From NCBI GenBank assembly GCA_947625515.1, contig CANQOO010000008.1, positions 1-35,009 of the forward strand: a stretch of DNA of 35,009 nucleotides, written 5' to 3'. Of this stretch, positions 1 through 35,009 are shown one piece after another (position 1 is the first letter of the stretch; the number at the start of each line of letters is the position of its first letter). Source of the DNA: an uncultured Clostridia bacterium (GTDB lineage Bacteria > Bacillota > Clostridia > Christensenellales > UBA1242). Both the position numbers and the translations under genes were made by a program. Under the pieces are notes generated by a model. That model ran no database searches and was not told the DNA's origin. It was given only the letters and a program-made list of their open reading frames with translations.

Positions 1-733
1 GTGGAGCTATCATCCATCCAATCCGCTGACCAATCACTATATAATGCCCCATCCAAGAAACCATAATATTCCCCCTCGTCTGCTTTTCGGTCAGCCCAAG
101 CGTCTTGCTGATTGTCCGCCAGCCAAAGAGTGAGAATCACATCGTGAGGCTCATTGTCTTTCCCCTCATTTGTGGTGGAAAGATAGACTGGCGTCCATTT
201 CAGCCCGCCCAGTTCCACAATAATCTCTGCTTCGTAACTCTTGGCAGAAACAGAATAGTCCTCGTTCGAAGGAATTAAATATTCGCTTGATGTGGCGGGA
301 TTCGCAGAAACAGAAGCGGCATTTGCGGATGCATTATATGCGGAACGACCAGCGGCAAATTTTGTAGCAGCAGACAAATCCTCGTCCGCAGATGCGGGAT
401 TCATCTTGTTGTAATTTGCAATCATGTCTTCTGAGGTCATCCTTGTTGCAGCGAGGGCTTCAATCGGTGCCATGTTGTCCACCGTCGCTGTGCTGTCGCC
501 TGAAATGTTCCACAACAGTTTGTTGACATTGCTCTTGTCAAAAACCTGTGACACACTGTCCCATAGGTCCTGCGAAATGTCATAAATAACAGAAAAGCCG
601 CCCTCGATTCCGGTCGAAAGAGCAGCCAAAACAATGTTAGCCATAGTGCAAGTGATAACAAAGATAAACAGCAAAACAAAGCCAGTGTATTTCAGCTTAT
701 CAAAAATCCCCCCCCCGCGAATTTACGTCTCAT
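1..733 (-). CDS. Partial, frameshifted gene for a single-pass membrane or secreted protein; function unknown
   Basis: The gene starts at an ATG at 731-733, about 8 bases after a clear AGGAG ribosome site, and runs off the left edge. As written, the ATG frame stops after 13 codons because of a run of nine G (708-716). One extra G (or two fewer) joins it to an open frame of about 235 codons that continues to base 1 without a stop. The joined product would begin MRRKFAGGG, followed by a hydrophobic segment (about residues 17-40, rich in F, V, L, I) and then an extracytoplasmic-looking region with Ala/Ser/Asn-rich stretches (around 315-345) and a Trp/Asp-rich end. I do not recognise a family. The intact downstream frame and strong ribosome site argue that it is a real gene, either phase-variable or affected by a sequencing error. 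It lies 180 bases downstream of fakA on the same strand. Confidence 0.6.
708..716 (-). repeat. G9 homopolymer tract in codons 6-9 of the partial gene
   Basis: The + strand reads nine consecutive C (nine G in the coding sense), 15 bases downstream of the A of the start codon. Ten or seven G put the ATG in frame with the long downstream frame, while nine or eight G lead to early stops. The position and length are typical of slipped-strand contingency tracts, but also of assembly errors. Confidence 0.9.
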
Positions 734-912
734 ATTTGTCTCTCCTTTGCTTTTCTAATTCTGGTGTTATTTTGCCTTTTGCAGTTTACAGTTATTCCAC
801 AGTGTTTTCACAGCTTTTGTGACTTGCAGTTTTTTTTGCATTATTTTCTGCTTGCCGCTTTTATTTTGCAAACCGCCGTTTTTTTTGTTATTTTGCCGAT
901 TTTTGCGGCGGA

Positions 913-2544
913 TTATTCCAGGCTTACAAGATAATAGTAAACTGGTTGTCCGCCGTTTGCAACGGTCACTTCACAATCTGGATATTTCTTTGCAAGAGCC
1001 TCTTGCAATGCGTTTGCCTCATCCTCACGGATGTCCTCGCCATAGAAAAGCGTGATGTTCATGATGGAATCATCAAACATGGTTTCAATCAACTTCTCAG
1101 TGGTTTCGCTCACAAGATTGCCCTTCGCCAAAATTGCCTTATCATCCAGCCCAATAATTTCGCCCTTGGAAAGGTCAAATCCGTCCACGTGCGTGTCACG
1201 CACTGCATATGTCACACTGCCCGAACGCACACTTTTGATGGCTTCCAGCATGGCGTTTTTGTTTTCTTCCTCGCTGGCATCCGGGTTGAACGTGATTGCC
1301 GCCGAAATGCCTTCTGGCACGCTGCGGGTCGGGATGACCACAATGTTTTTGTTTGTCACCTCGTTTGCCTGCTCTGCCGCAAGCTGGATGTTTTTGTTGT
1401 TAGGGAAAACAAACACTGTGCGTGCCGGCACCTTGTCCGCCGCGGTGGCGATGTCCTCGGCACTTGGATTCATGGTTTGTCCGCCAACAATAATCTCGTC
1501 CACGGTCAGTTCTTTGAAAATCTGAGCAAGCCCATCACCCGGAGCGACCGCAATCATGCCCAGCTCTTTTGTTTCTTCCACAGCCTGAGCCTTCTTTTTC
1601 AGCTCTCGGTTTTGCTCTCGCATGTTTTCAATCTTCAGGTTGTATAGTTCGCCCAGTTCCAGTGCGTAGCCAAGTGCCTTGTTTGGCTCGTTGGTGTGCA
1701 CATGCACCTTGACAAGCGACAAATCCCCAATGCAAATCACGCTGTCACCAATTTCCATCAGTTTTTCACGCAGTTTGGTGATGTCCGCCTCAGTGGTTTT
1801 CTTATACATATTGATAATCATATATTCGGTGCAATAGCCAAACTCAATGTCGCCCAACTGATTGATGTCCGCAATGACATCATCCACCGTTTGAGGCTTG
1901 GTTTCGTCCTCAAAAGTGTATTCCAGTTCTTCGCCAATCAAGAAGCGATAGAACCCCGTGAAAATCACCAAAATGCCGCGTCCGCCGCTGTCCACAACGC
2001 CCGCTTTTTTAAGCACTGGCAGCATTTCTGGCGTCTGTTTTAAGATTTCTTCACCGATGTCCAGCACTTTTTTCAGGAAAACTTCAAAATCGTCATGTTT
2101 CTTTGCCAAACTGACGGCGTTTTCTGCCATAACGCGGATGACAGTGAGGATTGTGCCTTCCTTTGGCTTGGTGACCGCCTTATAAGCGATGCTTGCCCCT
2201 TCTTGCATGGCCTTTGCGAAATCTTTGGTGGAAACTTCCTTGCAATTTTTGGTCACCGAGCAGAAACCCTTAAAAATTTGGGAGGTGATGACCCCAGAAT
2301 TTCCTCTCGCCCCGCGAAGAGCCCCCTTGGCGAACGCTTCCGAGAGGCTGACAAGGTCGGTGTTCATGCATTTGTTAATTTCACCAACAGCCGACTTCAT
2401 TGTCAAAAACATGTTTGTTCCCGTGTCGCCGTCTGGCACAGGAAAAACATTCAGGCTGTCAATATATTCCTTATTTTGTTCAAGCAGGCTGACACCCGCA
2501 AGGACCATCTTCTTAAAGGTCGCTCCATTGATTGATTTAAGCAT
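913..2544 (-). CDS. fakA: Fatty acid kinase, ATP-binding subunit FakA (YloV/DAK2 family)
   Basis: FakA phosphorylates fatty acids held by a FakB carrier so that exogenous acyl chains can enter phospholipid synthesis; it acts in the cytoplasm. The 543-residue product matches the family length. The N-terminal DhaL/DAK2 kinase domain shows the nucleotide/Mg loop PDGDTGTNM near residues 37-45, RGARGNSG near 77-84, and DSGGRG near 185-190. The middle domain keeps a Cys near 238 and the VHVH pair near 281/283, which correspond to the metal-site residues described for FakA. The C-terminal part is the EDD-like region with FYGED. I chose the ATG at 2544 because it has a GGAG 10 bases upstream and the product then begins MLKSINGATF, as in homologues; a longer in-frame start at 2592 would overlap the upstream gene. 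It lies 19 bases after the Asp23-family gene, in one operon. No FakB gene is in the window. Confidence 0.95.
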   Translation of the reverse strand: MLKSINGATFKKMVLAGVSLLEQNKEYIDSLNVFPVPDGDTGTNMFLTMKSAVGEINKCMNTDLVSLSEAFAKGALRGARGNSGVITSQIFKGFCSVTKNCKEVSTKDFAKAMQEGASIAYKAVTKPKEGTILTVIRVMAENAVSLAKKHDDFEVFLKKVLDIGEEILKQTPEMLPVLKKAGVVDSGGRGILVIFTGFYRFLIGEELEYTFEDETKPQTVDDVIADINQLGDIEFGYCTEYMIINMYKKTTEADITKLREKLMEIGDSVICIGDLSLVKVHVHTNEPNKALGYALELGELYNLKIENMREQNRELKKKAQAVEETKELGMIAVAPGDGLAQIFKELTVDEIIVGGQTMNPSAEDIATAADKVPARTVFVFPNNKNIQLAAEQANEVTNKNIVVIPTRSVPEGISAAITFNPDASEEENKNAMLEAIKSVRSGSVTYAVRDTHVDGFDLSKGEIIGLDDKAILAKGNLVSETTEKLIETMFDDSIMNITLFYGEDIREDEANALQEALAKKYPDCEVTVANGGQPVYYYLVSLE

Positions 2545-2563
2545 ATTTTCAAGACTCCATTTC

Positions 2564-2914
2564 TCACACGCAAACGCCGACAACGTGAACATTCACTGTG
2601 TCAACAATCATGCCCGTGAAATTTTCGACAGAATATTTCACCGATTTCTTCAGGCTCTCTGCCACCGCACTGATAGACACACCGTATTTGAGAATGCAGT
2701 GTATGTCAATGAAAATTCGATTGTCAATGTGGCTTATTGTCACTCCCTTTGCATAACGCTCTTTATGGAACAGCTCTCTTGCACTTTCGCGGAAGTTTTT
2801 GGCAACCAAATCCACCACGCCATAGCAATCGAGGGCAACAAAACCAGCAACAGTGCGGATGGCATTGTCGCTGATTGAAATGTTTCCATAATAGTTGTTT
2901 GTGTCAACTGTCAA
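2564..2914 (-). CDS. yloU: Asp23/Gls24 family protein (YloU-like)
   Basis: The 116-residue product starts at a TTG with a strong GGGGGAGG ribosome site 9 bases upstream. It has the family pattern: an N-terminal GNISISDNAIRTVAGFVALD segment, a central ISHIDNRIFIDIHCILKYGVSI strand pair, and a C-terminal VKYSVENFTGMIVDTVNVHVVGV segment. Asp23-family proteins are small cytoplasmic or membrane-peripheral proteins linked to cell-envelope stress in Firmicutes; their biochemical role is unsettled. It is first in an operon with fakA and divergent from rpmB, the same arrangement as in Bacillus subtilis (rpmB versus yloU-yloV), which supports the identification. Confidence 0.9.
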   Translation of the reverse strand: MTVDTNNYYGNISISDNAIRTVAGFVALDCYGVVDLVAKNFRESARELFHKERYAKGVTISHIDNRIFIDIHCILKYGVSISAVAESLKKSVKYSVENFTGMIVDTVNVHVVGVCV

Positions 2915-2981
2915 AGGATTGTAACCTCCCCCAGAAAAGGTGTCAAATTTTTAAAATTTCAACAAAAAATCATGTTTCTGC

Positions 2982-3007
2982 GGGTGACAAAAAAGGATTT
3001 TGCACCC
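2982..3007 (-). other. Hairpin in the 5' leader of the Asp23-family/fakA transcript
   Basis: GGGTG (2982-2986) pairs with CACCC (3003-3007), and CAAAA (2988-2992) with TTTTG (2998-3002), with a single bulged base and a 5-base loop. It lies just downstream of the predicted start site. There is no U-run, so it is not an obvious terminator; it may stabilise the transcript. Confidence 0.35.
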
Positions 3008-3019
3008 TCGCATGGAAAT

Positions 3020-3048
3020 ATAATACACCATTTAGACAAATTTGACAA
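3020..3048 (-). promoter_or_regulatory. Sigma-A-type promoter of the Asp23-family/fakA operon
   Basis: On the minus strand, TTGTCA (3043-3048) and TATTAT (3020-3025) are separated by 17 bases, each one mismatch from consensus. The leader to the TTG start is about 100 bases. Confidence 0.7.
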
Positions 3049-3420
3049 GCAATTTTAAGACAAAAAACAAATTTTTTCAATATTCCCGAAAGCAGCCCAA
3101 AAGTTGGATTGTTTTTGATATCACGTTGCATCACGCCCAAGAAATTGATTGCCTCGTTATGCTGGATGTTTTATTCCGTTTGGGAGAGATAAATTTTCCC
3201 GCGATTGGCAGTTTGAAAGGACTCTGTCGCAATTTGGGAAGAATGCCAAAAGTCCCGCGAGGCAAAAAGTTGCTTGACAGGACATTATATGATTTTTCCG
3301 CCCCACCATATGCAGACACGCAAAAGCAGAATTTCAAAAATCCGCAGATTTTTTTGAAGGGTCAACTTTTCAACAAAAATTTAAATCCGCAGATTTTTCT
3401 TTCAAATTCCGCCAAAACGC
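3049..3420. other. Intergenic island between the divergent Asp23-family operon and rpmB; content unexplained
   Basis: About 370 bases hold no convincing gene. The central part (about 3090-3330) is less A/T-rich than the flanks, and long frames without ribosome sites are open on both strands; the plus-strand one runs through the minus-strand promoter. Bacillus carries spoVM near rpmB, but I found no SpoVM-like peptide in either strand here. It could hold a structured RNA, an interspersed repeat or a decayed gene. Confidence 0.4.
3338..3398 (+). repeat. Two 16-base direct repeats upstream of the rpmB promoter
   Basis: AAATCCGCAGATTTTT occurs at 3338-3353 and again at 3383-3398 (45-base spacing). 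Each copy can fold as a weak AAATC-CGCA-GATTT hairpin followed by T. Confidence 0.7.
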
Positions 3421-3449
3421 TTGCTTTTTGCAAAAAGATGTGATATAAT
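3421..3449 (+). promoter_or_regulatory. Promoter of rpmB
   Basis: TTGCTT (3421-3426) is followed, 17 bases later, by a perfect extended -10, TGATATAAT (TATAAT at 3444-3449). The -35 is weak and the extended -10 strong. Confidence 0.7.
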
Positions 3450-3510
3450 CCTTCCCGATGAAAAAAATCGCACCATTTTTGGCACGATAGAAAATAAAAG
3501 GAGCATTGAC

Positions 3511-3687
3511 ATGAGCAGAGTTTGTGAATTGTGCGGCAAAGGCAAAATGGCAGGCAACACCGTCAGCCACAGCAACCGAAAGGCACCAAGAAAATATGAT
3601 GCAAACCTTCAACCCACCAAAATTGACGGCAAAAAGGTGAAGGCATGCACAAAATGCATCAAAAAAGCAAAGAAAAGTGCAAACTAA
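3511..3687 (+). CDS. rpmB: 50S ribosomal protein bL28
   Basis: The 58-residue product begins MSRVCELCGKGKMAGNTVSH and carries two CxxC pairs (CELC near residue 5 and CTKC near 48), the zinc-binding form of bL28. The ribosome site AAAGGAG ends 7 bases before the ATG. An in-frame TTG at 3421 lies inside the promoter and is not a start. bL28 sits in the large ribosomal subunit. It is monocistronic, with its own promoter and a strong terminator overlapping the stop codon. Confidence 0.97.
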   Translation: MSRVCELCGKGKMAGNTVSHSNRKAPRKYDANLQPTKIDGKKVKACTKCIKKAKKSAN

Positions 3688-3707
3688 ACAGCCCCGGCTG
3701 TTTTTTT
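3686..3707 (+). terminator. Rho-independent terminator of rpmB
   Basis: AAACAGC (3686-3692) pairs with GCTGTTT (3697-3703) around a CCCG loop, and the T tract continues to 3707. It begins within the stop codon. Confidence 0.9.
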
Positions 3708-3729
3708 GTTGGCATAACCCATTCCGCAG

Positions 3730-3745
3730 ATTAGCAGATGCTAAT
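3730..3745 (+). terminator. Possible second terminator hairpin
   Basis: ATTAGC-AGAT-GCTAAT is followed by TTTATTAAT on the plus strand, 22 bases after the rpmB terminator. The stem is short and A/T-rich, so this may only be a backup. Confidence 0.35.
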
Positions 3746-3849
3746 TTTATTAATATAGTTTTAATCAAAATCGCCTTCGCAGCTGTTTTTTTAATCAGTC
3801 TGCACAAAGTTGCTAAAATAATTCTTGCTTTCAAAACAAAGTCGCATCT

Positions 3850-5283
3850 CTATCTCAAATTGTCCGGCAGGTCATTTTCAAACAGCACCGTGTCGCCCAC
3901 TTTAAGGAGGTCTTTCAAAATTTTCTTTTGCTCTTCGCGTGATTTAGCATACAAAATTTGGCATTTGCTGGCATTTTCTGATTTTTTGCCATCAGTTGTT
4001 CTGGTCGCCCCGGCAGTGAGAGCATCCTTGTTTGTTTCGTTCATAATCAAAAAGATGTCCGCACACTTTGCCACCTCCTGCCCTACAAGGCGATTCGTCT
4101 CAAACTGTGCCTTGCCCAGTTCCACAATGCCGGGCGAAACCACAATTCTTCGCCCCTCAAAACTGGACAACACCGCGAGGGCTTCCTTAAAGCCGGCAAG
4201 GTTGCTGTTATAAGAATCGTCAATCACATTCACAAAGCCCTTGATAAGTTCCAAGCGGTGCGGCGTCGGAACAAGTTTTTCAATCGCACGCACAATATCA
4301 AAGTTGCTCTCCCCCAAAATGTGAGCCATGGCAGCGGCCTCAACAATGTTGTCGATGTTCGCACGTCCAAGCAGCGGCGTGCGGCATTTCAGCTGCTCCC
4401 CATCCAGCACAAGCACAAACGCCGAGCCTTGCGGGGTGATTTGCACATCCTTGGCGTATGCAAAAGAGCCCTGCACCCCTACCAAATATTTTTTGCGTTC
4501 GAAGCGGTCGAAGAGTTTTTTGCTGGAATCGCTCTTCCCGCTGAACACCACCAAATTTTTTGCACTTCGACAAAGTTCAAACTTGGTGTTTTCCAAATTT
4601 TCGATGCTGCCAAATGTTTCCAGATGGCAGTTCCCAATCGGGGTGACAATCCCAAAATCCACCCCAACCAATTTGGCAAGTTCTTCAATGTCACCCACTC
4701 GACGTGCCCCAAACTCGACGATGAAAAAATCGTCCGTTTCCTTCAAATTTTCCAAAATCGCCCTGCACACGCCCATCGGCGTATTGAAGCTTTTTGGGGT
4801 GGCACACACGTCAAATTCTTCTTTAAGCAGCTGGAAGAGGATGTTTTTTGTGGTAGTCTTGCCAAAACTGCCGGTGATGGCAATGGTCTTGCACGAGCAT
4901 TTTGCGAGTTTGTCTTTTGCTTTTTTGATGAACCTCTTTTTAATTAAATTCTCAACTGGGCACATGCACAAAAAAGAAATTGCCACCCAAATTGGCAAAA
5001 AAATGAAAAATAGAATTGAAAGAGCAAAATTAATCCAAAAGTGTGGAATAAGTCCATAAAAAATTAAAAACACGAAAAAATTAAGCAAAAAAGTGCAAAA
5101 AAACAGCCTTTTTACGCGATTTGTGAAAACAAGCGGCGTTTTTCTGCCCCAAGAAAAATTAAATTTTGCCGCCTTTTGAAGATATTTTTTGATTCTGTAA
5201 TTTTCCAGTTGAAATGTTTTCACATATATGTATGACAAACCTGTAAGCCCAATCGAAAATAAAATTGCATACAAAACAAACAT
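3850..5283 (-). CDS. murF: Membrane-anchored Mur ligase, MurF-like
   Basis: The 477-residue product starts at an ATG with GGAGGG 7 bases upstream. Residues 1-110 contain about three hydrophobic membrane segments (roughly 3-20, 61-80, 85-108). The ligase core follows: P-loop GSFGKTTTK (138-146), SFNTPMGV, the EFGA strand, HLETFGSIENLENTK, TPHRLELI, IDDSYNSN and a C-terminal DTVLFENDLPDN. These features are typical of MurF, the cytoplasmic ATP-dependent ligase that adds D-Ala-D-Ala to UDP-MurNAc-tripeptide. The N-terminal substrate-binding domain of ordinary MurF is missing, with membrane helices in its place, so the product could be the cell's MurF or a paralogue acting at the membrane. It is last in a same-strand run after murC and an alpha/beta hydrolase. 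Confidence 0.8.
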   Translation of the reverse strand: MFVLYAILFSIGLTGLSYIYVKTFQLENYRIKKYLQKAAKFNFSWGRKTPLVFTNRVKRLFFCTFLLNFFVFLIFYGLIPHFWINFALSILFFIFLPIWVAISFLCMCPVENLIKKRFIKKAKDKLAKCSCKTIAITGSFGKTTTKNILFQLLKEEFDVCATPKSFNTPMGVCRAILENLKETDDFFIVEFGARRVGDIEELAKLVGVDFGIVTPIGNCHLETFGSIENLENTKFELCRSAKNLVVFSGKSDSSKKLFDRFERKKYLVGVQGSFAYAKDVQITPQGSAFVLVLDGEQLKCRTPLLGRANIDNIVEAAAMAHILGESNFDIVRAIEKLVPTPHRLELIKGFVNVIDDSYNSNLAGFKEALAVLSSFEGRRIVVSPGIVELGKAQFETNRLVGQEVAKCADIFLIMNETNKDALTAGATRTTDGKKSENASKCQILYAKSREEQKKILKDLLKVGDTVLFENDLPDNLR

Positions 5284-5327
5284 GTTTTACCCTCCATTAA
5301 ATTAACTACGCTTTTGTTCGCCACTAA

Positions 5328-6050
5328 TTAATTTTTTATAAACCCCTCAAAAACAAGCAAAAATGCCAATTTTTTGTCCAAAAAACAGAAATGTCCTGCA
5401 TCTTCCAATATCACCAATCTGCTGCCTTTTATTTTTTTGTGCATCTTTTTTGCCATATAAATTGGCGTTTCGCGGTCATTTTCACCAAAAATTATCAGTG
5501 TTTTTGCTTTAATAAAAGGCAAAAAGTCATCCAAATATGTGCTGACAATGCTGCAAAAAATTGGCCTCATATTCGGGGTTAAAATGCGATAATCCTCACT
5601 TTCATATTTTTTTACGTCTTTTTTTAGCCATTTTTTGATTTTGTATGAAATTTTTCGGCAAAAATAGCGAAAATTTCGATGAGGCTTCAATCCGGCACTG
5701 TCCACAAGCACCAATTTTTGCGTTTCGTCCTTGCACAAGACTGCCAAAATTATGGCAATTCTGCCGCCAAAGGAATGCCCGATGAGGTTAAATTTTTTAA
5801 TGCCCAAATGCGAACATATTGACATCACCATGTTTGCATATGTAAACACTGTCCAGTCAGAAATTGTCTTGCTGCTTTGACCAAACGGCGGAAAATCGAT
5901 GAAAAGCGAACTTTGATTTTTCAAAAACTTGTGGCAGAAAAAAAGCGTTTTGTGGTCGCAGCCCCACCCGTGCAGATAGACATTGACAACCTCACTTTTT
6001 TTGTCCAAAAACCTATAAAAAATCTCCGCATCACGAAATTTTTTAACCAT
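5328..6050 (-). CDS. Alpha/beta hydrolase
   Basis: The 240-residue product has a complete alpha/beta-hydrolase fold signature: oxyanion loop HGWG (27-30), nucleophile elbow GHSFGG with Ser93, acid Asp192 in FGENDRETP, and His220 in DAGHF. It is basic and rich in Lys/Phe, with no signal peptide, so it is probably cytoplasmic. Substrate is unknown. It lies between murC and the MurF-like gene (gaps of 136 and 44 bases), which suggests, but does not show, a link to envelope precursor metabolism. No strong ribosome site precedes the ATG at 6050; the preceding bases are GAAAAT. The coding DNA is very A/T-rich. Confidence 0.85.
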   Translation of the reverse strand: MVKKFRDAEIFYRFLDKKSEVVNVYLHGWGCDHKTLFFCHKFLKNQSSLFIDFPPFGQSSKTISDWTVFTYANMVMSICSHLGIKKFNLIGHSFGGRIAIILAVLCKDETQKLVLVDSAGLKPHRNFRYFCRKISYKIKKWLKKDVKKYESEDYRILTPNMRPIFCSIVSTYLDDFLPFIKAKTLIIFGENDRETPIYMAKKMHKKIKGSRLVILEDAGHFCFLDKKLAFLLVFEGFIKN

Positions 6051-6186
6051 ATTTTCATTTTATGTGAGATTTGTTTTTGTGTGTAATGCATGAAAACTTA
6101 TTGCCAAAAATATGTAGTTTATATTTTTAGTTTTATACAAAAATTGTTGACATAATTAAGTTTTCTCACTTCACAAATTTTCTTTC

Positions 6187-7593
6187 TTATGTCACAAAGC
6201 CGTCCTGAGTCATTATTTGCGGCAAATCTCCCGCACCCAAAAACAGCAACGTCGTGTCACATGGAAATTTGTGCAAATGTTCTTTCAAAAGGGCAAAATT
6301 ATCAAAATATGCCGCATTTTTGCCGTTTTTTTGCAAAATTTGTGTCAACTTTCTTGCGGAAATGCCATCTGATTCTCGCTCCCGTGCGGCATATGTTTTG
6401 AACAAAATTAAATTCTCCACGCCGTCAAAAACTTTCAAAAATTCTGACAGAAGTGTTTTTGTGCGAGAAAATGTGTGCGGTTGAAAAACGACAACAAGCG
6501 GCTTTTGAGAAAAGATTTTTTGTGCAGAAAAAATTGCTTTTGAAATTTCGGTGGGATGATGGGCGTAGTCGCAAATCACATTATCAAAGCTTGCACAAGT
6601 TTTTCTTTCAAATCTGGAATGGACCCCTTTGAAGTTTTCCAGACCTTGCTTGATGAAGCAGTCCTCAATTCCAAGTTTTTTTGCCACCAAATATGCATAA
6701 ATGCAATTTTGCACATTTATTTCTTCGCATATTTTAAGATGCAAATCCATAATTTTTTCTTCTTTGCAAAAAAGCGAAAACATCAGTCCGCCAAATCGGT
6801 CGTGACAAATGTTTTTTGCAAAGTAGTCCGCTGTGGAATTGATGACATTTTCAGAATTTTCCTCAAACTGCCGAAAGGATTCTTGCTCCCGCTCGAAGGT
6901 GCGAAAAAAATCCAAATGCTCTGGCTCAACATTTGTGACCACAGAAAGATACGGCCGCAAAAACAAAAAATTGTCATGATATTCGCAAGCCTCGGTGACA
7001 AAAAATTCTTGCCCGCCGACGGCATAATTGAGATTGTCGTCAATCTTAAACCCGCCCAGATGCAGAGTCGGTTCTTTCCCCGCGACACGCAAAATATTGA
7101 AAATCATGGCAGTGGTGGTTGTCTTGCCATGCGAGCCTGCCATAGCGATCACTTTCTCGTAATTTGAGCTGACCCAGCCCAAAAGCTGCCCACGGGAAAT
7201 GATTTTTTTGCCAAGCTTTTTCGCCAAAACGATATGAAAATCATCCTCTTTAATTGCAGACGATTGAACCACCAAATCGCAATCAATTAACTTTTCCAAA
7301 CCTAAAAAAGTTGCATTTTTTCGCCTTTTTCGCGTGTTTTTTGCATTTTTATTTTTTTCCGCATCGCCTGCTTCATTGCAAAGACGACAGGCGGCATCTC
7401 CATTTTTTGTTTGCTTTTTAAGCTTTGAAATCTTCTCAAATGGCAGGTCCACATCAATCCCATTATCAAGCAAAACTTGCACGCCTCGCCCAAGATTTTC
7501 GTCCCAGCCACTCACCTCATGCCCAAGCTTTTTCAACATCACAGCCAGTGCCGACATCGACACGCCGCCAATCCCCAACATATAAATTTTCAC
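6187..7593 (-). CDS. murC: UDP-N-acetylmuramate--L-alanine ligase
   Basis: MurC adds L-alanine to UDP-MurNAc in the cytoplasm, the first step of the stem peptide. The 468-residue product shows the Rossmann start GIGGVSMSALA (7-17), P-loop AGSHGKTTTT (152-161), EACEYHDNFL with the catalytic Glu near 201, NVEPEHLDFF, HSRFERK and DYAHHPTE, ending GAGDLPQI. The start is GTG at 7593 with AAGGAAG about 9 bases upstream. An oddity is a Lys/Asn/Arg-rich insert near residues 56-97, with a CRLC pair, between the first and second beta units of the N-terminal domain; it looks like an extended low-complexity loop. It is divergent from spoVG and heads the murC, hydrolase, MurF-like run. Confidence 0.95.
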   Translation of the reverse strand: MKIYMLGIGGVSMSALAVMLKKLGHEVSGWDENLGRGVQVLLDNGIDVDLPFEKISKLKKQTKNGDAACRLCNEAGDAEKNKNAKNTRKRRKNATFLGLEKLIDCDLVVQSSAIKEDDFHIVLAKKLGKKIISRGQLLGWVSSNYEKVIAMAGSHGKTTTTAMIFNILRVAGKEPTLHLGGFKIDDNLNYAVGGQEFFVTEACEYHDNFLFLRPYLSVVTNVEPEHLDFFRTFEREQESFRQFEENSENVINSTADYFAKNICHDRFGGLMFSLFCKEEKIMDLHLKICEEINVQNCIYAYLVAKKLGIEDCFIKQGLENFKGVHSRFERKTCASFDNVICDYAHHPTEISKAIFSAQKIFSQKPLVVVFQPHTFSRTKTLLSEFLKVFDGVENLILFKTYAARERESDGISARKLTQILQKNGKNAAYFDNFALLKEHLHKFPCDTTLLFLGAGDLPQIMTQDGFVT

Positions 7594-7804
7594 AAATTCG
7601 CTTCCTTGTTTACTTTTATGATTTAAGCCGCATTGATGTTAAAACACTTGTGCATTTTATAAATTAAAACACATTTTCTCTTATTAAATTTTTTACAATA
7701 CACATATCAAAAATTGTGCGTTTTTTATATTGAAAAAATTCACATCGCAAAATAGCATTGCACTTTCACATTTTGAAAAAAATTGAAAATAATAGAAATT
7801 TGTT

Positions 7805-7832
7805 TTGAAAAATTTTTTTTTGGTGATATACT
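7805..7832 (+). promoter_or_regulatory. Candidate spoVG promoter with a T9 spacer tract
   Basis: TTGAAA (7805-7810) and TATACT (7827-7832) are 16 bases apart, with an upstream TG making an extended -10. Nine consecutive T (7813-7821) lie in the spacer. No clear sigma-H-type site was seen. Confidence 0.5.
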
Positions 7833-7879
7833 TATATTGACCGAATGAGGTTAGACTAAAAAAAGGATGGTATGAAAAC

Positions 7880-8152
7880 TTGAACATTACGGACATTAGA
7901 GTGAGAGTTGTTAACAACAGCAATGACAAACTCAAAGCAGTGGCATCAATCACCATTGATGACGAAATTGTCGTTCATGACATCAAAATCATCAACGGGG
8001 CCAAAGGATACTTCCTTCAAATGCCAAGCAGAAAGACCAGCGAAGGCGAGTTCAAAGACATTGTTCACCCAATCAAAACTGAAGTGCGTGAACAGCTGAA
8101 AGAACAAATCCTCAAAGCGTATGAACAAGCACTTGCTTCTGCAAATGAGTAA
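7880..8152 (+). CDS. spoVG: SpoVG, RNA-binding regulator of septation and sporulation
   Basis: The 90-residue product matches SpoVG along its length: MNITDIRVRVV, KLKAVASITIDDEIVVHDIKII, GYFLQMPSRK and FKDIVHPI. SpoVG is a small cytoplasmic nucleic-acid-binding protein with pleiotropic roles in sporulation and envelope regulation. Start is TTG at 7880, with AAAAGGATGG ending about 9 bases upstream. A four-codon mini-ORF (ATG at 7872, stop TGA at 7881-7883) overlaps the TTG start, which could couple or dampen translation. The gene is monocistronic with its own promoter and a strong terminator, and is divergent from murC. Confidence 0.96.
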   Translation: MNITDIRVRVVNNSNDKLKAVASITIDDEIVVHDIKIINGAKGYFLQMPSRKTSEGEFKDIVHPIKTEVREQLKEQILKAYEQALASANE

Positions 8153-8166
8153 GAATTGATTCATAG

Positions 8167-8197
8167 AAAAAGACCTGAAATTAATCAGGTCTTTTTT
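8167..8197 (+). terminator. Rho-independent terminator of spoVG, probably bidirectional
   Basis: AGACCTGA (8171-8178) pairs with TCAGGTCT (8185-8192), extended by A/T pairs on both sides. A T run to 8197 serves the plus strand, and an A run on the left gives T for minus-strand transcripts arriving from 8221. Confidence 0.92.
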
Positions 8198-8220
8198 CTT
8201 TTTATAAATTTTTTGATTGC

Positions 8221-8382
8221 CTAATTTCTATTTTTGCTCACTTTCTCGAACATAGAGCTTCGCGTGCGTTTTAACCAGTCTCGCAGGAAGTTATAAATCC
8301 TTAATGGCACAAATTTAATGCTCGCTCGACCTGCCACAATCCCGCCAATCCCACTTATTTCTCCTAACAGATACATTAGCAT
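8221..8382 (-). CDS. Possible small 53-residue basic protein, coupled to the upstream gene
   Basis: The ATG at 8380-8382 lies 5 bases after the TGA of the membrane winged-helix-like gene, so translation could be coupled; there is no separate ribosome site. The frame encodes MLMYLLGEISGIGGIVAGRA, then a basic region with RDWLKRTRSS, and ends with TAG at 8221. The N-terminal third is hydrophobic and glycine-rich, the rest strongly positive. I do not recognise it. It is supported only by its position and by the downstream bidirectional terminator. Confidence 0.4.
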   Translation of the reverse strand: MLMYLLGEISGIGGIVAGRASIKFVPLRIYNFLRDWLKRTRSSMFEKVSKNRN

Positions 8383-8387
8383 TTTTT

Positions 8388-8744
8388 TCACTTAAAAATT
8401 GCTCGTAAAATCAGCCCAAACACAAAACTGACCGTGGCAAGAAAGATTGACCGCAGAACCAACAGCCCAAAAGTGCGGCGGCTGCGTTTTGCGTCCGAGT
8501 TGTACGTCTGCCCATTTTTCTTCAAATTGACGCAGTAAAAATAGCCTTTTTTGCTTTCCGAAACAACAAAATCAATGTAATTTTGATTCGCCAGTTCCAC
8601 CATAATTTCGTCAATTTCCTCAATCGACAAAATAAATCGCTTGGACAGTGCTTGCGTAATTTCCTGCGGCGAAATGAGATATGTCCGCTTTTGCTGACAC
8701 TTGTTGCACAAAAAAGTCATCACCAATTTTTCTTTTTTTGTCAT
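8388..8744 (-). CDS. Winged-helix-like protein with a C-terminal membrane helix (paralogue A)
   Basis: Starting at the ATG at 8744, the 118-residue product has an N-terminal domain of about 75 residues resembling a small winged helix (KEKLVMTFL ... ISPQEITQALSKRF ... IDEIMVELANQNYIDFV). A basic linker (KRSRR) and one hydrophobic C-terminal helix (about 90-115) follow. A CNKC pair lies near residues 15-18. The same architecture, with alignable residues, is encoded by the divergent gene at 9061, so the two are paralogues. The likely topology has the N-terminal domain in the cytoplasm. Ribosome site is weak (AGAG); a longer in-frame start at 8828 exists but would add a non-conserved extension. 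Function unknown; DNA binding is not shown. Confidence 0.65.
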   Translation of the reverse strand: MTKKEKLVMTFLCNKCQQKRTYLISPQEITQALSKRFILSIEEIDEIMVELANQNYIDFVVSESKKGYFYCVNLKKNGQTYNSDAKRSRRTFGLLVLRSIFLATVSFVFGLILRAIFK

Positions 8745-9060
8745 AAAGCATGCTCTTTGCTTATTTTTTTTCAATTCAACTTTTTTATTCCGTATGCCAA
8801 CGCCTGTTCCGCCGCAATGCGACACCACCTAGCCCGAGCAATCAAAGCTGCCCTCCGTTTTATTTCGCCCCCCCCAACCCGAAAATTCAAAGCCCCCGCC
8901 TGCCGCCGCAATTTTCCCACCCGGCGAAATCTAGAATCTAAATGTAAGCCAATTTTTGCCCTACTCAGCCCTCAACCGCCTCTCACTTCAAACGCCGCTC
9001 ATCTCAACCGCACCGCACGCACAAATGCATATAAAGTGCAAAAAAATTTAAAATATTGAT
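8745..9060. other. C-rich, G-poor spacer between the divergent paralogues
   Basis: About 316 bases. The central 8800-9020 stretch is strongly C/A-rich on the plus strand, unlike the surrounding T/A-rich intergenic DNA, and contains a C8 run at 8868-8875. No promoter-like boxes or supported gene were seen. Confidence 0.5.
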
Positions 9061-9447
9061 ATGATTGACACAAAATCGAAGCTCGTGCTTTCCATCTTGG
9101 CGAAGGAAAGTGCGGACGGCAGCTACAAAATCATTGAAATTCCCGACATCATCATGGCGTTGCCGAAACGTTTTCGCATGGACAGCGATGCGGTTAAGCA
9201 CATCCTCACACACCTGGAAAGGCAGGACATCATTTCGGTGAAGTATGACGACGACGATGTCTTTTGTCTGGCCGTGATGCCATATGGATTTGAGATTTTG
9301 GAAAATGAAAAGCCAAAACTGCTGAAAAAACCAAAAGAAAAGCCCCAAAACATAAATTTTGGGACTGTTCTTCTGTGTTTTCTTTCGTCGCTGTTCGCGT
9401 CTGGGATTGCCATTTTGGCGTGCTGGCTTTTCTCTTTTCTGAGATAG
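9061..9447 (+). CDS. Winged-helix-like protein with a C-terminal membrane helix (paralogue B)
   Basis: The 128-residue product begins MIDTKSKLVLSILAKES. The N-terminal domain aligns with paralogue A (KLVLSILA ... IPDIIMALPKRFRM ... VKHILTHLERQDIISVKYDDDDVFCLAV). A Lys/Pro-rich linker near residues 80-97 and one hydrophobic helix near 101-127 follow. A winged-helix-like cytoplasmic domain on a tail helix would suit a membrane-tethered regulator or an adaptor, but this is inference. The ATG at 9061 has no recognisable ribosome site, so the start is uncertain. It is convergent with radC. Confidence 0.6.
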   Translation: MIDTKSKLVLSILAKESADGSYKIIEIPDIIMALPKRFRMDSDAVKHILTHLERQDIISVKYDDDDVFCLAVMPYGFEILENEKPKLLKKPKEKPQNINFGTVLLCFLSSLFASGIAILACWLFSFLR

Positions 9448-9610
9448 CCGCTCTCTGCTCGCCCGCAGACGGCTGCTGAAACTTGAATTAAACGCGGCTA
9501 GCAATAATTTAATAACTTAGGATGATTTTGAAATTTGGATGTTCGCATAAATCTGGCTTTGTGCCAAAGCTTTCGATTTTATGACTTTGGATGATTTAAT
9601 GTATGAACAT

Positions 9611-9642
9611 TTGTTTTGATGATAATGCATTTGTCAAAACAA
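9611..9642. other. Inverted repeat immediately after radC
   Basis: TTGTTTTGA (9611-9619) and TCAAAACAA (9634-9642) form a perfect 9-base stem around a 14-base loop, abutting the radC stop codon. There is no U-run on either side, so it is an imperfect terminator candidate at the convergent junction. A smaller hairpin GCTTTG-TGC-CAAAGC lies at 9556-9570. Confidence 0.45.
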
Positions 9643-10428
9643 TCATTCTGCCAGCAATTTTTTAAACTTTTCGGCAAGTTCTTCAACGTCATGAACGCCG
9701 CGGACATAACTTTCGTTCATTTGACTGAAAGTTCCGTCCTCGCCCACGATGAACGAGTCCAAAAGTTTGACGCCCATTGTGGCACAAATTTCGTTGATTC
9801 TCTTGAACGCTTCGACATCTTTTGTGGACTCAAATGCCTTGCCGTAAGGATGGCAGTGAGCCACCACCAGCGAAGTGGGATGGACATTGGCGATGAATGC
9901 TGTCAGTGCACCCGTATCGATGCCCACCTCGCTTGCGTTTTGATTGCTGAAAATCTGTTTGCGGATGATGTAGTCGGTTGGGCTCAGGCCAATCAGCAAG
10001 CCATATTCTGTCGTGCGGAACCTGAGGTTGTCCTCTACGATATCTATAAGCTCTGGCAAATTTGAAACGCGGATTTTTTTGCCCATGCGGCAAGAATAGA
10101 AGTAGAAGAAAAGTTCTTTAAAAGCGGAAATGAGTGCAGCGGAGCGTTTGTTTATGCCCTCAATGCGAATCAAGTCGTCCGGATTGGCCTCCAAAACACA
10201 GGTGAAGGATTGATATTCATCCAGCAGCCGATGTGCAAGCGGGTTGGTGTCTCCCCGAGGGAAGATGTATGTCAAGAAGAACTCCATCGCCTGCACCTCA
10301 GAGCAATTTTCCAGACCGCAGTTGGTGACCAGTTGCAGAAGCCTTGCCCGATGCCCTTCGTGAATGTTTTTCTTAGGCTTAGCCTCCTTCGGCTTTTGCT
10401 TAGCATCATTTTTATCATCTTTAGTCAT
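9643..10428 (-). CDS. radC: RadC family protein (JAB/MPN metalloprotease fold)
   Basis: The 261-residue product has a Lys-rich start, then a helix-hairpin-helix region (LIRIEGINKRSAALI, near residues 86-100) and a C-terminal JAMM domain. The zinc motif is intact in spacing: HCHPYG (His191, His193), Ser201 and Asp204. The family usually has HNHPSG, so Cys and Tyr are substitutions between and after the histidines. RadC proteins are conserved in bacteria and were once linked to DNA repair, but their true function is uncertain. I chose the ATG at 10428 because AAAAAGGATG lies about 8 bases upstream; an in-frame ATG at 10461 would overlap the end of the giant gene. The start is only 16 bases after that gene's stop, so it may be read from the same transcript. 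Confidence 0.88.
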   Translation of the reverse strand: MTKDDKNDAKQKPKEAKPKKNIHEGHRARLLQLVTNCGLENCSEVQAMEFFLTYIFPRGDTNPLAHRLLDEYQSFTCVLEANPDDLIRIEGINKRSAALISAFKELFFYFYSCRMGKKIRVSNLPELIDIVEDNLRFRTTEYGLLIGLSPTDYIIRKQIFSNQNASEVGIDTGALTAFIANVHPTSLVVAHCHPYGKAFESTKDVEAFKRINEICATMGVKLLDSFIVGEDGTFSQMNESYVRGVHDVEELAEKFKKLLAE

Positions 10429-10444
10429 AAATTTTTCATCCTTT

Positions 10445-13400
10445 TTAGTTATTTTGTTCATCTATACTGCCATCATATCGCAAAACATGGAAACTGCCAC
10501 CGTCGTAATAGAAGAGCGAATGCTTGTCATTCAATGCCGATACTGTGATATCCGCAACCCACTTTCCATTAAGATTCCCCGCAGCAGAATCAACAATGCG
10601 ATACAACTTCACGGTATCCTTAAGTTGATATTCCAAATTGTCTAGGCCATAAGTTTTTGTAAACGTTTCTTCAAGTTCGTCTTTTACACCGCTAACAGTA
10701 ATAGAATAAGCTGTTTTATAAATATTCCTAGTGGCAGAGCCGGTAGTTTCGGTTATCCCGCTTGTGTCTTCTTGCACCCACATATATTCTTCTCTATGAT
10801 TATTGAAGGCATTCGTGTCTAGCAAATTGACAAGTATGACGCCTAAATCATTGTATGGGTCGTAATAGACTTTTGTGCCGTCATCTTTTGTCAGTTGCCA
10901 TGTGCCAGACGAGCCGGCATCGTCAATCCATGTCAGAATTTTTGTAGAGGCGAATCCTGGAACGCTGACAGAGCCTCTGGTTTTCCAATGAACGCCGTCA
11001 AATTGCAGTTGTGTTTCTACATGAGCAGTATTATGCCATGGCAAAATCACCTTGATGGTAGGCAATTCGGCGTATTGACCTGTTTTTACATACATCTTGC
11101 CAGGATTAAAACTGCCCTTAACCATAGATGTAATTCCAGTTTGTTCTGTCTTCCAAGCGGCAGGAATGGCATCCTCACCGATTACTTCAATCGTGCCGTA
11201 TTGTTTCAACTCATCGCCTGTCGATGTTTTGCCAGAGAAATCGGTCTGCCCTAATTCATTGCCCCAGTTCCAGCTTTCGCCGCTGGTCCAAATAACTCCT
11301 CGCCACTGATATACCCCACCGCTGCCACTATCGCCTTTCTCGCCTGTTTTGAGGCTGACATACACTTTGAAATCATCTGCCTTCCAAGCATGAACATTGC
11401 TTTCGATCTGTGTCTTCCAATTAGTAGTAGTGACACCATTGTAGTTGTCATCATCATCTCTATATTCCCACCATGCATTGTCAGTGCTGCTGAATGCACC
11501 TGTGGTGACATTTCCAAACACAAATGCTCCCCACGCACCTTCTTGCCCGTTATATGTGTAAGATGTATTGCCATATTCTTCCAATTTTGGAGCGGCTTCC
11601 AACTGCTTGGTGCCGGAGTTGCCATTATATTGCGTTATCTCTTGCATTGTACGTTTTGCGACATTGGTAGGCTCAACAATGTCATCTGTGATATCGCCTG
11701 TTCCAGACGAAACCACTTTGCCAGCATTACCACCTTTGATAACAACGCTGGAATTGTTCTTAGCATTGCCACCAAAGCCAGGCACACCGTTAACGCCCGC
11801 TTTAACAAAGCCAGCAAAATCTTTCTGAACGCCAACTACCCCAGCAAAGCCACTATATCCACCGTTGCCAGGTCTATCATTTGAGGATTCTGCATCTTTG
11901 CCATTTGCCCCATTCCCGCCATCACCAACAATAAGGATGTTGCGAGATTCATATTTGGCATTATTGTCGTCAGGGTCTGTAATAGTCACTGCATCCAAGA
12001 ATGATGCGGCAGAATCGCCGTTAATCGAACTAATAGTTCCTTCCTCACCATCAAGTCCATTGATACACAAGAAGCTTGTCACATCCACATCGCCACTTGC
12101 ATCCATGGTATACAAACTTTGGTCGTTAATGACATTTCGGATGTTGCCATACAGCGTCAGCCCCGAAATTGCGTGCGTTGCAGAAATAAGGGTATCGCCC
12201 GCAGAGTTAAATGAGCCGACCACCATCAGTTTGACGTCACTGATGTTTGCCCCATAATCCTTGAGGATGTAGCCTGTTCTGGTTGTCATTTTCACAATGT
12301 GTTCACCACCAAAAATGGTGTTTGATTTACCGCTGGCAATGTTCCCAATATTTTGATCACTCTCAAGCACAACATTTACCGTCCCAGAACTGTCAAGGAT
12401 TGTGCTCAAGCCTTGGCTAGATCTGACAATCTGTGTCTTTTCGCCATTGATGGTGGCATCTTCATCCTCGCCTTCCACGCCTGTCTTTTTATTGATGTCG
12501 TCAATTTTGTCTTGGGCTTCGGTGGATGTATCTGCGTCAGTTGTCGGGTTATCTATCGCTTCAAATGTTTTATCCCCGCTGTCCACAACCATCAGCACAC
12601 GGCCAAAGCCTGTGTTGGCGAGAGTATTGCCATCCACACCCTTCACTTCTTCACCTGTGAGGATTTTGTCATATCCGGCAAAAGTCACACCTTCGGCATA
12701 TTCAGTTGTCTGCTTCATCAAGAAGTCGTCATGTGACAAAATCAAGCCATCTCTGAACCCTTCTCCCCCAACTGTATATGAGTCAAAAGCTTTCGGCTGT
12801 TCATTTTGCTTATTCCCAAGAAAATTCTTTCTTATGTTGTTAAAATCGAATGTTTGATCTCCCGGGGTGTCGAGCATACTATACCGATAATTCGTGACTG
12901 ATCCATATTTATCAAAGGAATATGCAGAGGCTTGAATTCCGTCATTAAATTTGTTGAAAATGCCTTTATAATAGTATGAAACTCCAAGCTCAGTGGTGGA
13001 ATGAACACCCGTCTTGTATTGATTGAAGATGTCGTTGTCAACAATGGTGTACGACTCTTTATAGCAAGATAGAGTATGATATTCTCTCTTATAATCTTCC
13101 CCAAGCACATAGCCTTCTCGGCAATAGTCTATTCCATCCACCCCGACAGAATTCTCCCAGCCTGGCACAGTTGTCGTTCCATAGACTGCCTCCAATTCTT
13201 TTGCAGTCGCCGTCACACTCACATCTTCCAAAATCCTGCCGTAGGTGCGGGTCATATAATCGGTTTTATAGATATGCATAGGAATGCCATATGAATCATA
13301 TCCGTTCACATAATATTTATAGCCACTCTTTTCCTCACCCGTTTCAATGCTGCCGTCCACATTGCGAGTGCGTGCGTCAAAAGACGCCCAAACATTTTGT

Positions 13401-16400
13401 AGTGCATCCTTTACACTCTCTTCACTCACATTGCCCCTATACATCGCTTGCCTATCAAATGTGATGCTCTTTGTCTCGACAACCTGCCCGATGCAGCCAT
13501 CGTTTTTGATGTTGTCGGTGGAGGTGGAGTTGTTGTTTTGAACGCCGTCCACCACAAAGCCGATGCCGTATGCATACACTTGACGAGATTTGCCCGGATT
13601 GTATGTCAGTGTGATGTCAAATTTCAGAGATTCCAGCGGCTTTTGATTGCCCTGTTTGACTTTTTCAATGTGATTTTCACTAAAATATGCATTTTCCTTT
13701 GTCCAAACTTCGTCTTTACTGTTTCCAGACGTGTCGCTGCTGCCCGTTGCATATCCGTCCGCATTAATGCCGTTGTTGTCCTCCAGCTTGCCCTTATTGT
13801 CCTCGCTGAGTTTCACATCAATGCTATAAATTTGGTTAGTGCGTGAAGGTGTCATGTCGCTCAACGCCTCAATACCGGCGTCGTTGACATTGCTGTCCAT
13901 ATTCACATTGACGCCATATCCCACAATGCCGCCCGCAAAAGCGTAGTTGCTTGGAGAGTAATAATTGCCCGCACCGACAAAACCGGTGTTATAGTTGTGC
14001 AACAGCTGAACGCATTCATCCGTCTGTCCAGCCGCATATCCCACAATGCCGCCAGCGACGTAGTTAGTTGTGCGAGCAACAGACTCGGTGTAGCCACTCA
14101 AAACCGCATTGGCGTTGTAGGAGTCGGAAATTGTTGTTGACTTATCTGCATAGCCCACAAGCCCGCCGACCATGTCGTGTAAATATACGGTCGATCCGTT
14201 AACCTTGGTCGATGCGACATAATTACCATCCTTATCAATTGAACTGAAAGGCACGCTATTGTTGTAAAAGCCTGTCACAATAATTTGTCCGCCACTGGAA
14301 GAATATGTCATCCTGCCGTTTCGGACGATGTTGTTGCCGTCCACTTTTGCAGATTCGTCAGCCGTAACGAATTTTCCAACCACGCCGCCAACAATACCGC
14401 CGTGTTCTGTGGTGATGTTGACAAGCGATGTCACTGCTGTGGCACTGCCGTTAAGCGTGCCAACAACGCCGCCTACTGGGGTTGCCGCAGAAGATGCTGT
14501 CAAATTCCCAACGACGGTCACATTTGTCAGTTCGCCCGTCATGGTTGTCGCCAACGTCGCAGCACCGCTCACATTGACATCATTCAATTTCAGATTTTCA
14601 ATTATGCCTTTCACGCTGTTAAAGAATGCACTTGCCCGCCCGATTTTGTTAGCGAAATCCAATGTTTTGTTGTTTCCGTCAAAAATGAGGTCCACCCTGC
14701 TGATGCTGCCCATAGAGAACTGTTCCACTGATGGGTATGTGCCATCATTTTTCGGAGCCATGTCGATGTCGTGCTGCAAAACGAAGCGGAAAGGCTTGGA
14801 AGAAGAGGCGGAAGTGGCGTCCGAAATGGTGTCAATCATTTGGTTAAGTTTGCCATAGTTTGCCACACCCAAGAACCACTTGTTGAGTTCGGTTATCAAT
14901 GTTGGATTTGTTGCGTCAACAGTGTAGAGTTCTTTTCTGCCGCCAGAGGTGAGAATGTCGCCATATGCCACTGCTTGATATTCATATTGTGGCACAGCGG
15001 TTGCATCTGCTGGGCTGGCGTTTCTTTCTTTGCCATAATCATCTGGTCTTGTGCCGTCTGCATTTAAATTGCAGTTGAACAGCAGCTTGTCGGCGTTTGT
15101 CACCTTGCGAGTGTATGTTGAAACATTCTTCAGATATCCAAAGCCGTGGGATGCATAGCCATTGTTTGTGAATGGCGAGAAATACCACTGCGTGTGCGTG
15201 GTCTCGTCACCGCCTTTACGCAAATTGTATACCGCATTCGGCTTGTCAGTTGTGCCTGAGGAAGTTGGACTTTTGCCAATGCCTGTATATGAAACCGCCA
15301 TGCTGCTTGCGTTGGCAGCGGAATAGTTATAACCCTGAGAAGCGTCGGATGTAATGCCAGCGTTGCTTGCCCCAATTTGCACGCCATAACTTGCGTTTAT
15401 CGCCTGATTGAACGACTCGGCATTCAGCCCGCGTCCATTTTCTTTGACAAACATTGGCGTATAGTTCCCTACATTGCCGCTGACAATTTGTGTGACAACA
15501 TTGGCGTAGGAATATACATCAATCAGCCATACAAACGATCTATCATAGCCAGCACCACCAAAATCCACACTTGCAAAAGTGTAAACAGGTGCATCCACAT
15601 ATGTCTTAATTTCGCCAGCAGAATAGGTTGCTTTGATTGCCGAGACTCGCAAAGTAAGAGTGCCTGGCACAATGGAAAGATCAGGTGAAACATTTGCCAC
15701 GCCAGAGACATGACCATAGTCTTCCAAATAGACCCCGCTTAATACTCTGACAGTTCGGGCGTCACGATTGCGATAAACAATGTTGGCGTCCACATAGCAC
15801 TCGTTAATCAAACCCGACTGCATCTGACCTGCAATTCCGGCGAGGTTGACGTTGTGAGCACTGCCCGTCCCTCCGCCGACCGACAGGTCGCCTTCCACGC
15901 CAACGCCATAGATGAAAGCATTGCCATTCATCTGCCCGACAACGCCGCCGTATGAGCCATCCTCCGTCACATCCGCAACGACGTCAAGATCCACAATCAA
16001 GCCAGAAATCATACTGAAATTGACAGATGGCTCTGTGGAAGTTTTTGCTTTTCCCATCACGTCCACAAGGGCTCCCATTGTTGCGGAGCCAGCAGACCCA
16101 CTTGTGCCTCGCGTGTCGGAAACTTGCATTCTTCTGCCGTTGCCGACGAATGCCATGTTGACAAATGCGTTTGAATCTGCCATAAGTGGTGTTGTGCGAA
16201 CCTCATCCCCGGTAAAGTCGTTTGTCAGTGCCAGCCAGGAGATGTTGTGAGTGCTGCTCAATTTCTTTTGATTTTCGTCAGTTTCAACATAGTATATTCC
16301 GTCAACAGTTGAAATTTGCGATGTATGATTATCAAACGAATACGGATTCAATTTCTCGCCACAGGTTGCATCGCCAGTGAAGCCAGAAAGCATGTAGCCA

Positions 16401-19400
16401 AGATTTTTCGTGATAAGTTCTTCAAAGATGTCGCGGCTGCTCCACAGCCCATCTCCGCTTGCCCCGTCAATTATGTTGCTCTCGTCAACTTTCAACACGC
16501 CGGACTCATCATAGTCTGGCACATAACTTGAATAGCCAAAATATTTGTATGCGTCCTCACCTTTCAAATATTGTCTGTCGATGTTGCCTTCTTCAACCTG
16601 ATATGCCATGCAGACCATGGAGGAATAGGCGTTGCTGTCATAATTGACAATTCCCGCCGATGCACCGACAATCGCCCCAACCTTATATTTCCCGTTTTCA
16701 AAACGACGGTTTTCATCCGCTGTCAAGCGATTGTTGAAGTTGGTCATTAAGGAAACAGAATTTTGGATGTTGATATAGTTTGCCGAGCCAACAATCCCGC
16801 CAAAGTTATATTTTGAAAGTTTAATTAGGCTTTCTTCGTCATAGTTGACAAAAACATCGCCATATGTGAAGCAGTGCGAAATGGTGTAATTGATTGCGTC
16901 CGGGTTGTGGTCTGCAAGCAACCAATCGCCCACAACACCGCCGGCAGTGACCTCATCGCCATAATCGGCACCCCAAACTTTAAGTGCCCCGCCAAACACC
17001 GTTCTTGAAATGGTGATTGGCAAGTCAGACTCAAAGCCGGTGGCATTCAACTTGCCAACCGCCCCGCCAAAATTAAGCGATTTCACATTGGAAAGCACAT
17101 TGCCAGCAAAAACGTAGGCATTATTTGGGTCAGCATTGATGTCCATTGTGGCAGACGTGCCGCCTTCGCCGCCTGTTTCAACCACTTCGCCAATCATTCC
17201 GCCCACATTTGCCGTGAAACCATTTGGTTTTGACTCGCTGGTGAAAAGTTGTTTTACCGAAATGTTGATTTTGTTTACGCCGTCACTTGACAATTTTATG
17301 GTGAGGCTGCCATGGAATTTTCCAATCAGGCCACCAACATCCACAAAACGTGGGCTGACATCATCGGTTTGCACCGCAACATCCAAATTGCCTGCAACAT
17401 CCACTTTACCGATGAATGTCAGATTACTGCCAGTCTTGGCGTAGCCCACAACGCCACCAATGGCGGTGTCCGCAGAACTGCCACTCACTTCAAATGGGCT
17501 GAGTGCAAGAACGGTGCCGTCCTCACGCACGAAAGAGGAATAGTCTTGCAAATTCTTTTCGAAGAGGTCGTCCAGCACCCTGCCGGAAGCATCTCTGAGC
17601 ATATATTGTGGCAAAGCCTCTTCAAAATTATTAAAGTTGGTCAAGTTGTTAAGTCTGATTTTTGCCACTTCAAATTGAGCGTTCAGGCTGCCAATCTTGA
17701 CGATGAAGTTCACTTGCCCAGCAAATGCACCAAGTTGGGTGTTGGAAACTTTGAGTGCAACTGGTGTTGTGCCAGTCGCCACCTGATAAATTCCGCCACG
17801 CAAGAAAAGTTGTTGGCCTGTTTGAATGCTCATATCAGCAGCCGAGGAAGCAACTTCGCCAAATGCCAAACCACCTTCCAAGGTGCCAACGCTGCTGTTG
17901 CTGTCGCCACCAAGCAAAATCCTCATGCTGCCAGCGTCAATTCTGCCCGCCGAGGCACTGATTGAGTCCGCCCCTTCAACGGAGCCCATAAAGCCGCCAA
18001 TCCTCAAATTTTCTACGCTGTTGGTTTCAGTGCCATGTTTGTTGACAACAAACAGCACATCACTGTCAAGCGAGCTGATTCCGAGAATCAGTTTTGCCAT
18101 CAAGCCTTCGCTTGCTGTTTCTTTGACAGCCCTGCCAATAAACAGCCCAGCTGAGACATCCAAAAAGTCTTCGGCAAGGTCAACACTGACCAAAACTGGC
18201 TTTTCAGCGTCAGCATTTTGCTTCACGATGCGGTTGTCAGCAACGGTGGTGTTTGAAACCTGACTTGCCTGTGCAAGTTCACCGGTCAAAAGACCAATGG
18301 CAACTTTGTCCGAGCCAGCCACTCCGTCAGCCGACATGGTGATGGTGCTGTCGCCTCGGACCGTGATTTCGTTTGAAACGTAGGATGTGGAAATTGAGCG
18401 ACCCGCAATAAGCCCGGCACGCCCTTGTTTGGCATTGAGGACAAGATTGCTGTTCAGCACAAAGTTGTTAAACAAAAATGAACTGTTCAAAAGTCCCGAG
18501 CCTTCCTCATCTTCCACAAGGCTATAATCAATCACATCAGTTTCATTCGCCGCACAGAAATAGATGTTAAGCCCACGCACTGTGGCATGCTCTGCTTCTT
18601 TAAAGAGCGGCTTATCCAGAATAAGTCCCGGCTCGTCAGCATTCTTTTCCCCGCCGACGCCATATGGCTGAGCGTCCGAATTGATGGTATAGCTCTCGGA
18701 GTCCTCGGTGTATGCTGAAAGTGAAATGAGTGTTCCGCTGAAATTCTTGAATGTTTCAAACAAGTTTTCAGGTGCGACATTTGCCACACTTCTAAGGTCA
18801 ATGTCGCCATATTTTGTGCAGTTCTCGTCGTCATGGTATTCTCTTCCTCGCACAACAATGGTCGCATATGGATTGTTGGCAATCACTTCAAGCACTTCTT
18901 CGGTGTTGTCCATATCCCAAAATGCTTCGTTGATAAGCGGAAGGATTCGCAGTTCTGGGAACAAATGGTCTTGCTTATGCTCCCAATACTTTTCATCCCA
19001 GTCGCTTTGCAAGAAATATTTTGCAAGATAGGAATATGCCGCAGACATGGTGGACATCTTACGATCCCCCATTGGCTGCATACTCACAAGGCTGTCTTGA
19101 TCAAACTGGTCAAGGTCGCCAAATCCAAAGAATTTCATGAAGATTGTATTGTCCCCAAAGACAACCCTGTCAAAGCCTCCTACGGTTTTTGTGCCAATCT
19201 CGTTGCCGCTGAAAGAGTTTGCCGCAGTGTCATAGCAGCCGCCGTAGCTATCGATAATGTATGGCATCACAGCACTTGCCTGCTCAATCGAAGCAATTTG
19301 TGAGTTGCCGCCTTTCAGGGTGAGAGAATCGCCCTGATAAGCACGGCCGATAAGCACAAAGTGGCTGTCACTTTCTTTGTTGCCGCCAGACGCATGAGTT

Positions 19401-22400
19401 TTGTCGTCCATAATGTTGCCGCCTGACCTATCAACAGAGCGATAGTTGACCGCCAAAGATTTTGTCAGAGCAATTCGCGGTGTGCCATATCCAGCAGACC
19501 AGAACGCCCCAATAAGACCAGCGTTGGAAACAAGTGAATCGGAGGTGTTGCTCCACAAGCCGACATCGCCAGAAGCATAGACTTCGTCAAAATATGCATC
19601 CACACTTGGACGGCCAATCACATTTTTGAGAACAAACGAATTTCCAGTTGATGTCATTGCCCCAACGATGCCGCCCACGGCAAGCGTTTTATCGGAATAG
19701 GAAATGACATTAAGTTTGTTATAAGATTTATAGATATATCCGCCGCCCATAAATCCAACAAGTCCTCCAACAAACAACGGATTGCCCTGAGATTGGGTGG
19801 TTTCAGGCTCATATGACGTGTGAGAAAATATGGTCTGCTGGCCACGTTCCAAAGCATTTCCGCTTGAATAATATCCCGCTTCACCCTCTTCAATCAGCGT
19901 TTGAATTTCGTCGTCATATTTTGCATATGTGGCAAACAATGCCCCATAGCTTTCACCGACAATTCCGCCCGCATAGAGATTTTCTGCGGTGATATAGGAT
20001 GGGCTGTCAAGTGCGGAACTTGCGTTCAGCACCACTGATGCATCATAGACATATGTTGTTTTGCCCAAATAGCCAAAAAGTCCGCCAGCAATTTCCGCCT
20101 TAACCTTCACCGACTGGCGAGCCTTGACAGAAATGATGTCATAACTTTCTTCTGACAACGATGCTTCAAAGAAAGCATAGTCAGCATTTTGGATGTTGTT
20201 GTTCACATCCACAAGACCGGCAATGGCACCACCATATGAAAGCGTTTCGCATGCCGGGATGTCGTTGGCATCGATGGAAGAGCGAAGCATTCCCAACGCA
20301 TCTGCGTTGTCACCCACTTTCTTGGAATTGTCCCAATAGGACGCCTCCACCTCAATGCCTTCCACTTTGGCGTCGATAATGCGGCTGGTGCCAAGCACAG
20401 CCCCCACAACGCCGCCGACGATGTTGTTGCCGACAATACGCAAATCTGTTTGCTGCTCGGACGCTTTTTCGATTGTGATTGCCACAATGCGAGAGTCGAT
20501 TGCCGTTCCAGCGAGTGTGCCGACAATATGCCCGCTCTTGGAGCCATTCACCGAAACAACTTTGATATCCAAATTCATGATGACTGCATCGTCAAGTTTG
20601 GCAAAAAGTCCAAAATTAAGCCTGTCTTCGGCAAACTGATTGGCGTTGAGGTTGAGGTTGAGGTTTGAAATTGAGAAGCCGTTGCCATCAAAAATGCCGC
20701 CATTTCCATCTCGATTGCTTGTGAAGGTTTTTGTTGTTGTGGAAAGTTTTGCGATGTCAGATTCTTCACTTTCAATATCTTGGTCAATTTCGGCAAGGTC
20801 GATGTTTTGCACAAGACGATAAGTGCCATACACTTCATTGTCGTTGAAGTATTCTCTGTATGCAGACATTCCGCCCTTCACATTGGTGTCGCCTGTTGCG
20901 AGAGCAAAATCGCGTGCGTTTCGGATGATGATTGGGTTGTTTTCGCTGCCATATGCCAAATTGTAAGTTTCAAATGTGTCCGCATCCAAGATTGTGTTGT
21001 TGTAAAGAAAGTTCAGCACATTTCCAACAGAGGATGCATAGCGATTTGACAGTGCAATTTTGTTTGCCGCCACAAGAGAAATTTTGCCAGTGGCAGAAAC
21101 TGACCAGATGCCGTCATATTCATCTTCAGAAGATGCAAAGCTGAACCCATAGAACTGCTCTTGCGGAGCCGTTCTTCCGCGGTCAACAGCGATTGCCCCA
21201 GAAGTGAATTTGTTTTGATTTGTTGTGTCCATGCCAACATCATTATAGAAATATGAGAAGGTGATGGAGCCTTGATTGAGAGACTGGTTGCTCTGGTCAA
21301 CGCCCGAGAACGGCATTTGATTGATGTCGTTGGTCAAGAATCTGCATCCCGAGAAGCACAAATTCACTTGGGCGTCACGTGCATTGATATAAACAAATCC
21401 TGCCGAATATGCCGGGCGAGAGGATTGATATTCAAATGCAATGTTTGCATAGCAGTTTTTGACAAGTGCCCCGTTGGAGAACACAAAGCCTGCCACCTGC
21501 CCCATGCTGTTGATTGTCAAAAGGTCAAGCGTCACGCTTCCCTGCACGCCTCTGCCTTCAACATAGCTTGTCTGAACGCTGCCGCTGATGTTTGAGATAA
21601 CAAAGCCCGCAGTGATGGAGTTGATAGAATTTGTCTGATTGTTGATTTGAACATTCTTGGCAAAGGATGCACTGATTTGCCCTTCGTTTGAAATGACAAA
21701 CCCTGCCACGCCGCCAGTGCCAGCATTGCGAATTCCGCCCTGCCCCTGAATGACAAATGTGTCGGTTTGCTGAGTTTGAACATACAATCTTCCGCCAATC
21801 TCCACAATGTGCTGGAAGTTTTCCCCGCCCACGCGAGAGTTGACGATGGATGCATTGTTTGTGATGGCAAAACCGGCAACAGCACTTTCGATGTTGTTGT
21901 TCTGCATATAGCCTTCCGTCATGCGATATGCATCTGCATTAGCCCCAGTTGTGTAGGTCACAACAATGCCACTTGAAGGACGCGAAACTGTCTGATGCTC
22001 ACTTCGATAGGAAACAACCTCGCAGTTGTAGATGATGCCTTCGTTGGTGATAGCAAAGCCGGCAATGTTAATCTTTTTGTGCCGAGCAAGGTCAACCGAA
22101 ATCTGCCCAGCACCATACACATTCACGCGGACATTTTTCAGCGTTGTGCCAGCAGTGACACGATTGAACAGTGCCAAGTTTAAATCCCCGCTTTCTGGGA
22201 TGTTGAAGCTGTTGAGATGAATGGTGAAGCCGTTGCCGTCCAGGCTCTTGATGAGCGTGGTGTCCAGCGGAGTGTATTCATCCAGCACAATGTCGTTCAT
22301 GAGGATGTAGTCATCCGCTTGCTCGCTGTTGGTTGCAAAATCCACAAATTCCTGACCAGTGAAAATCTGGGTTGGGATTTCTTCATCCGACCAAACATCG

Positions 22401-25400
22401 ACAACAATCAAGAAGAGATATGTGTAAGTTGTTTCTGCCCCTTGGAAATAAACCGTGGTGCGAAGCCGCATAAGTTGCGACCCTGTTTTGAGGCCGGTGA
22501 TTCTCAGCTGCTCGTTGCCTTGGCTGTCGTAATCGCTGGAAATGCGGAACAAGCCCTGTCTTTGTTGCACAATGTTGCCGTAGCCTTCATTATAGATTGG
22601 CGTGTAAATTCGTCTGCCGCCTTCAATTTCCACAAAGTCGAGTTGTTGTTTAAGTGCAAGCGGAGCCATTTGCCCAAGCGTGCTGTCGAAGCGATGATTG
22701 ATGTAATATTCCGATTCTGGATTTGCATAATTGTTGGCAATTTGGAACTTTCTTCTCTCTGCAATCAGGGCGTTTGCAATTTCTTCTTCCTGAGCATTGA
22801 ATGTCAAATATCTTTCTGGAAGCAACGGATAATTGAAGCTCAGCACATCGCCAAGGGCGTCTTGTGTTTGAACATAAGATTGGAATACATCATATTCTTG
22901 CCCGTCCACAACTTGTGTGCCTCGCAGAGAGGAAAGTGAGATGTTTTCTTCGTCAATCGTAAAGTCCACAAGCATGATTGTGGCACGCGATGTCTTGATG
23001 TCCTGAATGCCATTAATCACCCTTGCAACTTGTGCGTTGACAGTGAATTCTCCATAAGAACTGCCGTCTTGAAGCTGTGCACTGACATATGCCGTCAAAG
23101 TGGCAGTGTATTCTTTATAATAAGAGGAAACTTGTTCGGTCTCTCTCCAAGAGCTGAGCGTAATTCCTCCGCCTGCCCCCTGCAAAGAAAGCCCATACAA
23201 TTCTTGGTCAATGCCCACTCTCACGGACACGGTGGCGGTGCTTCCGCGAGGCATCAAATAGGAAGATTTTCCTTCCACCAAAATTTCTGCCTCAGGCATG
23301 AAGTCCACAACAACATTTTGAGAGGTCACATATGTTTGGTCATCGCCATAGAAGCTTGCGGTGAAAGTCAAATCTTGGTCAGACGCAAGCAAGCTGGAAA
23401 CATAGACGCGGAAATAGAACACGCCATCACCTTGTCTGTCCGCATCCGTCAAGTTGACACGCAGACCGTTTGAAATGATTGAAGTGTTGTCCATCACCCC
23501 GTGGAAGCCATAGGACGGGTTGTTTTGCAGCCGCGAAATGGTGATTGCGGACGATGGTGCGTCATGAGTGAGTGTGAAGTGCGTCATCTGGGCAAATGCC
23601 GGGCTTACCGTCATTGCCATGATGGCGTCTGAGGATGGTGGCAAAGTGTTGAGAATGTTGCTTGACATGCGATAATACATCACAGAGCCAAAAATCGTCT
23701 TATCAGATATACCATAGAAGGAAATGGAAACATCCTCCACTTTCTGTCGCAGCACGCTGAGCACAATTTGCTGGGCGAATGCTTTGTCATCCACTTTGCT
23801 GAGTGCATTGACAAAAAGTTTCAAGTTTGCATAGTCTGCTGCAACAAGATGTTTCTTGTTTTCGCTCACTTTCACAAGAACACGATATCTGCTTGTTCGC
23901 CCGTCTGAAAGTGTTTCAATTTTGCTGGTTGTCACATCCAAAGACAAGTGTTCGTCAATGTCAAATCTACCGTCAGAAAGAGTGTAACGCGAGCCGTCAA
24001 ATTCCAATTCAAACACAAGTTCGTCTGCGGCACTATCGGAAGTCATAACGACATCAAATGTGGCGTTTTCGGACACCTTAAAGCTCAAATGTTCGGCATT
24101 TTCAATGGCAAGAGCGGTCGCCCCGTCATACACCGACACAGAGAAATTTCTCTCACGAATTTTTGCCAGCCCGTCAGCATATTTTTCGTTGGCCACTCCA
24201 AGTCCCGCAACCTCAACGAAGGTTCTAAGATGCGAAACCTCGCCGGCCGAATGGCTTTCAAGACCGCTGAGCAGCAAACTTGTGCTGCTGTTTCGCTCCA
24301 CCTTAAAGTGGCTTTCAGCGGCAATCTCCTCACCGTCTGCATCGACATGATTGAAGTTGATGGAGTATTCATCCTGAGCAAGCAGCCGCATTGTTCCATT
24401 CAAAGAAATGGCGTTATCAAGCTGATAAATCACGCTTTGAGTTTTACTTTTTTGCAGCAGCACCACCTGCCCGTCTTGAAGGTGATTTTCACCAATCACA
24501 GCATCGATGGTTGGAAGATAATTTAAAATCAGCACCTTGAAGGTCTTTTGCCGCGTCATGTCAGTCTTGGAACGCACGGCAAGTTCAATTTCATTAAATG
24601 ATGTGTTGTTCACACGCACAGATGTGCTTGCGACCGTCAAGTTTGACGAAGAGGACGAAACAAGCAAGCCCCTCGCCTGACGAGAAGACAGAGGATTTAA
24701 GTCAAGTGCAAACAAATTTTGCAAAGAAATTGTGTTGCGATTTTCAAGTGCGGATTTATCCGCATCGCTCAGCATCACGTTCTGCTGAGCAAGAGCGTAT
24801 CTGAAAAGCACGCCCATGTCCCCTTCAACGCCCAAAGATTGAAGCGGTGAGAAATTGTCATTGATTGTCAATGCGGTCACGTCCACTTCAACATCCTGCG
24901 TGGTTTTTGCAAGGTGCATAAAGCCAAAGTTTATGTTGCTGTCCACGTCATCGCCAACCGCCCAAATGTTGTCGCCCTCAGCATCTCTTTGCGACAGCAT
25001 CGCAAGGATGGTTCTTTCATAAAGATCCCCTTCTGTCGCGGTCAGCACAAACGGCTCTTCGTCCGTGCCTGTCACATAAAAGTTGACAGCCCAAGTGCTG
25101 GAAGTGCGATATGCAATGTAGGAATTTCTGACAGTAAGGCTTGGAGTTGCTGTTGAGGATGGCGAGCAAGTGGCAAGTTGGACATTGCCCAAAAATGCGA
25201 AACTTTCGCTGATCTGTGCCCCACGCTGGTTGACGCCCACAAACGCTCCAATTTGACTGGCGTTGATCACCACATCCGAAGCGTGTTCTGGGGTGCTGAG
25301 TGGATAAGCATAGACATAACTGCGAGTTATTGTGCTGTTTTGCGAAGCAAAGCCCACCAAACCACCGACAACAATTTCGGTCGGCACCATGATGGTGTTT

Positions 25401-28400
25401 ACCTCTTCCACAAATTGGAAGAACTGGAAGTTGCTGCCCACAATCGCCCCTTCGTTTCTGCCCACAAGTCCGCCCACAGCAGCTCCTTCTGCAACAAAAG
25501 CCGATTTTTGTGCGTCAATGGAAAGCCCAGCGGCGGTCAATCCGTCAATGTTGCCGCGGTTCAGCCCCACAAGCCCGCCCACAGCAGAGAGTGCCTCTGT
25601 GGATGCAATTTCAAGTTTGCTGCTGAGAAATTTGTCCTCTGCGGCAGAATAATGCACATCAACATACAAATTTTGCATGTTGCCAACATTGACATTGGCG
25701 ATGTAGCCTGCATAGCGGCTGCCATAAAAATCTTCGCCCGTGCCTGTTAAATTGCCGGCAAAAGTCAAATCTCGCAGCAAGCCAAGGTTTCTGCCCACAA
25801 AAGTATGGCTGTTGCCGGTAAATGTGAGAGTGATGTTTTCATCTCGTCCAAAAATTCCGCCAGTCAGTTCTGGAATTGTCTGCCAATCGGAAAGGACAAG
25901 GTTGTTCATGATTTGATAGAAGCAAGTGGTGTCGGAAAGATTTTGAAGTTCCTGAGCGGTGTAAAGTCGAATTGCCGTTTCTTCATTGCTGCCGTCGGCA
26001 AAGATAACGCGAATTTTGAGGATGACGTCGCGATTGTAAACTCTTTCCCCGTTGTTGTTCAAGAAATAACTGCAATACTGCCCGGCGTTTTCGTCCGTTC
26101 CGTCGTTGCCAACCAAATCATCATAAATGCTTGGCAGCCTGCTGAGCGGTGCATATTTTGCCACAAGGGTGTCGTTTGCGGAATCATATTCATATGCAAG
26201 CACCTGTTCCAGCCCGTTGACACGCTTAACCATGTCGGATGGAAGAAGATAAACATATCCATATCCGCCGGATGCAGAGTTGCCAAGTGTCAAATTGAAG
26301 GTTTGTCCCGATTGATATATTTCAAAATTGTTTGCGGCCGCTGGATTTGTGGCATATTGCTGGTCAAAAACATATCGCAAAGAGGTGTCATATGCCTCGC
26401 TTGGCTGAACAGACGCCGCAATGGTGAAGCTGCGTTCGCTGTCGTTTTGGGAGCGAGTGTTGAGATAAATCTGCCCGTCCTCGGTGGCGTTGGACCAAGT
26501 GACGCTTTCCACACGGTTGACGTTTCTGATGTGCAGCACAATGTCCGTTTTGCAAACGAAACCGCCTTCTGCATTCGTGCGGTGGTCATAGTAGATTGTC
26601 AAGACATCGTCGAAAGTTGGATTAAACATTGTGGATTTTGCAGTTATTGTAAATTCCAAAAATCTTCCAGCAGATGTGAAGCGGATGCGAGAGATGGAAT
26701 AATAATCATTGTCCAGATTGGTGCCGTCGCCTGTGCCTGTGACGTCAAAGCCGGTGTCGCCATACAATCCTTGCAGCGTGCTGGAAACAAATTTGAAATA
26801 TGAAAGATTGTTGGTGTAAGTTGGGATGTTTTGGTCATTTCTAAGAGCAATCATCACATTCACCGACGCCAAAGAAGCGTCAGGAATGCTGAGAGTTTCG
26901 GCTGTATAGATTGTGCTTTCTTTCACATTTGACGAAAGCGTCCTCACTGAGAACAGACTTTCAAGGGCGAAAAACCTTGCCAGCGTAATTTGCTCGCGAG
27001 AGCCTTCTTCATATGCCCAGCCTTTGAACATCACGCAGACAAAGCCCTTGAAGGCATTGTTGGAAATTGTCAGGCGAGAATTTTGCGAGTTTAGCGAGAA
27101 AAGCGTGCTGTCCACATTGCCAAAGCGGTCGAAATATCTTGTCGCCAAAATGTTTATGGCGTCCTCGCTGCGGAAGAATTGTTCTGCCGCCTCCTGCGTG
27201 GTCAGGTCTGGATATTGGTCACCTAGTTCTGCCATAATTCGCAGGAAAGTGTTGTAATATCCATTTGTGTCAATCGGCAGTCCGCCGCCCCGCACAGATG
27301 TCCACATTGGCAAGAATCGCACTTCAATTTGTGAAATTGCGGACGAATTGAACTGAATCGGAAGATTTGTGCCAGCTTCCAGAACAAGTCTGGACAAAGA
27401 GCGGCTGGCAGTCACCCCTTCGCCCACACGCGTGTCGCCATCTTGCAGCACAAAGCTTTGGTCAGCATATTCTTCTTCAAACACACTTGAAGATTGTTTG
27501 TTGGCATTTTCAAGAGAAGCCTCGTCAAGCGGAACAAAGGCGGTTATGGAAAATTCTTCCGACTGCCTGCCTGTGACATGCTGGAAATGGAAGGTTGTGG
27601 AAGCATCAAAGTCAAAGCCGACCAGGGTAACTTTGAAGTTGACCACCATGGAAGGAGTTTCGTCAGTTTCATAAGAAACGCGTTCAAGTGCCGAGAACAC
27701 GAAGCGGGATGTGTTGGATGCAACAACAGAAAGCCCGTTCAAGGAAGAAAATCCGTTGATTGTCACATTTTGATATTCCAGTGTGCGAGTTGTGTTGCTG
27801 CGGCTGGAAGAAATGAATCTGTCAGCAAGTGGCACATCTTCACGGCCGTCAAATTCGGTCACCTCAATGCCGGTGCCGCCGCCAATGCGATATAGGTCAA
27901 ATTTAACATTTGCCGTTTTTGGGCTGACACTTTCAGACACAAACGCAACTTCAAGGTCAGGCACAACAGTTTCAATTCCCTCACCCGCACAGATGTAAAT
28001 CACCTCATTGCTTGTCCTGCCAGATGCATACACATTTTCGTCCGCAGGATTATCGGAAGAAAGAACAATTTCTCTCCCGTTTGCGTCAAAGAATTTTACA
28101 ATTTTTGAAAGGTTTGCTGCCGTAACATTTTGCAAACGGCCGCCCTCATCTGCAACACGCAAATTTCTTAAAGCGTTTTGCCTGAGGTTGACAGAAAGTC
28201 TGTAATGATTTTCCGTGGCGGCGACCAAATTTTCCGGCCGCAACATAACATGCAGTCCATATCCATATGCCCCGGCGTAGGAAGAATAAACGTCCACCTT
28301 CGCGTCGTTGAGGACGTCACCATTCATGTTGGAAACTTGCACGCTTTCAACGGTGTATGCCACAGAGAGCTTTGCTTGCCTTGCACTGGTGTCCACCGCA

Positions 28401-29524
28401 TGCTCATATTCACGATATTGTGCCCGAAGATAGAAAAAGAAAGTCCCTGACGCCAAATTATTCTCGGTGTCAAGTGCACTTATCACAAAATTGTATGTAT
28501 ATTTTCCGTTCCCTTCATCTGGCTCTCGAACATCGAACAAGTCAAAACTGAAATATCTGGCATATTCCGCCTCGGACATTTCAAAATTGCCGGCATCAGT
28601 TTGACGAACAAAGACAGGCTGCAAATCAACTGGATGAGCAGAGTTCACCTCAACATATCCAGTCACATTGGAAAGCTCTGCATCGTTGCGTTTAAGCACA
28701 AAGTCCAAAGACGAAGAAGGATTTTCGCCAATCACAGTTTGCTCTCCCGCACCAGCGGATGTTGTGCCGTTCAGCGTGAATTTGGAGATGGTGGCATTTT
28801 GCAAAATGTCAAAATCAACATAGTCAAAAATGGACGGATTTTGCACAAAATATGCTTTCAGCCTAACCTTGCCACCATTTGACTCAAAATTGTCATACAC
28901 AAACAATTTGTCATCCATAATTTCGGCAAGCACCCTGCCCTCAGTGTCTGTCAGTTGCGTGTCTGCAACATCTTCGTTGTCAAAAAATGTCCAAGCCACA
29001 TCATTGATGTTTGCCGTCAAGGGCTCAAAGCTGAAAAATTCATCAAAAACAAGACTCTTACCTTCGGCTGTTTCGGGATTTTCCAGAATGGCAAATTTAT
29101 TGGAACGGTTGTTGACGCTGTCTGCTTGCACATCCGAGATGTTTTCAATCACAGTGTTGACAGTCACATCAATCGTCTGGCTTTGGCTCATGTCTTCAAC
29201 AGAAGAAACTTTCACCTGAGCCGACCCACTTCTGGAAGCATGGATGGTGAAGGAATATTCTCCATCGTTGACACGAGAGGCAAATCGGCTGCTCAGATGA
29301 ACAACATCCTCACCCTTGGTAACTTCAAGATAAACGCCGGCATCCGAATTTTCAAGGTTGACCTTGACCGTCTTTTTCTGGAAGTTTTCCGCGTCGTCAT
29401 CATTGGTGAAAATCACCACGCTTGTGGTGTCCACCGAAAGCTTAACCTCCTTCCCGCAGGACGAAAGCATCACTCCGCCAAAAATTGTAAAGAGACCAAT
29501 CAAAATCACAGCCAGCTTTTTCAT
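10445..29524 (-). CDS. Giant lipoprotein adhesin-like protein with Ig-like segments and GLUG repeats (6,359 residues)
   Basis: A single uninterrupted frame. The ATG at 29524 is preceded by GTGGAGGAA at normal spacing; an upstream in-frame GTG lies inside that ribosome site. Residues 1-23 form a lipoprotein signal (MKKLAVILIGLF ... LSSC, with Cys23 the lipid site), so the protein should be tethered to the outer face of the membrane. Order, approximate: Ig/cadherin-like beta segments (25-1190); first GLUG block (1190-1540, GGLVGLNRG, GGLVGRNEG); further beta segments (1540-2375); second block with AGFAITN-type repeats (2375-2775); long third block (2860-5225, many GGIVG, GGVVG, GGLVG turns); unique C-terminal region (5225-6359) with Gly-rich and Trp-rich parts. 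Several blocks start with a pattern such as YILMNDIVL ... LDGNGFTI, typical of beta-helix surface proteins. No sortase signal, enzyme domain or C-terminal membrane helix was seen. Adhesion or matrix function is inference. Confidence 0.9.
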   Translation of the reverse strand: MKKLAVILIGLFTIFGGVMLSSCGKEVKLSVDTTSVVIFTNDDDAENFQKKTVKVNLENSDAGVYLEVTKGEDVVHLSSRFASRVNDGEYSFTIHASRSGSAQVKVSSVEDMSQSQTIDVTVNTVIENISDVQADSVNNRSNKFAILENPETAEGKSLVFDEFFSFEPLTANINDVAWTFFDNEDVADTQLTDTEGRVLAEIMDDKLFVYDNFESNGGKVRLKAYFVQNPSIFDYVDFDILQNATISKFTLNGTTSAGAGEQTVIGENPSSSLDFVLKRNDAELSNVTGYVEVNSAHPVDLQPVFVRQTDAGNFEMSEAEYARYFSFDLFDVREPDEGNGKYTYNFVISALDTENNLASGTFFFYLRAQYREYEHAVDTSARQAKLSVAYTVESVQVSNMNGDVLNDAKVDVYSSYAGAYGYGLHVMLRPENLVAATENHYRLSVNLRQNALRNLRVADEGGRLQNVTAANLSKIVKFFDANGREIVLSSDNPADENVYASGRTSNEVIYICAGEGIETVVPDLEVAFVSESVSPKTANVKFDLYRIGGGTGIEVTEFDGREDVPLADRFISSSRSNTTRTLEYQNVTINGFSSLNGLSVVASNTSRFVFSALERVSYETDETPSMVVNFKVTLVGFDFDASTTFHFQHVTGRQSEEFSITAFVPLDEASLENANKQSSSVFEEEYADQSFVLQDGDTRVGEGVTASRSLSRLVLEAGTNLPIQFNSSAISQIEVRFLPMWTSVRGGGLPIDTNGYYNTFLRIMAELGDQYPDLTTQEAAEQFFRSEDAINILATRYFDRFGNVDSTLFSLNSQNSRLTISNNAFKGFVCVMFKGWAYEEGSREQITLARFFALESLFSVRTLSSNVKESTIYTAETLSIPDASLASVNVMIALRNDQNIPTYTNNLSYFKFVSSTLQGLYGDTGFDVTGTGDGTNLDNDYYSISRIRFTSAGRFLEFTITAKSTMFNPTFDDVLTIYYDHRTNAEGGFVCKTDIVLHIRNVNRVESVTWSNATEDGQIYLNTRSQNDSERSFTIAASVQPSEAYDTSLRYVFDQQYATNPAAANNFEIYQSGQTFNLTLGNSASGGYGYVYLLPSDMVKRVNGLEQVLAYEYDSANDTLVAKYAPLSRLPSIYDDLVGNDGTDENAGQYCSYFLNNNGERVYNRDVILKIRVIFADGSNEETAIRLYTAQELQNLSDTTCFYQIMNNLVLSDWQTIPELTGGIFGRDENITLTFTGNSHTFVGRNLGLLRDLTFAGNLTGTGEDFYGSRYAGYIANVNVGNMQNLYVDVHYSAAEDKFLSSKLEIASTEALSAVGGLVGLNRGNIDGLTAAGLSIDAQKSAFVAEGAAVGGLVGRNEGAIVGSNFQFFQFVEEVNTIMVPTEIVVGGLVGFASQNSTITRSYVYAYPLSTPEHASDVVINASQIGAFVGVNQRGAQISESFAFLGNVQLATCSPSSTATPSLTVRNSYIAYRTSSTWAVNFYVTGTDEEPFVLTATEGDLYERTILAMLSQRDAEGDNIWAVGDDVDSNINFGFMHLAKTTQDVEVDVTALTINDNFSPLQSLGVEGDMGVLFRYALAQQNVMLSDADKSALENRNTISLQNLFALDLNPLSSRQARGLLVSSSSSNLTVASTSVRVNNTSFNEIELAVRSKTDMTRQKTFKVLILNYLPTIDAVIGENHLQDGQVVLLQKSKTQSVIYQLDNAISLNGTMRLLAQDEYSINFNHVDADGEEIAAESHFKVERNSSTSLLLSGLESHSAGEVSHLRTFVEVAGLGVANEKYADGLAKIRERNFSVSVYDGATALAIENAEHLSFKVSENATFDVVMTSDSAADELVFELEFDGSRYTLSDGRFDIDEHLSLDVTTSKIETLSDGRTSRYRVLVKVSENKKHLVAADYANLKLFVNALSKVDDKAFAQQIVLSVLRQKVEDVSISFYGISDKTIFGSVMYYRMSSNILNTLPPSSDAIMAMTVSPAFAQMTHFTLTHDAPSSAITISRLQNNPSYGFHGVMDNTSIISNGLRVNLTDADRQGDGVFYFRVYVSSLLASDQDLTFTASFYGDDQTYVTSQNVVVDFMPEAEILVEGKSSYLMPRGSTATVSVRVGIDQELYGLSLQGAGGGITLSSWRETEQVSSYYKEYTATLTAYVSAQLQDGSSYGEFTVNAQVARVINGIQDIKTSRATIMLVDFTIDEENISLSSLRGTQVVDGQEYDVFQSYVQTQDALGDVLSFNYPLLPERYLTFNAQEEEIANALIAERRKFQIANNYANPESEYYINHRFDSTLGQMAPLALKQQLDFVEIEGGRRIYTPIYNEGYGNIVQQRQGLFRISSDYDSQGNEQLRITGLKTGSQLMRLRTTVYFQGAETTYTYLFLIVVDVWSDEEIPTQIFTGQEFVDFATNSEQADDYILMNDIVLDEYTPLDTTLIKSLDGNGFTIHLNSFNIPESGDLNLALFNRVTAGTTLKNVRVNVYGAGQISVDLARHKKINIAGFAITNEGIIYNCEVVSYRSEHQTVSRPSSGIVVTYTTGANADAYRMTEGYMQNNNIESAVAGFAITNNASIVNSRVGGENFQHIVEIGGRLYVQTQQTDTFVIQGQGGIRNAGTGGVAGFVISNEGQISASFAKNVQINNQTNSINSITAGFVISNISGSVQTSYVEGRGVQGSVTLDLLTINSMGQVAGFVFSNGALVKNCYANIAFEYQSSRPAYSAGFVYINARDAQVNLCFSGCRFLTNDINQMPFSGVDQSNQSLNQGSITFSYFYNDVGMDTTNQNKFTSGAIAVDRGRTAPQEQFYGFSFASSEDEYDGIWSVSATGKISLVAANKIALSNRYASSVGNVLNFLYNNTILDADTFETYNLAYGSENNPIIIRNARDFALATGDTNVKGGMSAYREYFNDNEVYGTYRLVQNIDLAEIDQDIESEESDIAKLSTTTKTFTSNRDGNGGIFDGNGFSISNLNLNLNANQFAEDRLNFGLFAKLDDAVIMNLDIKVVSVNGSKSGHIVGTLAGTAIDSRIVAITIEKASEQQTDLRIVGNNIVGGVVGAVLGTSRIIDAKVEGIEVEASYWDNSKKVGDNADALGMLRSSIDANDIPACETLSYGGAIAGLVDVNNNIQNADYAFFEASLSEESYDIISVKARQSVKVKAEIAGGLFGYLGKTTYVYDASVVLNASSALDSPSYITAENLYAGGIVGESYGALFATYAKYDDEIQTLIEEGEAGYYSSGNALERGQQTIFSHTSYEPETTQSQGNPLFVGGLVGFMGGGYIYKSYNKLNVISYSDKTLAVGGIVGAMTSTGNSFVLKNVIGRPSVDAYFDEVYASGDVGLWSNTSDSLVSNAGLIGAFWSAGYGTPRIALTKSLAVNYRSVDRSGGNIMDDKTHASGGNKESDSHFVLIGRAYQGDSLTLKGGNSQIASIEQASAVMPYIIDSYGGCYDTAANSFSGNEIGTKTVGGFDRVVFGDNTIFMKFFGFGDLDQFDQDSLVSMQPMGDRKMSTMSAAYSYLAKYFLQSDWDEKYWEHKQDHLFPELRILPLINEAFWDMDNTEEVLEVIANNPYATIVVRGREYHDDENCTKYGDIDLRSVANVAPENLFETFKNFSGTLISLSAYTEDSESYTINSDAQPYGVGGEKNADEPGLILDKPLFKEAEHATVRGLNIYFCAANETDVIDYSLVEDEEGSGLLNSSFLFNNFVLNSNLVLNAKQGRAGLIAGRSISTSYVSNEITVRGDSTITMSADGVAGSDKVAIGLLTGELAQASQVSNTTVADNRIVKQNADAEKPVLVSVDLAEDFLDVSAGLFIGRAVKETASEGLMAKLILGISSLDSDVLFVVNKHGTETNSVENLRIGGFMGSVEGADSISASAGRIDAGSMRILLGGDSNSSVGTLEGGLAFGEVASSAADMSIQTGQQLFLRGGIYQVATGTTPVALKVSNTQLGAFAGQVNFIVKIGSLNAQFEVAKIRLNNLTNFNNFEEALPQYMLRDASGRVLDDLFEKNLQDYSSFVREDGTVLALSPFEVSGSSADTAIGGVVGYAKTGSNLTFIGKVDVAGNLDVAVQTDDVSPRFVDVGGLIGKFHGSLTIKLSSDGVNKINISVKQLFTSESKPNGFTANVGGMIGEVVETGGEGGTSATMDINADPNNAYVFAGNVLSNVKSLNFGGAVGKLNATGFESDLPITISRTVFGGALKVWGADYGDEVTAGGVVGDWLLADHNPDAINYTISHCFTYGDVFVNYDEESLIKLSKYNFGGIVGSANYINIQNSVSLMTNFNNRLTADENRRFENGKYKVGAIVGASAGIVNYDSNAYSSMVCMAYQVEEGNIDRQYLKGEDAYKYFGYSSYVPDYDESGVLKVDESNIIDGASGDGLWSSRDIFEELITKNLGYMLSGFTGDATCGEKLNPYSFDNHTSQISTVDGIYYVETDENQKKLSSTHNISWLALTNDFTGDEVRTTPLMADSNAFVNMAFVGNGRRMQVSDTRGTSGSAGSATMGALVDVMGKAKTSTEPSVNFSMISGLIVDLDVVADVTEDGSYGGVVGQMNGNAFIYGVGVEGDLSVGGGTGSAHNVNLAGIAGQMQSGLINECYVDANIVYRNRDARTVRVLSGVYLEDYGHVSGVANVSPDLSIVPGTLTLRVSAIKATYSAGEIKTYVDAPVYTFASVDFGGAGYDRSFVWLIDVYSYANVVTQIVSGNVGNYTPMFVKENGRGLNAESFNQAINASYGVQIGASNAGITSDASQGYNYSAANASSMAVSYTGIGKSPTSSGTTDKPNAVYNLRKGGDETTHTQWYFSPFTNNGYASHGFGYLKNVSTYTRKVTNADKLLFNCNLNADGTRPDDYGKERNASPADATAVPQYEYQAVAYGDILTSGGRKELYTVDATNPTLITELNKWFLGVANYGKLNQMIDTISDATSASSSKPFRFVLQHDIDMAPKNDGTYPSVEQFSMGSISRVDLIFDGNNKTLDFANKIGRASAFFNSVKGIIENLKLNDVNVSGAATLATTMTGELTNVTVVGNLTASSAATPVGGVVGTLNGSATAVTSLVNITTEHGGIVGGVVGKFVTADESAKVDGNNIVRNGRMTYSSSGGQIIVTGFYNNSVPFSSIDKDGNYVASTKVNGSTVYLHDMVGGLVGYADKSTTISDSYNANAVLSGYTESVARTTNYVAGGIVGYAAGQTDECVQLLHNYNTGFVGAGNYYSPSNYAFAGGIVGYGVNVNMDSNVNDAGIEALSDMTPSRTNQIYSIDVKLSEDNKGKLEDNNGINADGYATGSSDTSGNSKDEVWTKENAYFSENHIEKVKQGNQKPLESLKFDITLTYNPGKSRQVYAYGIGFVVDGVQNNNSTSTDNIKNDGCIGQVVETKSITFDRQAMYRGNVSEESVKDALQNVWASFDARTRNVDGSIETGEEKSGYKYYVNGYDSYGIPMHIYKTDYMTRTYGRILEDVSVTATAKELEAVYGTTTVPGWENSVGVDGIDYCREGYVLGEDYKREYHTLSCYKESYTIVDNDIFNQYKTGVHSTTELGVSYYYKGIFNKFNDGIQASAYSFDKYGSVTNYRYSMLDTPGDQTFDFNNIRKNFLGNKQNEQPKAFDSYTVGGEGFRDGLILSHDDFLMKQTTEYAEGVTFAGYDKILTGEEVKGVDGNTLANTGFGRVLMVVDSGDKTFEAIDNPTTDADTSTEAQDKIDDINKKTGVEGEDEDATINGEKTQIVRSSQGLSTILDSSGTVNVVLESDQNIGNIASGKSNTIFGGEHIVKMTTRTGYILKDYGANISDVKLMVVGSFNSAGDTLISATHAISGLTLYGNIRNVINDQSLYTMDASGDVDVTSFLCINGLDGEEGTISSINGDSAASFLDAVTITDPDDNNAKYESRNILIVGDGGNGANGKDAESSNDRPGNGGYSGFAGVVGVQKDFAGFVKAGVNGVPGFGGNAKNNSSVVIKGGNAGKVVSSGTGDITDDIVEPTNVAKRTMQEITQYNGNSGTKQLEAAPKLEEYGNTSYTYNGQEGAWGAFVFGNVTTGAFSSTDNAWWEYRDDDDNYNGVTTTNWKTQIESNVHAWKADDFKVYVSLKTGEKGDSGSGGVYQWRGVIWTSGESWNWGNELGQTDFSGKTSTGDELKQYGTIEVIGEDAIPAAWKTEQTGITSMVKGSFNPGKMYVKTGQYAELPTIKVILPWHNTAHVETQLQFDGVHWKTRGSVSVPGFASTKILTWIDDAGSSGTWQLTKDDGTKVYYDPYNDLGVILVNLLDTNAFNNHREEYMWVQEDTSGITETTGSATRNIYKTAYSITVSGVKDELEETFTKTYGLDNLEYQLKDTVKLYRIVDSAAGNLNGKWVADITVSALNDKHSLFYYDGGSFHVLRYDGSIDEQNN
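13850..20940 (-). repeat. Long GLUG block 3 in the giant lipoprotein
   Basis: More than 20 glycine-turn repeats are visible, including GGVVGAVLG, GGLFGYLG, GGIVGESYG, GGLVGFMGG, GGVVGYAKT, GGLIGKFHG, GGMIGEVVE, GGVVGQMNG, GGVVGKFVT and GGIVGYGVN. At least three IDL/DIDM ... DGNN-type module starts occur within it, near 20900, 18800 and 14700. Boundaries are approximate. Confidence 0.7.
21340..22090 (-). repeat. Variant GLUG block with AGFAITN-type repeats
   Basis: Six successive units use A-G-F-(A/V)-x-(S/T/I)-N in place of the usual G-G-(L/I/V)-V-G: AGFAITNEG, AGFAITNNA, AGFVISNEG, AGFVISNIS, AGFVFSNGA and AGFVYINAR. They occur once per roughly 30-70 residues. No other part of the protein uses this variant so regularly. 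Confidence 0.75.
24900..25960 (-). repeat. GLUG block 1 in the giant lipoprotein
   Basis: The block opens with an ELQNLSDTTCFYQIMNNLVL module and a FTGNSHTFVGRN turn. Glycine-turn repeats GGLVGLNRG, GGLVGRNEG and GGLVGFASQ follow, each followed by a strand describing a variable insertion. Boundaries are approximate. Confidence 0.7.
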
Positions 29525-29586
29525 GAGTTCCTCCACTTATAATATTTGCAAACCAAATGTTTTTAGCCGCAAAATGAGATATATAT

Positions 29587-29616
29587 ATTATAATATCTCC
29601 CGCCCGTGCAAGTCAA
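29587..29616 (-). promoter_or_regulatory. Near-consensus promoter of the giant lipoprotein gene
   Basis: On the minus strand, TTGACT (29611-29616) and a perfect TATAAT (29587-29592) are 18 bases apart. The spacer holds a C/G-rich CGGGCGGG inside otherwise A/T-rich DNA. The leader is about 55 bases. Confidence 0.75.
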
Positions 29617-29887
29617 ATTTTGTCGAAAGATTTTCATTATTTTCCAAATATTTTTTATTAAATAAAAAGCCCATTAAAAAAATGCAAAAAAATTATTTTT
29701 AACCAAAAAAAAATAAAATTAAAAAAATCGCAAAAATTGCTGGATTTTTGCTTTTTTCTATTTTTTAACAGTCTTTTTTGTCACAAAAAATCAAGCAATT
29801 AGGGGTTAAGCATGCAAGACAAAAAAATTTGTGAGAATGAATTAATTTTTTATTTTAAAAATAAAATAAACAAAAAATAAAAATTAT
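29617..29887. other. A/T-rich intergenic stretch without recognised genes
   Basis: Between the giant-gene promoter and the spoIIID terminator I see only poly-A/poly-T blocks and an A/T palindrome near 29845-29870. No coding potential was found. Confidence 0.6.
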
Positions 29888-29931
29888 AAAAAACCGCAAA
29901 AAAAAACGGCATTTTTTACGTATTTTTGCGG
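29888..29931 (-). terminator. Terminator downstream of spoIIID
   Basis: On the minus strand, CCGCAAAAA pairs with TTTTTGCGG (arms at 29923-29931 and 29894-29902) and is followed by a T run. It lies about 120 bases after the spoIIID stop. Confidence 0.7.
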
Positions 29932-30052
29932 AATTTTTTATTTAATATTTATTTTGATTTTTGTTTTTTTTATTATTTGTTTTTTTTGTTTTATGTTTTT
30001 AGTTTTATTGTTCTTTTATTTTTGTTTTGTTGTTGCAACGTTTATGAAGACG

Positions 30053-30310
30053 TCATTTACTTCGCTCGTTTTCATATTTATGTTTTGTGGCCTGCCCGCC
30101 CCTAATGTGTTTCTCATCAAAGTTTTCATCCAAAATTTTTTGCACCTGTTCAAACATTTGGCTGTCAAGATTTTTCAATCTTGTGGACAGGTCATGATGC
30201 ACAGTGCTTTTGCTGATGTAGAACACTTTGGCGGCTTCGCGAATTGTTTGATGAGTGTCAGAAATGTATTGTGCCGCCTTCAAGGTTCGCTCTTTGATAT
30301 ACTCCTTCAT
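30053..30310 (-). CDS. spoIIID: SpoIIID, mother-cell sporulation transcription factor
   Basis: The 85-residue product is a clear SpoIIID: MKEYIKERTLKAAQYI at the start, a helix-turn-helix IREAAKVFYISKSTVHHDL (23-41), a second basic DNA-contact region, and the C-terminal HIRGGQATKHKYE. SpoIIID binds DNA as a monomer and switches mother-cell genes on or off during sporulation. A GAGGAGGG ribosome site precedes the ATG at 30310 with short spacing. Upstream are a sigma-E-like promoter and a palindrome containing the ACAA core of SpoIIID sites, consistent with the known sigma-E control and autoregulation of this gene. It lies downstream of the SpoIIQ-like gene and acpP. Confidence 0.96.
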   Translation of the reverse strand: MKEYIKERTLKAAQYISDTHQTIREAAKVFYISKSTVHHDLSTRLKNLDSQMFEQVQKILDENFDEKHIRGGQATKHKYENERSK

Positions 30311-30322
30311 AATCCCTCCTCA

Positions 30323-30335
30323 GACAAAATTTGTC
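30323..30335. promoter_or_regulatory. Palindrome at the predicted spoIIID start site
   Basis: GACAAA-A-TTTGTC at 30323-30335 is a perfect interrupted palindrome. It is nested between AATCCCTC (30311-30318) and its inverse GAGGGATT (30351-30358), and its GACAAAAT recurs inverted at 30356-30363. The GACAA core resembles SpoIIID-bound sequences, so autoregulation is possible. Confidence 0.5.
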
Positions 30336-30343
30336 ATAAGAAA

Positions 30344-30372
30344 TTTGTATGAGGGATTTTGTCAGATTATGT
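30344..30372 (-). promoter_or_regulatory. Sigma-E-like promoter of spoIIID
   Basis: On the minus strand, ACATAAT (30366-30372) is followed after 14 bases by CATACAAA (30344-30351). The latter matches the sigma-E -10 consensus CATACAAT at 7 of 8 positions. Spacing is right; the -35 is a partial match. Confidence 0.6.
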
Positions 30373-30683
30373 CGAAAAAACGAACAAAAATAAGAACTTA
30401 ATGCAAAAAAGCTAAGGAATTGAATTAAATTAAAATAAAAACAAAAAATCCATGAAATGAATTAAATTAAAGCAAAAAGTCAAAAGAATTACATAAAACG
30501 AAAATTTTAAAGCAAAAAAGCAAAAAAATAAATAAGAAAAAATAAAGCAAAAAGTCAAAAAAGAGAATAGGATAGTAAAAGTTAGATTAAAAATAAAACA
30601 AATTAGATTAAAAATAGAACAAATATGTTGAGAAGCAAGTAAGATAATAAATCATACAAATATCTTGAAAAATTAAAAAATAC
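30373..30683. repeat. A-rich intergenic stretch with short direct and tandem repeats
   Basis: A 14-base unit, TGAATTAAATTAAA, occurs at 30421-30434 and 30458-30471. An 18-base unit, TAAAGCAAAAAGTCAAAA, occurs at 30468-30485 and 30543-30560, with a degenerate copy at 30508-30525. A 21-base tandem duplication lies at 30582-30602 and 30603-30623 with one mismatch. The plus strand is nearly free of C. No gene was seen. Confidence 0.75.
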
Positions 30684-30714
30684 AAAAAAATAAGGCAATA
30701 ACACCTTATTTTTT
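30684..30714 (-). terminator. Terminator of acpP, overlapping its stop codon
   Basis: AAAAAATAAGG (30685-30695 on plus) pairs with CCTTATTTTTT (30704-30714) around an 8-base loop, giving a T run on the minus strand. The TAA stop (30706-30708) is inside the stem. Confidence 0.85.
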
Positions 30715-30936
30715 CAGTTTTTCAATCAAATCAACAATTTCGCCGATTGTTTTGACTTTGCTTATTTGCTCATCAGGAATTGTGATGCCATATTCTTCTT
30801 CCAAAGTCATCAGCATTTCAATGACATCCAAAGAGTCGGCACCCAAATCTTCCAAAATGTTAGACTCCGGCTTGATTATGTCTTGTGAAACGCCAAGTTG
30901 TTCGGCGACCAATTCCTTAACTTTATCAAAAATCAT
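30706..30936 (-). CDS. acpP: Acyl carrier protein
   Basis: The 76-residue acidic product begins MIFDKVKELVAEQLGV and has the phosphopantetheine site GADSLDVIEM with Ser35. The family's C-terminal pattern IPDEQISKVKTIGEIVDLIE follows. ACP carries growing acyl chains in fatty acid synthesis in the cytoplasm. Start at 30936 is set by GGAGG 6 bases upstream; a longer in-frame start at 30969 lacks one and would run through the promoter. It is flanked by its own promoter and terminator, so it is probably monocistronic although it sits inside a sporulation block. No other fatty acid synthesis gene is present. Confidence 0.96.
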   Translation of the reverse strand: MIFDKVKELVAEQLGVSQDIIKPESNILEDLGADSLDVIEMLMTLEEEYGITIPDEQISKVKTIGEIVDLIEKLKK

Positions 30937-30953
30937 GTCAAACCTCCATGCAT

Positions 30954-30983
30954 ATAATAGCACAAACATGGCGACAAAAACAA
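30954..30983 (-). promoter_or_regulatory. Promoter of acpP
   Basis: On the minus strand, TTGTTT (30978-30983) and the extended -10 TGCTATTAT (TATTAT at 30954-30959) are 18 bases apart. The predicted start is very close to the ribosome site. Confidence 0.5.
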
Positions 30984-31038
30984 CTATTTTTCACAAAGTT
31001 TTTGATTTTTCTTGCCAAAAAACATCAACGCACATTTT

Positions 31039-31605
31039 TTATTTGTTTTGAAGGTCAAGATAATTGTTTGGGTCCACTTCCAATCCGTCCTTAAAGAGGG
31101 TGAAATGCAGATGGTCCGCGTTGAGGCCCTTTTCGTAGCCGGCACTTTTTGACGCCTTGCCAATTTCTTGACCGCGGCGAACAACATCTCCTTCCTTGAC
31201 GGAAAGATTTTCGTCCAAAGAGCCATACACGCTGACGAAGCCTTCATCGTGTTTAATCTTAATCACCGTCCCGTCGGTTGTGTCTGACTGAATTTCAGTG
31301 ACCACGCCATCGCAGACAGACATCACCACATTGTCGTCGGACGCCAAGTCCACCGAAAGGTGAATCTCAAATCTTGGAGCACCCTCCACACGTTGAAGAT
31401 TGGTTTCGCTGTAATCTTTCAGCACAACTGCATTGTTCATTGGCACCCCAAATTGCAGCGGCTGCGTTGAGACCTCCTCCACTTTTGAGCCAGAGACGCT
31501 GAGAGCGATGGCAAGCACAACGCCAATCACAACCAGTCCAGCAAGAGCAAGCGTGCCAAATCTTTTGAAATTTCTTTTGACTTTGTTTTCCTCGTTAATT
31601 TCCAT
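31039..31605 (-). CDS. spoIIQ: SpoIIQ-like M23 (LytM) family protein
   Basis: The 188-residue product has a short basic cytoplasmic start, one membrane helix (about 18-38), a stalk, and a LytM/M23 domain (about 75-182). The zinc-ligand pattern seems intact: His82-xxx-Asp86 and His165-Leu-His167 (DHLHF). Before it is a KDYSETNLQRVEGAPRFEIH segment that resembles the region ahead of the LytM domain in clostridial SpoIIQ. SpoIIQ is the forespore partner of SpoIIIAH in the engulfment channel. Context supports this: SpoIIID lies nearby, a YwmB-like gene upstream, and a sigma-F-like promoter precedes it. GGAGG lies about 6 bases before the ATG. A generic M23 endopeptidase is the alternative. Confidence 0.8.
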   Translation of the reverse strand: MEINEENKVKRNFKRFGTLALAGLVVIGVVLAIALSVSGSKVEEVSTQPLQFGVPMNNAVVLKDYSETNLQRVEGAPRFEIHLSVDLASDDNVVMSVCDGVVTEIQSDTTDGTVIKIKHDEGFVSVYGSLDENLSVKEGDVVRRGQEIGKASKSAGYEKGLNADHLHFTLFKDGLEVDPNNYLDLQNK

Positions 31606-31623
31606 TTTTTACCTCCACGCCAT

Positions 31624-31653
31624 GTTTTTTGCCAAATTCGCGAAAAAATAAAC
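31624..31653 (-). promoter_or_regulatory. Sigma-F/G-like promoter upstream of the SpoIIQ-like gene
   Basis: On the minus strand, GTTTA (31649-31653) is followed after exactly 15 bases by GGCAAAAAAC (31624-31633). This fits forespore sigma consensus GYWTA and GGNRANANTW except for the last two positions. The leader would be short. Confidence 0.45.
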
Positions 31654-31693
31654 ACCAACATGCAAAAAATTTTGCAATTTTTATAAAATTTAT

Positions 31694-31721
31694 AAAAAAA
31701 CGGGCTTTTTTGCCCATTTTT
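31694..31721 (-). terminator. Terminator between the YwmB-like and SpoIIQ-like genes
   Basis: GGGC (31702-31705) and GCCC (31712-31715) around a 6-base loop, extended by A/T pairs, with a T run on the minus strand. It separates the SpoIIQ-like gene from transcripts arriving from 31930. Confidence 0.8.
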
Positions 31722-31856
31722 GATATTTATTTTTTTAAATTGCCCGAAAATTAGCGTTGTCAGCATAGCAAATTTGATTTCACCACTCAGTATATCTATC
31801 AATTTCAGCCGTTTGCCCCTCAGTCAGTAAATTTTTACAAAACATATCACATTCAT

Positions 31857-31910
31857 TTCATTCTTATTCTATTAAACTTATAATTCATTCTTATTCTATT
31901 AAACTTATAA
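31857..31910. repeat. Perfect 27-base tandem duplication
   Basis: Two identical 27-base units, 31857-31883 and 31884-31910, each beginning TTCATTCTTATTC and ending AAACTTATAA, lie just downstream of the YwmB-like gene. Confidence 0.95.
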
Positions 31911-31929
31911 TAAATGATAATTTAAAATT

Positions 31930-32382
31930 TTAATAGCCAGTCAAAATCATTGGAAAGCCCACAATCACCTCGCCGCTCTTCGCCGCAATTTGCAAATTCA
32001 CTTTTTTGCCAGACATTTGCACACTTTTGCCAAAATATGGGGTGTATGCATTCACAATTTCAATTTCGCCCACACTTTCTTTGCTTATCACATTTGCGTG
32101 CATAGTTTTGAGGATTTCATCCACAGAAATGTCCAAAAAATAGACCTGAATTGCCTCAAAATTGCCAAGTTTTGAAATGTTCTCTCGGGCAACGCTTGCC
32201 GGGCAAAAATTGAAAATCAAATCCCCGCATTGCACAGTTTCAGTCTGGAAGTTGCAAGTTTTATCCGCCACTATGCAAACTTTTTGAGCATCTAGTGCAA
32301 AGATGGGATTCATTTCGTTTTTTAAAGCAAATGTCGCAGCAAGGCAACAGAGCAACAGAATAAACACCACAAGTTTTTTCAT
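31930..32382 (-). CDS. Small secreted protein, tentatively YwmB-like
   Basis: From the ATG at 32382 the product has 150 residues: a signal peptide (MKKLVVFILLLCCLAATFA, likely cut after Ala19) and a small exported domain. The domain contains VQVYFLDIS-type strand patterns and ends SGEVIVGFPMILTGY. That ending resembles the C-terminal G-x-P-x-I-x-x-x-Y strand of YwmB proteins, which lie upstream of spoIID/spoIIQ in bacilli. The match is weak and the protein is shorter than Bacillus YwmB. The start is uncertain: no good ribosome site is present, and an in-frame TTG lies at 32409. Gene order with SpoIIQ-like and SpoIIID is the better argument. Function unknown. Confidence 0.6.
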   Translation of the reverse strand: MKKLVVFILLLCCLAATFALKNEMNPIFALDAQKVCIVADKTCNFQTETVQCGDLIFNFCPASVARENISKLGNFEAIQVYFLDISVDEILKTMHANVISKESVGEIEIVNAYTPYFGKSVQMSGKKVNLQIAAKSGEVIVGFPMILTGY

Positions 32383-32444
32383 GCATAGACTATTTCCAAA
32401 ATTATTCAATTCAAAAGCAGAAGTTTGAAAAATGAGGTCGAAAA

Positions 32445-32485
32445 ATAAAAAGACCGCAAAAAAGTCTGTTTTTTGCGTTTTTTTT
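32445..32485 (-). terminator. Bidirectional-looking terminator after the tail-anchored protein gene
   Basis: CGCAAAAAA (32455-32463) pairs with TTTTTTGCG (32469-32477) around a 5-base loop. T-rich sequence follows on the minus strand and a T8 run on the plus strand. It lies between the genes at 32503 and 32382. Confidence 0.75.
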
Positions 32486-32502
32486 GAAATTATTTAATTA
32501 TT

Positions 32503-33147
32503 TTAAATCACCAACAAGCAAACAAACAGTCCAAATAAGAGGACACATATGCCAAGCCCGCCGTAGTTGATAAGAAGCGGAATGTTGACTTTTTCCAGCA
32601 ATTTTGCCCGCTTTTTCAATTCTTTTTTCTCAGCGGCATGCACCTGACTTTTTTGCGTCACAACCGATGTTTCGTCTGCCGGCTCATGCTCGAAAACTTC
32701 CTCGGCAGTTTGCGACTCACTTCTTGGTTGCATTTCTGGTCTTGGTGGCAAGTTTGGACGGACAGGTGGAACTTTTGCATTACGTGGAGTGTTCGAATTG
32801 CCCTGTGACGCCTGGACGTTTGAGTTGCTCTGTGACACCGTCCCCAAACTACCACCTTGTGAAGCAACTTGTGCATTTGAACTGCTCTGCGAAACCGCCT
32901 GCACACCGGCATTCGTTTTGCTGGGAGCCGTTGTCACATTGTCACTCGGTGGAACATGTTGGGCAACTGAACGGTTGTTTTGCAAATTCGTCCGAACATT
33001 TGTGCGGTTATTTTGCAAATCCTTCGGCTGGGAACTTGCATTGGCGTTTGCCTCACCAAACCGATTTGTCTTTTCAGTGGGCTTGTTTGGCACGCCTTGC
33101 CGCAGACCATTTGGCGGCTTAGGCAGTGAAAATTTCCTTTCTTCCAT
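32503..33147 (-). CDS. Low-complexity tail-anchored membrane protein
   Basis: The 214-residue product has a long disordered-looking region rich in Gln, Asn, Ser, Pro and Thr (about 1-150), an acidic patch, a Lys-rich charged segment (about 172-186) and one C-terminal hydrophobic helix (about 187-214). There is no signal peptide, so it is probably tail-anchored with the bulk in the cytoplasm. Internal short repeats are visible: LQNNRTNVRT / LQNNRSV and repeated SQSxSNxQ / ASQG units. GAGGTGA precedes the ATG at 33147. It is 59 bases downstream of the next gene on the same strand, probably in one operon. I do not recognise a family. Confidence 0.75.
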   Translation of the reverse strand: MEERKFSLPKPPNGLRQGVPNKPTEKTNRFGEANANASSQPKDLQNNRTNVRTNLQNNRSVAQHVPPSDNVTTAPSKTNAGVQAVSQSSSNAQVASQGGSLGTVSQSNSNVQASQGNSNTPRNAKVPPVRPNLPPRPEMQPRSESQTAEEVFEHEPADETSVVTQKSQVHAAEKKELKKRAKLLEKVNIPLLINYGGLGICVLLFGLFVCLLVI

Positions 33148-33206
33148 TGATTCACCTCAATCAGGTATATTTTAAATCAAATTGCCAAAAAAGTCCACAA
33201 AAAACG

Positions 33207-33743
33207 CTATAAATCCGCATTTTGCCAAATATTTTCTTGCACCCGGGCGTCCAGCGTCTCCACAACAATTGTCAGGACATATTTTTCACCCGAAATAAGG
33301 TCCACATCTTTCGGCGTGACAACATAGTTGCAGAAAGTGATTTTGTTTCCGCCATGCAAAATGTCGTCAAAATAATAATATCCATCACTCTGCTTTTCAA
33401 AGTGGTCGGTGGTGATGAAATCGAACGACGCCTCTTTCTCCACGCCAAAAATTTTTGCTTTCACCCGCACCCGCACATCCGAGCCAAGTGTCTCTCCGCT
33501 GATTTGCACGGTCTGCGGCAAATTTTCGTTGGGCAAAAACGAGCCGTCAAAAGTGAGTGACGCCACGCTTGCCTGATTGGGCTGAACCGCAATGGAAATT
33601 GTGTCGCCAATCACCAGGTCGCCGTCCCGCGTGAGGAAGGTCATGGACGAAAAATACCCCATCACCCCCAGCACAATGGTGACAATCAGGGCAACAGCCA
33701 GCAAAATGACGGCAAACAGCCACGCAATATCCTTTTTCTGCAT
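33207..33743 (-). CDS. Single-pass extracytoplasmic protein, TasA/camelysin-like (tentative)
   Basis: From the ATG at 33743 the product has 178 residues: a charged MQKKD start, one hydrophobic signal or anchor helix (about 6-31), then a beta-rich domain with DGYYYFDDILHGGNKITF near residues 119-136 and a final strand KYVLTIVVETLDA. The D-G-Y-Y-Y motif followed by a G-G-N turn is reminiscent of TasA/camelysin-type beta-sandwich proteins; this is judged by eye. No strong ribosome site precedes this ATG, and an in-frame upstream start at 33800 would add 19 residues, so the start is not settled. It probably forms an operon with the gene at 33147. Confidence 0.65.
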   Translation of the reverse strand: MQKKDIAWLFAVILLAVALIVTIVLGVMGYFSSMTFLTRDGDLVIGDTISIAVQPNQASVASLTFDGSFLPNENLPQTVQISGETLGSDVRVRVKAKIFGVEKEASFDFITTDHFEKQSDGYYYFDDILHGGNKITFCNYVVTPKDVDLISGEKYVLTIVVETLDARVQENIWQNADL

Positions 33744-33968
33744 AATTATATCTTTTGCTATGCAAACTTTTTTATTCCGCCAAGGCATAATCAGCGGCAT
33801 AAATCAAAGTGGAATTTGCTTATCTCAAGGTTTTTCATTTCCCCGCAAAATCTTATTTTTTTATTTGTGAAAATTTCATCCCATGCAGGAAAACAATTCG
33901 TTTCTAAAAGACATTTTTATCCCATCATTGCTTTATAATATTTGCAGCGGGCAACAATATTTGCAACA

Positions 33969-33997
33969 AAAAAGGTGCCATCATTTTGCACCTTTTT
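33969..33997 (-). terminator. Terminator after the 312-residue TasA-like gene
   Basis: AAAAAGGTGC (33969-33978) pairs with GCACCTTTTT (33988-33997) around a 9-base loop, with T runs on both strands. It lies 58 bases after the stop at 34056 and insulates the genes below it. Confidence 0.85.
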
Positions 33998-34055
33998 GTT
34001 TTTTAATCTCAAAATTTCCCCTGTTTTTAATTTCGGGAAGTCTGTTTTAATGGAT

Positions 34056-34994
34056 TCAGAACGTCCCCAGCGTGAGACTTATGTCGCCGGAGAAAGAGGC
34101 GTCATTAATGTGATTGTATACAGACATGGCAAGACCATACCAATACATCTCCTGAGGAAGAGATCTTGTAATACCGGCCCACATGGCAGCCATGCATTCA
34201 TTTGAAACATTCGCATCTAAGAAATAAGCAGTAACATTATGCCCGCTACCACCAATTATAGTTCCTTGTTTCCAATATGGAAATTCGCCATTCCACTCGC
34301 TACTAAGTTGCTGTTTTAGTTCAGCTGCATATTGTGAGAAAGTCATCGTTTTGTTTGCTGCAGGAATTATTTCATCAAGTGGTAATAAATCTGAAAATTC
34401 AAAATCCTCAATTTGATCGTCGTCTGGCATGTAATAAAGCTCTGTACGAACACCTTCTTCACTTTCATCAAAATTTTGAATATTGTATTGTACTGAAAGT
34501 TCAGAATCACCATCAAGATTTATGACTGATAGACTTATCGTGAACTCGACCCGCTCATCAATGATAAGATTTGACATCTGAAATTTATCTTCTGTCACTG
34601 TTCCATCGTGCAATATCACTTCCTTCATATCATTCACAACCTTGCTGTCAATTTGGAAGTCTAAATTAATTGGGTCAAATTGCTTGTTGAGAGTGCCGCT
34701 TTCATCTCCTGTAAATTCCGTATAATCCTGTCCACCAACAATAAGTGGTTGAATATGGCAGATGTCCCCCATACAAACATATTTCGGGTAATTTTCCTCA
34801 TCTTTGTATGCAAATCCCACATAAGTCTGCACCCAACCCACAACGGCGGCCTTGACGTTTTTGGCGGTGTAGGAAATGTTGAATGTGCTGGAAACTTGTC
34901 CTTGCAGTGCGGCGATGGTTATGCCCACGGACGTTGCAGCCACCACAAGCACCATGGCAAAACACCCGACCACCGTCCATATTTTCTTTTTCAT
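34056..34994 (-). CDS. Secreted or membrane-tethered beta-rich protein, TasA-like signal region
   Basis: The 312-residue product starts at 34994 with AAGGAGAAC at 8 bases. Residues 1-30 form a signal-like helix (MKKKIWTVVGCFAMVL ... GITIAAL). It is followed by QVSSTFNISYTAKNVKAAVVG, a first-strand pattern resembling SipW-dependent TasA/camelysin precursors. The rest is beta-rich and acidic (DDDQIEDFEFSDLLPLDE), with three Cys after the signal, no enzyme motif, and an ending DASFSGDISLTLGTF. It could be a fibre subunit or matrix protein, but the assignment is by pattern only and no SipW-type peptidase is in the window. A good terminator follows. The upstream promoter is outside the window. Confidence 0.75.
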   Translation of the reverse strand: MKKKIWTVVGCFAMVLVVAATSVGITIAALQGQVSSTFNISYTAKNVKAAVVGWVQTYVGFAYKDEENYPKYVCMGDICHIQPLIVGGQDYTEFTGDESGTLNKQFDPINLDFQIDSKVVNDMKEVILHDGTVTEDKFQMSNLIIDERVEFTISLSVINLDGDSELSVQYNIQNFDESEEGVRTELYYMPDDDQIEDFEFSDLLPLDEIIPAANKTMTFSQYAAELKQQLSSEWNGEFPYWKQGTIIGGSGHNVTAYFLDANVSNECMAAMWAGITRSLPQEMYWYGLAMSVYNHINDASFSGDISLTLGTF

Positions 34995-35009
34995 ATTTTT
35001 GTTCTCCTT

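Follow-up and report, generated by a model that had tools for sequence, protein, structure and literature searches.

The window analysed here, a stretch of 35,009 nucleotides from an uncultured clostridial bacterium, is the whole of contig C8 in an assembly of 11 contigs that totals 1.114 Mb and is 80.67% complete. Near its first positions, on the minus strand, lies the start of a gene whose ATG (731-733) is preceded directly by a ribosome-binding site region, aaggagagacaaat (734-747). A homopolymer of nine G residues, read as C9 on the plus strand, occupies 708-716, its first G lying 17 nt past the first base of the ATG. In the sequence as assembled, the frame opened by this ATG (692-733) ends after 13 codons at a TGA (692-694). 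A long frame at 3-716 on the same strand, open for at least 235 codons and not in phase with the ATG, codes for a hydrophobic signal segment and about 200 more residues; the gene body proper, 3-707, is 96% and 93% identical to its two nearest full-length paralogues and appears to encode a secreted protein. An earlier, sequence-only reading had described a G9 tract next to a start codon with a good ribosome site and a frame of 13 codons, and these elements lie exactly where given above. That reading had also reported a downstream frame of 235 codons. The frame is indeed out of phase with the ATG, but 235 codons is not the length of the gene: because the window is an entire contig, the frame runs off its end, and the 15 complete copies of this gene found elsewhere in the genome have bodies open for 383-459 codons past the tract. 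Its proposal of a product bearing a signal or anchor agrees with our inspection of the translation, by which a hydrophobic signal or anchor segment, YTGFVLLFIFVITCTMANIVLAAL, was assigned to 618-689 (minus strand).

The G9 at 708-716 is a putative slippage switch of the translational SSR type, in which a tract of at least eight bases in the 5' coding region shifts the reading frame. No sigma-70-like promoter was recognised at 700-930, and the promoter-spacer class described below does not apply to this gene because its tract sits in the coding region. The upstream neighbour (913-2592, minus strand) is a FakA-like/DAK2 gene of the YloV type. Elsewhere in the window, a giant surface protein may be encoded by an uninterrupted frame of 6363 codons (10445-29536, minus strand), whose first 4997 residues gave no Pfam match at E <= 0.01.

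The layout at the window locus is real, but the gene is not isolated: it belongs to a family with 16 members. This was out of sight of the sequence-only reading, as were the similar tracts in promoter spacers of other surface-protein genes and the hypervariable C-terminal domain of the family. Searching the own genome with the window frame returned 33 matches, the best ten of which, besides the frame itself, are full or nearly full in length and 80-96% identical. Including the window copy, 16 paralogues possess an ATG, 17 nt, a tract of G8 to G10 and a long open body; this count leaves out one row (L086), a chance match. The start tract consists of 8 G in one copy, 9 G in 13 and 10 G in two. 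As assembled, six copies have the ATG in frame with the body (ON) and ten out of frame (OFF), close to the one third in frame expected if tract length were random relative to frame. The flanks that follow the tract occur in four forms and three registers, so that the modal length of nine leaves some copies ON and others OFF. Tract lengths also differ between paralogues whose downstream 200 nt are 90-95% identical. The variation in tract length that we observe is between paralogues and between species only.

The OFF copies do not look decayed. The nine complete OFF copies have bodies without a stop or a second frameshift, and the median dN/dS is 0.29 among them (36 pairs) versus 0.29 among the six ON copies (15 pairs), the truncated window copy having been left out of this comparison. 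Genes that are intact and under selection while OFF are thus seen in the nine complete copies, the window copy being cut by the contig end.

The family and its tract extend beyond this genome. In a sister species (G019) the related family likewise has its tract in this position, and of the seven copies scored two are ON and five OFF; one further copy runs off its contig and was not scored. Three paralogues in G002 carry G8, G9 and G10 just after the signal segment (one ON, two OFF), and the single copy in G023 carries G11 and is ON. The sequence-only reading would have been contradicted by a tract fixed and in frame in all relatives; instead, both length and frame vary among paralogues and in the sister species. 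A family profile matches 24 of 112 genomes of the genus. Among 20 family genes taken from 12 other genomes, eight have G9-G11 near the N-terminus (the six that could be scored are all OFF, and two lack an assigned start), six bear their tract within a promoter spacer that was scored, two more are promoter-like by eye (one with its -35 outside the stretch) and four are without any tract of at least eight bases. Start tracts and promoter tracts therefore both occur on one family, and the two mechanisms seem interchangeable.

A search of contigs from named genomes with the family alignment found no direct relatives (the own genome was possibly left out of this set), and the lineage was approached through the FakA/DAK2-like neighbour, for which 80 of 108 relatives were kept. 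The neighbour protein shares 91-95% identity with proteins from uncultured Clostridia MAGs that bear isolate names starting with Lapin, 91% with one labelled Christensenella sp. and 88% with that of Candidatus Caccovivens faecavium; lapin is French for rabbit, and the name suggests a rabbit source for those MAGs. In the 17 of these 80 records that were inspected, a different gene lies downstream of the FakA-like gene, and no family gene was seen at that place. In one related MAG (L140:5021) an unrelated lipoprotein-like gene lies directly downstream of the same FakA-like gene and carries a G9 tract, in frame, shortly past its lipobox.

Tracts of this kind are over-represented in the genome as a whole. 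We counted 39 distinct G/C runs of at least 8 in 1.114 Mb, 35 of them at least 9 long (8 in 4 runs, 9 in 26, 10 in 6 and 11 in 3), against expectations of 0.3-9.6 and 0.03-2.1, respectively, under Markov models (orders 0 to 4) fitted to the window. Sixteen are the start-codon tracts, 15 lie in promoter spacers and eight lie elsewhere: at L080, L084, L085 (two), L086 (two), L020:3100 and window position 8868. The last of these, at 8868-8875 on the minus strand, is a G8 run in a G-rich stretch 5' of the frame 8388-8828, without an adjoining TTGACA. Two similar repeats, L086:3438 and L086:4453, have G9 and G11 after ggcgggtattgc, and the run at L020:3100 (G000:C10:13099) is a G9 that begins 72 nt past an ATG, is in frame and is followed by 742 open codons. 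The modal length of nine could reflect a mutational equilibrium or selection for a motif; we favour the former because the mode is common to coding and promoter tracts. Loss of mismatch repair was considered as a cause of the tracts and rejected: 107 of the 112 genus genomes, the own genome among them, contain MutS_I and thus retain mismatch repair. Campylobacter, which has poly-G contingency genes, is not known to have MutS; the clostridial genus differs in keeping it, and its protein families are unrelated to those of Neisseria and Campylobacter.

The promoter-spacer tracts form a second class. In 15 promoters of the own genome a C9-C11 run begins 3-5 nt after TTGACA and is followed by a hexamer with five or six matches to TATAAT; the L015 row, a coding tract, was dropped from this set, and the -35 of L088 is cut by a contig end, so that a stricter scan gives 14 promoters. 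The tract thus lies between the -35 and the -10, as in the opc and porA promoters, both of which contain a homopolymer tract. The spacers measure 16, 16, 17, 18, 18, 19, 19 and 19 bp, with seven more of 20 bp. The usual spacer optimum is 17 bp, and since many of these spacers, at 19-20 bp, are off that optimum, a single slip may not suffice to change expression. Four of the promoters are near-identical and have 9, 9, 10 and 11 C, two of them lying at contig ends. For 14 of the 15 promoters an open reading frame was found downstream; by eye, the protein of 11 of them starts with a lipoprotein or signal segment.

The same architecture is widespread in the genus. Of 112 genus genomes, 57 contain the pattern TTGACA-N2-6-C8 and none its reversed control; across the phylum the pattern occurs in 9 of 398 genomes, the own genome included, against 7 for the reversed control, which is chance level, and the other eight phylum genomes have one or two matches apiece. 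We scored 60 sites from 27 other genomes, namely 60 of the first 68 distinct sites among the matches listed, with eight skipped. A -10 with five or six of six matches is present in 54 of these 60, compared with a mean of 5.7 and a maximum of 12 when the tail was swapped for random downstream sequence. As parsed, the tracts are C9 in 47 sites, C8 in 12 and C10 in one; spacers run from 14 to 20 bp and are 15-16 bp in 41 of the 54. The mirror form, TTGACA followed by at least G8, occurs in 62 of 112 genus genomes (reversed control in 2) and is absent from the own genome. In G063, G052 and G008, near-identical promoters of the form TTGACA-spacer-G8/G9 precede families of signal-bearing proteins (the MKSLKVKL...GVWAVGE type and relatives; L296-L298, L300, L303-L309 and L315).

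The C-terminal part of the family proteins contains the motif WLRS...VRPALHLNL and is hypervariable. Median dN/dS is 0.90 between the WLRS and RPALHLNL motifs, a value from the 92 of 105 pairs that were usable and with dS near saturation (about 1.1); it is 0.48 just before this region, 0.07 after it and 0.26 in the rest of the protein. Third-base entropy over 28 hypervariable columns in 20 proteins, of which eight columns precede the domain core, is 1.46 versus 1.79 in simulations (0 of 500 simulations). This retention of third bases resembles adenine replacement in AAY codons and is suggestive of a DGR footprint, if only that. When a profile of the C-terminal domain was compared with 2190 open reading frames, the DGR variable proteins of G072 and G093 matched with best-domain E values of 2.7e-6 and 1.2e-5, and that of G081 weakly (3.6e-3). 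The domain homologous to those of DGR targets is thus present in the paralogues; the corresponding region of the window copy lies outside the window, and we expect the truncated copy to have the same C-terminal domain. Variable proteins of DGRs have a C-type-lectin-like fold, which we take to be the fold of the family's C-terminal domain as well, and on this basis the family may consist of ligand-binding proteins of C-type-lectin-like fold. Three family members gave no Pfam match at E <= 1, and the family had no match among PDB sequences at E <= 1. An NCBIfam helicase match (4 of 11 members) was rejected as spurious, with 14 bits against a cut-off of 1496.

Reverse transcriptases (PF00078) occur in 26 of the 112 genus genomes. 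Of 20 stretches around congener reverse transcriptases, 16 contain no template/variable repeat pair and four do (L126, L132, L133 and L135, DGRs in four congeneric genomes). In the four pairs 88-100% of the differences fall at template adenines, and those of G072, G081 and G093 read WLRSA.... The own genome, in its 80.67% complete assembly, gave no PF00078 match, and among its 24 RPALHLN-type sites there is no free template repeat, all 24 lying inside open frames of 193-650 codons, near the frame ends. An active DGR was accordingly not found in it, as neither a reverse transcriptase nor a template was seen in the incomplete assembly.

Several explanations other than switching must be weighed for the coding tracts. 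The most mundane, named by the sequence-only reading as the main alternative, is that the true gene is in frame and that the homopolymer was miscounted in sequencing or assembly. The window copy does lie at a contig end, and G-tract lengths in databases may differ from those in the population (PMC9187656). Such an error, however, would have had to arise independently at ten of 16 loci and again in a second species, and a uniform shift of all 16 tract lengths brings at most 9 of the 16 copies into frame, which argues strongly against systematic base-calling error. Moreover, a run of at least eight G is conserved at one place after the ATG regardless of its exact length, in another species as well. 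We therefore consider sequencing error very improbable. Programmed slippage of RNA polymerase or the ribosome, by which a fixed G9 in the OFF frame would be rescued at the RNA level and expression would be constant and low, fits the finding of exactly 9 G in eight of the ten own-genome copies with the commonest flank and in five of the seven scored copies of G019, and it fits the six out of six scored copies of more distant species that are out of frame. It is at odds with the coexistence of 8-G copies, 10-G copies and copies in which 9 G is in frame, and tracts of equal length in promoter spacers cannot act through frameshifting; on balance it is improbable. We would give about as little credence to the proposal that OFF copies have decayed into pseudogenes or serve as silent donors in gene conversion. 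Recombination is suggested by the high copy number, by tandem pairs and by C-terminal domains common to two gene groups, but the complete OFF bodies are uninterrupted and their dN/dS equals that of the ON copies.

For the promoter class, the tracts might instead be invariant motifs, serving binding or spacing, in a regulon of surface-protein genes. This accords with G063, which has 19 near-identical G8 promoter sites (G8 in 8 of 8 that were fetched) and no G9 anywhere in its genome, and with the 20 G-strand promoters fetched from four species, of which 17 have G8 and three G9; the 12 with an identified open reading frame precede proteins with a signal-like start, as judged by eye. Since the promoter tract is apparently fixed in some species, some promoters of this class may carry a regulon motif and not a switch. 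Against this as a general account, tracts in the own genome are 9, 10 or 11 long, some with near-identical flanks, spacers span 14-20 bp, and the modal length is the same as that of the coding tracts, where no regulator would act. We regard the regulon explanation as rather unlikely.

A phase-variable contingency gene, as first proposed, is the best-supported reading of the window locus, given 16 copies, six ON and ten OFF, with selection on the OFF copies and a sister species that shares the arrangement. We assign a probability of roughly 0.84 to the reading that the window G9 is the contingency switch of one member of a secreted-protein family and that the promoter tracts tune a second group of genes. 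Weighing against it are the retained MutS, the clustering of tract lengths at nine, the uniform G8 promoters of some species, the many own spacers of 19-20 bp and the lack of a recognised promoter upstream of the window gene. Replication would add or remove one G in the tract, and this change would shift the start codon into or out of frame with the body, in which a signal segment is probably followed by a conserved middle region and, at the C-terminus, by a hypervariable domain such as DGRs diversify. If the copies switch independently, cells of one population would show different subsets of them. In the second group, mostly secreted proteins, slippage between the -35 and the -10 would alter promoter spacing. 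The sequence data establish the layout, the number of copies, the frame of each, selection on those that are OFF, retention of the arrangement in sister species, the position of the promoter tracts and the domain homology; we infer slippage in living cells, the expression states and ligand binding. On the best reading, an uncultured genus of gut clostridia has an extensive homopolymer "phasome" whose products are secreted and probably bind ligands. A broader proposal is more tentative, and we hold it at somewhat under even odds: that uncultured clostridial gut symbionts with genomes of about 1 Mb maintain, widely across the genus, a two-layer repertoire of antigens or receptors, in which variable domains once or still diversified by DGRs have spread into a family switched member by member by G tracts in the start region or the promoter spacer.

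Gram-negative pathogens of mucosal surfaces provide the best-known examples of homopolymer phase variation. A close parallel in a gut commensal is the poly-G switch of the sortase pilus in Bifidobacterium breve, which likewise involves an intragenic G tract, replication slippage and a surface structure (PMC9187656); one or two pilus clusters are present per genome there, in contrast to 16 paralogues and 15 promoters in the 1.1-Mb clostridial genome. Unlike the pilus, the clostridial family appears to have a DGR-type variable domain, and its switching is putative. In the Neisseria opc promoter, gain or loss of one base in a poly-C tract alters expression of a surface protein (PMC3447861); the clostridial promoters resemble it in having a C/G tract, and differ in that the architecture is found in about half of the genus, at many unrelated genes. 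The Neisseria phasome, with maxima of 54 loci per genome in gonococci and 47 in meningococci, is similar in its tens of repeat switches, many on surface genes, and in having both intragenic and promoter classes (PMC5953494). Within the Bacillota, the 5' poly(A) tracts of Listeria inlA and Bacillus subtilis swrA also lie near the start and lead to an early stop when out of frame, but unlike the clostridial family these are individual genes, and their A tracts are about 6-9 long (PMC2831843). The likeness to DGR variable proteins lies in the homologous hypervariable C-terminal WLRS...RPALHLNL domain; unlike DGR systems, the own genome showed no reverse transcriptase or template repeat, and its repertoire would consist of phase-switched paralogues. 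Among the matches listed in a search of the open literature, no title or abstract start describes poly-G phase variation in this lineage. New features are the clostridial lineage, a repertoire of this size in a genome of 1.1 Mb, the use of start and promoter tracts within a single family, and its connection to a DGR-type domain.

An uncultured clostridial commensal with a small genome thus appears to devote about 31 loci to homopolymer phase variation. Automatic annotation would tend to label many such genes as frameshifted. The notion of gut commensals that diversify their surfaces stochastically, against phage, host antibody or competitors, is directly testable without culture, since metagenomes already at hand allow tract lengths to be read.
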